Source: Leucobacter tenebrionis (GTDB taxonomy: Bacteria; Actinomycetota; Actinomycetes; Actinomycetales; Microbacteriaceae). From it: a DNA stretch of 64,000 nucleotides. The stretch covers positions 2,232,001-2,296,000 of the forward strand of contig NZ_CP082322.1 in the NCBI RefSeq assembly GCF_019884725.1, in the 5' to 3' direction. Of the stretch, positions 1 through 64,000 are shown one piece after another. A model generated the notes under the pieces. The model did no database searches. It was not told the DNA's origin and saw nothing but the letters and a program-made list of their open reading frames with translations. Positions within the stretch are counted from its first letter, which is position 1; every line of letters starts with the position of its first letter. Both the position numbers and the translations under genes were made by a program.

Positions 1-2
1 CG

Positions 3-56
3 CTCGCCCGCACCGCTCGCGTGCTGATGCGCGGGCAGATCGCGATCGAAGTCTGA
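3..56 (+). CDS. 3' end of an unidentified CDS (partial at left edge)
   Basis: Frame 3 is open from the window edge to a TGA at 54-56, giving 17 residues that end in GQIAIEV. It converges on the ribH stop at 69, which suits the tail of a plus-strand gene. It is too short to identify, and it could be chance open frame in GC-rich DNA. Confidence 0.3.
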   Translation, partial: LARTARVLMRGQIAIEV

Positions 57-68
57 GCAGCGCCCGCC

Positions 69-566
69 TCAGAGCGCCGTCGCCGCGATGGTGCGCGTGG
101 AGATCGCGAGGTGCAGGGCGGCCTCGGCCGCTTCCTTGCCCTTCGACTCGGGTGCGCCGGGGCGGCCCGAGCGGTCGAGCGCCTGCTGCTCGTCATCGGT
201 GGTCAGCACACCGAAGCCCACGGGGCGGCGCGCGTCGAGCTGCACCCGCGTCAGCCCGTCGGTGACGGCGTTGCACACGTAATCGAAGTGCGGGGTCCCT
301 CCGCGGATGATCACCCCGAGGCACACGGCGGCATCGAAGTCGCCTCCGCCCTCTTCCACCGGGGCCAGAGCCGTCTGCGCGGCGAGCGGCAGCTCGAACG
401 CCCCGGCCACTCGGAACAGGGAGTGCTCGGCTCCGGCAGCGGCCACGGACTGCTGCGCTCCCTCGATCAGTGACGACATGACCTCGTCGTGCCAGCTGCC
501 CGCGATGATCGCGATGCGCAGCCCGCTCGCGTCGACGGTGAGATCGGGGGCTCCTGCTCCACTCAT
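69..566 (-). CDS. ribH: 6,7-dimethyl-8-ribityllumazine synthase
   Basis: Lumazine synthase condenses 5-amino-6-ribitylaminouracil with 3,4-dihydroxy-2-butanone 4-phosphate, the penultimate step of riboflavin synthesis, in the cytoplasm. The 165-aa product has the family's usual length. It shows the N-terminal strand IAIIAGSWHDEV, the FELPLAAQ substrate loop (near 57-64), the CLGVIIRGGTPHFDYV core with the catalytic-type His, and the GVLTTDDEQQA segment near the end. A clear AAGGAG lies 6 nt before the ATG. It is the last gene of the operon, 39 nt after ribBA. Confidence 0.96.
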   Translation of the reverse strand: MSGAGAPDLTVDASGLRIAIIAGSWHDEVMSSLIEGAQQSVAAAGAEHSLFRVAGAFELPLAAQTALAPVEEGGGDFDAAVCLGVIIRGGTPHFDYVCNAVTDGLTRVQLDARRPVGFGVLTTDDEQQALDRSGRPGAPESKGKEAAEAALHLAISTRTIAATAL

Positions 567-605
567 GGGATGCTCCTTCGGTCGGGTGTGTATTCGGGGT
601 CTTCG

Positions 606-1871
606 CTACTGCTGCACGTCCGCGGGCAGTTCGTGGCCCATGCGGTCGCGCTTCGTCGCGAGGTAGCCCATGTTCTGCTCGGTGACGCCCACCACGAGCG
701 GCACGCGCTCCGAGACCGTGATGCCGTGGGCCTCGAGCTGATGCACCTTGTCGGGGTTGTTGGTGAGCAGGCGCACCCGCTCGACGCCGAGCTCGGCGAG
801 GATCTCGGCGGCAGCGGTGTAGTCGCGGTCATCGGCCGGCAGCCCGAGCTGCAGGTTGGCGTCGAGGGTGTCGCGCCCCTGCTCCTGCAGCTGGTAGGCG
901 CGCAGCTTGTTGGCGAGGCCGATGCCCCGGCCTTCATGCCCGCGAAGGTATACGACGATGCCTCCGCGCTCCTGGATGAGGTCGAGGGCGGCGTCGAGCT
1001 GGGGGCCGCACTCGCATTTGAGCGAGCCGAACGCCTCGCCGGTGATGCACTCAGAGTGCACGCGCACGAGCGCCTCGTCACCGGGTGCGGAGCCGTCGGG
1101 GCCGGCCGCGATGAGCGCGAGATGGTCGATGCCCAGGCGCCGGTCGCGGTACGCGCGGGTCTGGAACTCGCCGTGCTCGGTCGGCAGCAGCGTCTCGGCG
1201 CGCAGGCTCACGCTGCGGTGCTGCGGCTGCTCGGCCGGCGCGTTCTCGGGTTCATGCTCGTTGAGGTATGCGATGAGCTGCTCGATGGTGATGACGGGGA
1301 TGCTCTCGCGCTCGCCCAGCTGGATCAGTTCGGGCAGACGCATCATCTCGCCGTCGTCGGCCACGATCTCGCCGATCACCGCGACGGGCCTGAGGCCGGC
1401 GAGGCGCATGAGCTCGACGCCGGCCTCCGTGTGGCCGTCACGGGCTCGAACGCCGCCGTCGACGGCGCGCAGCGGCAGGATGTGGCCGGGGCGGCGCACG
1501 TCGCCGGGGGTCGCGTTCGGATTGGCGAGGGCGCGCAGCGTGGTCGCGCGATCGCTCGCGCTGATGCCGGTGGTCACACCGTAGCTCGCGTCCACGGTCA
1601 CCGTGTAGGCGGTGGTGCGCAGGTCCTCGTTGCGCTCGACCATGATCGGAAGTTCGATCTGGTCGGCGATCTCGTTGGTCATCGGCGCGCACAGCAGCCC
1701 CGAGGAGTGATGCACCGTCCACGCGATCCACTCGGGGGTCGCGAGCTCGGCCGACAGGATCACGTCGCCCTCGTTCTCGCGATCCTCGTTGTCCGCGACG
1801 ATCACGGGCCGCCCCGCCCTGATCGCGGCGACCGCGTCTTCGATGCTGCTGATGCCTGGGGTGCTGGTCAT
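606..1871 (-). CDS. ribBA: Bifunctional 3,4-dihydroxy-2-butanone-4-phosphate synthase / GTP cyclohydrolase II
   Basis: This 421-aa fusion supplies both precursors of the lumazine ring. The N-terminal RibB half (about 1-205) has the VADNEDRENEGDV acidic metal/substrate loop and the RDGHTEAGVEL motif. The C-terminal RibA half (about 215-421) has VRVHSECITGEAFGSLKCEC with the zinc cysteines, RGHEGRGIGL, and LLTNNPDKVHQLEAHGI. The frame stays open further upstream, but the MTSTPGI start fits because it overlaps the ribE stop by 4 nt (ATGA), which implies translational coupling. A longer start would only add low-complexity Arg-rich sequence. Confidence 0.96.
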   Translation of the reverse strand: MTSTPGISSIEDAVAAIRAGRPVIVADNEDRENEGDVILSAELATPEWIAWTVHHSSGLLCAPMTNEIADQIELPIMVERNEDLRTTAYTVTVDASYGVTTGISASDRATTLRALANPNATPGDVRRPGHILPLRAVDGGVRARDGHTEAGVELMRLAGLRPVAVIGEIVADDGEMMRLPELIQLGERESIPVITIEQLIAYLNEHEPENAPAEQPQHRSVSLRAETLLPTEHGEFQTRAYRDRRLGIDHLALIAAGPDGSAPGDEALVRVHSECITGEAFGSLKCECGPQLDAALDLIQERGGIVVYLRGHEGRGIGLANKLRAYQLQEQGRDTLDANLQLGLPADDRDYTAAAEILAELGVERVRLLTNNPDKVHQLEAHGITVSERVPLVVGVTEQNMGYLATKRDRMGHELPADVQQ

Positions 1872-2527
1872 TGCTGGGTTCCTTCGGTCGTGGGGAAGAA
1901 GTTGCGCATGCGCGCCAGGTGGCGCGCGAGGATGTCGGTCTCGACGTTGACCCGGTCGCCGGGGGCGAGCGCGCCGAGTGTGGTCGCGGTGAGCGTCTCG
2001 GGGATCAGCGAGACCTCGAACCACTGATCGCTGCCGTCGTCGCCGGGCCCCGGTGGATCCGAGATCGCCGAGACGGTGAGCGAGACGCCCGAGAGCGTGA
2101 CCGAGCCCTTGTCGACGAGCAGCGGGGCGAGTTCGGGGGAGAGCGAGAACCGCAGCGTTCTCCAAGCCTCGTGGGGCGTGACGGAGAGCAGCGTGGCGGT
2201 GCCGTCGACGTGCCCCTGCACGATGTGGCCGCCGAGCCGGGTGTCGGCGCGCATCGCCCGTTCGAGGTTCACCGCGCTGCCCGGGGCGAGCTCGCCGAGC
2301 GTCGACATGCGGATCGACTGCCGCATCACGTCGGCGGCGAATGCGCCGCGACCGTCATCGGTCGAGCTCTGCTCGACCACGGTGAGGCACACGCCCGACA
2401 CGCAGATCGAGGCGCCGTGGGTGGCGTCGCTCGTGACCACGGGGCCGGCGATCGTGAGGCGGATCGAGTCGCCGATCGGTTCCACGGCGACGATCTCGCC
2501 GATCTCCTCTATGAGTCCGGTGAACAC
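1868..2527 (-). CDS. ribE: Riboflavin synthase, alpha subunit
   Basis: Riboflavin synthase dismutates two lumazines to riboflavin. The 219-aa product shows the duplicated barrel expected of the family. Each half carries a signature: FTGLIEEIGEIV with GASICVSGVCLTV in the first, and GHIVQGHVDGTATL with GSVTLSGVSLTV in the second. The start is GTG at 2527, giving the canonical (M)FTGLIEE N-terminus. Its first 19 nt overlap the end of ribD, and its stop overlaps the ribBA start by 4 nt. Confidence 0.95.
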   Translation of the reverse strand: MFTGLIEEIGEIVAVEPIGDSIRLTIAGPVVTSDATHGASICVSGVCLTVVEQSSTDDGRGAFAADVMRQSIRMSTLGELAPGSAVNLERAMRADTRLGGHIVQGHVDGTATLLSVTPHEAWRTLRFSLSPELAPLLVDKGSVTLSGVSLTVSAISDPPGPGDDGSDQWFEVSLIPETLTATTLGALAPGDRVNVETDILARHLARMRNFFPTTEGTQQ

Positions 2528-3708
2528 GTCTGGTTCTCCTTTGCTGGGGTGGGGCGCTGCTCGGGATCGGAGGGCGCCAGTGCGGCCTTGATCAGCAGGT
2601 CTGCGCCGAGTTGGACGGTGCGCGAGATGCGCAGCCGCCTGATGCCGTCGATGCCCGTGACGCCGATGTCGCCGAGTGCGAGCTTCGGGCCGCCGAGCAG
2701 AGCGGGGGCGAGGTAGATCAGCACCTCGTCGACGAGGTCTGCAGCGAGGAGCGCGCTCGCGACGGCGGGGCCGCCCTCGACGAAGAGGCGGCGGACGCCC
2801 CGCTCGTGCAGCGTCGCGAGGTCCGCGGCGAGGTCGTCGCCCGCGAGGCGCAGCGGCCCCGTGAGGCCGTGCGCGGCGAGGGCCGGGTGCTGCATCACCA
2901 GGGCGCCCTCCGGAACGGGGCGGTGACCGAGCACGACCGGGATCGGTTGCTCGTCGGCGGGCACCAGCAGGCCCCCGTGCTCGGCGCGGGAGGTCAGGGC
3001 GGGGTCGTCGGCGATGAGCGTGCCCGTGCCGACGAGGATCGCGTCGGCCTCCGCGCGCCGCCGGTGCACGTCGGCCCGGGCATCCACGCCGGTGATCCAG
3101 CGGCTCGAGCCGTCGGCTGCCGCGGCCCGGCCGTCGAGCGTCTGCGCCCACTTCACCGTGACGTGCGGTCGGGGGGAAGGCGGTGGCGCAGCGACGCTGG
3201 GCGGGGCGGTGGATCCGGATCCCGATCCCTCCACCGCGGCTCCCTGCCGGGCCAGCCACGGCCCGAGCACCGCGCGCGCCTCGCCGGGCAGCACGCCGCC
3301 GCGCACCTCGACGCCTGCCGCGCGCAGCCGGGCCGCGCCGCCGGAAGAGGCATCGCCCGGATCGCGCAGCGCGTAGGCGACCGCGCCGATCCCGGCCTCG
3401 ATCAGCGCGAGCGCGCAGGGGCCCGTGCGGCCCGTGTGGTTGCAGGGTTCGAGGGTCACGACCGCGGTGAGCTCGCCGGCCCTGTCCCGCCACTCGGCGG
3501 GCAGTGCCGCGAGCGCGGCGGTCTCGGCGTGCGGAGTCCCCGCACCGAGGTGCCAGCCCTCCGCCACGATGCGGCCGGAAGGATCGAGCAGCACGCAGCC
3601 GACCTGCGGATTCGGGTCGTCGGCCGGCCCGCGGCGGGAGACGGCGAGGGCGCGGCGCATCCCGTCTTCGAGGAGCACCTGCTCGAGCATCCCGATCCCC
3701 TGTTCCAT
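2509..3708 (-). CDS. ribD: Bifunctional diaminohydroxyphosphoribosylaminopyrimidine deaminase / 5-amino-6-(5-phosphoribosylamino)uracil reductase
   Basis: RibD performs the deamination and side-chain reduction steps of riboflavin synthesis. The N-terminal deaminase domain (about 15-150) has the zinc motifs TPHAETAAL and LEPCNHTGRTGPC. The C-terminal NADPH reductase domain begins near 168 with VTVKWAQTLDGRAA and contains GTGTLIADDPALTSR and VEGGPAVASALL. It is the first gene of the operon and lies about 55 nt past the FMN riboswitch. The ATG at 3708 has a poor ribosome site. Met7 at 3690 is preceded by AGGGGA at good spacing and is an equally likely start. Confidence 0.94.
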   Translation of the reverse strand: MEQGIGMLEQVLLEDGMRRALAVSRRGPADDPNPQVGCVLLDPSGRIVAEGWHLGAGTPHAETAALAALPAEWRDRAGELTAVVTLEPCNHTGRTGPCALALIEAGIGAVAYALRDPGDASSGGAARLRAAGVEVRGGVLPGEARAVLGPWLARQGAAVEGSGSGSTAPPSVAAPPPSPRPHVTVKWAQTLDGRAAAADGSSRWITGVDARADVHRRRAEADAILVGTGTLIADDPALTSRAEHGGLLVPADEQPIPVVLGHRPVPEGALVMQHPALAAHGLTGPLRLAGDDLAADLATLHERGVRRLFVEGGPAVASALLAADLVDEVLIYLAPALLGGPKLALGDIGVTGIDGIRRLRISRTVQLGADLLIKAALAPSDPEQRPTPAKENQTCSPDS

Positions 3709-3762
3709 CCGTGAGCCGGATCCGGGGTGCTGAGGGTTGCTCCGCGTAGCGCGGTACTCAGC

Positions 3763-3899
3763 GTTCCTCTCATCCGGACTAGACCGGCGGCGAACCGCCG
3801 TGCCATCACCGTCGGTATCGGAATTCCACCGATTCGGCCTCGCGGATGCGAGGTTCGCGGACTGTCACCGCCGGTTCGGATTCTCACCGACCCCGGAAC
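3763..3899 (-). promoter_or_regulatory. FMN riboswitch (RFN element)
   Basis: On the minus strand the conserved RFN blocks occur in order: GGTCGGTGAGAATCC, AACCGGCGGTGACAG, a CCGACGGT block, and AGTCCGGATGAGAGGAAC. The closing helix pairs GTTCC (3895-3899) with GGAAC (3763-3767). The element sits directly upstream of ribD, so FMN binding should repress the rib operon. A GCTGAG/CTCAGC pair just downstream could form part of the expression platform, but no U-rich terminator was seen, so translational control is likelier. Confidence 0.95.
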
Positions 3900-3907
3900 A
3901 CACCGTC

Positions 3908-3937
3908 ATTGTATGGTACGAACCGGGGCCGGGAGAA
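3908..3937 (-). promoter_or_regulatory. Predicted promoter of the rib operon
   Basis: On the minus strand a TTCTCC -35 (3932-3937) and a TACAAT -10 (3908-3913) are separated by 18 nt. They place the transcript start just ahead of the riboswitch. This is pattern-based only. Confidence 0.5.
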
Positions 3938-3958
3938 GCCCCTCTTCCTCTTCGACCG

Positions 3959-4477
3959 TTATCGGGCGGGATCGACGGGTGCGATCGTGCCGAATCGCCG
4001 GTTGTGATAGAGCAGCGGATCCTGATCGTCGCCGAGGGTGCCGTCCTGGATCTCGAGCACCACGATCGCGTTCTCCCCGTGGTCGTAGATGCTCGCGACC
4101 TTGGTGAAGAGCACGACGCCCGCGTCGTCGATGACGGGCAGGCCCCGCTCCTCGTGCCAGTGGTCGCCCGCGAAGCGCTCCTCCGCGGGCCCGGCGAAGC
4201 GCTGGCCCAGCTCGTGCGATCCGGCGCCGAGGAAGTTCACGGCGATCCGGCAGCCGAGCTGCACGGCCCGGAAGCTGCTCGACGACTTGATCATGTTGAA
4301 GGTGGCTCGCGGCGGCACCGCGGAGAGCGAGGCGAGCGAGGTCGCGGTGAAGCCGACGGGCGTCCCGTCGTCGTCGACCGTCGTGCACACCACCACACCG
4401 CCGGCGTGCCGGCGGAAGGTGTTGCGGAACAGGTCGAGCAGCGTCTCGGACGAGGGGCGGGTCAGGGTCGTGGTCAT
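3959..4477 (-). CDS. Flavin reductase domain protein (FMN-binding split barrel)
   Basis: The 172-aa protein belongs to the flavin reductase-like (HpaC/NtaB-type) family, which uses NAD(P)H to make free reduced FMN for a partner monooxygenase. Typical segments are GVVVCTTVDDDGTPVGFTAT near residue 28, the SLSAVPPRATFNMIKSSSS flavin-binding region, IAVNFLGAGSHELGQRF, and a C-terminal LLYHNRRFG. An AAGGAG ribosome site lies 7 nt before the ATG. It lies 30 nt after the LLM monooxygenase gene and is almost certainly its reductase partner. It could in principle serve the other LLM oxygenase in the window. Confidence 0.85.
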   Translation of the reverse strand: MTTTLTRPSSETLLDLFRNTFRRHAGGVVVCTTVDDDGTPVGFTATSLASLSAVPPRATFNMIKSSSSFRAVQLGCRIAVNFLGAGSHELGQRFAGPAEERFAGDHWHEERGLPVIDDAGVVLFTKVASIYDHGENAIVVLEIQDGTLGDDQDPLLYHNRRFGTIAPVDPAR

Positions 4478-4507
4478 TGCGTTTCTCCTTATCGTCTGCT
4501 GAGTCGG

Positions 4508-5824
4508 TTACCGGTCGGCGGGCTGCTCGGCCGCGGGTGCCAGGACGTGCTCGCGCAGCGTGCTGCCCGAGTAGTCGCTGCGGAACAGGCCGCGCTCCTG
4601 AAGGATCGGCACCACGGAGCGTGCGAACTCCTCGAATGCGCTGGGCAGCACGGCGGGGTTGATGATGAAGCCGTCGTTGCCCCAGTTCTCGAACATGTCC
4701 TGCATCATGTCGGCGACCTGCTCGGGGGTGCCGACGAGCTCGGGGCCGAGGTCGTTGAGTGCGAGGCGGCGGGCGGTCTCGCCGAAGGTGAGCCCCTCCT
4801 TCTTCATGGTGCCGAGGAACACGTCGAGCGCGCCGCTGCCCTCGAGGCCCTCGACATCGAGGTCGTCGATCGTCGCGTCCGGGGAGATGGAGGCCAGGTC
4901 GAGGCCGGTGTAGCTGGCGGCCCGCTCGAGCGCCACGTCGAGGTCGATCAGCGAGTACAGATGGTTGCGCCGAGCGTACGCGATCTGCTCGGTCTCGCCG
5001 ACGATGACCTGGATCGACGGCAGGATCGCGCAGTCCTCGGGCGCGCGGCCCTCCTTGGCGAGGCGCTCGTTCATGTCGGCGCGGAACGCCTGCATGCCCT
5101 CGGCGTTGCGCTGGTAGGTGAAGACGATCTCGGCCCACTTGGCGGCGAAGTCGCGACCGCGCGGGGAGGAGCCCGCCTGCATGATCATGGGGCGGCCCTG
5201 CTCGCTCGGGGGCACGGTCAGCGGCCCCTGCGTGCTCACGTAGCGTCCCTCGTACTCGAAGCCGTCGAGCCGCTCGGGGTCGATGAAGAGGCCGCTCTTC
5301 CGATCCGCCACGTAGGCGTCGGCCGGGAAGCTCTCCCAGAGCTTGATCGCGGCCTCGACCACCTCATCGGCGCGGTCGTAGCGCTCGCTCTTGGGCAGGA
5401 GGCCCGACATGCCGTACCGGTGGGCTTCCCGATCCGCCACCGACGTCACCACGTTCCACGCCATGCGACCGCGGCTGAGCACGTCGAGCGTGCCCATCGC
5501 GCGGGCGATGCCGTAGGGCTGGAAGAGGCTGGTCGAGATCGTGACCCCGATGCCGAGCTTCGTGGTGCCCGCCGCGATCTGCGCGGCGAGGGGCACGGGA
5601 TCGAGCAGGTAGAGATCCCCGCCCTTGCGCACCATCTCGTCGCCGTAGAAGACCTGCGCGTCCGCGAAGAAGATCGCGTCGAACTTCGCGTCCTCGAGCG
5701 TGCGGGCGATCCCCGTCCACCACTCGCCGTTCAGATAATCGTTCTCGGCCTGCGGGTGCAGCCAGCTCCCCATGTGGGGGCCGGTGGTGACGACGGCGAC
5801 GAGGTGCATCTGGCGCTTGCTCAC
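4508..5824 (-). CDS. FMNH2-dependent LLM-class monooxygenase (NtaA/SnaA/DszA type)
   Basis: The 438-aa product fits the NtaA/SnaA/DszA/DmoA branch of bacterial luciferase-like oxygenases, which use reduced FMN from a separate reductase to attack chelators, sulfides, sulfones or N-heterocycles. Family features are WRHP-like GSWLHPQ near 20, ARTLEDAKFDAIFFADA, GIGVTISTSLFQPYGIAR, GRMAWNVVTS, KSERYDRADE near 145, GRPMIMQAGSSPRGRDFAA, and a C-terminal DGFIINPAVLP. It starts with GTG after AAGGA. The next gene is a flavin reductase and the previous one an MFS transporter, so this is a two-component oxygenase with its own uptake system. The substrate cannot be read from sequence; an organosulfur compound is one possibility. 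Confidence 0.88.
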   Translation of the reverse strand: MSKRQMHLVAVVTTGPHMGSWLHPQAENDYLNGEWWTGIARTLEDAKFDAIFFADAQVFYGDEMVRKGGDLYLLDPVPLAAQIAAGTTKLGIGVTISTSLFQPYGIARAMGTLDVLSRGRMAWNVVTSVADREAHRYGMSGLLPKSERYDRADEVVEAAIKLWESFPADAYVADRKSGLFIDPERLDGFEYEGRYVSTQGPLTVPPSEQGRPMIMQAGSSPRGRDFAAKWAEIVFTYQRNAEGMQAFRADMNERLAKEGRAPEDCAILPSIQVIVGETEQIAYARRNHLYSLIDLDVALERAASYTGLDLASISPDATIDDLDVEGLEGSGALDVFLGTMKKEGLTFGETARRLALNDLGPELVGTPEQVADMMQDMFENWGNDGFIINPAVLPSAFEEFARSVVPILQERGLFRSDYSGSTLREHVLAPAAEQPADR

Positions 5825-5867
5825 TGTGTTTCCTTACTGTCGGGTTGGGTCTGCGGAGAGGGAGGGA

Positions 5868-7193
5868 TCAGGCTGAGGCGCGCTCGGCGTCGAGCCGCTG
5901 GGCGCGTTCGGTATCGCGGTTGCCGTTCAGGGCCGCGAGGGTGAAGCAGATGAGTGTGGCTGCGCCGGCGACGAGCACGACGACGAGCATCGCCGTGCGC
6001 AGGGAGTCGACGCCGAGGCCGTCGGACAGGCGGTCGCTGATGGCCCCGATCGTGAAGGAGCCGAGGCCCTGGCCGATGCCCATGAGCACGAACATGACGG
6101 CGACGACCTGCGTGTGCAGGGAGGTGGGGGTGACGTCCTGCGAGAAGGAGAGCACGCTGCCGTAGGCCGCCATGCCAAGCAGGATCGTCAGCGAGACTCC
6201 CACGAGCGAGACCTGCTGGCTGCTCGTGAACAGCATCGCCAGGTAACCCACGAGGGTCAGGGCCACCACGGAGAGGTTCATCCACTGCATGCGCCGAGTG
6301 GAGTGGGTGCGCAGCCGGATCGCGACGGCGCCTCCCACCAGAATGCCCAGGGTGCCGAGCACGATGTAGTTGGTGCCCATCAGCCAGGCGATGCGGGAGT
6401 CGCTCATCTCGAGGGAGCGCGACAGGTACAGGGGCAGCCACTGGAAGGCCGAGTCGGTGAGCACGACCTGGAAGAACGTGCCGATGAGGATCCACCGCGC
6501 GCTCTTGATGCGGAAGATCGCGCCCAGGCTGCGCAGCCCGAGTGATTCGCGCTCCTCCTCCGCGGGGGTCTCGGATTTCGGCAGCAGCAGGAAGATCGCG
6601 AGGCCGATGATGAGGGTGATGCCCGACGCGGCGAAGAAGCCGGCGCGCCAGCCGTAGGCGACCGCGAGATCGCCGATGACGTAGTAGGCGAAGACCATGC
6701 CGCCGATGAGGCCGATCGTGTAGCCGGAGTTGGCGAAGACGCGCTTCGAGCCGTGGAAGTGATCGGCGAGGATCGACAGGGACGGCGCGGAGACGGTCGC
6801 CTCGGCCATGCCGATGCCGAGCAGCGCGATGAACAGCGGCCAGAAGCTGAAGGATCCGCCCGCGAGCAGCGGCATGAGCACGAGCACCACCATCGAGAGC
6901 TTCACGAAGCTCGAGTTGGTGACGCGCCCCGCGAGTGCGACGACGCCGAGCGCCGCGGCGATGTTGAGCGCCACCGAGGCGAAGCCGGTGAGCACGCCCA
7001 CCTGCGTGTCGCTCATGGCGATCTCCTCGGTGATCGCCGGCAGCAGGAGCGGGAAGATCTGCCGGTTCATGTAGGTGACCAAGTAGGCGGAGGCCACGAG
7101 CACGAGCACGATGGTCTGCTTCTTGGTGAGCCGCCACTTCGATGTCGGCGGTGTGCCCACCGGTTCGTGAGTCTCTTCCAGGGTTCTCGTCAC
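5868..7193 (-). CDS. MFS transporter
   Basis: The 441-aa membrane protein has about 12 predicted hydrophobic segments. It has an MFS motif-like stretch GFASVALNIAAALG in the first half and a long cytoplasmic loop near residues 215-235. The N-terminus is soluble up to about residue 27. The GTG start is preceded by AAAGGAG at 5 nt. It is the first coding gene of an operon with the LLM monooxygenase (43-nt gap) and flavin reductase, so it probably imports their substrate. The substrate is unknown. Confidence 0.85.
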   Translation of the reverse strand: MTRTLEETHEPVGTPPTSKWRLTKKQTIVLVLVASAYLVTYMNRQIFPLLLPAITEEIAMSDTQVGVLTGFASVALNIAAALGVVALAGRVTNSSFVKLSMVVLVLMPLLAGGSFSFWPLFIALLGIGMAEATVSAPSLSILADHFHGSKRVFANSGYTIGLIGGMVFAYYVIGDLAVAYGWRAGFFAASGITLIIGLAIFLLLPKSETPAEEERESLGLRSLGAIFRIKSARWILIGTFFQVVLTDSAFQWLPLYLSRSLEMSDSRIAWLMGTNYIVLGTLGILVGGAVAIRLRTHSTRRMQWMNLSVVALTLVGYLAMLFTSSQQVSLVGVSLTILLGMAAYGSVLSFSQDVTPTSLHTQVVAVMFVLMGIGQGLGSFTIGAISDRLSDGLGVDSLRTAMLVVVLVAGAATLICFTLAALNGNRDTERAQRLDAERASA

Positions 7194-7680
7194 AATAACT
7201 CCTTTGTGTGTTTCGAGGGATCGTCGGTGCTCGAACCGCGCCCGCGAAGGCGAGGCGGCTGCCGCACGGGCGCTGCGTCGGATGACGCACCTTCCGGGCT
7301 GCGGAGCAGGGCGTGGGTGATGACGGGGCGCTCGAATGCGCCGCGCGTCGGATCGGCGTGCTGTCTGAGATCCGTCCTAGTGGCCTGAGGTCTCAGAAGC
7401 GCGCCGAAGTGCGAGGATGCGCCGCCGGGCCGATACCCCCGTTGAGGGCTCTGGAGAATGGGGACACGCGGGCAGGGATCGCGCTCCGGTGTCGTGGGGT
7501 CCGTGACTGCCGCGGGATCGAGCGGCAGCGGACCGGATCAGAAATCGGTCGGACGCTGTGCGGGGGAGCGTGGCGGGACGGCTTCGTCCCGCGCGCTGCG
7601 CGCACACGAAAGCCCTCCGTCGATCGCGAGAGGTTGAGGAAGAGCCTCAGCCGGTCATCGCTCGAGCGAGAGGGCGGGAG
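7194..7680 (-). promoter_or_regulatory. Long untranslated leader of the MFS-LLM-flavin reductase operon
   Basis: About 490 nt without a convincing gene separate the mini-ORF ending at 7686 from the MFS start. The stretch contains a perfect 8-bp hairpin with a 4-nt loop (7572-7591, GCGGGACG arms) and a TCTGAGA/TCTCAGA inverted repeat (7364-7397). No known riboswitch consensus was recognised. Together with the promoter at 7807-7837 it looks like a transcribed 5' leader of about 600 nt. Confidence 0.45.
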
Positions 7681-7685
7681 AAGAG

Positions 7686-7754
7686 TTAGAAGAGGTCGAC
7701 CAGGCCCCAGTACATGCAGAGGAGTTCTGCGCGGACGCCGCAGTTCTGTTCCAT
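7686..7754 (-). CDS. Putative 22-aa leader peptide with two cysteines
   Basis: A 22-codon ORF runs from an ATG at 7754 to TAA. It begins MEQNCGVRAELLC and ends MYWGLVDLF, with Cys at positions 5 and 13. A weak GAAAGA precedes it by about 10 nt. It lies about 45 nt downstream of a predicted strong promoter and is the first reading frame on the leader of the flavin monooxygenase operon. Small Cys-containing uORFs are known to attenuate sulfur-metabolism operons in actinobacteria, so that role is plausible here but unproven. The Cys codons are not adjacent, which weakens the case. Confidence 0.35.
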   Translation of the reverse strand: MEQNCGVRAELLCMYWGLVDLF

Positions 7755-7806
7755 GCCGATGGTCTTTCTGTCTGTTTGACGACGCGTCTTCGTGCCGACC
7801 TGAGCA

Positions 7807-7837
7807 ACCATAGCATCGTGCGGGCGGCCCGTGTCAA
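7807..7837 (-). promoter_or_regulatory. Predicted strong sigma-A-type promoter
   Basis: A perfect TTGACA (7832-7837) and a TATGGT (7807-7812) lie 19 nt apart on the minus strand (18 nt if the -10 is read one base earlier). It would start a transcript near 7800 through the mini-ORF towards the MFS gene. Confidence 0.6.
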
Positions 7838-7989
7838 ACGCGTTGACTCGGAGGGCCGGAAGGCTCTCCTCCGGTGGGAGCGGGAGTCGCGGCGCGCCTC
7901 GATTCCCGCCTCGGTGACGGCGATGCCCGGCCGCGGCGCTCCGGCGACGGCGTCCGAGGAGGAGGGCCCGTCGCCGGAGTGGGGAGGCC

Positions 7990-9033
7990 CTACCGGAACA
8001 CCGGCATGACTCCCTCGATGAAGAGCTCGAGCGAGCGCTTCTTCTCGGCGTGGTCGAGGGAGTTGTCGCTCCAGAAGCTGTACTCGGTGACTCCGAGCGC
8101 CTCGTAGTGCCGCAGCCGCTCGACGATTTCCGCCGGTGTACCGATCATCGCGGTGCGGTGCAGCGACTCGAGTGAGAACTCGGGCTTGTCTGCGAACACC
8201 TCCTCGGGGGTGGGATCGAGAAAGCCGTTGACCGGTGTCTTCTTGTTACCGAACCAGGCGCCGAAGGTGCGGTAGAAGCGGTTGACGCCCGCGGCCCCGA
8301 TTCTCCACGCATCGGGCTCGTCCTCCGGATGCACGTAGGTGTGGCGCAGCACCATGATGTCGGGGCGCTTCTCGACCTCGGGGTGGTTCGCGATCGCGGT
8401 CTCGTATTTGTTCACGAGATCCTCGACCTCCTCATCACCCTTCATGAGCGGCGTCACCATCACGTTGGCACCGTTCGCGACGGCGAAGTCGTGCGACTCG
8501 GGGCTGCGGGCGGCGACCCACACCGGCGGGTTCTTCTGCACGGGTTTCGGCACGCTCGTCGACGTGGGGAAGGAGTAGACCTCGCCATCGAACGCGAAGT
8601 CGCCGTCCCAGAGGTGGTTGACGGTCGCCACGATCTCGTTCATCGCCTTGCCGCCGTCGGTCGCGGGCATACCGCCCGCCAACCGGTCGAACTCGAACTG
8701 GTAGGCGCCGCGGGCGACGCCGAGCTCGGCTCGGCCGCCGCTGATCACGTCGAGCAGCGCGACCTCACCCGCCGTGCGGATCGGGTTCCAGAACGGCGCG
8801 ATGATGGTGCCGGCGCCGAGGCGGATCGTCGAGGTGCGGGCGGCCAGGTAGGCGAGCTGGGGGATGGGATTCGGGGAGGCCGTGTACTCCATCGAGTGGT
8901 GCTCGCCGATCCACACCGTGCTGAAGCCGCCCGCCTCCGCGAGGAGCGCCAGCTCGACGAGGTTGTCCCAGTGCTGCTGCTCGGAGACGGAGTCGTCATA
9001 GCGCTCCATGTGGATGAAGAGTGAGAAACGCAT
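7990..9033 (-). CDS. LLM-class flavin-dependent oxidoreductase (luciferase-like)
   Basis: The 347-aa protein is a compact luciferase-like TIM barrel. Motifs include FSLFIHMERYDD at the start, AEAGGFSTVWIGEHHSMEY near 33-51, RLGAGTIIAPFWNPIRTAGEVALLD near 72-95, GRAELGVARGAYQFEFDRL, and PPVWVAARSPESHDFAVANG near 180. This architecture uses reduced flavin for oxygenation, often with a separate reductase. GGGAG precedes the ATG by about 7 nt. It is the last gene of the minus arm of the GntR-controlled island. Its likely reductase partner is the SnoaL-flavin reductase fusion across the divergent promoter. A ring-cleaving oxygenase role is inferred from its neighbours. Confidence 0.85.
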   Translation of the reverse strand: MRFSLFIHMERYDDSVSEQQHWDNLVELALLAEAGGFSTVWIGEHHSMEYTASPNPIPQLAYLAARTSTIRLGAGTIIAPFWNPIRTAGEVALLDVISGGRAELGVARGAYQFEFDRLAGGMPATDGGKAMNEIVATVNHLWDGDFAFDGEVYSFPTSTSVPKPVQKNPPVWVAARSPESHDFAVANGANVMVTPLMKGDEEVEDLVNKYETAIANHPEVEKRPDIMVLRHTYVHPEDEPDAWRIGAAGVNRFYRTFGAWFGNKKTPVNGFLDPTPEEVFADKPEFSLESLHRTAMIGTPAEIVERLRHYEALGVTEYSFWSDNSLDHAEKKRSLELFIEGVMPVFR

Positions 9034-9062
9034 GGTCTGCTCCCTTGTTGTCTGCTGAATGG

Positions 9063-9266
9063 TTACCGGCCGGGCGCCGCGAGGCGCTCAGCAATCGTCT
9101 GGTCGGTGCGCGACCAGTGCTCGTGCTCGATCTCGCGCACGATGACCGTGATGTTCTCGGGAGCCGCGTCGACCGTCTCCTCGGCCGCACGGTGTACGGC
9201 GTGGATGAGCGCGCGCAACTGCTCTGGCGTGCGCCCGCGCGCGATCGAGATGTCGATGAGGGGCAT
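9063..9266 (-). CDS. 4-oxalocrotonate tautomerase family protein
   Basis: The 67-aa protein begins MPLIDISIARGRTPEQLRALI, giving the catalytic N-terminal proline after Met removal and the usual 60-70 residue size of 4-OT monomers. An ENITVIVREI strand follows near 38-47. The family isomerises enol and keto forms of ring-cleavage products such as 2-hydroxymuconate. The gene starts 6 nt after the aldehyde dehydrogenase stop, so it is co-translated with it and fits a ring-fission pathway. The exact substrate is unknown. Confidence 0.85.
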   Translation of the reverse strand: MPLIDISIARGRTPEQLRALIHAVHRAAEETVDAAPENITVIVREIEHEHWSRTDQTIAERLAAPGR

Positions 9267-9272
9267 GCCGAA

Positions 9273-10787
9273 TCAGCCCCGCATCACGAAGGGGTCGGCG
9301 ACGGGACCCTCGTCCGTGTTGATCCACACGCTCTTGAGCTTGGTGTACTCGTGCATCGACTCGATGCCGTGCTCGATGCCGACACCGGAGTGCTTGAATC
9401 CCTGACGAGGCGACATCGGCGACATCGCGCGGTAGGTGTTCACCCAGATGGTGCCCGCGTCGATGCGGCGCGCGAGGCGGTGAGCGCGGGCGAGGTTCTG
9501 CGTCCACACGCCTGCGGCGAGGCCGTACTCGGTGTCGTTGGCAAGTGCGACGAGCTCGTCCTCCTGCTCGAAGGGCATGATCGCCGCGACGGGGCCGAAG
9601 ATCTCCTCGCGCACGACCCGCATGTCGTTGTCGACGTCGGTGAGCACGGTTGGAGCGTAGTAGTAGCCGGGTAGCTCGATGCCGTCGGGTCGCCCGCCGC
9701 CCGTGTGCACGGTCGCCCCTTCGGACGCGCCGAGACGGACGTAGGAGTCGACCTTGTCCAGCTGGTCGGAGAAGGCGAGCGGGCCTAGTTCGGTGTCGTC
9801 GGCGAGCGGATCGCCTATCCGGATCGACCTTGCCCGCTCCGTCACCCGCTCGAGCAGCTCGTCATAGACGGCCTTGTGGGCGAAGACCCGGCTGCCCGCG
9901 ATGCACGTCTGTCCGCCGGCGGCGTAGATACCGGCCACGACGCCCATCGCGGCGTTCGCCACGTTCGCGTCGTCGAACACGATGTTGGGGCTCTTGCCGC
10001 CGAGCTCGAGGGTGCAGCCGATGAAGCGGGCCGCGGCCTCGCTCGCGATGCGCGAGCCGGTCGCGGTCGAACCGGTGAACGAGATCTTCGCGAGGGCCGG
10101 ATGGCTCACGAGCGGCGCACCGGCCTCGGCGCCGAGGCCGGTGACGACGTTCAGAACGCCAGCGGGGAATCCGGCCTCGACCGCGAGCTCGGCGAGGCGC
10201 AGGATCGTGCGCGAGGTGTACTCGCTCGGCTTGATCACGACGGTGTTGCCCGCCGCGAGGGCGGGGGCGATCTTCGACGTGGTGAGGGTGAGCGGCGAGT
10301 TCCACGGGGTGATCACGCCCACGACGCCGAGCGGCTCGCGCTGGGTATAGTTGAGGATCTCGAGGCTCGTCGCCGGGATCTGCGCGCCCTGCACCTTGTC
10401 GGCGAGGCCTGCGTAATAGTAGTAGTACTCGGGCAGTGCGCGCATCTGGCCGCGCATCTCGCGCAGCAGCTTGCCGTTGTCGACGCTCTCGAGCAGGGCG
10501 AGTTCGTCGGCGTGCTCGCCGATGAGGTCGCCGAGCCGGCGCAGCAGGTGGCCGCGCTTCGTCGCTGTGAGACCGGCCCAGGCGGGCGCTTCGAAGGCTG
10601 CACGGGCGGCGGTGACGGCGCGCTCGACGTCCGGGGCGGTTCCCCGGGCGGCCTCGTAGAGCACGTCGAGCGTGGCGGGATTGGTGCTCTCGAAGTAGGC
10701 TCCCTCGGTGGGGGCGACGCGCTCTCCGCCGATGAAGTGGTCGAGGCGCTCAGTCGCGCCGGGCGTGTTCGTGCTGGGCTCGTTCAT
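9273..10787 (-). CDS. NAD-dependent aldehyde dehydrogenase (semialdehyde dehydrogenase type)
   Basis: The 504-aa product is a full-length ALDH superfamily member. It shows VVGVITPWNSPLTLTTSKIAPALAAGN with the catalytic Asn, KPSEYTS for NAD binding, ISFTGSTATG, ELGGKSPNIVF with the general-base Glu, GGQTCIAGSR with the nucleophile Cys near residue 305, and EEIFGPVAAIMPF. It resembles hydroxymuconic or other ring-cleavage semialdehyde dehydrogenases. AAGGAG sits 7 nt before the ATG, and the start lies inside the end of the hydrolase gene. The next gene is a tautomerase. It probably oxidises the semialdehyde released by flavin-dependent ring opening. Confidence 0.88.
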   Translation of the reverse strand: MNEPSTNTPGATERLDHFIGGERVAPTEGAYFESTNPATLDVLYEAARGTAPDVERAVTAARAAFEAPAWAGLTATKRGHLLRRLGDLIGEHADELALLESVDNGKLLREMRGQMRALPEYYYYYAGLADKVQGAQIPATSLEILNYTQREPLGVVGVITPWNSPLTLTTSKIAPALAAGNTVVIKPSEYTSRTILRLAELAVEAGFPAGVLNVVTGLGAEAGAPLVSHPALAKISFTGSTATGSRIASEAAARFIGCTLELGGKSPNIVFDDANVANAAMGVVAGIYAAGGQTCIAGSRVFAHKAVYDELLERVTERARSIRIGDPLADDTELGPLAFSDQLDKVDSYVRLGASEGATVHTGGGRPDGIELPGYYYAPTVLTDVDNDMRVVREEIFGPVAAIMPFEQEDELVALANDTEYGLAAGVWTQNLARAHRLARRIDAGTIWVNTYRAMSPMSPRQGFKHSGVGIEHGIESMHEYTKLKSVWINTDEGPVADPFVMRG

Positions 10788-11538
10788 GCTCAGCTCCTTC
10801 CGATTCTGCGATGAATGCGGTGATGGCGGCGGCGAGGGCGGGGGTGTCCTCGACGGGCATCATGTGGCGGGTGTTCGGCACGATCACGACCCGGCAGTCC
10901 GGGATCGCCGCCGCGAGCCGCCGCGACATCTCGGGGGTGGATCCTGGATCGAGCTCCCCGGTGATCGCGAGCGATGGTGCCGCGATGCGTCCGAGCTCGG
11001 GGCCGATCTCGTGGTCGCCGCGCGCGAACACCGTGTAGGCGTGCAGGTATGATTCGACGTCGTTGGCGAGCAGCGCCGCTCGGGTGCGCTCGACGATCTC
11101 CTGCGGCACCGCGGTGGTCGCGGCGGGGAACCACCGCTCGATCGACGCCTCGACGCCGCGGGTGAAGTCGTCGCCGGCGGTGGCGAGGCGGGCCTCGACC
11201 CTCTCGGCCTCCTCGGGAGTGCGTCGGCACACGGAGTTGACCGATGTGAGGGTGGCCACCCGCTCGGGCGAGAAGCGCGCGATGTGCTGCGCGATGAGCG
11301 CCCCGAGGGAGAACCCCACGAGGTGCGCGCGGCCCTCGGGCAGGCGTGCGACGACGTCCGCGGCGAGCGACGCGAGCGTCTGCGCTCGCCGCAGCGGCGG
11401 CTGGCCGCCGTGCCCGGGCAGGTCGAGCACGACGCACGGCCGCCCGGCCGCTTCGAGCCGCGCCGCGAGGGGCTGCCACATCGAGCGATCGAGGCCGACG
11501 CCGTGCAGCAGCACGATCGGGATCTGCGCGCTGGTCAT
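10750..11538 (-). CDS. Alpha/beta hydrolase
   Basis: The roughly 262-aa enzyme has the oxyanion-hole motif LLHGVGLDRSMW near the start, the nucleophile elbow GFSLGA near residue 88, an Asp candidate in ITGELDPGST and a His in PNTRHMMPVE, so the triad appears complete. It resembles PcaD-like enol-lactonases and meta-cleavage hydrolases. I prefer the ATG at 11538 (MTSAQIPI, preceded by AGGAT) over an in-frame TTG at 11556 that would overlap the upstream stop. It overlaps the aldehyde dehydrogenase start by 38 nt. In this operon it could hydrolyse an amide, formyl or ester group of a ring-opened intermediate. Confidence 0.85.
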   Translation of the reverse strand: MTSAQIPIVLLHGVGLDRSMWQPLAARLEAAGRPCVVLDLPGHGGQPPLRRAQTLASLAADVVARLPEGRAHLVGFSLGALIAQHIARFSPERVATLTSVNSVCRRTPEEAERVEARLATAGDDFTRGVEASIERWFPAATTAVPQEIVERTRAALLANDVESYLHAYTVFARGDHEIGPELGRIAAPSLAITGELDPGSTPEMSRRLAAAIPDCRVVIVPNTRHMMPVEDTPALAAAITAFIAESEGAEHERAQHEHARRD

Positions 11539-11552
11539 CGTCGTGATCCTGT

Positions 11553-12116
11553 TCAATCCTTGCCGAGTTCGGCGAGGCGCTGTTGGGGGCGGCCCTGATT
11601 CGCCCCGGCGAGAGCGACGAGGATCTCGTCGGGGTGCGGGGCGTCGGCGACGCGTGCTTCGACGGTCTGGTGGTGGGAGCGGATCTTCATGTCGGTGAAG
11701 TGCTTGAGCGGGATGTCGAAGGCGATGCCGGCGGGGCCGCGTTTCTCGACGGCTGGAAGCAGGGTGGTGGCGTTCGCGGCGTTGCGGAAGTGGTTGCCGA
11801 AGTTGAGGTTGTGGATGAGGCCGGAGCCGTGTTCGATTTCGCCGTTGAGGCCGATGATGGCGGCTTTGCCGTAGGCCTCGAGGGGCGCGTCGAGCGCCTC
11901 CATCACGCGCGGTGCGAGGAGTGCGCCGAGGTCGGAGGCGATGGCGTTGATGCCGGGGAGAAGGTCCACGACGAAGCCTTGACCGGCCCAGGGGTTCGCG
12001 AATACAGCACCGACGATGGCGACGCGGTGGACCGGGTCGACCGGGCGGCCACCCTCGAGGACAGTCTCCTCGACGATCGTGAAGATCTTGCGCGGGTTCA
12101 GGACGGGGGTGCTCAC
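11553..12116 (-). CDS. Amino acid synthesis (AA_synth, DUF1185) family protein
   Basis: The 187-aa product matches the AA_synth/DUF1185 family by VAIVGAVFANPWAGQGF, LGALLAPRVMEAL, the EAYGKAAIIGLNGEIEHGSGLIH core, the GNHFRNA motif, and RSHHQTVEARVADAPHPDEI. Members are small alpha/beta proteins of unproven biochemical role. The name comes from an old prediction and should not be taken as function. It overlaps the end of its larger paralog by 4 nt (ATGA), so the two are probably made together and may form a complex. Confidence 0.82.
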   Translation of the reverse strand: MSTPVLNPRKIFTIVEETVLEGGRPVDPVHRVAIVGAVFANPWAGQGFVVDLLPGINAIASDLGALLAPRVMEALDAPLEAYGKAAIIGLNGEIEHGSGLIHNLNFGNHFRNAANATTLLPAVEKRGPAGIAFDIPLKHFTDMKIRSHHQTVEARVADAPHPDEILVALAGANQGRPQQRLAELGKD

Positions 12117-12781
12117 AGTTCGATCTCCTTCAGGATCTCCGAAGTGACGGGTTGGTCGGTGGTGCGGTCGCCGATTCGGGCGAATGGACGGGGGCCGGTC
12201 GATGCCGTGGCGACGACCGCGATCTCCCCGGCGTGGGGCGCATCGACGAGGTTCACCTCGACGGTCTGGTAGTGGCTGCGAGTGGCGGCCGCCGTCTTAT
12301 GCCACAGCGGCACGCGCAGCAACTCCCCCGGCTCGGCGCGGCCGTCGACGAAGCAGATGATCGAGGTGCCCTCGAGTGCCTCGCGCACGAGATTGCCGAA
12401 GTAGGGAGTGTGCACGAGGGCTCCGGCGTGCTCGAGCTCGCCCGCGGTGCCGACGAGGGCCGCCTTGCCGAAAGCCTCGATTCGATCCGCCCCTCCGAGC
12501 GCGTCGAGCAGGCGATCGGTGAGCAGTTTCGCGAGCAGCGGCGCCACGCGCCGCGTCTCGGGGGCGAGATCGGTGTCGGTGCCGGTGCCGAGCCAGGGGT
12601 TGCGGATCACGGCGATCGCCGCGGCGCGCCGGATCGGTTCCGCGTGCTCGCGCGGAACCTCCTCGACCTGGGTGGAGACCCGGCGCAGGCCCGCGGCGGC
12701 GGCGACATCCGCATAGTCGACCAGGGTGGATCGGCTGCTGAGGTCGACGGTGCGCGCCTCGGCTGTGGGTATGGGGGGCAT
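12113..12781 (-). CDS. Second AA_synth (DUF1185) family protein
   Basis: The 222-aa paralog has an N-terminal extension of about 35 residues over its neighbour. It shares the family core: AIAVIRNPWLGTGTD, VAPLLAKLLTDRLLDAL, EAFGKAALVGTAGELEHAGALVH, GNLVREALEG, and RSHYQTVEVNLVDAPHAGEI. The motif register is identical in the two paralogs but overall similarity is modest, as expected for an old duplication. It is the first gene of the minus arm and begins about 40 nt past the GntR gene's stop. Function is unknown. Confidence 0.82.
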   Translation of the reverse strand: MPPIPTAEARTVDLSSRSTLVDYADVAAAAGLRRVSTQVEEVPREHAEPIRRAAAIAVIRNPWLGTGTDTDLAPETRRVAPLLAKLLTDRLLDALGGADRIEAFGKAALVGTAGELEHAGALVHTPYFGNLVREALEGTSIICFVDGRAEPGELLRVPLWHKTAAATRSHYQTVEVNLVDAPHAGEIAVVATASTGPRPFARIGDRTTDQPVTSEILKEIEL

Positions 12782-12820
12782 CGGTGCTCCTGGGGTCGGC
12801 GGTTGAGGGGCGAAAGGTCG

Positions 12821-13513
12821 TCAGGCGTCTTCGTGGTCGCCGTCGAAGGCGGCGATCGTGGCCGACTCGCGGGTAAGGGCGACGTGCCGCCGGGTCGCGA
12901 GCTCGGCCGCGAGCGGATCCTTCGACTGCACGGCCTCGACGATGCGCGCGTGCTCGCTCAGAGAGTGGTCGAGGCGGCCGGGCAGCTTGAGTGTTTGCTT
13001 GACGATGCGGTGGTACGCGAGCTGGTTCATGAGTAGCTCGTAGTGCTCGGAGAGCTTCTGGTTGTCGGCGCCGGCGACGAGCGTGTGGTGGAACTCGTGC
13101 ACGAGCGCTGCGTAAGCCGCCTGGTCGCCTGCGCGCACGACATCCCGCTCACTCTGGACGTTGTGGATGAGGCTGCGCAACTCGGGCACGTCGCCGCGCT
13201 GCGCCAGCAGGCTCGCCGCGAGCCCCTCCAGCGACTCCTTAAGCTGGAAGAGCTCGAGGATCTCGCGAGCGGTGGGCTTGCGCACGAATGTGCCGACGCG
13301 GGGGCGGATCTCCACGAGCCCCTCGCGCTCCAGTTGCTTCAGCGCCTCGCGAATCGGCGTGCGGCTGACCTCGAACTCCTCGGCGAGCGCCGTCTCGCCC
13401 AACAGATCGCCGGGCGCGACCGTCCCGCTGACGACGAGGCTGCGGAGCCGGTCGAGTATGGAGGAAGGTGCCTGGGGGAGATCGAGCCGCGGACGCGGTG
13501 CGTTGTCTTGCAT
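12821..13513 (-). CDS. GntR-family transcriptional regulator (FadR/FCD type)
   Basis: An N-terminal winged helix (about 10-75) shows GETALAEEFEVSRTPIREAL and EGLVEIRPRVGTFV. A C-terminal all-helical FCD ligand domain follows, with EFHHTLVAGADN and DHSLSEHARIVEAV supplying likely metal-binding His/Asp. The frame extends to a TTG at 13537, but the ATG at 13513 (MQDNAPRP) is preferred. It lies 6 nt after a TATTCT -10 and has no ribosome site, so the mRNA looks leaderless. The start codon lies inside a TTGCATGCAA palindrome, which argues for autoregulation. It probably controls both arms of the island and responds to a pathway acid. Confidence 0.88.
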   Translation of the reverse strand: MQDNAPRPRLDLPQAPSSILDRLRSLVVSGTVAPGDLLGETALAEEFEVSRTPIREALKQLEREGLVEIRPRVGTFVRKPTAREILELFQLKESLEGLAASLLAQRGDVPELRSLIHNVQSERDVVRAGDQAAYAALVHEFHHTLVAGADNQKLSEHYELLMNQLAYHRIVKQTLKLPGRLDHSLSEHARIVEAVQSKDPLAAELATRRHVALTRESATIAAFDGDHEDA

Positions 13514-13548
13514 GCAACAAGAATAGCTTGCATGCAAAGATTGGGCAA
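13508..13548 (-). promoter_or_regulatory. Promoter and two operators of the GntR gene
   Basis: On the minus strand TTGCCC (13543-13548) and TATTCT (13520-13525) are 17 nt apart. One perfect TTGCATGCAA palindrome fills the spacer (13528-13537). A second (13508-13517) covers the start codon. Confidence 0.7.
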
Positions 13549-13605
13549 GACGTGTCGTGCTGCGGGCGCAAAATTATGCGGATTGATGAGGCTGTGGGGC
13601 GCCTG

Positions 13606-13648
13606 TTGACGTGAAGTGTTGGCTGAGTTTAGTATTCCTTGCATGCAA
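13606..13648 (+). promoter_or_regulatory. Leaderless promoter and operator of the SnoaL-flavin reductase gene
   Basis: TTGACG (13606-13611) and TAGTAT (13630-13635) are 18 nt apart. The ATG follows 7 nt later, so transcription should start at or next to the A of the start codon. A perfect TTGCATGCAA (13639-13648) overlaps the start, the same site found twice at the GntR gene. Confidence 0.7.
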
Positions 13649-14596
13649 CAAGACATCAAAGAAGCTGTAGCAGCTGCCTGGGCAGCCGCGTGGGACCGCG
13701 GCGAGGTGGAAGCCTTCGACGGAATACTCCATCCCGAGTACCGCAGACTGACCGCGGGGAACGGCAACCTCCGCGACGCCGCCTACCTCAAACAGGAGAT
13801 CCTTGACATCCGCGCTGCCTTCCCGGATCTCGTCACCACGGTCGATAACCTCCTCGTCGACGAGGCCGAGGGCGAAGCCGCGATCTTCTGGCGCTCGACG
13901 GGCACCTTCACGCATGACCTACCGGGAGTGCCTGCTACGGGCAATCGAGTGGAGACGCGCGGATCGAATCTTCTGACGCTCCGCGGCGGTCTCATCGTCT
14001 CCGAGCGCGTGACGTGGGACCGCGCCGAACTGCTCGAGGACCTGGGCGTGCCGTCCCTCCGCTCGGCATTCGAGGAGCCCGAAGAAGTGGTGGTCGACAA
14101 CCTGAGCGGCGTCCCCAGCATCGACGCGCTCAAGGGGTTCAATCGCCAGTTCATCACCGGCGTCACCGTGGTCACCACCATCGACGACGAGGGGCGGCCT
14201 CGAGGACTTGCGGCGAACTCGTACGCCTCGGTGTCGCTTGATCCGCCCCTCGTGCTGGTCTGCGTGCAGAAAACTACCTCGACCCATGACCCGCTGTTCA
14301 AATCGAGCCATCTCGGCATCAACATCATGAGCACCGGCCAGCGGGACACCGTCGGTGTCTTCGCTTCGAAGGCACCCGACAAGTTCGCGGAGGTCGAGTG
14401 GCATCGCGCCCCGCACGGCAGCCCACTCCTCGAGGGGTCCGCGGCCTCCATCGAGGCCGAGATCAAAGAGCGCTTCCTGACGAAGACGCACACCGTGTTC
14501 ATCTCGAAGGTCACCCACGCCGAGGCTTCGGATCTCGATGCCCTCATCTACAAGGGCGGCAAGTTCTACGCCAGCGGAGATCTTGAGCAGCTCTGA
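13643..14596 (+). CDS. SnoaL-like / flavin reductase fusion protein
   Basis: This 317-aa protein joins two modules. Residues 1-135 look like a SnoaL/ester-cyclase fold, with AWAAAWDRGEVEAFDGILHP, an FPDLVTTVDNLLVDEAEGEA strand, FWRSTGTFTHDLPGVPATG, and GLIVSERVTWD. Residues 155-317 are a flavin reductase split barrel, with FITGVTVVTTIDDEGRPRGLAANSYASVSLDPPLVLV, NIMSTGQRDTVGVFAS, and a C-terminal YKGGKFYASGD. A linker of about 20 residues lies between them. The start is the ATG inside the operator; an in-frame upstream start would place the promoter inside the gene. It probably supplies reduced flavin to the LLM oxygenase at 7990-9033. The role of the SnoaL part is unknown. Confidence 0.82.
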   Translation: MQQDIKEAVAAAWAAAWDRGEVEAFDGILHPEYRRLTAGNGNLRDAAYLKQEILDIRAAFPDLVTTVDNLLVDEAEGEAAIFWRSTGTFTHDLPGVPATGNRVETRGSNLLTLRGGLIVSERVTWDRAELLEDLGVPSLRSAFEEPEEVVVDNLSGVPSIDALKGFNRQFITGVTVVTTIDDEGRPRGLAANSYASVSLDPPLVLVCVQKTTSTHDPLFKSSHLGINIMSTGQRDTVGVFASKAPDKFAEVEWHRAPHGSPLLEGSAASIEAEIKERFLTKTHTVFISKVTHAEASDLDALIYKGGKFYASGDLEQL

Positions 14597-14644
14597 CGAC
14601 CCACCCTCCCATACCCCGACCGACACAAGGATGTGCGACCAGTC

Positions 14645-16306
14645 ATGAACGAAGAAGAAGCAGCCACCGCCGAGCACCACCGTCCGCCCGAGCCGATCAA
14701 GCTCGGTACCGAGCGCAGCGAGCCCGAGTTCCTCACCAGCACGATCAGCATCGTGGAAGCCGAGCGACTGAAGACCCGCCCGGGCACGGTGTTCTGGATC
14801 TCGATCGTGCTGATCCTCGCCTTCACCGCCTGGGCGATGATCTCGCCCGAAACCCTCGGCGGTTCCATGACCTCGGCGATGAACTGGGCCGCCGGCAGTA
14901 TCGGCTGGAGCTACCTCGTGGTCACGCTTGGTTGCATCCTCTTGCTGGTCTACCTGGCGGTGAGCCGCTTCGGCGGCATCCGGCTGGGAACCAACGAAGA
15001 TCGTCCCGAGTTCAGCACCTGGGCCTGGCTTGCCATGATCCTGTCCGCGGTCATGGGCATCGGTCTCATCAGCTACGGCGTGGCCGAGCCCATCTCGCAC
15101 TTCGTCACCCCGCCGCACGGTCTCGCCGAGCCCGAGACGATGGACGCAGCAGTCACGGCGATGCAGTTCAGTTACTTCGACTGGGGTCCGAACGCGTGGG
15201 CGGTTTTCGGCGTGTTCGGCCTCGCGATCGCTTACTCCACCCACCGCCGCCACAACACCGGGCTCATCTCGCCCATGTTGCGTCCGATCTTCGGCAGGGC
15301 CGTGGACGGCTGGTTCGGCAAGATGATCGACATCTTCGCGATCATCGCGACGCTGTTCGGCACCACCACCTCGCTCGGCCTCGGCGCCTCGCAGATCAGC
15401 GAGGGGATGTCGCAGGTGTTCGGGATCCCGAGCACTCTCGTGACCCAGATCCTCATCATCGCCGTCATCACCGCGATGTTCACGCTCTCCGCGCTCTCGG
15501 GCGTGCACCGGGGCATCAAGTGGCTGAGCCAGATCACCACGGTGTTCTCCATCGGCCTCGGGGTCTTCGTTCTCGTCGTCGGGCCGACGGACTTCATCTC
15601 CAACCTGTTCTTCCGCTCGGTCGGGCAGTTCTTCGGCCAGTTCTTCCAGGTCGCGCTCATCACGCCCAGTACGCCGGACGACGTCGCCTGGATGCAGTGG
15701 TGGACCTACTTCATGATGGCGTGGTGGCTGAGCTGGGGCGCGTTCGTGGGCGTTTTCCTCGCGAAGATCTCGAAGGGCCGCACCATCCGGCAGTTCGTGA
15801 TCGGCGTCATGGGAGTGCCGAGCCTCGTCTTCTTCGTCTGGTTCACGATCATGGGCGGATCGGCGATCAAGTTCGACATGGACGGCGCCGACATCGGAGC
15901 GAAGGCGGCCGAGGACGTTAACTCCGCGTTCTTCGCGCTGCTGGGCGAGCTTCCGCTCACGACTATCACTTCGGTGGTGGCGATCATCCTCGTGGTGCTC
16001 TACTTCGTGTCGGGCGCCGACGCCAACACCTTCGTGCTGAGCATGCTGTCGTCGCGCGGCACTTTCGAACCGACCAAGCCGGTGCTCACCGTCTGGGGGG
16101 TGCTCACTGGCGTCTCTGCGATCGCACTGCTGATCGTCGGCGGACTTTCAGCGCTCCAACAGGCGGCGATGCTCTCGGCGCTGCCCTTCACGGTGATCGT
16201 CGCCCTGCTCGGCATCTCGCTGGTGAAAGAACTGCAGCGGGACCAGCGCTTCGTCGGCACCCACTACGTCACCCGCGACGAACTCGACCAAGTGCTTGGC
16301 AAGTAG
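14645..16306 (+). CDS. BCCT family (betaine/carnitine/choline) transporter
   Basis: The roughly 553-aa membrane protein has about 12 hydrophobic segments and BCCT hallmarks: GTNEDRPEFSTWAWLAMILSA, GIGLISYGVAEPISHF, the YFDWGPNAWAVFG stretch, the GLGASQISEGM segment, a WTYFMMAWWLSWGAFVGVFLAKISKGRTIR signature region near 360-390, and VSGADANTFVLSMLSS. BCCT carriers import quaternary-ammonium compounds by Na+ or H+ symport. The ATG at 14645 is taken; a GTG at 14633 in the same frame is possible. It follows the SnoaL-flavin reductase gene by about 48 nt and shares its promoter. This is the main clue that the island degrades a betaine-like compound. Confidence 0.9.
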   Translation: MNEEEAATAEHHRPPEPIKLGTERSEPEFLTSTISIVEAERLKTRPGTVFWISIVLILAFTAWAMISPETLGGSMTSAMNWAAGSIGWSYLVVTLGCILLLVYLAVSRFGGIRLGTNEDRPEFSTWAWLAMILSAVMGIGLISYGVAEPISHFVTPPHGLAEPETMDAAVTAMQFSYFDWGPNAWAVFGVFGLAIAYSTHRRHNTGLISPMLRPIFGRAVDGWFGKMIDIFAIIATLFGTTTSLGLGASQISEGMSQVFGIPSTLVTQILIIAVITAMFTLSALSGVHRGIKWLSQITTVFSIGLGVFVLVVGPTDFISNLFFRSVGQFFGQFFQVALITPSTPDDVAWMQWWTYFMMAWWLSWGAFVGVFLAKISKGRTIRQFVIGVMGVPSLVFFVWFTIMGGSAIKFDMDGADIGAKAAEDVNSAFFALLGELPLTTITSVVAIILVVLYFVSGADANTFVLSMLSSRGTFEPTKPVLTVWGVLTGVSAIALLIVGGLSALQQAAMLSALPFTVIVALLGISLVKELQRDQRFVGTHYVTRDELDQVLGK

Positions 16307-16335
16307 TTTCCTCTATTCTCTTCGCTCTGCGAACT

Positions 16336-16400
16336 CGACGCTTGCAGCGAGACTGACTGTTTCAGAGGCGCTAAAACGGTCAGTCTCGCTGCAAGCGTCG
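16336..16400. repeat. 27-bp inverted repeat downstream of the BCCT gene
   Basis: Arms 16336-16362 and 16374-16400 pair over 27 bp with one G-U wobble, around an 11-nt loop. It starts 30 nt after the BCCT stop and may terminate that operon. It is much longer than a usual intrinsic terminator and has no U tract, so a dispersed palindromic repeat is an alternative. Confidence 0.75.
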
Positions 16401-16539
16401 TTCTCGGTGGGAGAGCCGGGGAGAAGCCTGTCAAACCTCGTCCTAGCGGCGGGGCCGAGGCGTAGGCTGGAGTTGGGACGCCGATCCGACGCCCTGATCA
16501 GCCGAGGCCGCACAGCCCGCGGCCGGAACAGGAGACAGC

Positions 16540-17577
16540 ATGCGCGCAGTGACCTACGTGAAGAACGACACGGTCGAGATCTGGGATAAGCCGGTACCCG
16601 AGATCGCCCCCGACGAGGTGCTGCTCAAGGTCGGCGGCGCGGGGCTCTGCCACTCCGACATCGCCATCATCAACTTCGGCGACGACAACCCCCTGATCGG
16701 CAGCACCCTCGGCCACGAGGTCGCCGGCACCGTCGAGAAGCTGGGCTCGGACGTCGCCGGGTGGAAGGAGGGCGATGCCGCACTCGTCGCGCTCGTACTG
16801 TCGTGCGGTCAGTGCCGCGAGTGCCTGGCCGGCCGTGACAACCAGTGCGAGGTCGTGTCGCCCCGCGACTCGCTCGCACCGCTCTCTCCCGGCATCGGCA
16901 GCCCCGGCGGCATGGCCGACTACATCGCGGTCAAGGCCCACCACCTCGATCCCATCGGCGACCTCGATCCCGTAGCCGCGGCCCCGCTCGCCGACGCGGC
17001 GCTCACCCCGATGCACGCCATCAACACGGTGCGCAACCGCCTCGACGGCGACGCCACGGTCGTGACCATCGGCCTCGGCGGCCTCGGGCACATGGCGCTC
17101 CAGATCCTCGCCGCCACCACCGGAGCCCGCATCATCGCCCTCGACACCGACGAGCAGAAGCTGGCCTTCGCCCGCGAGCACGGGGCGGATCTCGCGATCA
17201 AGAGCGACGGCGACGCTGCGGCGCGCATCCTCGAGGAAACCCGGGGCGTCGGCGCCGACGTGGTGTTCGACTTCGTCGGGGTGCAGCCGACGGTCGATCT
17301 CGCGCTCGCAGTCGTGCGGAACGGCGGAGCGATCCGCTTCGTCGGTCTCGGCGGCGGATCGTTCGAGTACATCGCGAACAGCGGCACCCTGCCGTGGGGC
17401 GTCAACATCGAGCGCGCCTACGGCGGCACCCGCTCGGACATGCGCCAGGCCGTCGCGCTCGCCCGCGCGGGCAAGATCGGCGTCGAGGTCGTGCGCTACT
17501 CGCTCGACGACGCCGTGCAGGCGTTCGACGATCTGCACCACGGCAAGATCCAGGGGCGCGCCGTGCTCGTTCCGTAG
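16540..17577 (+). CDS. Zinc-dependent NAD(P) alcohol dehydrogenase (MDR family)
   Basis: The 345-aa enzyme has the catalytic-zinc segment GAGLCHSDIAI near 32-42, GHEVAGTVEKLG near 60, and the structural-zinc cysteines CGQCRECLAGRDNQC near 90-104. The Rossmann loop is GLGGLGHMALQI, with an acidic LDTDEQK favouring NAD. AGGAGA lies 6 nt before the ATG. It stands alone between two non-coding repeat regions and converges on trpS. Secondary alcohols or aldehydes are typical substrates, but none can be assigned. Confidence 0.88.
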   Translation: MRAVTYVKNDTVEIWDKPVPEIAPDEVLLKVGGAGLCHSDIAIINFGDDNPLIGSTLGHEVAGTVEKLGSDVAGWKEGDAALVALVLSCGQCRECLAGRDNQCEVVSPRDSLAPLSPGIGSPGGMADYIAVKAHHLDPIGDLDPVAAAPLADAALTPMHAINTVRNRLDGDATVVTIGLGGLGHMALQILAATTGARIIALDTDEQKLAFAREHGADLAIKSDGDAAARILEETRGVGADVVFDFVGVQPTVDLALAVVRNGGAIRFVGLGGGSFEYIANSGTLPWGVNIERAYGGTRSDMRQAVALARAGKIGVEVVRYSLDDAVQAFDDLHHGKIQGRAVLVP

Positions 17578-17604
17578 CCGGTCGGTCTCCTCGGAAGTAC
17601 CCCG

Positions 17605-17662
17605 CCGAGATACGGATCTCGCAGCTCGGTTCGCGAGTTTCCGGGCGAGATCCGTATCTCGG
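17605..17662. repeat. 17-bp perfect inverted repeat after the alcohol dehydrogenase
   Basis: Arms 17605-17621 and 17646-17662 are perfect complements. The 24-nt spacer contains a further small CTCG/CGAG hairpin. It lies 28 nt past the alcohol dehydrogenase stop, between convergent genes, and could be a terminator or an extragenic palindrome. Confidence 0.7.
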
Positions 17663-17780
17663 CAGGGGTCTGGCGCAGGGAGGGACTGGAGCGCTTGCGA
17701 TCCGGACCCTGCGCCAGCGGATCAGGCGATCCCGTACTTCGGATCTCGCCCGTCATTCGGACGAAAAGCTGCGAATCGCT

Positions 17781-17870
17781 CCGAACGACGGGTGAGGCCC
17801 GAACGACGGGCCAGGCCCGAACGACGGGCCAGACCCGAATGACGGGCCAGACCCGAATGACGGGCCCCGG
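17781..17870. repeat. Five 18-bp tandem repeats between convergent genes
   Basis: Five consecutive 18-bp units with consensus CCGAAYGACGGGCCAGRC fill 17781-17870, just beyond the trpS stop. Each copy holds a short CCCG/CGGG palindrome. An inverted partial copy lies at 17742-17758. There are no spacers, so it is not CRISPR. The 3' ends of both transcripts would run into it. Confidence 0.8.
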
Positions 17871-17876
17871 TCGGCC

Positions 17877-18911
<1,035 letters not shown>

Positions 18912-18954
18912 TTACAAACGAGAACGGAGTCGGTGACTGCCGGGAGATCAGGGG

Positions 18955-19146
18955 AGCGGTGGCGAATGCGTCTCGCGCCGCTCATCCATCCGCAGCGGGG
19001 AGGATCCGTCTTCCGTCGCTTGGCGGGCCTGGCGGGAGCGGCCAGTGCGGAGCACCGGCCGCGGATGGATGAGCGGAGGAAGACGGATCCTCCCCGCTGC
19101 TCCCGCCAGACCCGCCCAAGCGGCGCGAGACGCATTCGCCCCGCTC
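18955..19146. repeat. Nested, rearranged inverted repeats upstream of trpS
   Basis: Four complementary pairs were traced. Outer arms are 18955-18981 with 19121-19146 (one 1-nt indel). Then 18978-18993 pairs with 19061-19076 (16 bp, perfect), 18992-19014 with 19078-19100 (23 bp, perfect), and 19017-19038 with 19100-19122 (near-perfect). The three inner pairs do not follow simple hairpin order, because their right arms run in the same order as the left ones. No reading frame here is convincing. Confidence 0.75.
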
Positions 19147-19150
19147 GTGA

Positions 19151-20020
19151 CTAGATGCGGTAGTCGGCGATGACGGGCGCGTGATCCGACCATCGGGTGT
19201 CGTACGACGGGTAGCGGTCGACCCGGTAGTCGGCGACGCGCTCGCCGAGGGCGGGGGTGACGACGTGGTAGTCGATCCGCCAGCCCGTGTCGTTGTCGAA
19301 AGCCTGGCCGCGGTTGGACCACCAGCTGTAGGGGCCGTCGACCTCGCCGGCCCAGCGGCGCCCGACGTCGATCCAGCCGAAGCCGGGGCCCTCGGTGCCG
19401 TCGACGCCGACGACGGTCTCACCGCGCGGCCCGAAGAAACGGTCGAAGTAGGCGCGCTCGCGGGGCAGGAAGCCGGATCGCTTCACGTTGCCCTTCCAGT
19501 TCTTGATGTCGAGCTCGCGGTGCCCCACGTTGAAGTCGCCCACGATGGCGACGTGCTCGCGCTCGTCGGCGAGCTCGTTCATGCGCACCCCCATCGCGTC
19601 GAGGAACGCCCACTTGGCCTCCTGGCGAGGCGTGTCGACCTCGCCGGAGTGGGTGTAGTTGCTGATGACGGTGAGCTCGGAGTCGCCGAACTTGAAGTCG
19701 GCCTCGAGCCAGCGGCCCGATGACTGCACGCTCTCCTGCGCGTCGAGGGCGCCGAGGCCGACGCGGTGCGTCAGCGCGGGGGTGCGGCTCAGGATGGCGA
19801 CGCCCGCGCGCCCCTTGATCTGGCAGGGATCGTGGAGCACGTGCCAGCCCCCGTCGTCGGCTGCGGCGATCAGCTTGGCGATGTCGGCGTCGGCGGCGCG
19901 CACCTCCTGCAGTGCGACGATGTCGGCTCCGCTCGCTTCGAGCCAGTCGCCCATGCCCTTGCGGAAGGCGGCACGGATGCCGTTCACGTTGACGGATGCG
20001 ACGCGCAGAAACTCTGACAT
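19151..20020 (-). CDS. Exodeoxyribonuclease III family protein (first of two)
   Basis: The 289-aa protein is an exonuclease III/AP endonuclease-fold enzyme of base-excision repair. It shows VASVNVNGIRAAFRKG at the start, the metal-binding Glu in IVALQEVRAADADI, IVGDFNVGHRELDIKNWK, GFGWIDVGRRW, and the terminal RWSDHAPVIADYRI with the catalytic Asp-His. The frame is open further upstream over the neighbouring paralog, but the ATG at 20020 gives the normal length. It ends only 58 nt downstream of its paralog's stop. Confidence 0.92.
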   Translation of the reverse strand: MSEFLRVASVNVNGIRAAFRKGMGDWLEASGADIVALQEVRAADADIAKLIAAADDGGWHVLHDPCQIKGRAGVAILSRTPALTHRVGLGALDAQESVQSSGRWLEADFKFGDSELTVISNYTHSGEVDTPRQEAKWAFLDAMGVRMNELADEREHVAIVGDFNVGHRELDIKNWKGNVKRSGFLPRERAYFDRFFGPRGETVVGVDGTEGPGFGWIDVGRRWAGEVDGPYSWWSNRGQAFDNDTGWRIDYHVVTPALGERVADYRVDRYPSYDTRWSDHAPVIADYRI

Positions 20021-20078
20021 GCCTGCCAGTCTAACTTTCTCTGCCGCGCTCCGCTGCTGCGCCGCCGTTGCTGCTGGG

Positions 20079-20957
20079 CTAGAACACCATGGGGCGGTCG
20101 TACTCGTCTTCGAAGGTGCCGCCGAGCAGATCCACGTCGATGTCGCAGACGACGGGCACGTGGTCGCTCGGGGCGTCGCCCTTGCGCTCGTCGCGCTCGA
20201 TCGAGGCGCCGGTGACGGCGTCGGCGAATGCGCGGGAGCCCATGATGAAGTCGATGCGCATGCCCTGGTTCTTGGGGAAGCGGCCTGCCTTGTAATCCCA
20301 GAAGGTGAAGCCCTCGGGCACGATCGGGCGCACGACGTCGTCGAGGTAGGGGGCGAAGGCCGCGAAGGCCGCGCGCTCCTCGGGGGAGACGTGGGTCGAT
20401 TCGCCGACGGTGAACGAGGGATCGCCCATGTCGCTGTCGAGCGGGGCGATGTTCCAGTCGCCCATGAGCGCGAGGGGCAGATCGGGATCCTCGTCGAGCC
20501 ATGCCTCCGTCGCGCTTCGCAGCGCCTCGAGCCAGCTGAGCTTGTAGTCGAGGTGCGGATCGCCGAGTGCGCGCCCGTTGGGCACGTAGAGGCTCCACAG
20601 GCGCAGGTCGCCGACGGTGACTCCGAGGGCACGAGCCTCGAGCGGCAGACCGTTGGGGCCGACGCCCTGAGTCTCCTCCTGTCCCTTCACGGGTTTGCCG
20701 AAGCCGGGCATTCCCTCGAAGGATCGCGCGACGTCGGTCATCTCGTGACGGCTCGCGAAGGCGACGCCGTTCCACTGGTTGAGCCCGTGGATCTCGAGCT
20801 GATAACCGGCCTGCTCGAACGCCTCGACCGGGAACTGATCGGGGCGGCACTTGATCTCCTGCATGGCGAGAACGTCGATATCCTCGCGCACGAGCCAGTC
20901 GACCACCCGGCCGAATCGGGTGCGGATCGAGTTGACGTTCCAGGTGGCGATGCGCAT
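20079..20957 (-). CDS. xthA: Exodeoxyribonuclease III (second paralog, XthA-like)
   Basis: The 292-aa product begins MRIATWNVNSIRTRFGR and carries LAMQEIKCRPDQFP with the metal Glu, NQWNGVAFASR, SLYVPNGRALGDPH, LMGDWNIAPLDSDMGDP, and the terminal APSDHVPVVCDID. This motif set matches canonical XthA more closely than the downstream copy does. AGGAG lies 9 nt before the ATG. The two copies differ along their whole length, so this is an old duplication or independent acquisition, not a recent tandem copy. Confidence 0.93.
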   Translation of the reverse strand: MRIATWNVNSIRTRFGRVVDWLVREDIDVLAMQEIKCRPDQFPVEAFEQAGYQLEIHGLNQWNGVAFASRHEMTDVARSFEGMPGFGKPVKGQEETQGVGPNGLPLEARALGVTVGDLRLWSLYVPNGRALGDPHLDYKLSWLEALRSATEAWLDEDPDLPLALMGDWNIAPLDSDMGDPSFTVGESTHVSPEERAAFAAFAPYLDDVVRPIVPEGFTFWDYKAGRFPKNQGMRIDFIMGSRAFADAVTGASIERDERKGDAPSDHVPVVCDIDVDLLGGTFEDEYDRPMVF

Positions 20958-21131
20958 ATCGGCGGGCTCCTACGGCGTTGAGATCATGCGATGGTCGGGG
21001 AGTGAACCCCTGCAGGTACCAGCCTACGGAGTTCGAGCGTTCGGGGCACAGCCGGGCCGCCTGCGCCCTCGGGAGGTCTGTTCGATGCGGGATGCTCCGT
21101 GTCTGCCTGTGGAGGCCTCTAAGGTTGACGG

Positions 21132-21773
21132 GTGCAGAGAACTCAGGGCCGGGAGACGTGGCGTTCCGTCGTGATCGGGATCGCCGTGATAGCCGGGGCG
21201 GTGGTGCTGGGCGGATTGACCAGCCTGGGGCAGGCCTACCTCCCGGAGTGGCTCTCCTCGTTCAGCAACTCGGCGGGCGGTTGGACCGTGCTCGCCTTCC
21301 TGCTCGTCTGGCTCAGCAGGGTGCGCCCTCTGCTCGGCGCGGTGCTCGGTACCGCCGCCTTCCTGGGTCTCAACGAGGGGTACGGCCTGGTCTCCGCGTG
21401 GAGGGGATTCTTCTACGCCGCGCCGTTCACCTCGATGTGGACCGTGGTCGGGCTCGTCGCGGGGCCGCTGCTCGGTGTCTCCGCCTCGGTCGCGCGGCAC
21501 GGGAGGCCGCTGTGGCGGCTCCTGGCGGTCACGCCGCTGTGCGCGGTGCTGCTCGGGGAGGGGATCTGGGCGCTCGTCTCCCTCACCGATACGACCAGCC
21601 CGGTCTATTGGGTGGCCGAGATCGTACTGAGTGTTCTGATCATCGTGTTCGCGCTCTGGCGCGGCCGGCTGCCGCTGCGTCGGAACCTCGTCGTCCTTGT
21701 CGTGTGGTTGGCGGGCTCCGGGGTCTACGTGGCGGGCTGGAGTCTGCTCGACGCCCTGATCGGCGCGGAGTGA
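21132..21773 (+). CDS. Multi-pass membrane protein (DUF6518-like)
   Basis: The 213-aa protein has about six hydrophobic segments: near 12-30, 50-62, 66-75, 95-115, 128-150 and 160-205. Short polar loops include ARHGRPLW and RGRLPLRRN. The features LNEGYGLVSAWRG and PFTSMWTVVGLVAGPLLG resemble an uncharacterised actinobacterial membrane family (DUF6518), but that match is from memory. It starts with GTG, diverges from the xthA copy, and precedes the LCP gene by 165 nt. Function is unknown. Confidence 0.7.
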   Translation: MQRTQGRETWRSVVIGIAVIAGAVVLGGLTSLGQAYLPEWLSSFSNSAGGWTVLAFLLVWLSRVRPLLGAVLGTAAFLGLNEGYGLVSAWRGFFYAAPFTSMWTVVGLVAGPLLGVSASVARHGRPLWRLLAVTPLCAVLLGEGIWALVSLTDTTSPVYWVAEIVLSVLIIVFALWRGRLPLRRNLVVLVVWLAGSGVYVAGWSLLDALIGAE

Positions 21774-21938
21774 CGATGCGGGGCCGGGCGTCGGCCGCGG
21801 GGGCCGCGCCGATGCCGGAAGTCTGGGAGGATCCCAGCCGTATTCCAAGGGCGTCCCCAGTCGTTTCGGGTACTTTTGAAGGCTCACGACTACCGAGCGC
21901 GCCCGAAAGCTATGCGCTCGACGAAGACGGGAATGTGC

Positions 21939-23315
21939 ATGGCCAAGAATCACGCTGCAGACGTCGAGCGCTCGACTTTCGTGCGCCACGGGAAGCTGCG
22001 CCGCTCCAACGGATGGGCGAACGCTCTGCGCATCTTCCTCACGGCCGCGCTCGTGGTCGGGCTCAGCGGCGTCGCCACCGTGGCCTACGCCGTGTGGGGG
22101 CTGGTGCAAGACGTGCGCACCGTCGACCTGGGCAATGAGGGCGACATGGTGGGCGTCGGCAATCAGTCGATCGACGGCGCGCTGACGGTGCTGCTCGTCG
22201 GGTCGGATACCCGTGAGGGTCAGGCCTACCAGGACGGCGAGGAGGGCGAGCTCAATGACGTCAACCTCATGCTGCACGTCTCGGCCGACCACAAGAACGC
22301 CACGGTCGTCAGCTTCCCGCGCGACATGATGCTGCCGTTCCCCAGCTGCCCCGGCCCGAACGGCGAAGAGGGCTACTACCCGGCGATGAGCGAGCAGCAG
22401 CTCAACAGCGCGATGATGTACGGCGGGCTGCCCTGCGTGGCGCGCACCATCTCCGAGCTCACCGGCATGGACATCCCGAATGCCAGCCTCATCACCTTCG
22501 ACGGCGTGATCGGCGTCTCGAACGCGATCGGCGGCGTCGACGTGTGCCTGGCGCAGCCGATCGTCGATCCGAACACCGACCTTGACCTCCCCGCCGGCGA
22601 GGTGACGCTGCAGGGCTGGGATGCGCTGCAGTTCCTGCGCACCCGCCACGGTGTCGGCGACGGCGGCGACACGAGCCGTATCAGCAACCAGCAGGTGTTC
22701 ATGTCGGCCCTGGTGCGCAAGCTGCGCAGCGCCGAGACCCTGTCCGACCCTGTCAAGGTCTACGGCCTGGCGAAGGCCGGCGTCGACAACATGACCCTGT
22801 CGAGCAGCATGGCGAGTGTGCAGTTCATGCAGCAGGTCGCGGGCACGGTGAAGGACATCGACCTCGACCGCATCAACTTCGTCCAGTACCCCACTCTCCC
22901 GCACCCGTACGAAGAGGGCCGGCTCACGCCCGATCGCGAGAGCGGCGATGCGCTGTTCGAGATCATCAAGAGCGGCCAGCCGTTCGAGGTCGGGAGCACG
23001 GGGGCCGGCGCGGTTTCCCCCGACGATCCCGCGGCGACCGACCCCGAGAATCCCGCTGAGACTCCGACCGAGACCGACCCTGCGACGGGGCTTCCGATCG
23101 ACCCGGCGACCGGCCTGCCGATCGATCCCACCACCGGTTGGCCGATCGACCCCGAGACGGGATGGCCCATCGATCCCGCGACCGGCTTGGCGACCGATCC
23201 CGCCACGATCACTCCCGCTCCTCCCGCCGACGACGGCACGGTCAAGCTCCCCGACAACATCACGGGGCAGTCGGCCAGCAAGGAAACCTGCTCGAGTGGC
23301 CGCACGGCCCTATAG
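21939..23315 (+). CDS. LCP (LytR-CpsA-Psr) family cell-wall glycopolymer ligase
   Basis: LCP proteins attach glycopolymers to peptidoglycan on the outer face of the membrane. The 458-aa product has one N-terminal membrane anchor (about 28-55), then the LCP domain with LLVGSDTREG near 87, DVNLMLHVSADHKNATVVSFPRDMML, SAMMYGGLPCVARTISELTGM, and LRTRHGVGDGGDTSRISNQQVFM. The C-terminus is a Pro/Asp/Thr-rich tail with about five 8-residue repeats of the type GLPIDPAT, presumably wall-spanning. The frame extends upstream to 21876, but the ATG at 21939 is preceded by GGGA at good spacing. Asp and Arg residues that contact the pyrophosphate lipid are present. Confidence 0.88.
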   Translation: MAKNHAADVERSTFVRHGKLRRSNGWANALRIFLTAALVVGLSGVATVAYAVWGLVQDVRTVDLGNEGDMVGVGNQSIDGALTVLLVGSDTREGQAYQDGEEGELNDVNLMLHVSADHKNATVVSFPRDMMLPFPSCPGPNGEEGYYPAMSEQQLNSAMMYGGLPCVARTISELTGMDIPNASLITFDGVIGVSNAIGGVDVCLAQPIVDPNTDLDLPAGEVTLQGWDALQFLRTRHGVGDGGDTSRISNQQVFMSALVRKLRSAETLSDPVKVYGLAKAGVDNMTLSSSMASVQFMQQVAGTVKDIDLDRINFVQYPTLPHPYEEGRLTPDRESGDALFEIIKSGQPFEVGSTGAGAVSPDDPAATDPENPAETPTETDPATGLPIDPATGLPIDPTTGWPIDPETGWPIDPATGLATDPATITPAPPADDGTVKLPDNITGQSASKETCSSGRTAL

Positions 23316-23324
23316 CGGTCTCGG

Positions 23325-23381
23325 AATCGAGGCGGGTTTCCGCGACACGCGCGATGACTCGGAGACCCCGCCTCGATTTTT
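23325..23381 (+). terminator. Rho-independent terminator of the LCP gene
   Basis: A 12- to 13-bp stem pairs ATCGAGGCGGG with its complement (one bulge) around a loop of about 30 nt. It ends in ATTTTT at 23377-23381, right after the LCP stop and ahead of the tRNA pair. Confidence 0.75.
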
Positions 23382-23435
23382 CATTTGCTCGAAAGTAGTG
23401 ATATTCTCTAACGGTTGTCATCGCGAGATGGCTTC

Positions 23436-23507
<72 letters not shown>

Positions 23508-23541
23508 CTGACCCTCTGGCCCGCCTCGTGCGGGCCAGTTT

Positions 23542-23615
23542 GGCTGAGTAGCTCAGCTGGTTAGAGCGCACGACTCATAATCGTGAGGTCGCGGGATCGA
23601 GCCCCGCCTCAGCTA
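23542..23615 (+). tRNA. tRNA-Met (CAT)
   Basis: The cloverleaf has acceptor GGCTGAG paired with CTCAGCT (first pair G-U), D-stem GCTC/GAGC, anticodon stem ACGA/TCGT with loop CTCATAA giving CAT, and T arm GCGGG-ATCGAGC-CCCGC. The G-U first pair and overall sequence favour the elongator Met tRNA. It follows tRNA-Thr by 34 nt and is probably co-transcribed. Confidence 0.92.
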
Positions 23616-23629
23616 CAGAGGGTCGCTGG

Positions 23630-23661
23630 GAATCCCCCGTCGCGGAAGCGGCGGGGGATTC
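23630..23661 (+). terminator. Hairpin terminator after the tRNA pair
   Basis: GAATCCCCCG pairs perfectly with CGGGGGATTC around a 12-nt loop, 14 nt after tRNA-Met. The following TTGG is not a real U tract, so termination is inferred from position. Confidence 0.6.
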
Positions 23662-24251
23662 TTGGTTTCGGGGCTCGGGTGTGGTGCGCCCGTGTCAGTT
23701 CCGTTCTGCCCAGATCCATGGGATCCCGAGCCCGGCTCCGGCCGGCGTCTGCGGCCGGGGAACGAGGTTCGCTGCACTTTTCCGGCGATTCGCCGGAAAA
23801 CGGTCGCCTGGTGCCGAATGCTGCCGGTCTCCCGCGTATTGCCGGAGTTCTGACGGGCCGGGTGAGGCGACGCCGCGAACCTGCTCTCTGGCGAAACAGA
23901 CCCCGCTGTCGGCTCCGATCCTGCACGCAGCCGCACGGGAGGCGCAACACGCCGCCTCGCCGGGAGTGAAGTGGCGTGTTGCGACCTCCAACGTCTAGGC
24001 GGCGGGCGCGAGGGGAGGCCGGTATGTCCAGGGCTCGCGAGACTGCTCGACGAGTACTCGGACGCGGAGACCGAGTCGGCGATTTCTCGACGGATCATCT
24101 GCGAGATTGAACGCCCTGCGTGAGACCATCCGTGCGCGAGAGGTCAAAAAGCGATCCGCTTCTCGGGGATTCGAACCCTTTTTGACCTCTCGTTGGGAGG
24201 GAGGCGGGGTGGGAGGGAAGCATGGCGCAGGAAAGCTGGGTGGAAGGAGGC
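23662..24251. other. Gene-poor interval with short palindromes
   Basis: No reading frame here shows recognisable homology or a ribosome site. Visible structure is a perfect 10-bp palindrome (23778-23800, arms TTTTCCGGCG), an 11-bp inverted repeat with CGCAACACGCC arms (23943-23983), and the 15-bp inverted repeat at 24137-24192. It appears to be decayed DNA between the tRNA operon and the metalloprotease operon. Confidence 0.6.
24137..24192. repeat. 15-bp inverted repeat enclosing a tRNA T-loop-like sequence
   Basis: Arms 24137-24151 and 24178-24192 (CGAGAGGTCAAAAAG and complement) are perfect. The 26-nt loop contains GGGTTCGAATCCCC on the minus strand, the usual core of a tRNA T arm, but the rest of a tRNA is absent. 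Confidence 0.65.
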
Positions 24252-24389
24252 AGGGATGCCGCCGTGTAGCGTGCGGTGCCGGGCGAGCCGCGCTCGCAGT
24301 TCGGCGTTGCGGGCGACGACGAGGCCGAGAAGCACATCGGAGTGCCCAGCGATGAACTTCGTCGCCGAGTGCACGACCACGGGAAGTCC
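24252..24389 (-). pseudogene. Remnant of a Cys/Met-metabolism PLP enzyme (cystathionine gamma-synthase/lyase type)
   Basis: About 45 codons on the minus strand read VVVHSATKFIAGHSDVLLG followed by LVVARNAELRARLARHRTLHGGIP. This is the PLP-lysine region of the trans-sulfuration enzyme family, with the Schiff-base Lys in SATK. Neither the N-terminal half nor the C-terminal domain is present. The upstream side runs into the terminator hairpin of the metalloprotease gene, and the downstream side into low-complexity sequence. It is therefore a deeply truncated fragment of a roughly 400-residue enzyme. Confidence 0.7.
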
Positions 24390-24400
24390 GCATATACGGA

Positions 24401-24434
24401 AGCGGGGCCCCGACCCGAAGGTCGGAGCCCCGCT
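24401..24434 (-). terminator. Terminator hairpin of the metalloprotease gene
   Basis: On the minus strand AGCGGGGCTCCGACC pairs with GGTCGGGGCCCCGCT around a TTCG tetraloop, with one wobble pair. It lies about 55 nt after the metalloprotease stop. There is no strong U tract, but the position and UUCG loop are typical. Confidence 0.75.
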
Positions 24435-24489
24435 CCTGGGTTGCTTCACGAGCTAGCTCGTGCTGCGCCCCTCGTTACTGCTCGTGAGC

Positions 24490-26979
24490 TTACGCCTCGG
24501 AGCGCTTCTGGCGGCGAGCCATCAGCACAACTACCGCGCAGCCCAGGAGGAGCATGCCGGCGGCCGTCAGGCCGAAGGGGAGCATCGAGACGTTGCTGCC
24601 CGTGTTGGCCAGGTCGTCGCCGTTGCTGCCGCCGTTGGCGCCGTCAGCGCCGGCGCCGCTGTTGTCGCCACCGGTGGTGCCGTTGCCGCCGTTGTCAGCG
24701 CTGCCCTCGTTGTCGGCGTTGCCACCGGTGCTATCGGCGTTGCCGCCGGTGCCCTGGTTGTCGGCATCGCCTTCGTTGTCGGCGTTGGCGCCATTGTTGT
24801 CAGCGTTGCCCTCGTTGCCGGTACCGGCCTCCTCCTCGACGGTGAAGCTCACGGTAGCGGGCTCGGAGTCGAGACCGTTGACGGTCTGGATCGCCGACAG
24901 CTCGTAGCTGCCCGCGGCCAGTGCGCCGCCGAACTCGACGCCCCAGGCGCCGTCCTCGTCGACCTCAGCCGTGAAGGCCACGCCGTCGACGTTCACGGTG
25001 ACGGTCGCACCGGGGGTGCCGGTGCCGGCGACGCCGCTGGGGCCCTCGCCTGCTGCGAAGGTCTGGCCGTCGGTGATCGAGGTGATCACCGGAGCCTCGG
25101 GAGCCTTCGGGGCGTCCTTGACGGTGAAGGAGGCGCTGGTCGGCTTCGAGGTGACGCCCTGAGCGGTCTGCGTGGCGCGAACGGTGTACTCGCCAGCGTT
25201 CAGGTTCGCCTCGACGGTCCAGGTGCCGTCCTCGGCCACGGTGGCCGAACCCTGGACGGCGCCGGTGAGGTCGACGGTCGCGCCGGCGAGGCCGGTGCCC
25301 GAGATCGCGGTCACGGGGCCGGTGACGGTCGAGCCGTCGGCGGGATCGGTGATGGCCGGAGCCTCCACGACGATCTCCTTGGGAGCTGCCTCACCCGTGA
25401 GGGTGTAGTTGCCGAGGCTGCCGTAGTTGCTGAAGCCGCCGGCCTTGGTGCCGGTCGAGGTCGAGCTGTCGCCGAAGCCGACGCCCTCGACCTTCAGGTA
25501 GTAGGTACCCGCCTTGACGTCATCAGCGGTGACCGAAGCGCCGAGGCCCGTCGCGGCTGCCTCGGAGGTGCGCTCGGGCGCGCCCGCGTCCTCGGCGACC
25601 ACGGTGCCCTCAGCGTTGGTGAGGGTGAGCTTCGCGTTCAGGTTCGCGGAGATGTCGGCGACCTCCACGGTCGCGGTGACCTTGCCGCCCTCGGTGGTGA
25701 GAGCGAACTGGTCGACGTCGCCGGTGTTGCCGATGACGCCCTTGGCGCTGAAGGTGCCCTCGGAGTTGTCGAGCGCGGTAGCGTTGGCCGCCTCATCAGC
25801 GTGGTCGTCGCCCGCGAAGTCGGCGCGGTCGGTGAAGGTCCAGTGGCTGGTGAGGATCTCGCCGGAGCCGTCGCACTCGTTCTGTGCGTTCGGCACCTGG
25901 TACTTGTCGCCCGGCTTCGGGTTGCTCGGGTCGGAGCCCTCGAAGGGGCAGACCGGACCGTCGTAGATGGTGCCGTCGGGCAGGGTGAGGTACAGGAAGT
26001 ACTCAGCCGCGGCCGAGCGATCGGTGATGATGCTCAGGTCGTCCTCGTCGTTGGTGGCGCCGGCGTAGTCGCCGTTGGACCACTGGGTGACCGGAACCTC
26101 GTAGCCGGCGCCCATGATCGGGCCCCACAGGCCCTCGACGGGAGCGTAGTACTCCTCCGAGCCCTGGCCGTCGTGCTCGAGGCCGAAGTTGTGACCGGAC
26201 TCGTGCGAGGCGATCTCGGCGACGCTCTTCGCGGTCGCGTCTGCGCCGCCCGCGCCCTCGGTGAAGACGAGTGCGCCGCGGAGGAAGTCGGATCCGGCGC
26301 CGCCGCCCCAGGCGATGCCGCCGGTGCCCTCGGCCTCGTCGAGCACGTCGGTGTAGGAGTCGGTGACGATGACGTGCGAGCCGTAGGCGTTATCGTCAGC
26401 GGAAGTCTTGAAGAGCGCGTCCTCACCGGGGTTCGTGGTGGTGACGTTCACGTTGAACGGTGCGTAGTCCTCGGCGACGGACGCCCAGACGCGAGCCTGG
26501 AATGCGGCATCGGCCTTCGCGGCCGGTGCGAAGGTGAGGGTCTCCTCGCCCTGCAGTTCGTTCCAGTTGGTGCCCTCGAGGGTCTCGCCGTCGAAGTCGA
26601 GGTAGACCGTGACCGGAGCGCCGGGGCGCGAGCCGTCGGTGGGGTTGCCCGGAACCTTGGCCTCTGCCGGTGCGTCGAACTCGTTGCCGCTGGGCGCCGT
26701 GACGTCATCGATGTGGGCGACGAAGCCCTTATCGGAGACGACGATCTCCCGTGCGGACTCGAGCTGCTGAACGTCTGCCGAAGAGACACCCATCTGTGCA
26801 GCCGCGAGCTCGTACTTGTCGCCGGCGGCAAGCGAGGTGACCTCGTCCTGCGCCGCCTGCGACTCGGTGGTTTCTGTCGGTGCGGGAGCCTCTACCGCAA
26901 GCGCGGGGCTTGCGAAGAACAGGCTGCCGAAACCGATCGTTGCTGCTGCGCCGAGCGCGAGCGGACGACGTTTCGTCAC
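24490..26979 (-). CDS. Secreted, cell-wall-anchored zinc metalloprotease with Ig-like domains
   Basis: The 829-aa precursor starts at a GTG preceded by GGGAG; upstream in-frame ATGs would put non-signal sequence in front. Residues 1-30 are a signal peptide ending near SPALA. The catalytic domain (about 115-330) has HESGHNFGLEH (H259, E260, H263, H269) and a downstream WGPIMGAGYEVPVTQW Met-turn region, as in metzincins. A pre-peptidase-like beta domain (about 390-535) and two Ig-like domains (about 545-720) follow. Next come Asn/Asp/Gly-rich NADN repeats, then LANTG, a membrane segment and the basic tail RRQKRSEA. LAxTG is the signal of class E sortases. It probably degrades extracellular protein while held at the wall. 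Confidence 0.88.
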   Translation of the reverse strand: MTKRRPLALGAAATIGFGSLFFASPALAVEAPAPTETTESQAAQDEVTSLAAGDKYELAAAQMGVSSADVQQLESAREIVVSDKGFVAHIDDVTAPSGNEFDAPAEAKVPGNPTDGSRPGAPVTVYLDFDGETLEGTNWNELQGEETLTFAPAAKADAAFQARVWASVAEDYAPFNVNVTTTNPGEDALFKTSADDNAYGSHVIVTDSYTDVLDEAEGTGGIAWGGGAGSDFLRGALVFTEGAGGADATAKSVAEIASHESGHNFGLEHDGQGSEEYYAPVEGLWGPIMGAGYEVPVTQWSNGDYAGATNDEDDLSIITDRSAAAEYFLYLTLPDGTIYDGPVCPFEGSDPSNPKPGDKYQVPNAQNECDGSGEILTSHWTFTDRADFAGDDHADEAANATALDNSEGTFSAKGVIGNTGDVDQFALTTEGGKVTATVEVADISANLNAKLTLTNAEGTVVAEDAGAPERTSEAAATGLGASVTADDVKAGTYYLKVEGVGFGDSSTSTGTKAGGFSNYGSLGNYTLTGEAAPKEIVVEAPAITDPADGSTVTGPVTAISGTGLAGATVDLTGAVQGSATVAEDGTWTVEANLNAGEYTVRATQTAQGVTSKPTSASFTVKDAPKAPEAPVITSITDGQTFAAGEGPSGVAGTGTPGATVTVNVDGVAFTAEVDEDGAWGVEFGGALAAGSYELSAIQTVNGLDSEPATVSFTVEEEAGTGNEGNADNNGANADNEGDADNQGTGGNADSTGGNADNEGSADNGGNGTTGGDNSGAGADGANGGSNGDDLANTGSNVSMLPFGLTAAGMLLLGCAVVVLMARRQKRSEA

Positions 26980-27152
26980 TAGATAATCTCCCAGGTATTG
27001 GTTGTTACTACCGGCCCCGGAAAAACGATGCGGACGCTCGCGCGTTCTCAGTTGCGGTCGCCCAAAGTCCCCCCGGAACCTCGACAAACGTAACCTGGAT
27101 GCCCGCTGAATGCAAGGCTGTTATCTCATTCTGGTAACTATTTCCCCTCCGA

Positions 27153-27656
27153 TCAGGGGTATAGCAAGAAGCCGTTCTTCGACACTTTTGCGCTGTGGTC
27201 GCGCAGCAGCAGCTCTTTCAGCTCCTCGACGGTCTTGCCGTTGCGCTCCGCGACGACCTCTATATCGTCTCCGAGCGCATCGATCGCCTCCTGGCCGCCC
27301 ATGGCCTTCGGCAGGACCTGCCCCGACTTCGATTTCAGGCCGCCCTCGACGTTGCTGCTCGCGGCGTTCGCGCCGCTGTCGCTGCCGTTCGCGCCGCTGT
27401 CGGACGAGCCGGATGCGGCGGAGGCATCGGAGCCGTTCGAGCCGTCGGAGCCGCTCGAAGCGTCCGAGGCGCCGGAGGCGTCCGGATCCGCGGCCTGCTC
27501 GGTCTCCGCGCCCGCGCCGACGGGCTCGCTCGTGTTTCCGTTCCTATTCATCTGCATCACTCCAAAGACGACTGCGATCGCGATCAGGACGGCGAGGGCT
27601 ACCAGGGCGATCAGCAGACCCCCACGGCGTCCTGGTGTGCTCGTGTTCTCAATCAT
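27153..27656 (-). CDS. Small membrane-anchored protein with Ser/Gly-rich linker
   Basis: The 167-aa protein has a short basic N-terminus, one membrane helix (about 14-37) and a Ser/Gly/Asp/Ala-rich linker (about 50-105). A C-terminal module of about 60 residues contains AERNGKTVEELKELLLRDH and ends VSKNGFLLYP. The end resembles the pro-region of secreted actinobacterial proteins, where a helix is followed by a strand like 'G-x-L-F-Y', and a similar stretch occurs near the N-terminus of the adjacent metalloprotease. GGAGGGGG lies 6 nt before the ATG at 27656; a longer frame to 27722 lacks this. No function can be assigned. Confidence 0.72.
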   Translation of the reverse strand: MIENTSTPGRRGGLLIALVALAVLIAIAVVFGVMQMNRNGNTSEPVGAGAETEQAADPDASGASDASSGSDGSNGSDASAASGSSDSGANGSDSGANAASSNVEGGLKSKSGQVLPKAMGGQEAIDALGDDIEVVAERNGKTVEELKELLLRDHSAKVSKNGFLLYP

Positions 27657-27762
27657 TGTTGCCCCCTCCGCACAGCGTCCGGTGCTGCCAAGGTAGTGAA
27701 GCGAGATGAGAATTCGCGGCAAGCCGAGCGGCGATCCGCTGATTCGCCCCGACCGAAGAGTC

Positions 27763-29088
27763 TCAGCCGAAGACCCGGTCCGGGTGCAAGAGCCGCCAGA
27801 GCAGGTCGGGCTCCTCGAACGACTCGCCGACGAGTACCGGCACCTCGAACCCGCCCTCCGGGGACTCGACGCGTACCGCGCCCGCAGTGCGCCCCGCCTC
27901 TCCGGCCCGTATCGGTGAGAGCTCGGCGATCCTGCTCGCCTTCTCGCCGGGCAGCAGCACGACGCTCTTCTCGGCCGATGCGACGAGCGGCACCCGCCGG
28001 CCGTCGACGGTGACCGCGCTTCCGATGCGTTCCCCCTCGGCGACGACCTCGAGGTCCTGCGGCGCCGCGTCGAGCGCGGTGAGCGCCGCGATCGACGATG
28101 TGATGCGTCCCTGCGGGGTCTCCCGCCCCAGCACGACCGTCAGCTTCACCACGGGCCGTTCGCCGGCGAGCGCCCCCTGCGCGGCGGCCAGGTTGTAGCC
28201 GGCGACGTCCGTTCGGCCGGTCTTGGCTCCTCGCACGTCGGGGATCCTGCTGAACAGCGGGTTCGTGCTCTCGACGACGCCGATGCCCCACGGGAGTTCG
28301 GCCCGAGGGGTGGCGATGAGCTCGGCGAGGACCGGCTGCTGCAGCGCGAGCCGTGCGATGCGCAGCACGTCGGCGGGCGATGCGACGTTCGCCTCGTCCA
28401 TTCCCGAGGGCTCGGCCAGCACGAGCGACGTGATGCCGTGCCGCTGCTTCCAGTCGTCGACCGCCGCCACGAAGGCGTCGTTGTCGCCGAACACGGAGTA
28501 TGCGTATGCCGAGGCGAAGTCGTTCGCGGAGGGGAGGATCGCGAGCGTCAGCATCTGCTTGACGGTGACCTCGGTGCCCACGGGGATCGGGAAGGCCACG
28601 CCGTCCACGGCGAGGTAGTCGTCCTGACGCTGGCGGTCGGCCTCCGTCCACACGTGCACGGGTCCGTCGCCCTCGATGGGCTGCCGTTCGAGCCCGACGA
28701 GCGCGGTCACCAGCTTCGTGATGCTCGCGATGGGCATCGCCTCCTCGGTGTTCGCCCACACCTGCTCGCCGTCGAGCCAGCCGACAGCGGTCGCGTCGTC
28801 GCCGGATCCGCTGCCCTCCGAGCCGACCCCGATCGCCCCGGCCCGGACGGCGGCCAGAGCGGGAGCCTCATCGGCCGCCACGGTGTGTTCGGCCCCGCCC
28901 TCGTACTCGATGGTCGGTGCGGGCAGCGGTGCGAGCGCGCAGGCCGCCGTGTAGCCGCCCGCCGAGAGCAGTACGGCGCCGGCGATCGTCGCGGCGATGA
29001 TCCGCGCGCGCCGGGAGCCGCGGGAGCGGTGGGGACCGCGAGGAGATCCGTCGGGCTCGAGGCTGGGATCGGGATCGGTGCTGGTCAC
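27763..29088 (-). CDS. D-alanyl-D-alanine carboxypeptidase (S11/PBP5-like)
   Basis: The 441-aa protein trims peptidoglycan stem peptides outside the membrane. It has a basic N-terminus, a signal-anchor helix (about 28-52), and the three penicillin-binding motifs: SITK (in MPIASITKLVTAL), SAN (in ILPSANDFASAYA) and KTG (in RGAKTGRTDVAGYNL). A beta-rich C-terminal domain follows the catalytic domain. The GTG at 29088 has AAAGG directly against it, too close for a ribosome site, and a TACGCT -10 lies 6 nt upstream, so a leaderless transcript is likely. The frame runs on to 29259 but without coding character. Confidence 0.88.
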   Translation of the reverse strand: MTSTDPDPSLEPDGSPRGPHRSRGSRRARIIAATIAGAVLLSAGGYTAACALAPLPAPTIEYEGGAEHTVAADEAPALAAVRAGAIGVGSEGSGSGDDATAVGWLDGEQVWANTEEAMPIASITKLVTALVGLERQPIEGDGPVHVWTEADRQRQDDYLAVDGVAFPIPVGTEVTVKQMLTLAILPSANDFASAYAYSVFGDNDAFVAAVDDWKQRHGITSLVLAEPSGMDEANVASPADVLRIARLALQQPVLAELIATPRAELPWGIGVVESTNPLFSRIPDVRGAKTGRTDVAGYNLAAAQGALAGERPVVKLTVVLGRETPQGRITSSIAALTALDAAPQDLEVVAEGERIGSAVTVDGRRVPLVASAEKSVVLLPGEKASRIAELSPIRAGEAGRTAGAVRVESPEGGFEVPVLVGESFEEPDLLWRLLHPDRVFG

Positions 29089-29279
29089 CCTTTCAGCGTA
29101 GAGGTCGCGCCGGTCGGCACGAGCCGCGAAGCGGTCGCAGCCCGAAATGCACAGCGAGACCGCGCCGCGATGTGCTGACGGGTCGAGTGCGCCCCGCCTC
29201 GATCCGGCAGAATGGCCGTGACGGATCGCGGCGCTGCGCCTCGAACCGGCACCGACCACCGCACTCGAGGAGGCTTCCT

Positions 29280-30464
29280 GTGACCGCAGCCCGCACCGCT
29301 CTCATCGCCGGATACGCGCGAACGCCGTTCACCCGCTTCACCGGGCAGCTCGCCGCCCAGCCTGCCACCGTGCTGGGAGCTCACGCCGCTCGCGCCGCTC
29401 TGGCGCGAGCGGGGGTCGAGCCGGATCAGGTCGACATCGTGGTCGCGGGGCAGGTGCTGCAGGCCGGCGCGGGTCAGAACCCGGCTCGGCAGACGGCCGC
29501 AGGGGCGGGGATCCCGCTCGACGTGCCCGCGATCACGCTGAACGCGGTCTGCCTGTCGGGCACCGAGGCGGTGTCGCAGGCGGCGCGCCTGATCGCGGCC
29601 GGTGAGGCGGAGATCGCGGTCGCGGTCGGCCAGGAGTCGATGTCGCTGGCTCCGCACGTGATCCCGCTGCGCGCGGGCACGAAGTACGGGACCGCCCAGT
29701 TGATCGACACGGTCGACCACGACGGGCTGACCGACGCGTTCGACCAGGTCGCGATGGGGGCTCTCACCGAGCAGGGCAACGCCCCGCTCGGTCTGACCCG
29801 CGAGCAGCAAGACGCCTTCGCCGCGGAGTCGCACCGGCGCGCGGCCGAGTCGGCCGAGTTCTTCGCCGGAGAGATCGAGCCGTTCGTCGTGCGCGCGCGG
29901 CGGGGCGAGAGCGTCGTCGCGGCCGACGACGGCATCCGCGCCGATACCACGGCAGAAACGCTCGCGGGTCTGCGACCCGCCTTCGCGGGCGAGGGCACCA
30001 TCACCGCCGGCAACGCCTCGCAGATCACGGACGGCGCCGCGGCGCTCGTGCTCGTGAGCGAAGCCGCGGCGGATCGGCTGGGCCTCTCCCCGCTGGCGCG
30101 CGTCGAGGCGACCGCCTTCGTCGCGGGCCCCGACACCCACCTGCACTCGCAGCCGTCGCGAGCGATCGCGGCAGCACTCGAGAAGCTCGACGGGATCACG
30201 CCCGGCGACCTCGCGGCGGTCGAGATCAACGAGGCGTTCGCCGCGGTCGGCGTGCGGTCGACCGACGAGCTCGGCCTGGATCCGGCGATCGTGAACCGTC
30301 ACGGCGGAGCGATCGCGCTGGGGCATCCGATCGGGGCCTCGGGGGCGAGGATCGTCGGCACGCTCGCCAGGCAGCTCGCCGAACTGGGCAGCGGATCGCT
30401 GGGCGCCGTCGGGATCTGCGGCGGGGGCGGGCAGGGATCCGCCGTGGTGCTCCGGGCCGTGTAG
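29280..30464 (+). CDS. Acetyl-CoA C-acyltransferase (thiolase)
   Basis: The 394-aa thiolase cleaves or forms 3-oxoacyl-CoAs. The acylated Cys lies in TLNAVCLSGTEAV (Cys91), the HPIGASGAR His near residue 350 is present, and the second Cys is in GICGGGGQGSAVVL. GAGGAGG lies 6 nt before the GTG; the frame extends to 29172 without a better start. It lies 35 nt upstream of an IclR regulator that precedes pcaHGBDC. A separate pcaF-type thiolase occurs at 49921, so this one may be an acetoacetyl-CoA thiolase or an alternative beta-ketoadipyl-CoA thiolase. Confidence 0.88.
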   Translation: MTAARTALIAGYARTPFTRFTGQLAAQPATVLGAHAARAALARAGVEPDQVDIVVAGQVLQAGAGQNPARQTAAGAGIPLDVPAITLNAVCLSGTEAVSQAARLIAAGEAEIAVAVGQESMSLAPHVIPLRAGTKYGTAQLIDTVDHDGLTDAFDQVAMGALTEQGNAPLGLTREQQDAFAAESHRRAAESAEFFAGEIEPFVVRARRGESVVAADDGIRADTTAETLAGLRPAFAGEGTITAGNASQITDGAAALVLVSEAAADRLGLSPLARVEATAFVAGPDTHLHSQPSRAIAAALEKLDGITPGDLAAVEINEAFAAVGVRSTDELGLDPAIVNRHGGAIALGHPIGASGARIVGTLARQLAELGSGSLGAVGICGGGGQGSAVVLRAV

Positions 30465-30499
30465 GGCCGGCGGCGATCTCGGGCCCGGGAGGGGACGCC

Positions 30500-31246
30500 A
30501 TGGGTGATGGTGTGCTGGATCGGGTGCTCGCCGTGCTCGGCTGCTTCAGCGAGGAGGAGCCGGAGCTCGGGGCAGCCGACCTCGCCGCGCGCACGGGCCT
30601 CGCGCCCTCGACGCTGCACCGGCTGCTCGCCGTGCTGCTCGAGCGCGGCCTCCTCGTGCGCATGCCCGCCCACCGCTACGCCGTGGGAGCGCGGTTGCTG
30701 GAGCTGGGCGAGCTCTCGCCCCTTGCGCTGCGCCTGCGGGAGCGGGCGATCCCGCATCTCATGAGGCTCTACGAGGTGACGGGCGAGAACGTGCACCTCG
30801 GAGTGCTCGACGGCGAGCCGGAGGATGCGCGGGTGCTGTACGTGGGGCGGGTGACCGGTCGCCGCTCGATCCCGACGGTGAGCCGTTCGGGCGGGCGCGG
30901 GCCCCTGCATGCGACGGGGGTGGGCAAGGCGCTGCTGGCGACTCGCGACGAGACCTGGCTGGCGCGCTTCTTCGCGACGCCGCTGCAGCGGGAGACGACG
31001 CGCACGATCGTCGACGAGACCCGATTGCGCGAGGATCTGGGCGAGACGCGCGCACGGGGCTACGCCCGCACACGCGAGGAGATGACCCTCGGCAACATCT
31101 CGGTGGCGGCCGCGCTTCCGCCGGTGCCGGGGTTGCCGCCGATCGCGCTCGGCGTCGTGGTGCACATCGACCGCGCCGATGAGCGGCTGCTCGCGCGCAT
31201 GGTGCAGCAGGCCGCTCGAGACGTCTTCGCGGAGGTACGCGACTAG
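30500..31246 (+). CDS. IclR-family transcriptional regulator upstream of pcaHGBDC
   Basis: The 248-aa protein has an N-terminal winged helix (about 1-65) with LGAADLAARTGLAPSTLHRLLAVLLERGLL. The IclR effector domain includes SRSGGRGPLHATGVGKALLA and GYARTREEMTLGNISVAAALP. GGAGGGG precedes the ATG. It lies 100 nt ahead of pcaH in the same direction and likely controls it. That gap holds a 19-bp near-perfect palindrome. A protocatechuate, 4-hydroxybenzoate or related effector is plausible. Confidence 0.88.
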   Translation: MGDGVLDRVLAVLGCFSEEEPELGAADLAARTGLAPSTLHRLLAVLLERGLLVRMPAHRYAVGARLLELGELSPLALRLRERAIPHLMRLYEVTGENVHLGVLDGEPEDARVLYVGRVTGRRSIPTVSRSGGRGPLHATGVGKALLATRDETWLARFFATPLQRETTRTIVDETRLREDLGETRARGYARTREEMTLGNISVAAALPPVPGLPPIALGVVVHIDRADERLLARMVQQAARDVFAEVRD

Positions 31247-31262
31247 GCCGTCATCCCGCGGC

Positions 31263-31323
31263 ACTCTCACTCAGTGGGAGTCCCGTCGGGGAATGTCGGC
31301 GGTGCCTGTCACTCTGGGGTGAC
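31263..31323 (+). promoter_or_regulatory. Candidate operator sites in the pcaH leader
   Basis: Two inverted repeats sit between the IclR gene and pcaH. One is a 19-bp palindrome ACTCTCACTCAGTGGGAGT (31263-31281) with one mismatched pair. The other is GTCAC-N6-GTGAC (31308-31323). They are plausible regulator sites, but no promoter hexamers were confidently placed. Confidence 0.5.
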
Positions 31324-31346
31324 CCCGTTCCTCGAAGGAGAGCACG

Positions 31347-32186
31347 ATGACAGAAGCGCAGAGCGCATCCGCGGCCCCCGAGTCGCTGCTGGCGGCTCCG
31401 GATCAGGCGTCGCAGGCCGAGATCGACCGTGAGACCGCCGAACTGCACGCCGAGTACGATCGCCGGGAGGCGGCCGGCGAGCGGTTTCCCCGGACCATCC
31501 TCGACTTCCCGCCATATCGGTCGAGTGTGCTCCGGGCGCCGACCAAGGATCCGAAGCACACCGACCCCGAGACGATCGAGCTGTGGTCTCCCGCGTTCGG
31601 CCAGCGCGACGTGAAGGCGATCGAGGCTGATCTCACACTCAACGGCGGGCCGGGGGAGCCCCAGGGCGAGCGCATCACGGTCGAGGGGCGCCTGCTCGAC
31701 TCGTGGGGACGCCCCGTGCGCGACCAGCTGATCGAGGTGTGGCAGGCGAATGCGGGCGGCCGCTATATCCACAAGCGGGATCAGCACCCGGCGCCCATCG
31801 ACCCCAACTTCACCGGTGCAGGCCGCATGATCACGGGTCCGAACGGCGAGTACAAGTTCACCACCATCAAGCCGGGCCCTTACCCTTGGCGCAACCACGT
31901 GAACGCCTGGCGCCCGGCGCACATCCACTTCTCGGTGTTCGGCAGCTCGTTTACGCAGCGCATCGTCACGCAGATGTACTTCCCGGGCGATCCGCTCTTC
32001 GCGCTCGACCCCATCTACAACACCATCCGCAACCAGAAAGACCGCGACCGACTCGTCGGCGTCTACGATCACGACCTCACGGTGCCCGAGTTCTCGATGG
32101 GCTACCGCTTCGACATCGTGGTCGACGGCCCCGACCAGACCTGGTTCGAGAACTCCACCTGGTTCGACGAGGAGGACGAGCACTGA
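31347..32186 (+). CDS. pcaH: Protocatechuate 3,4-dioxygenase, beta subunit
   Basis: PcaH binds the catalytic non-heme Fe(III) that cleaves protocatechuate to 3-carboxy-cis,cis-muconate. The 279-aa subunit shows the four-ligand set: Tyr in GGRYIHKRDQ near 142, Tyr in GPYPWRNHVNAW near 182, and two His in WRPAHIHFSVFG near 195. IEVWQANAGG and QMYFPGDPLFALDPI are further family signatures. The N-terminus up to about 50 is longer and charged. AAGGAG is 8 nt before the ATG. The stop and the pcaG start overlap by one base. Confidence 0.95.
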   Translation: MTEAQSASAAPESLLAAPDQASQAEIDRETAELHAEYDRREAAGERFPRTILDFPPYRSSVLRAPTKDPKHTDPETIELWSPAFGQRDVKAIEADLTLNGGPGEPQGERITVEGRLLDSWGRPVRDQLIEVWQANAGGRYIHKRDQHPAPIDPNFTGAGRMITGPNGEYKFTTIKPGPYPWRNHVNAWRPAHIHFSVFGSSFTQRIVTQMYFPGDPLFALDPIYNTIRNQKDRDRLVGVYDHDLTVPEFSMGYRFDIVVDGPDQTWFENSTWFDEEDEH

Positions 32187-32791
32187 TGAACACCGCGACA
32201 GCGGGCGGATCCGCGCCCACGGCACCGAGCTCCGGGGTTCCGGCGAGAACCCACGCACCTACCCCGGGTCAGACGGTGGGCCCCTTCTTCGCCTTCGGCA
32301 CCGACTTCGAGAAGAAGCACGAGATCGCCTTCCCGCACTCTCCCGGTGCGATCGTGCTGAGCGGGCGTGTGCTCGACGGGGCAGGCAACGCCATTCCCGA
32401 CTCGATCGTCGAGATCTGGCAGGCCGATTCCGACGGCAGCGTGCCGAGGGCCAGGGGCACGCTCTCGCGCGACGGCCACACCTTCACCGGTTTCGGCCGA
32501 GCGTTCACCGACGATGACGGCCACTTCGAGTTCTGGACTCGCGAGCCGGGGTCGGTGAACGGTGAGGCCCCCTTCTTCGCAGTGATCGTTTACGCCCGCG
32601 GCCTGCCCGACAAGCTGCACACGCGCCTGTACCTGCCGGGCGACGAGCGGGCGCTCGCGCAGGATCCGCTGCTCTCCTCGCTCGGCGAGGAGGACCGCGC
32701 TACGCTCATTCTCGAGCGGACGCCCGAGGGATGGCTGCAGAAGGACATCCGGCTGCAGGGCGAGAAGGAGACGGTCTTCCTTGCATTCTGA
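32186..32791 (+). CDS. pcaG: Protocatechuate 3,4-dioxygenase, alpha subunit
   Basis: The 201-aa alpha subunit pairs with PcaH and contributes to the active-site pocket without binding iron. It has the family N-terminal TPGQTVGPFFAFG near 28-40, VLSGRVLDGAGNAIPDSIVEIWQAD, FTGFGRAFTDDDGHFEFWT, and VYARGLPDKLHTRLYLPGDE. The iron tyrosines are absent, as expected. The ATG overlaps the pcaH TGA by one base, which fixes the start within a longer open frame. It ends inside the first codons of pcaB. Confidence 0.94.
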   Translation: MNTATAGGSAPTAPSSGVPARTHAPTPGQTVGPFFAFGTDFEKKHEIAFPHSPGAIVLSGRVLDGAGNAIPDSIVEIWQADSDGSVPRARGTLSRDGHTFTGFGRAFTDDDGHFEFWTREPGSVNGEAPFFAVIVYARGLPDKLHTRLYLPGDERALAQDPLLSSLGEEDRATLILERTPEGWLQKDIRLQGEKETVFLAF

Positions 32792-34193
32792 CGCGCACGA
32801 CGGCGACACCGCGGTCGATGCCGGGCTGCTCTCGCCGATCACCGTTGGCCACGATCGGCTCGTGTCGGACGCCGCGTTCGCCGCGTGCCTCGTCACGGCC
32901 GAGGCCGCGCTCGCGCGCGCGTGGGCCGAGGTCGGGATCGCTCCGGTCGCGGCCGCCGATGCGATCGCGGAGGCGCTGCTGCCCGCGGAAGCCGCCCGTC
33001 CGGAGGAGCCCGACGAGGGCGCGGAGGGGTTGAGTACGGTCGTCGAGCTCGCCGCGCTGACCCGGGAGGCCGTCGCCGGCGGCAACCCGGTGATCCCGCT
33101 GGTGGGGATGCTGCGCGGTCTCGTGCCCGAGCATGCTCGGGCCTGGGTGCATCGCGGGGCGACGAGTCAGGACATCATGGACACGGCGCTCATGCTGATG
33201 TCCGTGGACGCCGGCGTGCAGGTGCTGACGGACCTCGCCGAGATCGTCGATGCACTCGCGGTCTTCGCCCGGGAGCACCGCGACGAGACCGCGGCGGCCC
33301 GCACCCTGACCCAGCACGCCGTTCCCACCACCGTGGGCCTGCGCGCGGCGAACTGGGCCCGGGCTGTGGAACGTGCGACGATGCGGCTCGACGACATCCT
33401 CGTCGAGCTGCCGGCTCAGCTCGGGGGAGCAGGCGGAACGCTCGCGTCGTTCGCGCAGCTCGGCGGGGAACGCGCGGCCCGCGCGCTGCCCGGTGTCTTC
33501 GCCGAGCTGCTGGGGCTCGCGGTGCCCGACGCCCCCTGGCATACGCAGCGCTGGCCGGTCACGGAGCTCGGCGACGCGCTCGTGCAGACCATCGACGCGC
33601 TCGGCAAACTCGCCACGGACGTCGCGACACTCAGCCGCACCGAGATCGGAGAGTTCGCAGAGGGAACCGGGGGCGGATCCTCGGCCATGCCCCAGAAGCG
33701 CAACCCGACCGGCTCGGTGCTGATCCGCTCCGCCGCGATCCGCGCCCCCCAGCTCGGGGCGACCCTGCACGCCGCAGCCGCGCTCGCCGCCGACGAGCGG
33801 CCGGACGGAGCCTGGCACGCCGAATGGCAGACACTGCGGGAGCTGCTGCGCCTCGCGCTCGGCGCCGCGGCCCACGCGGGGACCCTCGTGCGGGGGCTGC
33901 GGGTCGACCGAGAGGCCGTGCGGCGCAACCTCGGAATCACCCGCGGCCTGATCGTCGCCGAACGACTGAACCTCGAACTGGGCCCCATCATCGGATCCGA
34001 CCGCGTGAAGCGGATCGTCGCCGAGGCGGGTTCGGGCGGGGATCTCGAGGCACTGATCCGCGCCGAACCGGGCCTCGGCGAGATCGACGCCGCGGCACTG
34101 CTCGACCCCGCCGACTACACCGGTCTCGCTGCGCAGTTCGTCGACGAGCTCGCAGACGACGACCCCGAACCCACTGCCGAGGAGACCCCATGA
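32781..34193 (+). CDS. pcaB: 3-carboxy-cis,cis-muconate cycloisomerase
   Basis: PcaB lactonises 3-carboxymuconate to 4-carboxymuconolactone. The 470-aa protein belongs to the fumarase/aspartase superfamily. Its signature GGGSSAMPQKRNP lies near residue 300, with WVHRGATSQDIMDTA near 125 and LTQHAVPTTVGLRAANW near 180. The start is TTG at 32781 with AAGGAG 10 nt upstream, overlapping the pcaG stop by 11 nt. The ATGA overlap with pcaD shows tight coupling. Confidence 0.94.
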   Translation: MHSDAHDGDTAVDAGLLSPITVGHDRLVSDAAFAACLVTAEAALARAWAEVGIAPVAAADAIAEALLPAEAARPEEPDEGAEGLSTVVELAALTREAVAGGNPVIPLVGMLRGLVPEHARAWVHRGATSQDIMDTALMLMSVDAGVQVLTDLAEIVDALAVFAREHRDETAAARTLTQHAVPTTVGLRAANWARAVERATMRLDDILVELPAQLGGAGGTLASFAQLGGERAARALPGVFAELLGLAVPDAPWHTQRWPVTELGDALVQTIDALGKLATDVATLSRTEIGEFAEGTGGGSSAMPQKRNPTGSVLIRSAAIRAPQLGATLHAAAALAADERPDGAWHAEWQTLRELLRLALGAAAHAGTLVRGLRVDREAVRRNLGITRGLIVAERLNLELGPIIGSDRVKRIVAEAGSGGDLEALIRAEPGLGEIDAAALLDPADYTGLAAQFVDELADDDPEPTAEETP

Positions 34194-34966
34194 CGCAGCC
34201 CCCGATCCGGCTCACCGAACCCGTCGGCCCCGACGGAGCGCCCCTCGTGGTGCTCGGGCACTCGCTCGGCACCGGCACTCTCATCTGGGAGGAGGTCGTG
34301 CCCGTGCTCGCGGCGGAGTACCGCGTCACGCTGCTCACGCTGCCCGGCCACGAGGGCAGCCCGGTAGCCGAGCAGCCGTTCACGCTCGCCGAGCTGGCCG
34401 ACGCCGTCGCCGCAGCGGCGGGCGAACTCGGCGGCGGCCGTTTCTTCTACGCCGGCGTCTCGATCGGCGGCGCGCTCGGCCTCGAGCTCGCGCTGCGCCA
34501 CCCCGAGCAGGTGCGCGGGGCGGCCATCATCGCGTCCGGCGCCGAACTCGGCTCGGCCGAGCACTGGCGCGCCCGAGCCGCCCTGGTGCGCGAGCAGTCG
34601 CCCGCCTCGCTCGTCTCCGCCTCTTCGAAGACGTGGTTCGCCGAGGAGGCGTTCACGCAGCAGCCCGTGATGGTCGGTCGGATCCTGAGGGTGCTGCAGG
34701 AGACGCCGGCCGAGGGCTACGCCCGCTGCGCGGAGGCGCTCGCGAGCCACGACCTGCGCGACCGGCTGGATCGCATCGAGGTGCCTTTGCTCGCCCTCTG
34801 GGGCGAGGTCGACACGGTCGGCACCGAGGAGCGGCAGGACGAGATCGTGGCTCGGGCTCAGCGCGCGCGCAAGCAGATGATCCCGGGGGCGGCCCACCAG
34901 CCGCCGGCCGAGAAACCGGAGGCCACGGCGGCGGCGCTGCTCGAGTTCTTCGGGGGTCTTCGATGA
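34190..34966 (+). CDS. pcaD: 3-oxoadipate enol-lactonase
   Basis: PcaD hydrolyses the enol-lactone to beta-ketoadipate. The 258-aa alpha/beta hydrolase has LGHSLGTGTLIWEEV near 23, PGHEGSP, the nucleophile elbow GVSIGGALGLELALRHP near 89, an Asp in ALWGEVDTVG and the His in PGAAHQPPAEKPE. It starts in the last codon of pcaB (ATGA) after GAGGAG, and ends in the first codon of pcaC. In some actinobacteria PcaD and PcaC are fused into one PcaL protein. Here they are separate but overlapping. Confidence 0.93.
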   Translation: MTQPPIRLTEPVGPDGAPLVVLGHSLGTGTLIWEEVVPVLAAEYRVTLLTLPGHEGSPVAEQPFTLAELADAVAAAAGELGGGRFFYAGVSIGGALGLELALRHPEQVRGAAIIASGAELGSAEHWRARAALVREQSPASLVSASSKTWFAEEAFTQQPVMVGRILRVLQETPAEGYARCAEALASHDLRDRLDRIEVPLLALWGEVDTVGTEERQDEIVARAQRARKQMIPGAAHQPPAEKPEATAAALLEFFGGLR

Positions 34967-35370
34967 GCCGCTCGCTCGGCCCCGATGCGTCGGACGAGAC
35001 GCGCTATACGGAGGGCATGACGGTTCGCCGGGAGGTGCTGGGCGATGCCCACGTCGACCGCGCGATCGAGCGGACCACCGAGTTCACCGCCGACTTCCAG
35101 GACTACATCACCCGCACCGCCTGGGGCGACGTCTGGTCGAGGCCTGGGCTCGGGCGACGCGAGCGTTCGGTGGCCGTGCTGACGGCGATGATGGCGCTCG
35201 GGCACCACGAGGAGTTCGAGATGCACGTGCGCGCCGCCCGCACCAACGGACTCACGGTCGACGAGATCAAAGAGGTGATCCTGCAGGCCGGGGTCTACTG
35301 CGGGGTGCCGGTCGCGAACACCGCGATGAGGCTCGCGCAGAGGGTGCTCGAGGAGATGGGCGAGCTGTAG
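34963..35370 (+). CDS. pcaC: 4-carboxymuconolactone decarboxylase
   Basis: PcaC decarboxylates 4-carboxymuconolactone. The 135-aa protein is a full-length CMD with ITRTAWGDVWSRPGLGRRERS near 50-70, MMALGHHEEFEMHVRAARTNGLTVDEIKEVILQ near 77-110, and GVYCGVPVANTAMR containing the conserved Cys. The ATG overlaps the pcaD stop by 4 nt. It is the last gene of the pcaHGBDC run. GC-rich hairpin sequence follows the stop. Confidence 0.94.
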   Translation: MSRSLGPDASDETRYTEGMTVRREVLGDAHVDRAIERTTEFTADFQDYITRTAWGDVWSRPGLGRRERSVAVLTAMMALGHHEEFEMHVRAARTNGLTVDEIKEVILQAGVYCGVPVANTAMRLAQRVLEEMGEL

Positions 35371-35482
35371 GGAGCCGCGAAGGAGCGGGCCCCGGCGGGA
35401 GCGGCCCCGGTGAGTCCATGAGCGGCGTAGCAGCGCCAGAAGAGCCCTGGGGTGCCTTGCGTGACCGCGAGGTCGCCGACTC

Positions 35483-36418
35483 CTATCGGAAGGCCTGGTC
35501 CCTGAGCTCGGCCGTCGCGGCGGCGAAGGCCTCCAGCCAGGCGTCGAGGGCGGGTTCGAGATCGTGAGAGACGGTGCCGAGCCCGCTGAGCAGTTCTGAC
35601 CTGAGCGGGGCCGGTGAAGCGGGGCTGAACTGCTCGATGAGGAAAGATATCGCTGTATCGATGAGGTCGGCGAGCGCGGGATGCTCGGTGCGAGCTCTCG
35701 AGAGCGTATCTGCGACCTCGTCGGGCTGGGAGCTCAGTATGAGCAGGCCGACATCCACCGAGTCTTTGGGGCGGAGCCGGTGAGGGCGACGTTCGAAGTC
35801 GGCGAGGCGATCCTTCAGCTTGTGCGTCTTGGCAGTCAACAGTGCCGCGTGGCCGGCTACGTGGACCGAGGCGCGAATCGGATCCGGGTCGGTGGGTAAC
35901 GTGTCGAGGATCATCTCACTGCGATCGAAGAGCGCGAGTTCGATGCCGGAGGCTCTCGTCGCCGCATTGCGCTGACCCGTGATGCTCGCTGACCTGCGTC
36001 CTCTGCCGGCGAAGATCTCGGGAACCAGGAGGTCGATGGTGGTGCGGGTCAGCTGCGGAATGTGCGCTTCGCCCGCATACCCGTAGATGCCGGGTCGGTC
36101 GGGATGCGCTCGTTCGAGGCCGGCGCTCTGCATGAGATCGATGATCCTCGGGTCGGGGCGGACGAACGCGGGATCGACCGCCAGGTCTGCATCGGCCGTC
36201 GACTCGAATATGTAGCCTTCGAACAGCCCCTCGGCGCGGGCGTACACCGCGTGCGAGCCGATGACTGTGAGCGACTCGTGGAAGGGCTGCAACTCGGTGA
36301 CGGTCTCGATGAGTAGGCGCCTCGAGCGGGCGGTGGGGTCGAGGTGCGGTATCGGCGAGCTGAGTGACGAGGCGCGGTTGAACGAGCCGGGATGAGGGTT
36401 GGAGGCGGTCTCATTCAT
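35483..36418 (-). CDS. Nucleotidyltransferase-like protein (candidate AbiEii-type toxin)
   Basis: The 311-aa protein has an N-terminal nucleotidyltransferase-like region. It shows VIGSHAVYARAEG near 52-64, followed about 15 residues on by STADADLAVDP, matching the G-S ... D-x-D-L pattern of minimal and AbiEii-type NTases. A helical region with HAALLTAKTHKLKDRLADFERRPHRLRPKDSVD near 195-225 also fits that family, which uses a conserved Lys there. It starts with the ATG at 36418, overlapping the stop of the upstream HTH gene by 4 nt. The pair resembles a toxin-antitoxin or abortive-infection module. Toxicity is inference, and an ordinary nucleotidyltransferase is possible. Confidence 0.65.
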   Translation of the reverse strand: MNETASNPHPGSFNRASSLSSPIPHLDPTARSRRLLIETVTELQPFHESLTVIGSHAVYARAEGLFEGYIFESTADADLAVDPAFVRPDPRIIDLMQSAGLERAHPDRPGIYGYAGEAHIPQLTRTTIDLLVPEIFAGRGRRSASITGQRNAATRASGIELALFDRSEMILDTLPTDPDPIRASVHVAGHAALLTAKTHKLKDRLADFERRPHRLRPKDSVDVGLLILSSQPDEVADTLSRARTEHPALADLIDTAISFLIEQFSPASPAPLRSELLSGLGTVSHDLEPALDAWLEAFAAATAELRDQAFR

Positions 36419-37119
36419 GCTGCTTCCTTCAGCCCAGAACCAGCGCGCATCTCGAGAAGCGCGAGCGCGACATCCGCCTGGCGGCCGGGGCTCGCGATGG
36501 CGTCCATGATCGCCCATTCCTCGGGCACGTAGCGCACGCCGTTCACGACTTCTGTCAGCTCCAGGATGTCGCCGGTCATCGGCAGAACGATGGTTCCTCG
36601 ATTGCCGCCTCCGGGGGCGGTCCAGGGAAGCTCTCGGGTCGGATCGAGGTAGAGGATCGGACGGAAGGAGGGCTCTTGAGAGCAGGCTTCCAGCCCGGAG
36701 ATCGCGCAGGGACTGCCCGTCGACACGCTCCACTCCCAGACCTCGGCGAGGGTCGCGTCGACCGTGCGCGCGCCCGGCCGCTGCAGCACGGGCGCCGTCT
36801 GCGCCGCGATGCGCAGCCGGTCGAAGACCTGCTTCTCGGGGATATCCCCCCGTTGGAGAGCCCTAGCCGCCTCCAGCATGAGGCGGTCGTCGGGCTCGTC
36901 GCGCAGCTCGGTCGACAGAGTGAAGCCGATGGAGCTGAGGATCGAGGACATCGTGTCGAAGGAGGGGGAGACCCGACCCTTCTCGATGCGCGAGATGGTG
37001 GATCTGGGAACTCCGGCGAGGCGCGCGAGTTCGGCGACGCTCAACCGCCGGAGCATGCGCGCGCGCTTGAGGAGTTCGGCCGCAGTGTCCACGCGTCTAT
37101 TCTCGGCAATCGGGTGCAT
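36415..37119 (-). CDS. XRE-family HTH protein (candidate antitoxin/regulator)
   Basis: The 234-aa protein has an N-terminal Cro/C1-type HTH (about 12-70) with LSVAELARLAGVPRSTISRIEKGRVSPSFDTMSSIL. A C-terminal domain of about 150 residues has no recognisable family. The start is the ATG at 37119 (MHPIAENRR) without a ribosome site. It lies within one arm of a TGCATATT inverted repeat, as expected for an autoregulated leaderless gene. It is co-transcribed with the nucleotidyltransferase-like gene (4-nt overlap), in the regulator-first order usual for toxin-antitoxin pairs. Confidence 0.75.
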   Translation of the reverse strand: MHPIAENRRVDTAAELLKRARMLRRLSVAELARLAGVPRSTISRIEKGRVSPSFDTMSSILSSIGFTLSTELRDEPDDRLMLEAARALQRGDIPEKQVFDRLRIAAQTAPVLQRPGARTVDATLAEVWEWSVSTGSPCAISGLEACSQEPSFRPILYLDPTRELPWTAPGGGNRGTIVLPMTGDILELTEVVNGVRYVPEEWAIMDAIASPGRQADVALALLEMRAGSGLKEAA

Positions 37120-37144
37120 ATTTGCAACGAGTAGCGAATATGCA
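37115..37144 (-). promoter_or_regulatory. Candidate operator over the HTH gene start
   Basis: TGCATATT (37115-37122) and AATATGCA (37137-37144) form an 8-bp inverted repeat with a 14-nt spacer. A TTGCAACG/ATGCAACG direct repeat is interleaved. The start codon lies inside the left arm. Confidence 0.55.
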
Positions 37145-37226
37145 ACGCAGAATCGCGTTTGGAGGGTGACCCCTGCGGACGCCGGCACGGGCGACAGTCT
37201 CGGTGAGCCGGGCCCCGCTGACAGAT

Positions 37227-38822
37227 CTACCCGTTCACGATGCGAGCCTCGATGAGCACCGGCCCCTCGGCTTGGAGTGCCTCGCGGTAGGCCCGCTCGA
37301 AGTCCTCGCGGGAGTCGGCGAGGCACGCCGGCACCCCGTAGCCCTCCGCGATCTTCACGAAGTCGATGCCGCCGAGATCGAGGCCGGGCACGTCGGGCAC
37401 CCCCATGCGCTGAGCGAAGCCCGCGAGCGCGCCGTACCCCGAGTTGTTCACGATCACGAAGATCGTGCGGGTGCCGCGCTGCGCCGCAGTGTAGAGCGCG
37501 GTGATGCCGTAGTTGGCGGATCCGTCGCCGACCGTCGCGACCACGGTCGCGCCCGGCTGCCCCAGGGCGAAGCCCACGGCGGCCGGGAGGCCGAATCCGA
37601 GCCCGCCCGACGCCGGGAAGTGATACCGATTCGGCTGCGAGATGTCGATGCGCTCCAGGTAGTCGAGGTCGAGGGTGGTGGTCTCGTTCACGTAGACGAC
37701 GTCGTCGCGCACGTTCGCGTTGAGCACCTCGAGGATCTCGGTGCCGGTCATCCCCTGCTCGGAGGTGCGGGCGGGCGGCAGAGTGCGAGCGGGGCGGCGC
37801 GTGCCGCGATCCCGCACCCGATCGGCCAGCACCCGAACGGCCGATCCGGCGTCGCCGATGACCGCGCGTCCGAAGGGAGCGCGCGCCGCTTCCGAGGGAT
37901 CCTGCGTGATCTGCCACAGCTCCGTGCCCTCGGGGAGGTAGCTGCCGGGCTCCCAGCGGTGGTAGCGGAAGACGGGAGCGCCGGCGACGAGCACGGCATC
38001 GTGCCCGGAGAGCCGCTCGTGCACCGAGCGGATGCCGGGCACCAGCACGCCGGCGAAGTTCGGGTGCGCGGTCGGGAACACGCCCCGGGTCGGGGAGGGG
38101 GCGACATAGACGGACGCGTCGGTGTGCTCCGCCAGCCGGATCAGCGCCGACCAGACCCGCGGATCCGCCGCAGCCGCGGCGTCGATCTGAGGGCCGACCA
38201 CCAGCGCGGGCCGCTCTGCGGCGTCGAGCACCGAGGCGAGCTGGTCGGCGAGCGCATCGGGCAGCTCGCCGACCTGCTGCACGGAGCGCTCCAGCAGGAG
38301 GGCATCGTCGGGGTGCGCCGGCTGCGCCCAGTCGTCGAGCGGCACCGAGACGTAGACCGGCCCGCGGGGCTCGGACGCCGCCTCGAAGATGGCCTGCGAG
38401 AGTGCGCGGGGCACGTCGGAGGCTGCGAGGGGCTCGTGGGAGAACTTGGTGAGTGGGCGGGTGAGCGCTCCGGCGTCGATGTTGGCGAGCATCGACTCCT
38501 GCCCCACGGTCTCGCGCACCTGCTGGCCGGCCAGGATCACGAGCGGCACGTTGCCGTAGCGGGCGTTCGTGAGCGCGCCCATGGCGTTGCCGCTGCCCGA
38601 CGCGGCATGGAGATTGACGAGCACCGGCTCGCCCGTGGCGCGCGAATACCCCTCCGCCATGCCCACGACCACCTGCTCATGCAGGCCGAGTACGAAGTCG
38701 AAGTCGTCGCCCAGCCCGGCGAGGAAGGGAAGCTCGTTCGAACCGGGGTTGCCGAAGACCACGGTCAGGCCGCGGGCGCGCAGGAGCTGTGCGGTGGATT
38801 GGAGGACATCGAACTGCTTCAT
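37227..38822 (-). CDS. mdlC: Benzoylformate decarboxylase (ThDP-dependent)
   Basis: The 531-aa ThDP enzyme decarboxylates aryl-glyoxylates to aryl-aldehydes. It has FGNPGSNELPFL with the BFD-type Ser near 28, the cofactor-activating Glu in GLHEQVVVGMAEG near 48, and NLHAASGSGNAMGALTNA with the active-site His near 71. The C-terminal ThDP/Mg motif is VATVGDGSANYG ... VNNSGYG near 430-465. The pattern fits BFD better than acetolactate synthase. It is divergent from a benzaldehyde-type dehydrogenase. No mandelate dehydrogenase is in the window, so the natural substrate may be a ring-hydroxylated benzoylformate. Confidence 0.87.
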   Translation of the reverse strand: MKQFDVLQSTAQLLRARGLTVVFGNPGSNELPFLAGLGDDFDFVLGLHEQVVVGMAEGYSRATGEPVLVNLHAASGSGNAMGALTNARYGNVPLVILAGQQVRETVGQESMLANIDAGALTRPLTKFSHEPLAASDVPRALSQAIFEAASEPRGPVYVSVPLDDWAQPAHPDDALLLERSVQQVGELPDALADQLASVLDAAERPALVVGPQIDAAAAADPRVWSALIRLAEHTDASVYVAPSPTRGVFPTAHPNFAGVLVPGIRSVHERLSGHDAVLVAGAPVFRYHRWEPGSYLPEGTELWQITQDPSEAARAPFGRAVIGDAGSAVRVLADRVRDRGTRRPARTLPPARTSEQGMTGTEILEVLNANVRDDVVYVNETTTLDLDYLERIDISQPNRYHFPASGGLGFGLPAAVGFALGQPGATVVATVGDGSANYGITALYTAAQRGTRTIFVIVNNSGYGALAGFAQRMGVPDVPGLDLGGIDFVKIAEGYGVPACLADSREDFERAYREALQAEGPVLIEARIVNG

Positions 38823-38904
38823 GGTGGTACCGCCTTCGGGGTGACGGGTCCGCGGCCGAAGAAGCCTCGAACGCCTCTTTCAGTCAAGCATCTTTGTCGT
38901 GCTC

Positions 38905-38933
38905 TTCACAGCTCCCGCTCTGTGGAGTAGGGT
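38905..38933 (+). promoter_or_regulatory. Predicted promoter of the benzaldehyde dehydrogenase gene
   Basis: TTCACA (38905-38910) and TAGGGT (38928-38933) are separated by exactly 17 nt. They lie 64 nt upstream of the start codon in the 175-nt divergent region shared with mdlC. Confidence 0.55.
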
Positions 38934-38997
38934 CGCGGCACATCGAACACCGCCCGCACAGGCGCGAGCGTCGCGCCGCGAATCACGATGGGAATCC

Positions 38998-40461
38998 ATG
39001 ATGGCAACGTCAGCACAGCAGCCCGCCTGGCATGAGCGCCTCTACTCCGATGGTTGGCGCGCAGGGTCGGGAGGTGTGGCCGAGATACGGGCTCCCGGCT
39101 CGGGCGCAGCGCTGGGGTCGATCGCTCTGGCGACTCCAGCAGACCTCGACGCGGCAGTCGCCTCCGCGACCGCCGCGCAGCGCGAGTGGGCGCGGAGGCC
39201 CTACTCGGAGCGGGCGACCGTCATGCTGCGGGCCGCGCAGCTGCTCGGGGAACACCCGGAGCGCCTGACCGATCTGCTGGTGCCCGAGAGCGGATCCGGG
39301 AAGGGCAAGGCGGGGTTCGAGACAGGCCTGGTCGTGAGCGAGCTGCAGGAGGCCGCTGCGCTCGCCTCCCATCCCTACGGCGAGATGCTGCGCAGCGTGA
39401 AGAACCGCACCTCTCTGGCGCGCCGAGTGCCGCTGGGCGTGGTCGGCGTGATCTCTCCCTTCAACTTCCCCGCGATCCTCGCCATGCGCTCGGTCGCGCC
39501 GGCACTGGCGCTCGGCAACGCCGTGATCCTGAAGCCCGATCCCCGCACCGCGCTGTCGGGCGGACTCGTGCTCGCAGAGCTGTTCGAGGAGGCGGGACTG
39601 CCCTCCGGGGTGCTGCACGTGCTGCCGGGAGGCGGCGACCTCGGCGCCGCACTGGTTGAGCACCCTGCGGTGCCGTGCATCTCGTTCACCGGTTCGACCG
39701 CGGCCGGGCGCAGGATCGGCGAGGCCGCTGCCCCGCTGCTGAAGCGGGTGCACCTCGAACTCGGCGGCAACAACGCGATGCTCGTCCTGCCCGACGCAGA
39801 CGTGGAGGCCGCGGCCTCTGTGGGCGCCTGGGGATCGTTCCTGCACCAGGGCCAGATCTGCATGACGACAGGCAGGCACCTCGTGCACCGGTCGATGGCT
39901 GACGAGTACATCGCGGCGCTGGCAGAGAAGGCGCGCGGCATCCCCGTCGGCGACCCTCGCGACGGCCTGCCGCTCGGTCCGATCATCGACGAGGGGCAGC
40001 GCGACCGCGTGCACTCCTGGGTGAGCAGCGCGGTCGAGCACGGTGCGTCGGTCGTCACGGGTGGCGAGTACGACGGGCTCTACTACCGCCCGACGGTGCT
40101 CGACGGGGTCGCCCCCGACAATCCGGCGTGGACGGAGGAGATCTTCGGGCCGGTGGCGCCCGTGCAGGTGTACGACGACGTCGATGAGGCCGTCGACATC
40201 ATCAACGCCTCGGACTACGGGCTCTCGGTCTCGATCATCACCTCCGACGCCTACGGCGCCTACCTGCTGGCCGACCGCATCGAGTCGGGAGCCGTGCACA
40301 TCAACGACGCGACGGTCGACGACGAGGCGGTGGTCCCGTTCGGCGGTATCAAGGCCTCGGGGGTGGGCGGCCGCTTCGGCGGTCCCCAGGCGAATCTCGA
40401 TACCTTCACGAACACGCAGTGGGTCACTATGCAGCACGAGCCGGAGCGATACCCGTTCTGA
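38998..40461 (+). CDS. Benzaldehyde dehydrogenase-type aldehyde dehydrogenase
   Basis: The 487-aa ALDH oxidises aromatic aldehydes to acids. It contains PLGVVGVISPFNFPAILAMRSVAPALALGNAVILKPDP (catalytic Asn, NAD site), ISFTGSTAAGRRIG, HLELGGNNAML with the general-base Glu, HQGQICMTTGRHLVH with the nucleophile Cys near 290, and EEIFGPVAPV. ELGGNNAM and QICM are typical of the benzaldehyde/vanillin dehydrogenase branch. GGGA lies 6 nt before the ATG; the frame extends to 38899 but would include the promoter. Divergent mdlC should supply its substrate. The acid product could be 4-hydroxybenzoate for PobA. Confidence 0.87.
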   Translation: MMATSAQQPAWHERLYSDGWRAGSGGVAEIRAPGSGAALGSIALATPADLDAAVASATAAQREWARRPYSERATVMLRAAQLLGEHPERLTDLLVPESGSGKGKAGFETGLVVSELQEAAALASHPYGEMLRSVKNRTSLARRVPLGVVGVISPFNFPAILAMRSVAPALALGNAVILKPDPRTALSGGLVLAELFEEAGLPSGVLHVLPGGGDLGAALVEHPAVPCISFTGSTAAGRRIGEAAAPLLKRVHLELGGNNAMLVLPDADVEAAASVGAWGSFLHQGQICMTTGRHLVHRSMADEYIAALAEKARGIPVGDPRDGLPLGPIIDEGQRDRVHSWVSSAVEHGASVVTGGEYDGLYYRPTVLDGVAPDNPAWTEEIFGPVAPVQVYDDVDEAVDIINASDYGLSVSIITSDAYGAYLLADRIESGAVHINDATVDDEAVVPFGGIKASGVGGRFGGPQANLDTFTNTQWVTMQHEPERYPF

Positions 40462-40548
40462 GGCGCTTCGGAGGGGATCGCTGCTCCCAGGGGCGTGCGC
40501 TCCGCACTCCGACTGCTGCTAGGTTTGCGCCCGAGGGAAGGGGGCGCG

Positions 40549-41721
40549 GTGGAGGCGAAGGATCGAGCGGGGCGCGAGGATCCTGTCGGGGGTGCGGCAG
40601 GCGAGGATCGCGGCCAGGATAGAACCGGCGGCAACCGCGCCGCAGCCATCGCGGGATCCGCGGTGCGCAGTCTCGTCGCTCTGCCCCCGAGTCCGGCACC
40701 CCGCTTCTGGATCGCGGTGCGCGCTGCGCTCTCGATCGGCCTGCCCTTCGGGCTGCTCACCCTGCTCGGTCACGAGGACATCGGTCTGCAGACCGCGGCC
40801 GGAGCGTTCGTAGCCCTGTTCTTCGCGGGCGCCGGCGCGGCCGAGCGTGCGAAGGCGCTGCCCCTCGTGGGCGCCGGACTGCTCGCCTGCGCCGGGCTCG
40901 GCGCAGCGTTCTCGCCCTGGCCGTGGCTGCTGGCCGTGGGACTCGTGGGTGTGGCGGTGGGAGCGAGTGCGCTCTCGTTCGCCTTCCGGGTGGGCCCGCC
41001 CGGCCCGGTCTTCTTCGTGCTGAGCTACGGGCTCTCTGCGAACGTGACCGGCGTGGTCGACGGCGAGAGGATCACCGACCCCTGGGTGTTCCTCGCCGCC
41101 GTGACGGCCGGTTCCCTCTGCTCATACCTGCTCGCGCTCACACCGCTGCTGCGCCGAGCGGAGCGGGCGCGGCCGGCGCGACGGCTCCGCGAGCTGCTGC
41201 CCGGCCCGTGGGTCGGTGTCGGTGAGCGCGAGCTGATCCTGCGCATTGCGATCGTGGCCGTGGCAGGGGCGCTGGTGAGCGCGCTGCTGCTCGACCCGCA
41301 CCGGGCGTACTGGACCGTCTCAGCCGGGGTGGCCGTAGTGGGCCTCACACCGTCGCGCGGCGTCGCGCTCACGCGCGGCCTGCACCGTACCGTCGGAACC
41401 CTGCTGGGAGCAGTGCTCGCGGTCGCTCTCTCGCCGCTCAGCACGATCCCCCTGGCGCTTGTGGTGCTGCTGGTGCTGCTGCAGTTCGCTATCGAGTTCG
41501 TCGTGGTGCGCAACTACGCGCTCGCGCTGATCTTCATCACCCCGCTCGTGCTGCTCATCACCGCCGCTGCGACCGGAGCCGTGGATGTCGTGGGAGCCGC
41601 CTGGGAGCGCGTGCTCGATACCGCGGTGGGGTCGGCGCTCGCGATCCTCACAGGGATACTGCACCGCCCCGCGTCAGCGCAGCCCGATCGCTCTGCAGCG
41701 TCGCCGACCGTGTCGCAGTAA
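40549..41721 (+). CDS. FUSC family membrane protein
   Basis: The 390-aa product has two blocks of hydrophobic helices (about 50-165 and 215-360) around a basic loop with RRAERARPARRLRELLPG, the duplicated layout of the FUSC/aromatic-acid exporter family. The DPHRAYWTVSAGVAVVGLTPSRGVALTRGLHRTVGTLLGA segment matches the conserved FUSC core. I chose the GTG at 40549, with GGGAAGGGGG 5 nt upstream; the in-frame start at 40495 lies before a TAGGTT -10-like box. It follows the aromatic aldehyde dehydrogenase, so efflux of aromatic acids is a reasonable inference. Confidence 0.82.
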   Translation: MEAKDRAGREDPVGGAAGEDRGQDRTGGNRAAAIAGSAVRSLVALPPSPAPRFWIAVRAALSIGLPFGLLTLLGHEDIGLQTAAGAFVALFFAGAGAAERAKALPLVGAGLLACAGLGAAFSPWPWLLAVGLVGVAVGASALSFAFRVGPPGPVFFVLSYGLSANVTGVVDGERITDPWVFLAAVTAGSLCSYLLALTPLLRRAERARPARRLRELLPGPWVGVGERELILRIAIVAVAGALVSALLLDPHRAYWTVSAGVAVVGLTPSRGVALTRGLHRTVGTLLGAVLAVALSPLSTIPLALVVLLVLLQFAIEFVVVRNYALALIFITPLVLLITAAATGAVDVVGAAWERVLDTAVGSALAILTGILHRPASAQPDRSAASPTVSQ

Positions 41722-41725
41722 GACC

Positions 41726-42982
41726 TCAGCCGCGACGCGGGCCGTCGAGCACGAAGCGCTCGCGGCCGACGAGAAAGCCCAGCACGAGCTGCACGACCAT
41801 GATCCCGATCACGAGGGCGAGGGGTAGGCCCCATCCGCCGCTGACCTCGTGAGCGAGACCGAACGCCGCCGGGCCGGCTGCGGCGATGAGATAGCCGACC
41901 GCTTGCGCCATGCCGGACAGCGCGGTCGCCGCGATCTGATTCCGGGCCCGCACCGCCATGAACAGCAGGGACACGCTGAGCGAGGCGCCGGATCCGAGCC
42001 CGCCGATGACGATCCACGGCAGCTCGGATCCCGGGATCAGCACGACGCACGCGAAGGAGCCGCTGATCGCGAGGGGCAGGAACATGGCGAGCCAGCGTTT
42101 CATGGGTCCGCGATAGAGGAACGGCAGCAGCAGGGATCCGCCGATCGACACGAACTGGTAGAGCATCACGTCGATGCCGGCGGCGACGGCCGATCGCCCG
42201 CCGGAGATCTCGATGGGGGCGAGCCAGGTGGCGATCATGTAGAAGGTCATCGACTGCAGGCCCATGTAGAGGGCGACGGTCCAGGCTACGGGATCCCGCC
42301 AGATGCGGCGCGCGGCCCCATGCCCCGGGGGAGGCGGGGTGGGGATAGGCGCGGTCGATGTCGTCGCCGCCGCCGAGTCGGCGCGGCGCACGCGGGAGGC
42401 GAGGATCCAGACCGCGAGCGCGGGCGGGATCAGCGCTCCCGTGCAGAGGAGCGCGATCCGCCACCCCTCCCCGCCGTCCCCGGGGAACGCCTGCGCGATG
42501 GGCACCACCACACCCGCGGAGACCGCGCCCAGCCCGCCGAGCAGCGCGGTGTAGACGCCCATGACGAGCGGGATCCGCGATCCGAAATCCCGTCGGATCA
42601 CCGCGGGCAGCAGCACGTTGCCCACCGCGAGGGCCGCACCGATGAGCGCGGTGCCGAGCCAGAGGTTCGACGGGGTGCCAGGCAGGGAGCGCCAGACCGT
42701 GCCGATCCCGAGCGCGACGAGCGACCAGCCCACCGCGCGTTCGACCCCCAGCCGCAGGCTGAGGGTGTGCGCCAGGGGCGAGACGAGGCCCCAGGCGATG
42801 AGCGGCACCGATGCGAGGCCGCCGAGCGCGGCGGGGGTGACTCCCTCGTGGGCGGCGATCTCCTCGAGCAACGGCCCCACCCCGGTGATCGTCATGCGCA
42901 TGTTCACGGCGACGAGGCAGACCGCGATGAACATCAGTGTCCAGGGGCGGCGCGACTGGGGAAGGGCGGTCGGCATGCTCAC
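41726..42982 (-). CDS. MFS transporter, CynX/NimT-like
   Basis: The 418-aa membrane protein has 12 predicted helices in two halves, joined by an Ala/Thr/Pro-rich loop near 205-225. VNMRMTITGVGPLLEEIAAHEGVTPAALGGLASVPLIAWG near the N-terminus is typical of the CynX/NimT subfamily, which carries cyanate, nitroimidazole or small-acid-type substrates. It begins GTG-AGC-ATG, so either codon may start it. It converges on the FUSC gene (4-nt gap) and is followed by the DUF917 operon across a short intergenic. Substrate is unknown. Confidence 0.83.
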   Translation of the reverse strand: MSMPTALPQSRRPWTLMFIAVCLVAVNMRMTITGVGPLLEEIAAHEGVTPAALGGLASVPLIAWGLVSPLAHTLSLRLGVERAVGWSLVALGIGTVWRSLPGTPSNLWLGTALIGAALAVGNVLLPAVIRRDFGSRIPLVMGVYTALLGGLGAVSAGVVVPIAQAFPGDGGEGWRIALLCTGALIPPALAVWILASRVRRADSAAATTSTAPIPTPPPPGHGAARRIWRDPVAWTVALYMGLQSMTFYMIATWLAPIEISGGRSAVAAGIDVMLYQFVSIGGSLLLPFLYRGPMKRWLAMFLPLAISGSFACVVLIPGSELPWIVIGGLGSGASLSVSLLFMAVRARNQIAATALSGMAQAVGYLIAAAGPAAFGLAHEVSGGWGLPLALVIGIMVVQLVLGFLVGRERFVLDGPRRG

Positions 42983-43034
42983 TATCCGAACCTTATCGCA
43001 GACCGCTCCGCCCGGTGGCCGAAGCTCGTGGCGT

Positions 43035-44144
43035 CTACGCCGATTCGACCGGCACGTAGTCCACGTCGTAACCGAAGTAGCGGGGTCCCACCAGGGCGAG
43101 GCCCTGCTCGGTGCGCCAGCGGGGGTCGCAGGGGAGGCCGATCACGGTGACCCGGAACCCGTAGCGGAGCGCCTCGGTGGTGATGGGCTCACCGGTGTCG
43201 GCGTCGAGCACGCAGATGAGATCGGGCACCGTCGCGATGAGGCGGCCGTCACGGACGGCCACCAGGTTCTCGTTCTGGAACTCCAGCTGCAAGCGCGAGC
43301 CCTCGTCGTCGCCGAAGCCCTCGATCGTCGAGCTGCCCCGCACGAAACCGCCCGAAGTGCTGCGCTGCGTGTCGGTCACCTTGCCGCGCAGCAGCACGCG
43401 CCCGCTGAAGCGCTCCGTCACGGTTACCGCGGGGTCCCCGTGCGCGGCGCGGGTCTCGCGGATGAGGCGGCCGATGTCGCGTGCCAGGGTGACGGTGCGC
43501 GGCACCTGCGCCGTCTTGGTCTGGGTGCCGGAGTGCGGGTAGAGCGCGATCGGCGCCCCGCAGCCCATCTCGACCGTCGACACCCGCGCAAGGCGTTCGG
43601 CCCACACGTTGTCCGCGGCCTCGAGCAGCACGACGTTGCCCTTGTCGTCGGCGAGCGCCATCGGGGAGGCCGAGATGCCCTCGAGCGAGAACGACACCAT
43701 CTGCAGTTCGGGGAAGGCCCGTCCCATGCCGTCGGCGTCGATGAGGGGCAGGCCCGTTTGCGCCGCGACCTGGATGGGCGTCATCGAGTTCAGGCCGCCG
43801 GCCTCGAAGAACGCGATGTGGGTCACGGGGCGCCCGATCCGACGCGAGATCGCCTCGACCGCCCGCGGCAGTTCATCGCCCGCCGGCGGCCGCTCCACGA
43901 TCACCGTGGGAGCGCCCATGATCGCGACGGGCAGTACGAGGGCGTCGTCGGGAACATCGGTCGGATCGACGAGTGGCACGGGACCGTGCTGCTCGATGGC
44001 GTGCTTCGCGAGCAGGGAGCCCAGGAACGGATCCCCGCCTCCGCCCGCGCCGAGGATGGCCGCCCCGCGCGCGATGTCGTCGATGTCTTCGAGGCGGATC
44101 GCGCTCAACCGCTCGTTCCCCTGCGTCGTCTGCGCCCCGCTCAT
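43035..44144 (-). CDS. DUF917 family protein
   Basis: The 369-aa protein fits the DUF917 family. It has IARGAAILGAGGGGDPFLG at 24-42, LPVAIMGAPTVIVERPP, EAGGLNSMTPIQVAAQTGLPLIDADGMGRAFPELQM, and a C-terminal DLICVLDADTGEPITTEALRYGFRVTVIGLPCDPRW. This family is repeatedly found next to, or fused with, HyuA-type hydantoinase/oxoprolinase domains, as here, where its start overlaps the upstream gene by 4 nt. It probably forms a complex or shares a substrate with that protein. No reaction has been established. Confidence 0.85.
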   Translation of the reverse strand: MSGAQTTQGNERLSAIRLEDIDDIARGAAILGAGGGGDPFLGSLLAKHAIEQHGPVPLVDPTDVPDDALVLPVAIMGAPTVIVERPPAGDELPRAVEAISRRIGRPVTHIAFFEAGGLNSMTPIQVAAQTGLPLIDADGMGRAFPELQMVSFSLEGISASPMALADDKGNVVLLEAADNVWAERLARVSTVEMGCGAPIALYPHSGTQTKTAQVPRTVTLARDIGRLIRETRAAHGDPAVTVTERFSGRVLLRGKVTDTQRSTSGGFVRGSSTIEGFGDDEGSRLQLEFQNENLVAVRDGRLIATVPDLICVLDADTGEPITTEALRYGFRVTVIGLPCDPRWRTEQGLALVGPRYFGYDVDYVPVESA

Positions 44145-45691
44145 CGGACTCCTCCCAGCGCCAGTTCTCCCACGGCCTTCACGCGCACGCGCGTGACTCC
44201 GCCGGGCAGATAGGAGATCGGGATCTCATCGATGTCCACGACCTCGACCGTTCGCGGGTCGGCGCCCGCGGCGACCGCCTGCTCGATCGCCTCGGCCTTC
44301 GCCTCCTCGAGGGCGCGCTCCCGCGACTCGCGCTCAAGCACGAACATGCGATCGACCTCGCCGCCGACCTGTGCGATGGCCGCGCCGATCGCGTTCGCGA
44401 CCGAGGCGTGCTCGCCCGGGCGCACGATCGTGTTGAAGCCCGGGAGGTCGCCGGGTAGGAGTACGCTGCCGCCGCCGACGAGCACCACCGGAGTGTCGGC
44501 GGCCGAGGTGCGCATCGTGTCAGCGAGGGCGCCGATCCGTTCGGCGATCGACCTCATCGCCGTTCGCACCAGAGCGGGATCGAGATGGCGCACCGCCGAG
44601 CGGTCTCCGATGTCGGCCGCACCGGCGGCGACCGCGACGTCGGTGGCTGTGAGAGTCCCACCCCCGAACACGAGCGCCGCCGAGGGGAGGCGGTAACCGA
44701 CGCTCTCCGGCCCCACCTGTGCGCTCGTTCCATCGAGCGTCACGAGGCTGCCGCCGCCGATTCCGACAGAGACCACGTCGGGCATGCGGAAGTTGGTGCG
44801 CACTCCCGCAATGTCCACCGCGGTCGTCGCCTGTCTGGGGAACCCCGCCACGACGGCTCCCACATCGGCGGTGGTGCCTCCGATGTCGACGACGACGCAG
44901 TCGTCCAGCCCCGAGAGCAGCGCAGCGCCTCGCATGGAGTTGGTCGGCCCCGCCGCGAAGGTGGCCACGGGATAGCGGCGAACGTATTCCCGGTCCATCA
45001 GGGTGCCGTCGTTCTGCGAGAGATACAGCGGTGCGTCGATGCCGAGAAAGCGCAGCGCCTCGCCGATCGCGTCGACCGTGCGGTCGGCGACAGGCAGCAG
45101 TGCGGCGTTGATGATGGTGGCGTTCTCGCGTTCGACGAGGCCGATGCGCCCGATCTCGTGCGACAGCGAGACCCGCAGGTCGGGTAGTTCCGCGCGCAGA
45201 ATCTCGGCCGCCCGCTGCTCGAGATCGGCATTCACCGGCGAGAAGATCGACGTGATGGCCGCGGACTCGACGCCGTCGCGCCCGAGCTGCTCGGCGACCC
45301 GCTTCAGCTCATCGGGATCCAGCGGTGAGATCTCGCGGCCGTCGTACTCATAGCCGCCGTGACACAGGAAGCGATGCCCGCCCAGTGCCGAGGAGAGTCT
45401 CTGCGGCCAGCCAGTCATCGGCGGCACGCCGGCGCTCGCGGGCAGACCGAGCCGCACGGCTGCGGTTCGGGCGAGACCGCGACCCTGCACGACCGCGTTC
45501 GTGAAGTGCGTCGTGCCGACGGAGACGGCCTCGATCCGTTCTGGCGCCTCGGAGAGTACCGAGCGCAGCGCAGCCGTGATCCCCTCCGTCACGTCTCCGG
45601 TGGTCGGCTGCTTGGCCGACGCGACGAGTCGGCGCCCGTCCATCAGCACCGAATCGGTATTGGTGCCGCCTACGTCGATTCCGATGTGCAT
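44141..45691 (-). CDS. Hydantoinase/oxoprolinase (HyuA-like) family protein
   Basis: The 516-aa protein has the actin-like ATPase motifs of HyuA/OplA proteins. These are IGIDVGGTNTDSVLMDG at the N-terminus, SVGTTHFTNAVV near 58, SHEIGRIGLVERENATIINAALLP near 180, VVDIGGTTADVGAVV near 267, and VSVGIGGGSLV. Such proteins hydrolyse cyclic amides such as hydantoin or 5-oxoproline, usually with ATP and a partner subunit. No HyuB is present; instead it overlaps a DUF917 gene, and a cytosine-permease-like carrier is upstream. The substrate is unknown, with a hydantoin-like or purine-derived ring plausible. Confidence 0.86.
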   Translation of the reverse strand: MHIGIDVGGTNTDSVLMDGRRLVASAKQPTTGDVTEGITAALRSVLSEAPERIEAVSVGTTHFTNAVVQGRGLARTAAVRLGLPASAGVPPMTGWPQRLSSALGGHRFLCHGGYEYDGREISPLDPDELKRVAEQLGRDGVESAAITSIFSPVNADLEQRAAEILRAELPDLRVSLSHEIGRIGLVERENATIINAALLPVADRTVDAIGEALRFLGIDAPLYLSQNDGTLMDREYVRRYPVATFAAGPTNSMRGAALLSGLDDCVVVDIGGTTADVGAVVAGFPRQATTAVDIAGVRTNFRMPDVVSVGIGGGSLVTLDGTSAQVGPESVGYRLPSAALVFGGGTLTATDVAVAAGAADIGDRSAVRHLDPALVRTAMRSIAERIGALADTMRTSAADTPVVLVGGGSVLLPGDLPGFNTIVRPGEHASVANAIGAAIAQVGGEVDRMFVLERESRERALEEAKAEAIEQAVAAGADPRTVEVVDIDEIPISYLPGGVTRVRVKAVGELALGGVR

Positions 45692-45806
45692 GGTTCTAGT
45701 GTCCCACTTCGCTGATCGAGTCTTTCGGGCTGCGGCCGATGTCGTCTCTGCAAGCCGCGGCGAGGTGCCTGCGCCCCTGGGAGAGCGCCCCGCCGTCCGG
45801 CAAGGC

Positions 45807-47180
45807 CTACGCTTTGCGCGGTGCGCGCGGTTTGCCCGCGAGTCCCAGCTTGCCGAGCACGAGGTAGGCCGCGAACGCGATCACCAGGGAGTTGATGCTC
45901 GGCACGCCGAAAGTGACGAACTTGCCCACCAGGTACCCGATTACCCAGGCGATGAGGCCCGCCGGAACCCAGTTCACGACGGCGTCGGGCAGCGCCCCGC
46001 GCTCGCGCGACTCGTCGAGTTCGGGCCGCCAGGTCTTGAGCACGTAGTAGTCGGCCACGATGATCGCCGCGATCGGCGGGAAGAGGATCCCGAGCTCCGT
46101 GAGGAAGCCCTGGAACTGGTTGGCGAAGCCGAAAGCCGAGAGGATCGAGCCCAGTGCACCGAGCACCACCGCGACGGTCGCGCGGTTCACGCGGCGGCGG
46201 AAGAAGACCTCGACGGCGTTCGCGATACCCAGTGAGGACGGGTAGAGATTCCAGTCGTTCACCTTCAGAATCGAGGCGACGAGCACGATGACGCCCAGCA
46301 GGCCCGAGGACGACTGGATGATCGCGACCACCTGGCCGGCGCTGTCCTCGGTGGCGACCTTCACCGCGTGCGCGAGCAGCACGCCGATCACACCGACGAC
46401 GTACTCCCCGAGGGTCACGCCGATCACGGTCTGCAGCACGACGTCACGGCGATTGCGGTTGAAGCGCGCCATATCGGGGGTGAAGATCGCACCGACGATG
46501 AAGCCGCCGGCGACGATCGTGGTACCCACGGCCAGAGAGATCGGCGCGCCGGGCGGCGGCGAGCTGACGAGCGCCGAAAGGGAGTGCTTCGACACCTCGA
46601 CGGCGAAGGCCCACACGGTGACGATCAGGAACGCCGGTACGGTGATGTAGGCGACCCACTTCATGAAGTTGAAGCCTCGGGCGGTGATGATCGTGACGAG
46701 CGCGCCACCCACGAGGCACCAGGCCCAGAGCGGCACCTGGGGGACGATCGAGAACAGACCCTGCGCGAACACTTCGTTCTGTACCGCGAACCAGCCCGTG
46801 AGGCTCACCGCCATCGCGACGCCGACGAGGGCCGACCCCTTGGCTCCGAACCCGGTCCACCGCGCGAGCACCGAGGTCGAGAGCCCCTCGCGCATGCCGG
46901 CGATGCCCAGGAAGATGGTGACCACCTCGAGCAGCACTGAGCCGATGGTGATCGCGAGGATCGCGCTCCAGAAGTCCATGCCCATGCCGATCATCGCGGC
47001 CAGGAAGAAGTTGCCGAGGGCCGAGAGCTGTCCGAACCGCTGCACGGCGACCGTGACCCACGAGTAGCGGGCGGACCGGGGCACCCGCGTGAGCGAGTAG
47101 TCATCGTGGCCGAGGGCGGTCGTGGAGTCGCCGCTCCGCGCGTCCGCTGCGCCGGAGGAGTTCACCGGATCTGTGCTCAT
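45807..47180 (-). CDS. Purine-cytosine permease family transporter (NCS1)
   Basis: The 457-aa protein has about 12 membrane segments. It has family sequences ALGNFFLAAMIGMGMDFWSAILAITIGSVL, GMREGLSTSVLARWTGFGAKGSALVG, FNFMKWVAYITVPAFL, the PDMARFNRNRRDVV loop near 290, and VADYYVLKTWRPELDESRERG. It starts at the ATG at 47180 with AGGAGA 6 nt upstream. It leads an operon with the HyuA-like and DUF917 genes (115-nt gap), so it probably imports a nucleobase- or hydantoin-like heterocycle. Confidence 0.86.
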   Translation of the reverse strand: MSTDPVNSSGAADARSGDSTTALGHDDYSLTRVPRSARYSWVTVAVQRFGQLSALGNFFLAAMIGMGMDFWSAILAITIGSVLLEVVTIFLGIAGMREGLSTSVLARWTGFGAKGSALVGVAMAVSLTGWFAVQNEVFAQGLFSIVPQVPLWAWCLVGGALVTIITARGFNFMKWVAYITVPAFLIVTVWAFAVEVSKHSLSALVSSPPPGAPISLAVGTTIVAGGFIVGAIFTPDMARFNRNRRDVVLQTVIGVTLGEYVVGVIGVLLAHAVKVATEDSAGQVVAIIQSSSGLLGVIVLVASILKVNDWNLYPSSLGIANAVEVFFRRRVNRATVAVVLGALGSILSAFGFANQFQGFLTELGILFPPIAAIIVADYYVLKTWRPELDESRERGALPDAVVNWVPAGLIAWVIGYLVGKFVTFGVPSINSLVIAFAAYLVLGKLGLAGKPRAPRKA

Positions 47181-47350
47181 CGATTCTCCTGTTCGCCATC
47201 GCCGGCTCGTGCATCGCGCTGCGGTTCTGCGTGTCGTCCGAGGATCGGCCGACGGTTGATTCTGACATGCTCTGAGCCCGGTGAGAAGCAGGTTGCCGAA
47301 TGTGACGGGGACGGCTTGCGGTTCGTGCGGTAGGCGTAGCATGGGGAACC

Positions 47351-48178
47351 ATGACGGACACGGAGCGCGCTGAGGATCGGGACGCCTGGATCGAGTGGGT
47401 CGAGGGCCGCGAGCGGGCGGTTGCCGGACCGATCGGCAACCTCGCCCTCGTTGCCTTCCAGCCGATCGGAGCGGCACCCGCCGATCTGCAGGGGTTCCCG
47501 GCGCAGGTCTGGCGCGAGCCTGGCGAGGCCGGCGCGAGGGTGCGTCCGACCGGGCAGGGACTTGAGCTCGCCACCGAACCCGCCGGCTGGGAGCCCGTGA
47601 GCGAGGAGACCTTCGTCGCGCGACTCGGCGCCGATGGACTGCCGTTGCTGCGGGCGGGCGGGCGCACCGCAGATGTCTTCAGCCTCGACGGCAGCGACTA
47701 CGAGATCCGCCTCTACGACGAGGCCTCGCCCAAGCTCGCGGCGTTCGCCGGTATCTCCGTATACGATTACGATCCGGCATGGCGCGTGAGCGCCCGGCTC
47801 GAGGCGTACGATGCGAACTCCCAGGTGCCGTGGGAGTTCACGCGTTCCACCGATACAGGGCACACGAAGACCGTGCCCGGGGTGATCGTGGCCGAGATCG
47901 CGGGCCGGGGCTACGAGCTCACGGCCTTCGCCGACGGCGGTCAGCTCGTGCTGGTGTTCGCCGACGAGACGAGCGGCCGCGAGTCGTACGCGCCCGGCCG
48001 CTTCCTGCGATTCGATCCTCCCGCGAACGACAGTGGCGAGCTGGTGCTCGACTTCAACCGCGCCTTCATCCCACCCTGCGGGTTCAGCGACTTCTACAGC
48101 TGCCCCATCCCTCCGGCGCAGAACCGGATCGCCGCTCCCGTGCGTGCGGGTGAGCAGCGGGTGCTCTGGCGCGACTGA
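47351..48178 (+). CDS. DUF1684 domain-containing protein
   Basis: The 275-aa protein ends with the DUF1684 signature: GRFLRFDPP, then VLDFNRAFIPPCGFSDFYSCPIPPAQNRI. The N-terminal half has WIEWVEGRERAVAGPIGNLALVAF. Family members of about 200-280 aa are common in actinobacteria and have no known role. The conserved Cys pair lies in PPCGFSDFYSCP. It is divergent from the permease operon and stands alone before the pcaIJF cluster. Confidence 0.85.
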   Translation: MTDTERAEDRDAWIEWVEGRERAVAGPIGNLALVAFQPIGAAPADLQGFPAQVWREPGEAGARVRPTGQGLELATEPAGWEPVSEETFVARLGADGLPLLRAGGRTADVFSLDGSDYEIRLYDEASPKLAAFAGISVYDYDPAWRVSARLEAYDANSQVPWEFTRSTDTGHTKTVPGVIVAEIAGRGYELTAFADGGQLVLVFADETSGRESYAPGRFLRFDPPANDSGELVLDFNRAFIPPCGFSDFYSCPIPPAQNRIAAPVRAGEQRVLWRD

Positions 48179-48362
48179 CGGGTGCCGCCCGCTCCTCGCT
48201 CGCCCACCTGCGCGTCATCTCGCTCAAAATGACGCGTGAGGCCCCTCCTGAATGCCGTGAGGGGACGCACGCGTCATCTCGATGCGGGCGCGGGTGCGAA
48301 TGTGGGCAGGGTTGCGGGGCATCACGGGGTTCCCAGGGGTTCCCCCGGGTCGTTCTTCGGGG
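48179..48362. other. Intergenic region with repeated CGCGTCATCTCG motifs
   Basis: The stretch after the DUF1684 stop holds CGCGTCAT/ATGACGCG (about 48212-48237) as an 8-bp inverted repeat. A CCCCTC/GAGGGG pair follows, then a second direct copy of CGCGTCATCTCG near 48269. It may act as a terminator for the DUF1684 gene. No gene is visible. Confidence 0.5.
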
Positions 48363-48371
48363 TACGCTTGT

Positions 48372-48403
48372 TTCGTCTAACGAATAAGAGTTCGCAGGGC
48401 GAA
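48372..48403 (+). promoter_or_regulatory. Paired 13-bp palindromes upstream of pcaIJF
   Basis: TTCGT-CTA-ACGAA (48372-48384) and TTCGC-AGG-GCGAA (48391-48403) are perfect palindromes with centres 19 nt apart. They follow a TACGCT -10-like box (48363-48368) and precede pcaI by about 50 nt. They are good candidates for IclR-type regulator binding near the transcription start. Confidence 0.6.
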
Positions 48404-48455
48404 ATAATGGGAGCCGGGACGCCGGCTTCTCGCGGCGAGCGAGGAGGAGCGGAAC

Positions 48456-49262
48456 ATGATCGACAAGAGAGTCCGGTCTGTCGAGGAGGCCGTGTCCGGC
48501 ATCCAAGACGGTGCAACCGTGATGATCGGCGGCTTCGGCCGCGCTGGGCAGCCCGTCGAGCTCATCGACGCGCTCATCGAACAGGGCGCCTCAGACCTCA
48601 CGATCGTCAGCAACAACGCGGGCAACGGCGACGTGGGACTCGCGGCTCTGCTCGCGAAGCGTCGCGTGCGCAAGATCATCTGCTCGTTCCCCCGGCAGTC
48701 CGATTCGTGGGTGTTCGACGGCCTGTACCGGGAGGGAGGCATCGAACTCGAGCTCGTGCCGCAGGGCAACCTCGCCGAGCGCATCCGTGCCGCGGGCGCC
48801 GGGATCGGCGCGTTCTTCACCCCCACGGGTGTGGGCACGCAACTCGCCGAGGGCAAGGAGACGCGCGAGATCGACGGCCGCCTCTACGCCCTGGAGTACC
48901 CGATCCGCGCCGACTTCGCCCTGATCAGCGCGCGCAAGGCGGATCGCTGGGGCAACCTCGTCTACCGCGAGACCGCGCGCAACTTCGGGCCGATCATGGC
49001 GACCGCGGCGAGCACCGCGATCGTGCAGGTCGATGAGTTCGTCGAACTCGGGGAGATCGACCCCGAGACCGTCGTCACCCCCGGCATCTTCGTCGACCGC
49101 GTCGTCGCGGTCGGTGAGCGGGGCTGGCTGCGCGACGGCGAGTTCGTCGGCGGGGTGGACCTGGAGGGGAACCCGATTTCAAGCGGTGGCGAAGCATTCG
49201 CCGGATCGGGTTCGGCCGCCGCAGCGGCCCTCGGTGAGAAGACGAAGGAGGGATCGCGATGA
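48456..49262 (+). CDS. pcaI: 3-oxoadipate CoA-transferase, subunit A
   Basis: With PcaJ this subunit moves CoA from succinyl-CoA to beta-ketoadipate. The 268-aa protein is the usual alpha type, with GATVMIGGFGRAGQPVELIDAL, LTIVSNNAGNGDVGLAALL, GGIELELVPQGNLAERIRAAGAGIGAFFTPTGVGT, and ADFALISARKADRWGNLVYRETARNFGPIMATAA. A GAGGAGGAG ribosome site lies about 7 nt upstream. The last four bases overlap pcaJ. Confidence 0.95.
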   Translation: MIDKRVRSVEEAVSGIQDGATVMIGGFGRAGQPVELIDALIEQGASDLTIVSNNAGNGDVGLAALLAKRRVRKIICSFPRQSDSWVFDGLYREGGIELELVPQGNLAERIRAAGAGIGAFFTPTGVGTQLAEGKETREIDGRLYALEYPIRADFALISARKADRWGNLVYRETARNFGPIMATAASTAIVQVDEFVELGEIDPETVVTPGIFVDRVVAVGERGWLRDGEFVGGVDLEGNPISSGGEAFAGSGSAAAAALGEKTKEGSR

Positions 49263-49924
49263 CCACGCGCATCAGCAGGCAGGATCTCGCGGCGCGCATC
49301 GCCGCCGACATTCCGGAGGGTTCGATCGTGAACCTCGGGATCGGGGCGCCGACCCTGGTCGCCGACTACTTGCCCGAGGATGAGGAGATCATCCTGCACA
49401 CCGAGAACGGGATGCTTGGCATGGGGCCTTCCCCCGAGCCGGGGCGGGTGGATCCCGACCTCATCAACGCGGGCAAGCAGGCCGTCACCGCGCTCGCCGG
49501 CGCGGCCTACTTCCATCACGCCGATTCCTTCGGGATGATGCGCGGCGGTCACCTCGACGTCTGCGTGCTCGGGGCCTTCCAGGTGGCGGAGAACGGGGAT
49601 CTGGCGAATTGGTCGACGGGCGCCCCGGGTGCGATCCCGGCCGTCGGAGGCGCGATGGATCTCGCGATCGGCGCCAAGGACGTCTACGTGATGACCGACC
49701 TGCTCACCAAGCAGGGGGAGTCGAAGCTCGTCGTGAACTGCTCCTACCCGCTCACGGGCGTCGGCTGCGTGTCACGGGTCTACACGGATCACGCAGTGTT
49801 CGACGTCACCCCGAACGGGTTCGCGGTGCGCGAGCTGTTCGGCGACAACACGATCGAGGAGCTGCGCGAGCTGACCGGGCTGGAGCTCGGCGACGCGACC
49901 GATCGAAAGGATGACGCAGTATGA
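49259..49924 (+). CDS. pcaJ: 3-oxoadipate CoA-transferase, subunit B
   Basis: The 221-aa beta subunit carries the catalytic Glu in HTENGMLGMGPSP near 48-60. It also has VNLGIGAPTLVADYLP, a HHADSFGMMRGGHLDVCVLGAFQV block, and YPLTGVGCVSRVYTDHAVFDV. It overlaps pcaI (ATGA) and pcaF (ATGA), so the three are translationally coupled. Confidence 0.95.
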   Translation: MTTRISRQDLAARIAADIPEGSIVNLGIGAPTLVADYLPEDEEIILHTENGMLGMGPSPEPGRVDPDLINAGKQAVTALAGAAYFHHADSFGMMRGGHLDVCVLGAFQVAENGDLANWSTGAPGAIPAVGGAMDLAIGAKDVYVMTDLLTKQGESKLVVNCSYPLTGVGCVSRVYTDHAVFDVTPNGFAVRELFGDNTIEELRELTGLELGDATDRKDDAV

Positions 49925-51096
49925 CCTCTACCTATATATATGACGCGGTGCGCACCCCCTTCGGGCGCGCAGCCGGTGCACTCTCGGGGATCCGCCCCGA
50001 CGACCTCGCCGCGGTCGTGATGCGGGCGACGGTCGAGCGCACGGGGATCGACCCGGCGTGGATCGCCGACGTGATCTTCGGCGACGCGAACCAGGCGGGG
50101 GAGGATAACCGCAACGTCGCGCGTTTCGGGGCGCTGCTCGCCGGCTTCCCGACCTCGGTGACGGGGGTGACCGTGAACCGGCTCTGCGCCTCGTCGGTCG
50201 AGGCCGTGATCCAGGGGTCGCGCGCGATCGAGTCGGGCGACGCCGAGCTCGTGCTCGCGGGCGGGGTCGAGTCGATGAGCCGCGCCCCGTTCGTGGTCGA
50301 GAAGTCGGCGAAGCCCTGGCCCGCGGTCGGCAACCAGACCCTGTGGAACACCTCGATCGGCTGGCGCATGATCAACCGGGCGCTGCCGAAGCACTGGACC
50401 ATCTCGAACGGCGAATCCGCCGAGAAGATCGCCCGGGAGTGGGGGATCACGCGCGAGGCGCAGGACGAGTTCGCCGTGCGTTCGCACCGGCTCGCCGCCG
50501 AGGCGTGGGCATCGGGCAGATACGACGCTGAGATCGTGCAGGTGCCGGGCGCGGAGCTCGCGCGCGACGAGGGGATCCGCGACGGGAGCACGGTCGAGAA
50601 GCTCGCGGGGCTCAAGGCGCTGTTCGCGCCTCCCGGAGAGGGGACCGTGACCGCGGGAAACTCATCGTCGATCAACGACGGCGCCTCGGCGGTGCTGCTC
50701 GGAGGGGAAGGGGCGCTCGACGCGGAGCCGCTGGCGCGGGTGGCCGGCCGTGCCGCGCACGGCGTGGATCCCGACGACTTCCCCATCGCGCCCATCGAGG
50801 CGGCGAACAAGGCGCTCGCGCGCGCCGGCAAGACCTGGGCCGACGTCGACTTCGTCGAGCTCAACGAGGCATTCGCGTCGCAGTCGCTCGCGTGCCTCAA
50901 GGGCTGGCCCGAGCTCGACCCCGAGAAGCTGAACATCCACGGCGGCGCGATCGCGATCGGGCACCCGCTCGGTGCGTCGGGCGGGCGGATCATCGGCCAC
51001 GCCGCGCACGAGCTGAAGCGCCGTGGGGGCGGTGTCGCGGTGGCCGCGATCTGCATCGGCGTGGGGCAGGGCCTCGCCGTCGTGCTGGAGCGGTAG
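49921..51096 (+). CDS. pcaF: 3-oxoadipyl-CoA thiolase
   Basis: PcaF splits beta-ketoadipyl-CoA to succinyl-CoA and acetyl-CoA, the last step of the pathway. The 391-aa thiolase begins IYDAVRTPFGRAAGALSGIRPDDLAA, a typical PcaF N-terminus. It has the acylated Cys in VNRLCASSVEAV near 90, HGGAIAIGHPLGASGGR with the catalytic His, and AAICIGVGQGLAVVL with the second Cys. It is the third gene of the overlapping pcaIJF run. A second, more distant thiolase occurs at 29280. Confidence 0.93.
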   Translation: MTSTYIYDAVRTPFGRAAGALSGIRPDDLAAVVMRATVERTGIDPAWIADVIFGDANQAGEDNRNVARFGALLAGFPTSVTGVTVNRLCASSVEAVIQGSRAIESGDAELVLAGGVESMSRAPFVVEKSAKPWPAVGNQTLWNTSIGWRMINRALPKHWTISNGESAEKIAREWGITREAQDEFAVRSHRLAAEAWASGRYDAEIVQVPGAELARDEGIRDGSTVEKLAGLKALFAPPGEGTVTAGNSSSINDGASAVLLGGEGALDAEPLARVAGRAAHGVDPDDFPIAPIEAANKALARAGKTWADVDFVELNEAFASQSLACLKGWPELDPEKLNIHGGAIAIGHPLGASGGRIIGHAAHELKRRGGGVAVAAICIGVGQGLAVVLER

Positions 51097-51134
51097 GGGC
51101 GGGGTCGCTCGGGTTCGGCGGCTTGGTCTCCGGT

Positions 51135-51161
51135 GAACCTGTCGGTTTCTCCGACAGGTTC
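51135..51161 (+). terminator. Stem-loop after pcaF
   Basis: GAACCTGTCGG pairs perfectly with CCGACAGGTTC around a TTTCT loop, 38 nt past the pcaF stop. There is no trailing U tract, so termination is inferred from position and strength. Confidence 0.6.
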
Positions 51162-51181
51162 TGGCTGGGCGGAAGAAGTAA

Positions 51182-51198
51182 TATGCGGATTCCGTATA
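51182..51198 (+). promoter_or_regulatory. Candidate operator upstream of the pcaIJF-linked IclR gene
   Basis: TATGCGGATTCCGTATA is a 17-bp palindrome with one mismatched pair, about 80 nt before the regulator start. The GGATTCC core resembles IclR-family sites. Confidence 0.5.
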
Positions 51199-51277
51199 GA
51201 ACTCGGGCCGGTAGGCTCCCCAAGGAGAAGAGCCTCATGATCGCGCTGCTCGCCCGTATGCTCGCCGAGGAGGCGTG

Positions 51278-52048
51278 ATGGAAGAAACTCAGAACCCCGA
51301 TTTCGTGCAGTCGTTGGCTCGCGGGCTCGCGGTGATCCGCGTGTTCGACGCCGACCACCCTCAGCTGAGCCTCAGCGAGGTCGCCCGGCGCGCGGGGATA
51401 CCTCCGGCGGCGGCGCGGCGCTTCCTCCGCACTCTCGAGAGCCTCGGATACGTGCGTGCTGACGGTCGGTCGTTCTCGCTCACCCCGCGCGTGCTCGAGC
51501 TCGGTTTCAGCTACCTCTCGGCACTGTCCCTGCCCGAGGTCGTGCAGCCCCACCTCGAGCGACTGTCGCGCGAGGTCGACGAGTCGTCGTCGGCGGCGGT
51601 GCTCTCGGGCCCCGATATCGTCTATGTCGCGCGCGTGCCCACCCGTCGCATCATGACGGTCGGGATCACCATCGGCACCTCCTTCCCGGCGTACGCGACG
51701 AGCATGGGGCGTGTGCTGCTGGCCGCGCTGCCTGAGGCCGAGCGGAGCGCCGTGCTCGCGTCCGCGGAGCCGCGCGCGCTGACCGAACGCACGATCACCG
51801 ATCCCGAGGCGCTCGCCGCCGAACTGGACCGGGTACGCGAGCAGGGCTGGGCACTCGTCGACGGCGAACTGGAGGCCGGCCTGCGCTCCCTGGCCGCCCC
51901 GGTGCGGGCGCGCGACGGGCGCGTGGTCGCCGCCGTCAACGTGTCGATGAGCGCGACGCGCCACCCGGTCGAGCGTGTACGCGAACACCACCTGCCCCGC
52001 CTGCTCGAGACCGCCGCAGCGATCGACGCCGACCTGAGGCTGCTGTAG
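51278..52048 (+). CDS. pcaR: IclR-family regulator of the PcaR/PobR type
   Basis: The 256-aa protein matches the PcaR/PobR group of IclR regulators. It has DFVQSLARGLAVIRVFDADHPQLSLSEVARRAGIPPAAARRFLRTLESLGYV at the N-terminus, then RVPTRRIMTVGITIGTSFPAYATSMGRVLLAAL and GWALVDGELEAGLRSLAAPVRARDGRVVAAVNVSM. These proteins respond to beta-ketoadipate or 4-hydroxybenzoate. ATG at 51278 follows GAGGAGG; a GTG one codon earlier is possible. Its position between pcaIJF and pobA suggests that it controls one or both. Confidence 0.88.
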   Translation: MEETQNPDFVQSLARGLAVIRVFDADHPQLSLSEVARRAGIPPAAARRFLRTLESLGYVRADGRSFSLTPRVLELGFSYLSALSLPEVVQPHLERLSREVDESSSAAVLSGPDIVYVARVPTRRIMTVGITIGTSFPAYATSMGRVLLAALPEAERSAVLASAEPRALTERTITDPEALAAELDRVREQGWALVDGELEAGLRSLAAPVRARDGRVVAAVNVSMSATRHPVERVREHHLPRLLETAAAIDADLRLL

Positions 52049-52063
52049 GCATTCTGATCCGAC

Positions 52064-53248
52064 TCAGGGGAGCGTCCCCTGCAGCGGCCACCCGGTGTAG
52101 GCCTCGGCCAGGTAGCGCTTGCCGGCCTCGCTCTCGACCACACTGCGCAGCTCCCCGATCTGGCGCAGCCGGTCGAAGTCGTCGGTTCCGGGCTGAAGGT
52201 GCAGCATGCTCGTCATCCACCACGAGAAGTGCTGCGCCTTCCAGATGCGCTTCAGAGCGGTGTCGGCGTAGGCGTCGATTCCGCGCTCGTCGTCTTCGAG
52301 CAGCAATCGGCGCAGGGCCTCGCTGAGCAGCACCACGTCGGCGACGGCGAGGTTCATGCCCTTCGCGCCGGTCGGGGGCACGGTGTGCGCGGCGTCGCCG
52401 ACAAGTGCTGCGCGGCCCCGTCGCAACTCATGCGCCACGAAGCTGCGGAAGCGCAGCACGTCACGCTGGAAGATCGGTCCCTGCGCCAGCTCGAGACCGG
52501 GGGTGCGGGCCTGCAGGGTCTTCCAGATAGCCTCCTCGCTCATCGCGTTCGGGTCGGCCTCGGGATCGCACTGGAAGTACATGCGCTGCACGGATGGGCT
52601 GCGTTGACTGATGAGTGCGAACCCCTCGGGGGAGTTGCTGTAGATGAGCTCCTCGGAGCTCGGCGGCGCCTCGCACAGGATCCCGAACCACGCGAACGGG
52701 TACTCGCGGAAGTAGCTCGCGGTCCTCGAGCCGGCGACGGCGGGTCGCACCGCGCTGCGCGAGCCATCGGCGCCCACCACGAACTCGGCACTGATCTCGA
52801 AGGGGACGCCGTCAGCATCGGTGCCGGTGATACGCGGGGTGGTGCTCTCCACGTCCGAGACGACGTCGACCGTCGCATTGAAGCGGATGATCTGCCCGGC
52901 GTCGAGGCGGGCTGCAATGAGGTCCGTGAGTACCTCGTGCTGCGGGTACAGCCAGACGCCGCGGCCGACGAGACTCGCGAAGTCGATGCGGTGCGCATCG
53001 CCGGCGAAGTGCAGCTCGACGCCGTCGTGGCGCTGCCCCACGCTGTGCACGCGACTGCCCGGGATCTTCTCGAGGATCTCGACGGTGCCCTGCTCGAGGA
53101 TGCCTGCGCGGATGGTCTGCTCGATCTCCTCGCGACTGCGAGAGTCGACGATGATCGACTCGATGCCGGCCTCGGCGAGCTGGTGCGAGAGGAACAGGCC
53201 CGCGGGGCCGGCTCCCACGATGGCGACGCGGGTGCGCTCTGCAGTCAT
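52064..53248 (-). CDS. pobA: 4-hydroxybenzoate 3-monooxygenase
   Basis: PobA hydroxylates 4-hydroxybenzoate to protocatechuate using FAD and NAD(P)H. The 394-aa protein has the FAD-binding VAIVGAGPAGLFLSHQLAEAGI at the N-terminus, SRSREEIEQTIRAGILEQGTVEIL with the PobA-typical RAG..EQ segment, VVGADGSRSAVRP near 155, and GDAAHTVPPTGAKGMNLAVAD near 280. AAGGAG lies 7 nt before the ATG at 53248; the frame extends upstream without a better start. Its product enters PcaHG directly. Confidence 0.94.
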   Translation of the reverse strand: MTAERTRVAIVGAGPAGLFLSHQLAEAGIESIIVDSRSREEIEQTIRAGILEQGTVEILEKIPGSRVHSVGQRHDGVELHFAGDAHRIDFASLVGRGVWLYPQHEVLTDLIAARLDAGQIIRFNATVDVVSDVESTTPRITGTDADGVPFEISAEFVVGADGSRSAVRPAVAGSRTASYFREYPFAWFGILCEAPPSSEELIYSNSPEGFALISQRSPSVQRMYFQCDPEADPNAMSEEAIWKTLQARTPGLELAQGPIFQRDVLRFRSFVAHELRRGRAALVGDAAHTVPPTGAKGMNLAVADVVLLSEALRRLLLEDDERGIDAYADTALKRIWKAQHFSWWMTSMLHLQPGTDDFDRLRQIGELRSVVESEAGKRYLAEAYTGWPLQGTLP

Positions 53249-53381
53249 TGATGTCTCCTTCGACGCGGGTGAGATACTGAAAACAGTGTGGGCCACTCTG
53301 GCGAACCGCACAGGTAAAGTGGATCCGCCTCCTGGGTCCCGTACCCGCCTCGGGATGAGCCGCGCGTCGAGCTGCGGTGCC

Positions 53382-54023
53382 TCAGCCGACGGGCGCCGTC
53401 AGCCACGCGACGACGATGTCCCCGATCATCGCGCGCAGCTGCGCCCGGCGGTCGGGGGCGCCGAGATCGGAGCCGAAGAGGTGCCCGAAGGTGTGGCGAT
53501 TGGCGACCTGGAACACGCAGTAGGAGCTGATCAGCAGGTGCACGTCGAGCGCCGCGACGTCGTCGCGGAACAGGCCCTGCTCGCGGCCTCGGCGGAGCAG
53601 CTGGTCGAGGAGGTCGAGGGCCGGCGCGTTGAGGTCGCGGAGGGAATCGAGCTGGCTGATGAAGCGGCCGCGGTGGATGTTCTCGATGGCCACGAGGCGG
53701 ATGAAGTCGTCGTTCTCGAGGTGATGGTCGTAGGTGATCTCGGCGAGCCGTCGCAGCGCCTGCACCGGCTCGAGGCCGTCGACCTGCAGCTGCTGCTCGG
53801 CCTCGCGGATGCCACGGTAGGCCTGCTCGAGCACGGCGAGGTAGAGACCCTCTTTGCTGCCGAAGTAGTAGTAGATCATGCGCTTGGTCGTGCCGCTGCG
53901 CCGCGCGATCTCATCGACCCCCGTGCCCGAATAGCCGGTCTCGGCGAAGGCCGCGGTGGCTCGGGCGAGCAGATCCGCGCGGGTCCGCTCCGCGTCCCGG
54001 CGCCTGCCCGCGTTCTCACTCAC
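53382..54023 (-). CDS. TetR/AcrR-family transcriptional regulator
   Basis: The 213-aa protein has a TetR HTH (about 10-56) with LLARATAAFAETGYSGTGVDEIARRSGTTKRMIYYYFGSKEGLYLAVLE. A helical C-terminal effector domain follows, with LIRLVAIENIHRGRF-like sequence. The GTG at 54023 is preferred because it clears the upstream stop by 7 nt; a longer frame to 54059 overlaps it. It is co-transcribed with the 3-dehydroshikimate dehydratase gene and likely controls the divergent quinate/shikimate promoters. Confidence 0.85.
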   Translation of the reverse strand: MSENAGRRRDAERTRADLLARATAAFAETGYSGTGVDEIARRSGTTKRMIYYYFGSKEGLYLAVLEQAYRGIREAEQQLQVDGLEPVQALRRLAEITYDHHLENDDFIRLVAIENIHRGRFISQLDSLRDLNAPALDLLDQLLRRGREQGLFRDDVAALDVHLLISSYCVFQVANRHTFGHLFGSDLGAPDRRAQLRAMIGDIVVAWLTAPVG

Positions 54024-54030
54024 ACGGCTA

Positions 54031-55827
54031 TCATTCCCCGCGGGCGCGCTGCGCCGCAAGCCGAACCGGTGCGCTCGCGGCTCCGTACCCGTCGTACCCT
54101 CCCCGGCGCTCCACGATCTCGAAGAACACGTCGCCGACGATGGGGGTGTAGAAGTGGATGAACGATCCGTCGCCGTCGCGGTCGTAGAGCAGGTCGAGCT
54201 CCCGCAGCCGGCCGAGGAGCTCGGGATCGAGGCCGAAGCGGGCGTCGAGGTCGTCGTAGTAGTTGCTCGGGATCTTCAGGAACGGCAGCCCGCGGGCGCG
54301 TGCGGCTGCGGCGGCGGCCACGGCGTCGTCGACGCGAACCGCGATGTGGCGCGGCAGCAGGGGAGCGGTCGGCGGTGCGAGGTTCATCGCCAGTCGTGCG
54401 GCGCCGTCGGCGGTCCGCATCACCTGGCTGCGTACGAGACCGCGGGGGCCGGGCAGTTCGGAGGCCGGCTCGGAGTCGAGTGCGAGCGTGCTCGTGTTGA
54501 ACAGCACCGCCTCGTCGAACTCCTGCCACGGGTAGGCCACATTGACGTGATCGACGATGCCGCGCAGGGCCGCCGGCGCGTCGACGGTTCCAGGATCCGC
54601 GCCCCCCTCGAATTCGGGCGCCCACGACTCCGCGGCCGGTCTCGAGTTCCAGTAGATCTCGGTGCCGTCGGGTGCCGCGACCCCGGGCAGCTCGTAGTCG
54701 CCGGCGTAGGTGCGCCGGAACACGGGCGGGGCTCCGATCTCGACGGCCCGCCGAGCCGCGCCTGCGGCGTCGTCCACCTCGAAGCCGAGCCCGGCGAGGC
54801 GCGCACCCGGGGTGCGGTCCTGTTCGTTCAGGATCACGCGGGCTTCGCCCGCACGCCACAGCCTGACCGCCTTGCTGCGGTGTCGGCCGCCGAAGACGAA
54901 GCCGAGCTGGCTCAGCAGCTGCTCGACCGACGAGAGGTCTTCGCCCGCGACCTCGACGAAGTCGATCCCCTTCGGCGGTTGGGGCGGATCGAGCTGCAGC
55001 TCCTCCCAGCCGTTGAGCGCGGCCGTGCGGTCGTAGAGCCAGCGCAGCGAGCGGATCGCGTGCGTGGCCGTGCGATCGACGTCGGTCTGCCGGAAGGTGT
55101 CGTTGAACACCTCGAGCGAGAGCGGCCCGCGGTAGCCGGCGAGGATGACGTGCGATAGGAAGGTCGTCAGGTCGAAGTCGCCCTCGCCGGGGAAGAGCCG
55201 ATGATGGCGGCTCCACGAGAGCACGTCCATGTCCATTGCGGGGGCGTCGGCGAGCTGCAGGAAGAAGAGCTTGTCGGGGTCGATCTGCTGGATCTCGGAG
55301 GGGTCGTGGCCGCGCGAGAGCACGTGGAAGCTGTCGATGCAGATGCCGAGGTTGGGGCGGTCGGCGAGCTGCACGATGCGCCACGCCTCGCGGTAGTCGT
55401 CGACGTATCGACCCCAGGCGAGCGCCTCGTAGGCGATGTCGACGCCGTGGTCGGCTGCCAGGTCGGCGAGTGCGCCGAGCTGCGCGGCGGCGACCTCGGG
55501 TTCGGGTCTCGTGGCGGTGGCGACGTTGCTGCAGACGAGCATCATGCGAGCCCCGAGGCGCTGCATGACGGCGAGCTTCGCCGCGGCGCGGCGCAGGTTG
55601 TCGGCGAAGAGCGCTTCATCGACGCCTTCGAAGTCGCGGAACGGCTGGAACAGCTCGATCGTGAGTCCGAGCCGGTCGCAGAGCGCGCGGATCTCTTCGG
55701 GCGACTCGTGGGCGGCGACGAGATCGGCGTCCATGATCTCGACGCCGTCGAAGCCCGCAGCGGCGCAGGCGTGGAGCTTCTCGACGAGGCCGCCCGAGAG
55801 GCAGACGGTGGCGATGGAGGTGCGCAT
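54031..55827 (-). CDS. quiC: 3-dehydroshikimate dehydratase (QuiC-type TIM barrel / HPPD-like fusion)
   Basis: The 598-aa protein fuses an N-terminal sugar-phosphate isomerase-like TIM barrel (about 1-280) to a C-terminal 4-hydroxyphenylpyruvate dioxygenase-like VOC region (about 290-590). This is the architecture of bacterial QuiC dehydratases, which convert 3-dehydroshikimate to protocatechuate. Barrel metal ligands are visible in YEALAWGRYVDDYREAW, GICIDSFHVLSRGHDP and GPLSLEVFNDTFRQTD. The C-terminal half keeps VDHVNVAYPWQEF and FFEIVERRGGYDGYG. The ATG has no ribosome site and lies 6 nt after a TACATT -10, so it looks leaderless. Confidence 0.88.
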   Translation of the reverse strand: MRTSIATVCLSGGLVEKLHACAAAGFDGVEIMDADLVAAHESPEEIRALCDRLGLTIELFQPFRDFEGVDEALFADNLRRAAAKLAVMQRLGARMMLVCSNVATATRPEPEVAAAQLGALADLAADHGVDIAYEALAWGRYVDDYREAWRIVQLADRPNLGICIDSFHVLSRGHDPSEIQQIDPDKLFFLQLADAPAMDMDVLSWSRHHRLFPGEGDFDLTTFLSHVILAGYRGPLSLEVFNDTFRQTDVDRTATHAIRSLRWLYDRTAALNGWEELQLDPPQPPKGIDFVEVAGEDLSSVEQLLSQLGFVFGGRHRSKAVRLWRAGEARVILNEQDRTPGARLAGLGFEVDDAAGAARRAVEIGAPPVFRRTYAGDYELPGVAAPDGTEIYWNSRPAAESWAPEFEGGADPGTVDAPAALRGIVDHVNVAYPWQEFDEAVLFNTSTLALDSEPASELPGPRGLVRSQVMRTADGAARLAMNLAPPTAPLLPRHIAVRVDDAVAAAAAARARGLPFLKIPSNYYDDLDARFGLDPELLGRLRELDLLYDRDGDGSFIHFYTPIVGDVFFEIVERRGGYDGYGAASAPVRLAAQRARGE

Positions 55828-55833
55828 GGCAAT

Positions 55834-55936
55834 AATGTACCAATCGGTTAATAGTTTCGGAAGGGCTCGCGGACGACTCCTCGGTCGGGCTTGACAGGGG
55901 AGGTGAAATGCTCAAACATTTAACTCACCGGTGAGT
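55834..55936. promoter_or_regulatory. Divergent quiC / quinate-shikimate dehydrogenase control region
   Basis: For the minus gene, TTCCGA and TACATT are 17 nt apart, just ahead of the quiC ATG. An imperfect TTAACCGATTGGTA palindrome lies between them. For the plus gene, a perfect TTGACA lies at 55891-55896, with no confident -10. A perfect 14-bp palindrome ACTCACCGGTGAGT (55923-55936) sits near the expected start. The TetR protein encoded downstream of quiC is the likely ligand. Confidence 0.6.
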
Positions 55937-55988
55937 ACATTAGCCGCGGTGAGGGCGCCGCGGCCCGGAACGATGAGGAGAAGCGCCA

Positions 55989-56858
55989 GTGCAGCAAGAC
56001 GCCTACCTTCTCGGCCTCGTGGGCACGGGCACCACGCCCTCGCTGACACCCGCCCTGCACATGGCTGAGGGCCGGGCGCAGGGACTCTCCTACGTGTACC
56101 GTCCCATCGACCTCTCGGTGCTCGGCGTCGGACCCGAGCGCCTGCCCGAGATCCTCGACTGGGCCGAACGACTCGGCTTCGACGCGCTCAATGTGACTCA
56201 CCCGTGCAAGCGGAGCGTGATCCCGCATCTCGACCGCCTCGACCCGCTCGCCGAGGCTCTCGGCGCGGTGAACACTGTGCGGTTCACCGCGGAGGGCAGG
56301 ATCGGCCACAACACCGACAGCACCGGCTTCGAGCGCGGGTTCCGCACGGGACTCCCCGACGCGCCGGTCGGCTCGGTCGTGCTGGTCGGCGCCGGCGGTG
56401 CCGGCGCCGCCGTGGCCGACGCCCTGCTGCGGATCGGCGTCGAGAGGCTCGTCATCGTCGACCTCGAGCCGGTCGCCGCCGTCGCGCTCGCCGCGGATCT
56501 CGGCGACCGGCACCCCGACTCCCGGGTCGAGGGGGCCTCGACCCCCGAACTGGCGGGTCTGCTCGCTGATGCCGACGGCGTCGTCCACTGCACGCCCGTC
56601 GGCATGCACGACCATCCCGGCCTCCCGTTCGACCCCGCCCTGCTGCGACCGGAGCTGTGGGTGGCCGACATCGTCTACCGGCCGCTCAAGACCGGGCTGC
56701 TCCGTGCCGCGAGGGCGATCGGCTGCCGCACCCTCCACGGCGGCGCCATGGCCGTCGGGCAGGCCATCGACACGTTCGCGCTCGTCACCGGCCGCGAGGC
56801 CGATCCCGAGCGCATGCATCGGCAATTCCAACGCCTCGTCAGCGACGACGGGGCCTGA
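55989..56858 (+). CDS. Quinate/shikimate dehydrogenase
   Basis: The 289-aa protein resembles catabolic NAD-dependent quinate/shikimate dehydrogenases more than biosynthetic AroE. Its substrate loop is GTTPSLTPALHMAEGRAQGLSYVYRPID. The catalytic Lys is in NVTHPCKRSVIP near 70, the Asp in IGHNTDSTGFERG near 108, and the Rossmann loop is LVGAGGAGAAVADALL with acidic DLEPV after the second strand, favouring NAD. It starts with GTG after GAGGAG and is followed by an MHS transporter (18-nt gap). It should oxidise quinate or shikimate towards 3-dehydroshikimate for QuiC. Confidence 0.9.
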   Translation: MQQDAYLLGLVGTGTTPSLTPALHMAEGRAQGLSYVYRPIDLSVLGVGPERLPEILDWAERLGFDALNVTHPCKRSVIPHLDRLDPLAEALGAVNTVRFTAEGRIGHNTDSTGFERGFRTGLPDAPVGSVVLVGAGGAGAAVADALLRIGVERLVIVDLEPVAAVALAADLGDRHPDSRVEGASTPELAGLLADADGVVHCTPVGMHDHPGLPFDPALLRPELWVADIVYRPLKTGLLRAARAIGCRTLHGGAMAVGQAIDTFALVTGREADPERMHRQFQRLVSDDGA

Positions 56859-56876
56859 CAGAAACAGAGGAACGAG

Positions 56877-58187
56877 ATGACCGAGACGGACTCTCGCAAG
56901 ACACCGATCAAGGCGGCGCTCGCCAGCTTCATGGGCAGCGCCGTCGAATACTACGACTTCTTCATCTTCGGGACCGCGTCGGCGCTGATCTTCCCGCACA
57001 TCTTCTTCCCGAGCGGCGATGACGCCGCCCTCGTCATGTCGCTCGCGACCTTCGGCTTCGCGTACATCGCGCGGCCCATCGGCGCCGTGATCCTCGGCCA
57101 CCTGGGCGATCGCATCGGGCGGCAGAAGATCCTCATGTTCACCCTCGTGCTCATGGGCGTCGCGACCTTCATCATCGGCTGCCTGCCGACCTTCGAGCAG
57201 ATCGGCTGGTTCGCGCCGATCCTGCTCGTGCTGTGCCGCCTCATGCAGGGGCTCTCGGCCGCGGGCGAGCAGGCAGGTGCCTCCTCGATGACGCTCGAGC
57301 ACGCGCCGGACAACCGGCGATCCTTCTTCACCTCGTGGACGCTCTCGGGCACCCAGGGCGGGCAGATCCTCGCCGCCCTCATCTTCCTGCCGGTCACGCT
57401 GCTGCCCGACGACGATCCCTTCAAGTACGAGTGGGCGTGGCGCATCCCGTTCTGGTTGAGCGCCGTGGTGGTCATCGTCACCTTCTACATCCGCCGCACG
57501 CTGCACGAACCGCCCGCCTTCGAGGAGGCCAAGGCGCAGGGCGAGATCGCCAAGGTGCCGCTCTTCGACCTGCTGCGCGACCACTGGCGCGATGTGCTGC
57601 GCGTGATCCTGTGCGCCTTCATCGCGGCCGTCTCGACCGTGTTCGGCAACCTCGCCATCGCCTACGGCGTGCTGGTCGGCCTGCCGCAGAGCATCACCCT
57701 GTGGCTGATCGTCGTCGCGAACCTGGTCGCGCTCGGCACGCAGCCCCTCTTCGCGATGCTCGCCGATCGGATCGGGCGCAAGCCCGTGTTCATCTACGGC
57801 GCGATCTCGTCGGCCGTCTTCATGCCCTTCTACATGCTGTCGATGAGCAGCGACAACATCTTCGTGGTCTTCCTGCTCGCGATCCTCACCTTCTCCTGCG
57901 GTTACGCGGCGGCGAACGCGGTCTGGCCGTCGTTCTACGGCGAGATGTTCTCGGCGAAGGTGCGGTTCTCGGGGCTCGCGATCGGCACGCAGATCGGCTT
58001 CCTCATGGCGGGCTTCGCGCCGTCGATCGTCGCCGCGCTCGGGGGCGTGCAGGAGGGCGGCTGGGTCGTGATCTCGCTGTTCACCGGGGCGATCTGCCTC
58101 ATCGTGACCGTCGCCGCCCTGACCGCCCGCGAGACGAAGGACGTGCCGACCGACACGCTCGGGATCCGGATCCCGGTGGCGCGCTGA
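56877..58187 (+). CDS. MFS transporter, metabolite:H+ symporter (MHS, ShiA-like) type
   Basis: The 436-aa protein has the MHS hallmarks MGSAVEYYDFFIFGTASALIFP near 18-40, RPIGAVILGHLGDRIGRQKIL near 68, RLMQGLSAAGEQAGASSMTLEHAPDNRRSFFTSW near 120, and a second-half LADRIGRKPVFIYG. MHS proteins import organic acids such as shikimate, alpha-ketoglutarate or citrate. GAGGA lies 6 nt before the ATG. Co-transcription with a quinate/shikimate dehydrogenase suggests uptake of those acids. Confidence 0.9.
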   Translation: MTETDSRKTPIKAALASFMGSAVEYYDFFIFGTASALIFPHIFFPSGDDAALVMSLATFGFAYIARPIGAVILGHLGDRIGRQKILMFTLVLMGVATFIIGCLPTFEQIGWFAPILLVLCRLMQGLSAAGEQAGASSMTLEHAPDNRRSFFTSWTLSGTQGGQILAALIFLPVTLLPDDDPFKYEWAWRIPFWLSAVVVIVTFYIRRTLHEPPAFEEAKAQGEIAKVPLFDLLRDHWRDVLRVILCAFIAAVSTVFGNLAIAYGVLVGLPQSITLWLIVVANLVALGTQPLFAMLADRIGRKPVFIYGAISSAVFMPFYMLSMSSDNIFVVFLLAILTFSCGYAAANAVWPSFYGEMFSAKVRFSGLAIGTQIGFLMAGFAPSIVAALGGVQEGGWVVISLFTGAICLIVTVAALTARETKDVPTDTLGIRIPVAR

Positions 58188-58231
58188 GTCAGGGACCCGC
58201 GGGCGCGGCTCCGGATCCCGGTGGCGATCTC

Positions 58232-59959
58232 TCATCGGGCTGGAGCCGGCGTCGCCTCGGCCAGGTCCAGTCCGGCGATGTAGCCGAAGGTCAGTGCCGG
58301 GCCGATGTTGATGCCGCCGGCCGGATAGTGGCCGCCGAACAGGTTCTTCTGGTCGACGCCCACGACGTAGGCGCCGGGGATGTGCTCGCCCCGCTCGTCG
58401 AGCAGCCGGGCGCGCTCGTCGGTGCGGAGGCCGGCGAAGGTGCCGAAGGATCCCTGCATCACCCGCACGGCGTAGAACGGGCCGCGCTCGATCGGAGCCA
58501 GGCTCGGATTCGGTCCGACCTCGGGATCGCCGCCGTAGCGGTTGAAGGGGGTCTCGCCGCGGTGGAACTCAGGATCCTCGCCCCTGCGCGCTCCCCGGTT
58601 GAATTTCTCGACCGTCGCGACGAGCTGGGCCGCGTCGATGCCGCAGCGCTCGGCGAGCTCGGGCAGCGTGTCGGCCCGCACGAGGTAGCCGGATCGCAGG
58701 TGCGGCCACTTGGGCACGGGGCGGGGCATGGCGAAGCCGAGCGGGTAGTGCGCGAGAAAGCGCGAGTCTCCGATCTGCCATGCCTCGGCCAGTTCGCCCT
58801 CGGGCGTCGCCGAGTTGAGCCCTGAGACGTAGTCCCAGTAGCCGTTCGCCTCGTTGACGAATCTCCTGCCGTCACGGCGCACGCCGATCGAGCCGGGCTT
58901 GGCGCGATCCATGATGTGGGGGAAGACGCCGGTGCGGCCGTTCGCGTAGGGCACGAGCGAGACGGGGCACCAGGCGGCCGGCGACGCGCCGCTCGTGTCG
59001 AGCACGCCGCCGAGCGAGCGGCCGAGCTCGATGCCCGATCCGTCGGCAGTTCTGGGGGCGAGGGTCCAGTGGTCGTCGGCGGATCGGTTGTGCGGGAAGT
59101 GGCCGACGCGCATCGCCGCATTCGCGGAGAAGCCGCCGCTCGCGATGACCACGCCGCGCGCGGCCCTGAAGCGGCGCCGACCGCGCGGGGTCTCGGCGAC
59201 GACGCCGTTCGCGCGGCCGTCGGAGGCACGGGTGATCTCGATCGCGCGATGACGCACTCGGATATCGACGCCGCGGTCGACGGCGGATTTCATGAGTCGG
59301 CCGGTCAGCGCGACGCCGTTCACGAAGTGCATGCCGCGCCCCTCGGTGAGGACGTCGAATACGTACCGGGTCACCCGTTTCGCCGCGTGCCACCAGCCGG
59401 CGGGTTTGAGCTTCGAGGCGGCGAGGAAGCCCGAGAGGTCGGGGCCGGCCATGATCCCCATGCCGAGGAACGAGGTCTCCCAGAACTGGGGTGCCATCAT
59501 GCGGCGCAACTGCTTCGGGAAGACGCGTCCGCTCACGGGTTTCGGCGCGACCGAGCGGTGGCCGGTCCCCGCGTGCGGCAGCCCGCCGTAGATGTCGCAG
59601 ATCTTGCTGCCCGGCACGAACTGCAGGAAGGTCTCGTGCTCGAAGAACGACACCATCTCGGGGGCCGCTCGGAGGAACGCGTCGGTGCGGGCCTCGTCGT
59701 AGTTCTCGCCGGTCACGGCTCGCAGGTACTGCTTGATATCGTCGATCGACTCGTCGACGCCGTCGGCCCGCGCGAACTCGTTTCGGGGTGCCCAGAGCCA
59801 GCCGCCGGAGCGGGAGGTGGCGCCGCCGCAACGGCGATCCCGCTCGAGCACGAGCACTCTGAGGCCCCGGTGCGCCGTGGTGACCGCCGTCGCGAGCCCG
59901 CCCGCGCCGGCGCCGATCACGACGACGTCGAACTCCTCGCACTGCTTCTCCCTGCCCAT
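58232..59959 (-). CDS. FAD-dependent oxidoreductase (KstD/fumarate reductase flavoprotein family)
   Basis: The 575-aa flavoprotein begins FDVVVIGAGAGGLATAVTTAHRGLRVLVLERD, the dinucleotide fold. It follows with GGATSRSGGWLWAP as in 3-ketosteroid dehydrogenases, GVVIASGGFSANAAMRVGHFP near 270, GVRRDGRRFVNEANGYWDYV near 362, and a C-terminal NLFGGHYPAGGINIGPALTFGYIAG. The family introduces or removes C-C double bonds. It is convergent with an MHS transporter gene and divergent from a LysR regulator, in a block of hydroaromatic genes. Dehydrogenation of a cyclohexane- or cyclohexene-carboxylate is an attractive but unproven role. Confidence 0.83.
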   Translation of the reverse strand: MGREKQCEEFDVVVIGAGAGGLATAVTTAHRGLRVLVLERDRRCGGATSRSGGWLWAPRNEFARADGVDESIDDIKQYLRAVTGENYDEARTDAFLRAAPEMVSFFEHETFLQFVPGSKICDIYGGLPHAGTGHRSVAPKPVSGRVFPKQLRRMMAPQFWETSFLGMGIMAGPDLSGFLAASKLKPAGWWHAAKRVTRYVFDVLTEGRGMHFVNGVALTGRLMKSAVDRGVDIRVRHRAIEITRASDGRANGVVAETPRGRRRFRAARGVVIASGGFSANAAMRVGHFPHNRSADDHWTLAPRTADGSGIELGRSLGGVLDTSGASPAAWCPVSLVPYANGRTGVFPHIMDRAKPGSIGVRRDGRRFVNEANGYWDYVSGLNSATPEGELAEAWQIGDSRFLAHYPLGFAMPRPVPKWPHLRSGYLVRADTLPELAERCGIDAAQLVATVEKFNRGARRGEDPEFHRGETPFNRYGGDPEVGPNPSLAPIERGPFYAVRVMQGSFGTFAGLRTDERARLLDERGEHIPGAYVVGVDQKNLFGGHYPAGGINIGPALTFGYIAGLDLAEATPAPAR

Positions 59960-60112
59960 TCACCGCTCCTCTCGTGGACCGCGCCGCGCCGGGCGGTCCA
60001 TAAGCATGGTGCGGCGCGCGTGCCGGGGCGGCAACTTTTAGGTCGTATTGTTTGAGGATCGGTCAGATTCTATGTAGTTTCAACACTGAATCCAGGCTCT
60101 GCCGGAGAGCGG

Positions 60113-60163
60113 GCCCGGCTAGAAAAGAAGCCCGGCCGGAAAGCAGGCCCGGCCAGGAAAAAG
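60113..60163 (+). repeat. Three 17-bp tandem repeats before the LysR gene
   Basis: Three adjacent copies of a 17-bp unit (about GCCCGGCYRGRAARRAR) start at 60113, 60130 and 60147 and end 11 nt before the GTG start. They lie in the divergent region with the flavoprotein gene and end in the purine-rich ribosome site. Confidence 0.65.
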
Positions 60164-60174
60164 GGGGTGCGCCC

Positions 60175-61074
60175 GTGGAACTCCGTTGGCTCGAAGCGTT
60201 CGTGGCGGTCGCCGAGGAGATGCACTTCGGGCGGGCCGCCGCCCGGCTGCACATGGCGCAGTCGCCGCTCAGTCAGGTGATCCGGAGGCTGGAACGAGAG
60301 CTGGAGACACCGCTGTTCGAGCGCAGCACGCGCTCGGTCTCGCTGACCGCCGCGGGGGAGGCCCTGCTGCCTCACGCCTACCGCGTGCTCAAGGACGTGC
60401 GCCTGGCCGCCGATGCCGCGACGAGCGCGCGCGGGGTGCTCGCCGGGGAGTTGAGCCTGGGGTTCTCGGGCATGCACAACCATCACACGCTGCCGCTGGT
60501 GGCGCGGGCGCTGCGCAGGGACCACCCGCGCGTCGAGCTCAAGCTCGTGGGAGGGGTCCGCACGTTCGACGGGATGCGCATGGTGCGCAACGGCGAACTC
60601 GATCTGGCGTTCGTGGGGCTCGTGGGCGAGCTGGATCCCGCCCTCGACGCCTGGGTGCTTTCGAGGCAGCGGCTGGGGGTGATCGTGCCGTCGGGGCATC
60701 GCCTGGCCGGACGGAGGTCCGTGCGGGTCGGGGAGCTGCGCACCGAGCCGTTCGTCATGAGCCCGCTCGACGGCAACTCCTCGCTGTCGACGCTCGTGCT
60801 GCGCGTCTGCCTGGCCGCAGGGTTCTCCCCGACGGCGGCGCAGGTGGTCGGGGATCCGTTCCTCTCCCTCAGCCTCGTAGCGGCGGGGGTCGGGATCGCG
60901 ATGACGACGAGCGAGGTCATTCCCGTGCTGCCGCCGTACGTCGAATGGGTCGAACTGGAGGGTGAGACGGTCGAGTTCCTGCATGCCCTCGTGTGGTCGC
61001 GGGAGAACGAGAGCCCTCGTCTGGCCGCGGCGCTCTCCGTCATTCGCGCCACCTTCCCAGATGTAACGAATTGA
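60175..61074 (+). CDS. LysR-family transcriptional regulator
   Basis: The 299-aa protein has a typical LysR HTH (about 1-60), MELRWLEAFVAVAEEMHFGRAAARLHMAQSPLSQVIRRLERELETPLFERSTR. A periplasmic-binding-like effector domain contains GELSLGFSGMHNHHTLPLVARAL and GELDLAFVGLVGELDP. It starts at the GTG at 60175 after an AAAAAGGGGG site; the longer frame to 60052 would put the tandem repeats inside the gene. It likely regulates the divergent flavoprotein gene and perhaps the transporter module that follows. Confidence 0.87.
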   Translation: MELRWLEAFVAVAEEMHFGRAAARLHMAQSPLSQVIRRLERELETPLFERSTRSVSLTAAGEALLPHAYRVLKDVRLAADAATSARGVLAGELSLGFSGMHNHHTLPLVARALRRDHPRVELKLVGGVRTFDGMRMVRNGELDLAFVGLVGELDPALDAWVLSRQRLGVIVPSGHRLAGRRSVRVGELRTEPFVMSPLDGNSSLSTLVLRVCLAAGFSPTAAQVVGDPFLSLSLVAAGVGIAMTTSEVIPVLPPYVEWVELEGETVEFLHALVWSRENESPRLAAALSVIRATFPDVTN

Positions 61075-61344
61075 TAACAACCACTATTTCGTTCTGCGAA
61101 AATTACTTCGATATCCGCAGAACCGCGCGTAAGAATCCTGATTGAGCTGTGATCGCGCATAGTTCCAGACGCATAGGGTCTTGGACAGATGCAATTGTTC
61201 GGCGTTGAATCGCACAAGAGCCCCTCACGAGGCGCCATCGCAGAGCAGCGGCGCACCGCGCTCGCACGGGCTCGGCCACACCATCCATCGCCGGCGGGGC
61301 ACACGACGAAGTGCTGATCCGGCCGAGCAGCAGTAAGGAACGAC

Positions 61345-62685
61345 ATGTCAGCTACGAACGAGACCCTCCCGCCCGAGGAAGTGATCCTCTCCGAGAAGCG
61401 CCGTAAGAACGCACGCAACTCAGCGATATCCGGATTCGTCGGCAGCGCGCTCGAGTACTACGACTTCTTCATCTTCGCCACCGCGGCCGCCCTGTACATC
61501 AAGGAGCTGTTCTTCCCCGAGGCCGGCGCGGCGGGCCAGCTGTTCTCGCTGGCGACGATCGGCGTGGCCTACGTGACCCGTCCGCTCGGTGCCGTGATGT
61601 GGGGATGGCTGGGCGACGTGTTCGGCCGCAAGAAGGTGCTCATCGCCACGCTGATCCTCATGGGCGTCTCGACCTTCGTGGTCGGCCTGATCCCCACCTA
61701 CGAGCAGATCGGGATCTGGGCGCCGATCATCATCATCGCACTCCGTCTGCTGCAGGGACTCTCCGCCGGCGGGGAATCCCCCGGATCGGCATCGCTCTCG
61801 GTCGAGCACGCCCCCGACCACCGTCGCGGTTTCTTCGCGAGCTGGACCCTCTCGGGAGTCACCTTCGGCATCGTGATCTCCTCGGCCGTGTTCATCCCGA
61901 TCGCGATGCTGCCGCAGGAGGCCCAGATGAGCTGGGGCTGGCGAATCCCGTTCCTGCTCAGCCTCGTCGTCACCGCCATCGCCCTCATCCTGCGCCGCAC
62001 GCTCGACGAGCCCGAGGTGTTCACCGAGACCAAGGAGCTCAAGCTCGTGGTGAAGGTGCCCGTCTTCGAGCTGTTCCGCCGCTACCCGAAGGCGCTGCTG
62101 CTCGTCACCGGCATGAGCCTCTTCACGATGGTCAATACGATGATCAACGTCTTCACGCTCGCGTACGGCGTCGATATCTCGGGCATCGACCGCAGCGAGA
62201 TGCTCACCTTCGTCAGCGTCGCCAACCTCATCGCGGTCGGCACCATCCCGGTGTTCGCCCACATCTCGGACCGGATCGGCCGGAAGCCGGTGTTCATCAC
62301 CGGCTCGATCGGCATGATGGTGCTCGCCTTCGCGTTCCTGTGGGCGCTCAACGCCGGAGGCCCCGGCGACACCTGGTTGATCTGGGTCACCGGGATCCTG
62401 CTCCTCTCCGGGGCCTATTCGATGAGCAACGGCGTCTACCCCGCGTTCTTCCCCGAGCAGTTCCCGCCGCAGGTGCGCTACAGCGGCATGGCCATCGGCC
62501 TCATGTTCGGCCTGCTGCTCGCGGGCTTCACCCCGGCGATCGCGCAGTCGATCTCGGGTGAGGCGGGCAACTGGTTCGGCGTGGCGCTGTTCACCGCCGG
62601 TGCGGCCGCCATCTCGGGCCTGTGCGCCCTGCTGAGCCCCGAGACCTACAAGACCCCGACTGCCCGGCTGGGCCAGCGGGGCTGA
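61345..62685 (+). CDS. MFS transporter, MHS family (second copy)
   Basis: The 446-aa protein repeats the MHS pattern: ISGFVGSALEYYDFFIFATAAALY near 30-52, RPLGAVMWGWLGDVFGRKKVL near 74, RLLQGLSAGGESPGSASLSVEHAPDHRRGFFASW near 135, and HISDRIGRKPVFITG near 308. It differs throughout from the copy at 56877. AAGGA lies 6 nt before the ATG. The 270 nt upstream hold an 8-bp GTTCTGCG inverted repeat (about 61091-61123) but no confident promoter. It heads a TIM-barrel isomerase and shikimate dehydrogenase-like operon, so a shikimate-like acid is a likely substrate. Confidence 0.89.
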   Translation: MSATNETLPPEEVILSEKRRKNARNSAISGFVGSALEYYDFFIFATAAALYIKELFFPEAGAAGQLFSLATIGVAYVTRPLGAVMWGWLGDVFGRKKVLIATLILMGVSTFVVGLIPTYEQIGIWAPIIIIALRLLQGLSAGGESPGSASLSVEHAPDHRRGFFASWTLSGVTFGIVISSAVFIPIAMLPQEAQMSWGWRIPFLLSLVVTAIALILRRTLDEPEVFTETKELKLVVKVPVFELFRRYPKALLLVTGMSLFTMVNTMINVFTLAYGVDISGIDRSEMLTFVSVANLIAVGTIPVFAHISDRIGRKPVFITGSIGMMVLAFAFLWALNAGGPGDTWLIWVTGILLLSGAYSMSNGVYPAFFPEQFPPQVRYSGMAIGLMFGLLLAGFTPAIAQSISGEAGNWFGVALFTAGAAAISGLCALLSPETYKTPTARLGQRG

Positions 62686-62704
62686 ACCGGGAGTGCCGAC
62701 GATC

Positions 62705-63559
62705 ATGTCCGATATCGGGCTGGCCCACCTGTCGCTGCTGCACCTCGAGCCCGATGAGCTGGTACGGGTCGCAGCGGCGGCCGGGTACGACTTCGTCGGG
62801 ATCCGGGTGCGCGGGGCGACCCCCGCCGAGCGGATCGCCGACCTCTCGCCAGGTTCGTCGATGTCGCGGGCGGTGCTCGCCGCGCTCGACGAAACCGGGC
62901 TGCGGGTCGAGGACATTGAGTTCCTCGCGCTCGACGGGAACGTCGGGCGCGAGACCTGGATGCCGATGCTCGAGGCCGGCGCGGCTCTCGGGGCGCGCTC
63001 GCTGACGGTGGCGGGGGTCGATCCCGATGAGGCGCGCCTCACGGCGGCGCTCTCCGAGCTGGTCGGGGACGCGCGCGGTTTCGGGATCCTCCCCGCGATC
63101 GAACCCATCAGCTACAACGCGGTGAGCTCCGTCTCCCACGCGACGCGCATCGCGCGCGCAGCCGGAGCCGGGGTGCTGCTCGACCCGTTGCACCTGCGCC
63201 GCGCGGACACTCCGGCCGATGTCCTCGCCGAACTCGCAGCGGCGCCCGACTCCGCGACGATCGTGCGGATGCTTCAGCTGTGCGACGCGCCGTTCGCGAC
63301 GCCTGAGGCGCTCGTGATAGACGGGCCGCTGCCGCGCGGCATGACCGCCGACGGAGAGCCGCGGAAGGTCGAGTCTCGCGCCCTGCGGCTGCCGCCCGGA
63401 GAGGGAGACCTGCCCCTCGCGGAGATGCTCGCCCTCTTCGCGGATCGGCCGGTGGGCCTCGAGGTGCCCAACGGACCGCTCGCGGTACGACTCGGCGACG
63501 TCGGGTACGCGAGACTGCTGCACGAGCGCACGCGCGAGCTGATCGTGGGGGCGGCGTGA
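62705..63559 (+). CDS. Sugar phosphate isomerase/epimerase family (TIM barrel) protein
   Basis: The 284-aa protein has an AP-endonuclease-2-like barrel. It has LAHLSLLHLEPDELVRVAAAAGYDFVGIRV at the start, DIEFLALDGNV near 80, LPAIEPISYNAVSSVSHATRIARAAGAGVLLDPLHLRR near 140-175, and LPPGEGDLPLAEMLALFADRPVGLEVPNG near 235. Metal-type Glu/Asp/His positions (EPIS, DPLHL, LEVP) are present. It is single-domain, unlike QuiC at 54031. It starts 19 nt after the transporter; a GTG at 62693 is an alternative start. GTGA overlap with the next gene points to a dehydratase or isomerase step paired with it. Confidence 0.83.
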   Translation: MSDIGLAHLSLLHLEPDELVRVAAAAGYDFVGIRVRGATPAERIADLSPGSSMSRAVLAALDETGLRVEDIEFLALDGNVGRETWMPMLEAGAALGARSLTVAGVDPDEARLTAALSELVGDARGFGILPAIEPISYNAVSSVSHATRIARAAGAGVLLDPLHLRRADTPADVLAELAAAPDSATIVRMLQLCDAPFATPEALVIDGPLPRGMTADGEPRKVESRALRLPPGEGDLPLAEMLALFADRPVGLEVPNGPLAVRLGDVGYARLLHERTRELIVGAA

Positions 63560-64000
63560 GCGCGGTCGAGGGCGGATCGAGAGTGCGGGATCGTCGCCCC
63601 GAACCGCCCAGCCGCCTGTTCGGGCTGCTCGGCACGCACATCGAGGGCTCCCTCTCACCGCTGATGCATGAGGCGGAGGCGGCGCGGCAGAGACTGATGC
63701 TGAGCTATCGTCTGCTCGACACCGCCCTGATGGGGCTCGACGACCCCGACTGGGAGGGCCTCATCCACTGGGCGAGGCGGTTCACCTTCACTGGCCTCAA
63801 CATCACGCACCCGGGGAAGCAGGCGGTGATCCCCGCCCTCGACGAGCTCGACGACGATGCAACGCTTCTGGGAGCGGTCAACACGGTCGTGTTCGACGGC
63901 GGCCGGGCGATCGGCCGTAACACCGACCACGTGGGCTTCTCGGAGGCGCTCGACGCGCTGCACCGCTCGGGCGCCGCGGTCGGTATGGACCGCGTGGTGC
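63556..64000 (+). CDS. Shikimate dehydrogenase-like protein (partial at right edge)
   Basis: The frame opens at a GTG overlapping the previous stop (GTGA) and runs off the window after about 148 codons. It shows LFGLLGTHIEGSLSPLMHEAE near 25-45, the catalytic Lys in LNITHPGKQAVIPALDE, LLGAVNTVVFDG, and the Asp in IGRNTDHVGFSEAL. This is the N-terminal half of a shikimate/quinate dehydrogenase. It is clearly diverged from the copy at 55989. The Rossmann domain lies beyond the window. Confidence 0.85.
   Translation, partial: MSAVEGGSRVRDRRPEPPSRLFGLLGTHIEGSLSPLMHEAEAARQRLMLSYRLLDTALMGLDDPDWEGLIHWARRFTFTGLNITHPGKQAVIPALDELDDDATLLGAVNTVVFDGGRAIGRNTDHVGFSEALDALHRSGAAVGMDRVV

Follow-up and report, generated by a model that had tools for sequence, protein, structure and literature searches.

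A conserved actinobacterial gene island in Leucobacter tenebrionis is probably a variant of the trigonelline (tgn) type of catabolic cluster

Which compound does a cluster of catabolic genes in Leucobacter tenebrionis serve to degrade, and does it belong to a known pathway? The cluster lies at 7990..16306 of a 64,000-nucleotide stretch of contig NZ_CP082322.1, here called the window. A first-pass annotation had proposed betaine uptake, ring opening by a two-component LLM oxygenase, semialdehyde oxidation and hydrolysis, with a likeness to TgnAB and TgnC. All gene families listed there were found within these limits by open reading frame checks and profile searches. The proposed sequence of events was upheld at the level of homology: TgnA, TgnB, TgnC and the hydrolase in the TgnD position from the tgn cluster of Acinetobacter sp. 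PK01 each had an island gene as top match in the window's genome. We therefore consider it probable (roughly 0.7) that this is a catabolic island of the tgn kind, for the uptake, ring opening and catabolism of an aromatic quaternary betaine, with trigonelline as the likeliest candidate. The tgn pathway of A. baylyi ADP1 was reportedly described by Perchat et al. in 2018. Our reference was the set of PK01 proteins, whose tgn names are presumably based on homology. Plasmid NZ_CP094644.1 of this strain has annotated tgnA, tgnB and tgnC together with genes for a GntR regulator, a DUF1185 protein, an alpha/beta hydrolase, an NCS1 carrier and a succinate-semialdehyde dehydrogenase.

The counterpart of TgnB would be an LLM-class flavin-dependent oxygenase of 347 aa (7990..9033, reverse strand; PF00296, 222 bits). 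It shared 46% identity with PK01 TgnB over the full length, and the search with PK01 TgnB scored 367 bits for this protein and 49 bits for the next match in the genome. In a phylogenetic tree, TgnB-type oxygenases formed a clade (100/98) that did not include the window's oxygenase; given this position and the 46–51% identity, the substrate could have shifted. The chemistry might be the same and the substrate another N-methylpyridinium, for instance N-methylisonicotinate, homarine or 1-methylnicotinamide, or a plain pyridine carboxylate, which we consider rather unlikely. An isochorismatase-type hydrolase, present beside 7 of the 38 actinobacterial loci, would fit such a substrate, since an amide could be deamidated by it as an initial step; so would a DUF1185 pair adjoining 6-hydroxynicotinate reductase in Sulfitobacter. 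The distribution of the oxygenases argues against it. In 26 genomes (18 of Pseudomonas and 8 actinobacterial, drawn from 80 loci) the best TgnB match was an island-type oxygenase with 49–51% identity, none of the other listed matches exceeded 39%, and no genome had both types among its listed matches. A single oxygenase type per genome is expected if both types do the same job. The match at 39% was a partial second copy of an island-type oxygenase, in the genome of locus L094. For homarine, the authors of PMC8269262 argue in one passage that TgnAB action is unlikely on steric grounds; a passage of the same source reports poorer growth of Ruegeria pomeroyi on homarine, and a published correction reports contamination of the homarine standard.

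A single genome collection yielded at least 575 oxygenase relatives, and the conservation of the island was examined in the 80 loci (36 Pseudomonas, 44 actinobacterial) whose oxygenases were most similar to that of the window. Since the loci were found through the oxygenase, the linkage frequencies are valid for its near relatives. Counts refer to 38 of the 44 actinobacterial loci, after removal of six with less than 9 kb before the oxygenase, and to 32 of the 36 Pseudomonas loci. The oxygenase, dehydrogenase, hydrolase, both DUF1185 proteins, SnoaL and the reductase were each present in 38/38 actinobacterial loci, the GntR regulator in 37 and the tautomerase in 34. The six genes for DUF1185 proteins B and A, hydrolase, aldehyde dehydrogenase, tautomerase and oxygenase had identical order and strand in 36 of the 37 loci with all six, which chance does not explain. 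Two findings run counter to the tgn reading. Of the eight Microbacteriaceae regions that carry the oxygenase, one (L035) gave neither a SnoaL nor a reductase match within the 19.5 kb examined. Pseudomonas loci with an island-type oxygenase contained DUF1185 or aldehyde dehydrogenase genes in only 3 of 32 cases. In the relatives searched, the NtaA-type LLM and MFS genes of the left flank were not found beside the module, and the Zn-alcohol dehydrogenase neighbour on the right was >80% identical only in L033. The limits assigned in the first-pass annotation coincide with those of the conserved module. The island is a conserved gene set that very probably serves to import trigonelline or a near relative, open its ring and use it as food, in a rearranged actinobacterial form of the pathway known from Acinetobacter with another importer and additional proteins.

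The reduced flavin would be supplied by a protein of 317 aa (13643..14596, forward strand) that joins SnoaL and flavin reductase domains (PF07366+PF01613) in one frame. Its reductase half was 37–39% identical to the N-terminal half of PK01 TgnA, and the island fusion was the best match of TgnA in the genome (97 bits vs 65). By homology, the reductase half is the counterpart of TgnA. The order of domains differs, with SnoaL preceding the reductase in the window protein, whereas PK01 TgnA starts with the reductase and ends in a different half that lacks SnoaL; the TgnA architecture (reductase, then second half) was not found in the window protein. The SnoaL fusion had earlier been said to fit no nameable pathway, and PK01 TgnA indeed has no SnoaL domain. 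SnoaL and reductase were encoded by separate genes in 17 of 40 loci.

An aldehyde dehydrogenase of 504 aa (9273..10787, reverse strand; PF00171, 564 bits) would correspond to TgnC, with which it shared 46% identity; it was the best of 22 matches of PK01 TgnC in the genome (443 bits vs 328). The alpha/beta hydrolase of 262 aa (10750..11538, reverse strand; Abhydrolase profile) takes the position of TgnD, a name that we assigned to the PK01 hydrolase from family and position. Identity between the two was 29%, and the island gene was the best of eight matches, far ahead of the second (103 bits vs 37.5). The top model of the island dehydrogenase was betaine-aldehyde dehydrogenase (517 bits, below the cut-off of 669). 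This score, together with the adjoining BCCT carrier, would suit a betaine of the aliphatic or pyrrolidinium type (stachydrine, carnitine), with the LLM protein as demethylase. However, PK01 TgnC scored best against the same model, also below the cut-off (479 bits), so the score is no pointer to glycine betaine. The island proteins scanned had no match to a Rieske or TMA-dehydrogenase-type family, and nothing was found in favour of the pyrrolidinium-type betaine considered in the first-pass annotation. We regard this explanation as hardly credible, also in view of the carriers.

The carrier, a probable importer, belongs to the BCCT family (14633..16306, forward strand; TIGR00842, 453 bits, cut-off 408). 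It did not reach the cut-off of the glycine-betaine equivalog NF047988 (525 bits vs 650). Two Trp motifs, which we take to be the quaternary-ammonium tryptophan motifs, were kept in 31/31 island BCCT carriers including that of the window. Among the 38 actinobacterial loci, 29 encoded a BCCT carrier, 11 an NCS1 carrier and 37 one or both; eight of the nine loci without BCCT had NCS1, which speaks against an aliphatic or pyrrolidinium betaine. With BCCT beside the oxygenase and dehydrogenase genes in 29 loci and NCS1 in eight of the other nine, the lack of co-occurrence that the first-pass annotation had named as a refutation was not observed in the actinobacterial loci. BCCT was absent from the 32 Pseudomonas loci examined. 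Lineage-specific carriers (BCCT, NCS1, ABC systems and a ProX-type protein beside the Agrobacterium C58 cluster) may converge on an aromatic quaternary betaine.

Two adjacent DUF1185/PF06684 proteins of the TgnF family are encoded on the reverse strand, protein A (187 aa, 11553..12116) and protein B (222 aa, 12113..12781), with PF06684 scores of 190 and 174 bits, respectively. They were 41% (A) and 45% (B) identical to the PK01 DUF1185 protein, were the only two PF06684 matches in the 3.38-Mb genome, and both contained the invariant Lys, Glu, His and Arg. The AlphaFold model of protein A (pLDDT 91.8) matched the DUF1185 structures 3BYQ and 2QTP. For these structures (BB2672 and SPO0826, respectively), a passage of a 2010 paper suggested a role in amino-acid metabolism (PMC2954203). 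In 12 of 20 PF06684 regions examined the island oxygenase was absent, and some of these had a DUF1185 pair in other settings. The pair had been thought to belong to no nameable pathway and the island to be undescribed. Both statements have to be revised: TgnF is a DUF1185 homologue according to a passage in PMC7913881, and the PK01 tgn cluster carries DUF1185, so that the island would instead be a tgn variant. A 4-OT family tautomerase of 67 aa (9063..9266, reverse strand; PF01361, 57 bits) started with Met-Pro in 39/39 relatives extracted.

The GntR/FCD transcriptional regulator (12821..13513, reverse strand; PF00392+PF07729) was 27% identical to PK01 GntR. The palindrome TTGCATGCAA occurred three times in the window, near the regulator gene, and in none of 100 shuffles. 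One copy (13508..13517) overlapped the probable GntR start codon, one lay at 13528..13537, and one (13639..13648) overlapped the codon at which the fusion gene probably starts. The core TGCATGCA was present in 16 of 19 intergenic regions between divergent GntR and SnoaL genes (18 loci and the window). The palindrome is likely the operator, at which GntR would repress both divergent transcription units, with release once the substrate or an intermediate is bound.

Taken as a tgn-like pathway, the island would act on trigonelline (N-methylnicotinate), which we favour as the substrate, or else on another N-methylpyridinium carboxylate. After import by the BCCT carrier, the LLM oxygenase would open the pyridinium ring with reduced flavin from the fusion protein. 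The aldehyde dehydrogenase would oxidize the formamido-aldehyde or hydroxybutyrolactone to formamidomethylene-succinate, from which the hydrolase would release formate and methylamine, yielding formylsuccinate. Decarboxylation would give succinate semialdehyde, and a dehydrogenase encoded elsewhere would form succinate. The intermediates are those of the tgn pathway; the name hydroxybutyrolactone comes from the PK01 cluster annotation. A TgnE-type succinate-semialdehyde dehydrogenase was not found in the island; two similar genes (44–45%) occurred elsewhere in the genome, and such a gene adjoined 7 of 38 actinobacterial loci. The genome also contained a copper amine oxidase gene, in favour of the tgn reading. 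Counting against it, no protein of the genome reached the threshold of TIGR03105, a model for type III glutamine synthetase that includes gamma-glutamylmethylamide synthetase. The tautomerase and the DUF1185 pair would probably act at the unstable enol/enamine or formylsuccinate stage. A more speculative reading, which we hold to be doubtful, combines an island-type oxygenase of actinobacteria and Pseudomonas that uses a different pyridinium betaine in place of trigonelline, a heteromeric DUF1185 enzyme working with the tautomerase at the formylsuccinate/enamine stage, and the BCCT importer. If true, it would add a new step, a first catalytic role for DUF1185 and, for aromatic betaines, the first importer from the BCCT family.

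The assignment to a tgn-like pathway would place a widespread, unlabelled cluster, represented by the 80 actinobacterial and Pseudomonas loci, beside a known plant-betaine pathway. It would link DUF1185, an uncharacterised family, with the catabolism of N-heterocycles, points to a BCCT protein as candidate carrier of an aromatic betaine and supplies an operator candidate. Trigonelline is a plant betaine abundant in legumes and coffee, and the cluster would therefore be a predictor of its use by bacteria of soil and plants.

Among known systems, the Rut pyrimidine pathway likewise combines an LLM oxygenase, a flavin reductase and an alpha/beta hydrolase. A Rut-like explanation, in which the ring of a pyrimidine or another nucleobase-like compound is opened oxidatively and DUF1185 acts in the manner of Rid proteins, appears very improbable. 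The island reductase scored 72 bits (RutF cut-off 255) and the hydrolase 48 bits (RutD cut-off 239), RutA was absent among the 25 of 29 families listed for the oxygenase, the BCCT carriers kept their tryptophan motifs, and the top genome-wide matches of the tgn proteins were island genes. With the PK01 tgn cluster, the island shares the LLM oxygenase, flavin reductase domain, aldehyde dehydrogenase, alpha/beta hydrolase, DUF1185, GntR and a dedicated carrier. It differs in its carrier (BCCT vs NCS1), in the partner of the reductase (SnoaL vs the C-terminal half of TgnA), in gene order, in having two DUF1185 proteins and an added tautomerase, in lacking an adjoining succinate-semialdehyde dehydrogenase, and in an oxygenase outside the TgnB-type clade. 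Tgn-like clusters on plasmids of Pantoea, Burkholderia, Sinorhizobium, Leisingera and Agrobacterium C58 also group DUF1185, hydrolase, reductase, LLM oxygenase and aldehyde dehydrogenase genes. These five have one DUF1185 gene and no annotated SnoaL or 4-OT; four of them have NIPSNAP, DUF1330 or carboxymuconolactone-decarboxylase-type accessories, and NCS1 or ABC carriers adjoin four. Since the TgnA architecture and an adjoining TgnE-type dehydrogenase are missing, the island is, as far as homology and gene content can tell, a variant that would work like tgn but falls outside a strict definition of the tgn cluster.

One compact island (7990-16306) was found in the window, which spans bases 2232001-2296000 of a single-contig genome of 3.38 Mb. 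Genes for a GntR regulator, two DUF1185 (PF06684) proteins (A and B), an alpha/beta hydrolase, an aldehyde dehydrogenase (ALDH), a 4-OT tautomerase and an LLM oxygenase were encoded leftward, divergent from a rightward SnoaL-flavin reductase fusion and a BCCT carrier. A search of the genome for PF06684 yielded only the two island copies.

The island is real, clearly delimited and widespread, and represents a variant of a pathway already known, that of the trigonelline-degradation (tgn) cluster on a plasmid of Acinetobacter sp. PK01. There, tgnA and tgnB are annotated as trigonelline monooxygenase reductase and oxygenase, and tgnC as (Z)-2-((N-methylformamido)methylene)-5-hydroxybutyrolactone dehydrogenase, names that are presumably homology-based. 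The PK01 cluster also encoded a GntR regulator, a DUF1185 protein, an alpha/beta hydrolase, an NCS1 ('cytosine permease') carrier and an SSADH, and was flanked by sarcosine-oxidase-type genes. Identity between the window and PK01 was 46% for both oxygenase and dehydrogenase, 41% and 45% for DUF1185 A and B, 37-39% for the reductase domain, 29% for the hydrolase (modest homology) and 27% for GntR. PK01 queries against the window's genome ranked the island gene first for TgnB (367 bits; next 49), TgnC (443 bits; next 328; 22 matches), the hydrolase in the TgnD position (103 bits; next 37.5; 8 matches) and TgnA (97 bits; next 65; 6 matches).

The first-pass annotation had cited the tgn pathway but could fit the DUF1185 pair into no pathway it could name. 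According to passages of a coumarin-degradation study (PMC7913881), TgnF is homologous to a DUF1185-family protein described there and stimulates TgnE-dependent succinate-semialdehyde oxidation, a stimulation that the authors could not show for their own DUF1185-family protein. Given this homology, the unplaced family is that of TgnF and belongs to the very pathway that had been named. DUF1185 pairs also occurred in other settings. On a Sulfitobacter pontiacus plasmid (L060:2504-9570), a tandem pair was annotated next to 6-hydroxynicotinate reductase, together with UPF0280, xanthine-dehydrogenase-type genes and a Rieske-type oxygenase, which is another N-heterocycle context for DUF1185. Three regions (L042, L043, L044) carried GntR and an alpha/beta hydrolase along with the pair, without the island LLM or ALDH; by eye, the neighbours in L042 were polysaccharide-deacetylase-like and asparaginase-like proteins, a nucleoside-type ABC transporter and a nucleoside hydrolase. 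In regions L036 and L040, the pair occurred together with the hydrolase, ALDH, an SsuABC-like transporter and a Zn-dehydrogenase (labels by eye), and an LLM oxygenase match was absent.

PF06684 was found in 32 of 299 Microbacteriaceae genomes. In 8 of 20 fetched PF06684 regions the island oxygenase was present, neighboured by genes for DUF1185, hydrolase, dehydrogenase, tautomerase and GntR; in one of these 8 (L035), a SnoaL or reductase match was absent in the stretch fetched. Scanning named genomes with ten actinobacterial oxygenases gave at least 575 relatives; the 80 best were retained (closest: L. celer, 92%). Linkage was counted in these nearest 80 loci, with NCS1, SSADH and isochorismatase labels assigned by tblastn with proteins of related clusters. 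DUF1185 A, DUF1185 B, hydrolase, dehydrogenase, SnoaL and reductase were each present in all 38 actinobacterial loci with at least 9 kb before the oxygenase, GntR in 37 and the tautomerase in 34. A BCCT carrier was found in 29 and an NCS1 carrier in 11 (both in 3, at least one in 37), and SSADH and isochorismatase in 7 each. Gene order and strand were preserved in 36 of the 37 loci in which the six-gene stretch from DUF1185 B to LLM was complete. The Pseudomonas loci (n = 32) accompanied the oxygenase with a reductase match (31) and an NCS1 carrier (29); DUF1185 and ALDH occurred in 3, and SnoaL, 4-OT and BCCT in none. In L104, L105 and other Pseudomonas loci, the oxygenase shared about 70% identity with that of the window and was accompanied by a short flavin reductase and an NCS1 carrier.

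In 26 genomes with an island-type oxygenase (18 Pseudomonas and 8 actinobacterial, picked from the 80 loci), the best match to PK01 TgnB was 49-51% identical and the others at most 39% among the matches listed; the 39% match, from the genome of locus L094, was an incomplete second copy of the island type. TgnB-type and island-type oxygenases were not seen together in these genomes among the matches listed, which fits one job for both. In the oxygenase tree, whose outgroups were very distant, TgnB-type enzymes formed their own clade (100/98), which counts against a shared substrate. The Pseudomonas set formed another clade (100/99) beside a Geodermatophilus row (93/95), a placement that suggests transfer from Actinobacteria.

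The type of carrier varied by lineage. Actinobacterial loci had BCCT or NCS1, and NCS1 was also the type in Acinetobacter, Pantoea and Burkholderia; Sinorhizobium had an ABC system, and ProX-type genes lay next to the C58 cluster. A quaternary betaine that is at the same time an aromatic heterocycle would suit all of them, and trigonelline is one such compound. Island BCCTs were 54-84% identical to the window's, which shared 36% with the genome's other BCCT. The motifs WG..AWA.F and AWW..WGAFVG, which we take to have a role in quaternary-ammonium binding, were kept in 31 of 31 island BCCTs, the window's included. Judged from sequence, trigonelline is the likely substrate of the island. An isochorismatase-type hydrolase lay beside NCS1 carriers near the island at seven related loci (L045, L067, L069, L080, L085, L098, L099); as an idea only, it may act on an amide precursor, for example 1-methylnicotinamide.

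Malonate-semialdehyde decarboxylase, of the tautomerase superfamily, acts on a similar beta-aldehyde acid. By this precedent, we would guess that the tautomerase and DUF1185 proteins act at the formylsuccinate/enamine stage, which lies past the intermediates named in the PK01 annotation. In a profile search of the window's genome, the cut-off of TIGR03105, which presumably covers the methylamine enzyme GMAS, was not reached; a copper amine oxidase was present.

The sequence TTGCATGCAA occurred three times in the window, always at or between the starts of the GntR and fusion genes, with the outer two copies overlapping their probable start codons, and 0 times in 100 shuffles. Among 19 intergenic regions with divergent GntR and SnoaL genes, the window's included, 16 contained its core, TGCATGCA. 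TTGCATGCAA is likely, as a prediction, the GntR operator.

Left of the island, on the minus strand, lay a riboflavin operon (69-3904; RibBA, RibE and RibD by Pfam, a probable RibH by position and eye) with an FMN riboswitch (RF00050, 3758-3904). As it carried the genome's only DHBP synthase, it is the housekeeping operon. It directly followed the oxygenase in six Leucobacter relatives (L033, L064-L068; L034 and L068 are one contig, counted once). The window had genes for a flavin reductase, an NtaA/DmoA-type LLM oxygenase (TIGR03860 above cut-off) and an MFS carrier between operon and island (3959-7193, minus), which were absent from this position in the Leucobacter relatives seen. The Arthrobacter clusters L053 and L099 had a riboflavin kinase and a NUDIX gene as neighbours. 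Flavin supply adjoining a flavin-hungry pathway is only suggestive of a meaningful link.

The island differed from the PK01 cluster in several respects. PK01 TgnA joins the reductase to another C-terminal half, whereas the window protein joins it to SnoaL. Across 40 loci, SnoaL and reductase were in one frame (22), in separate neighbouring genes (17) or divided by a stop (1), so in Actinobacteria SnoaL regularly accompanies the reductase. The window's island has two DUF1185 copies and PK01 one; Lys84, Glu93, Glu95, His96, Arg146, Asp158 and Arg176 (A numbering) were kept in both copies in an alignment of 15 A, 15 B and 3 tgn-type rows. The 4-OT tautomerase, in which Pro follows Met in 39 of 39 sequences, is an addition relative to PK01. 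The importer is a BCCT rather than an NCS1 carrier, and SSADH is encoded inside the PK01 cluster but outside the window's island. Because the window's island has neither the TgnA architecture nor a clustered TgnE, we regard it as a variant working like tgn rather than as a strict tgn cluster.
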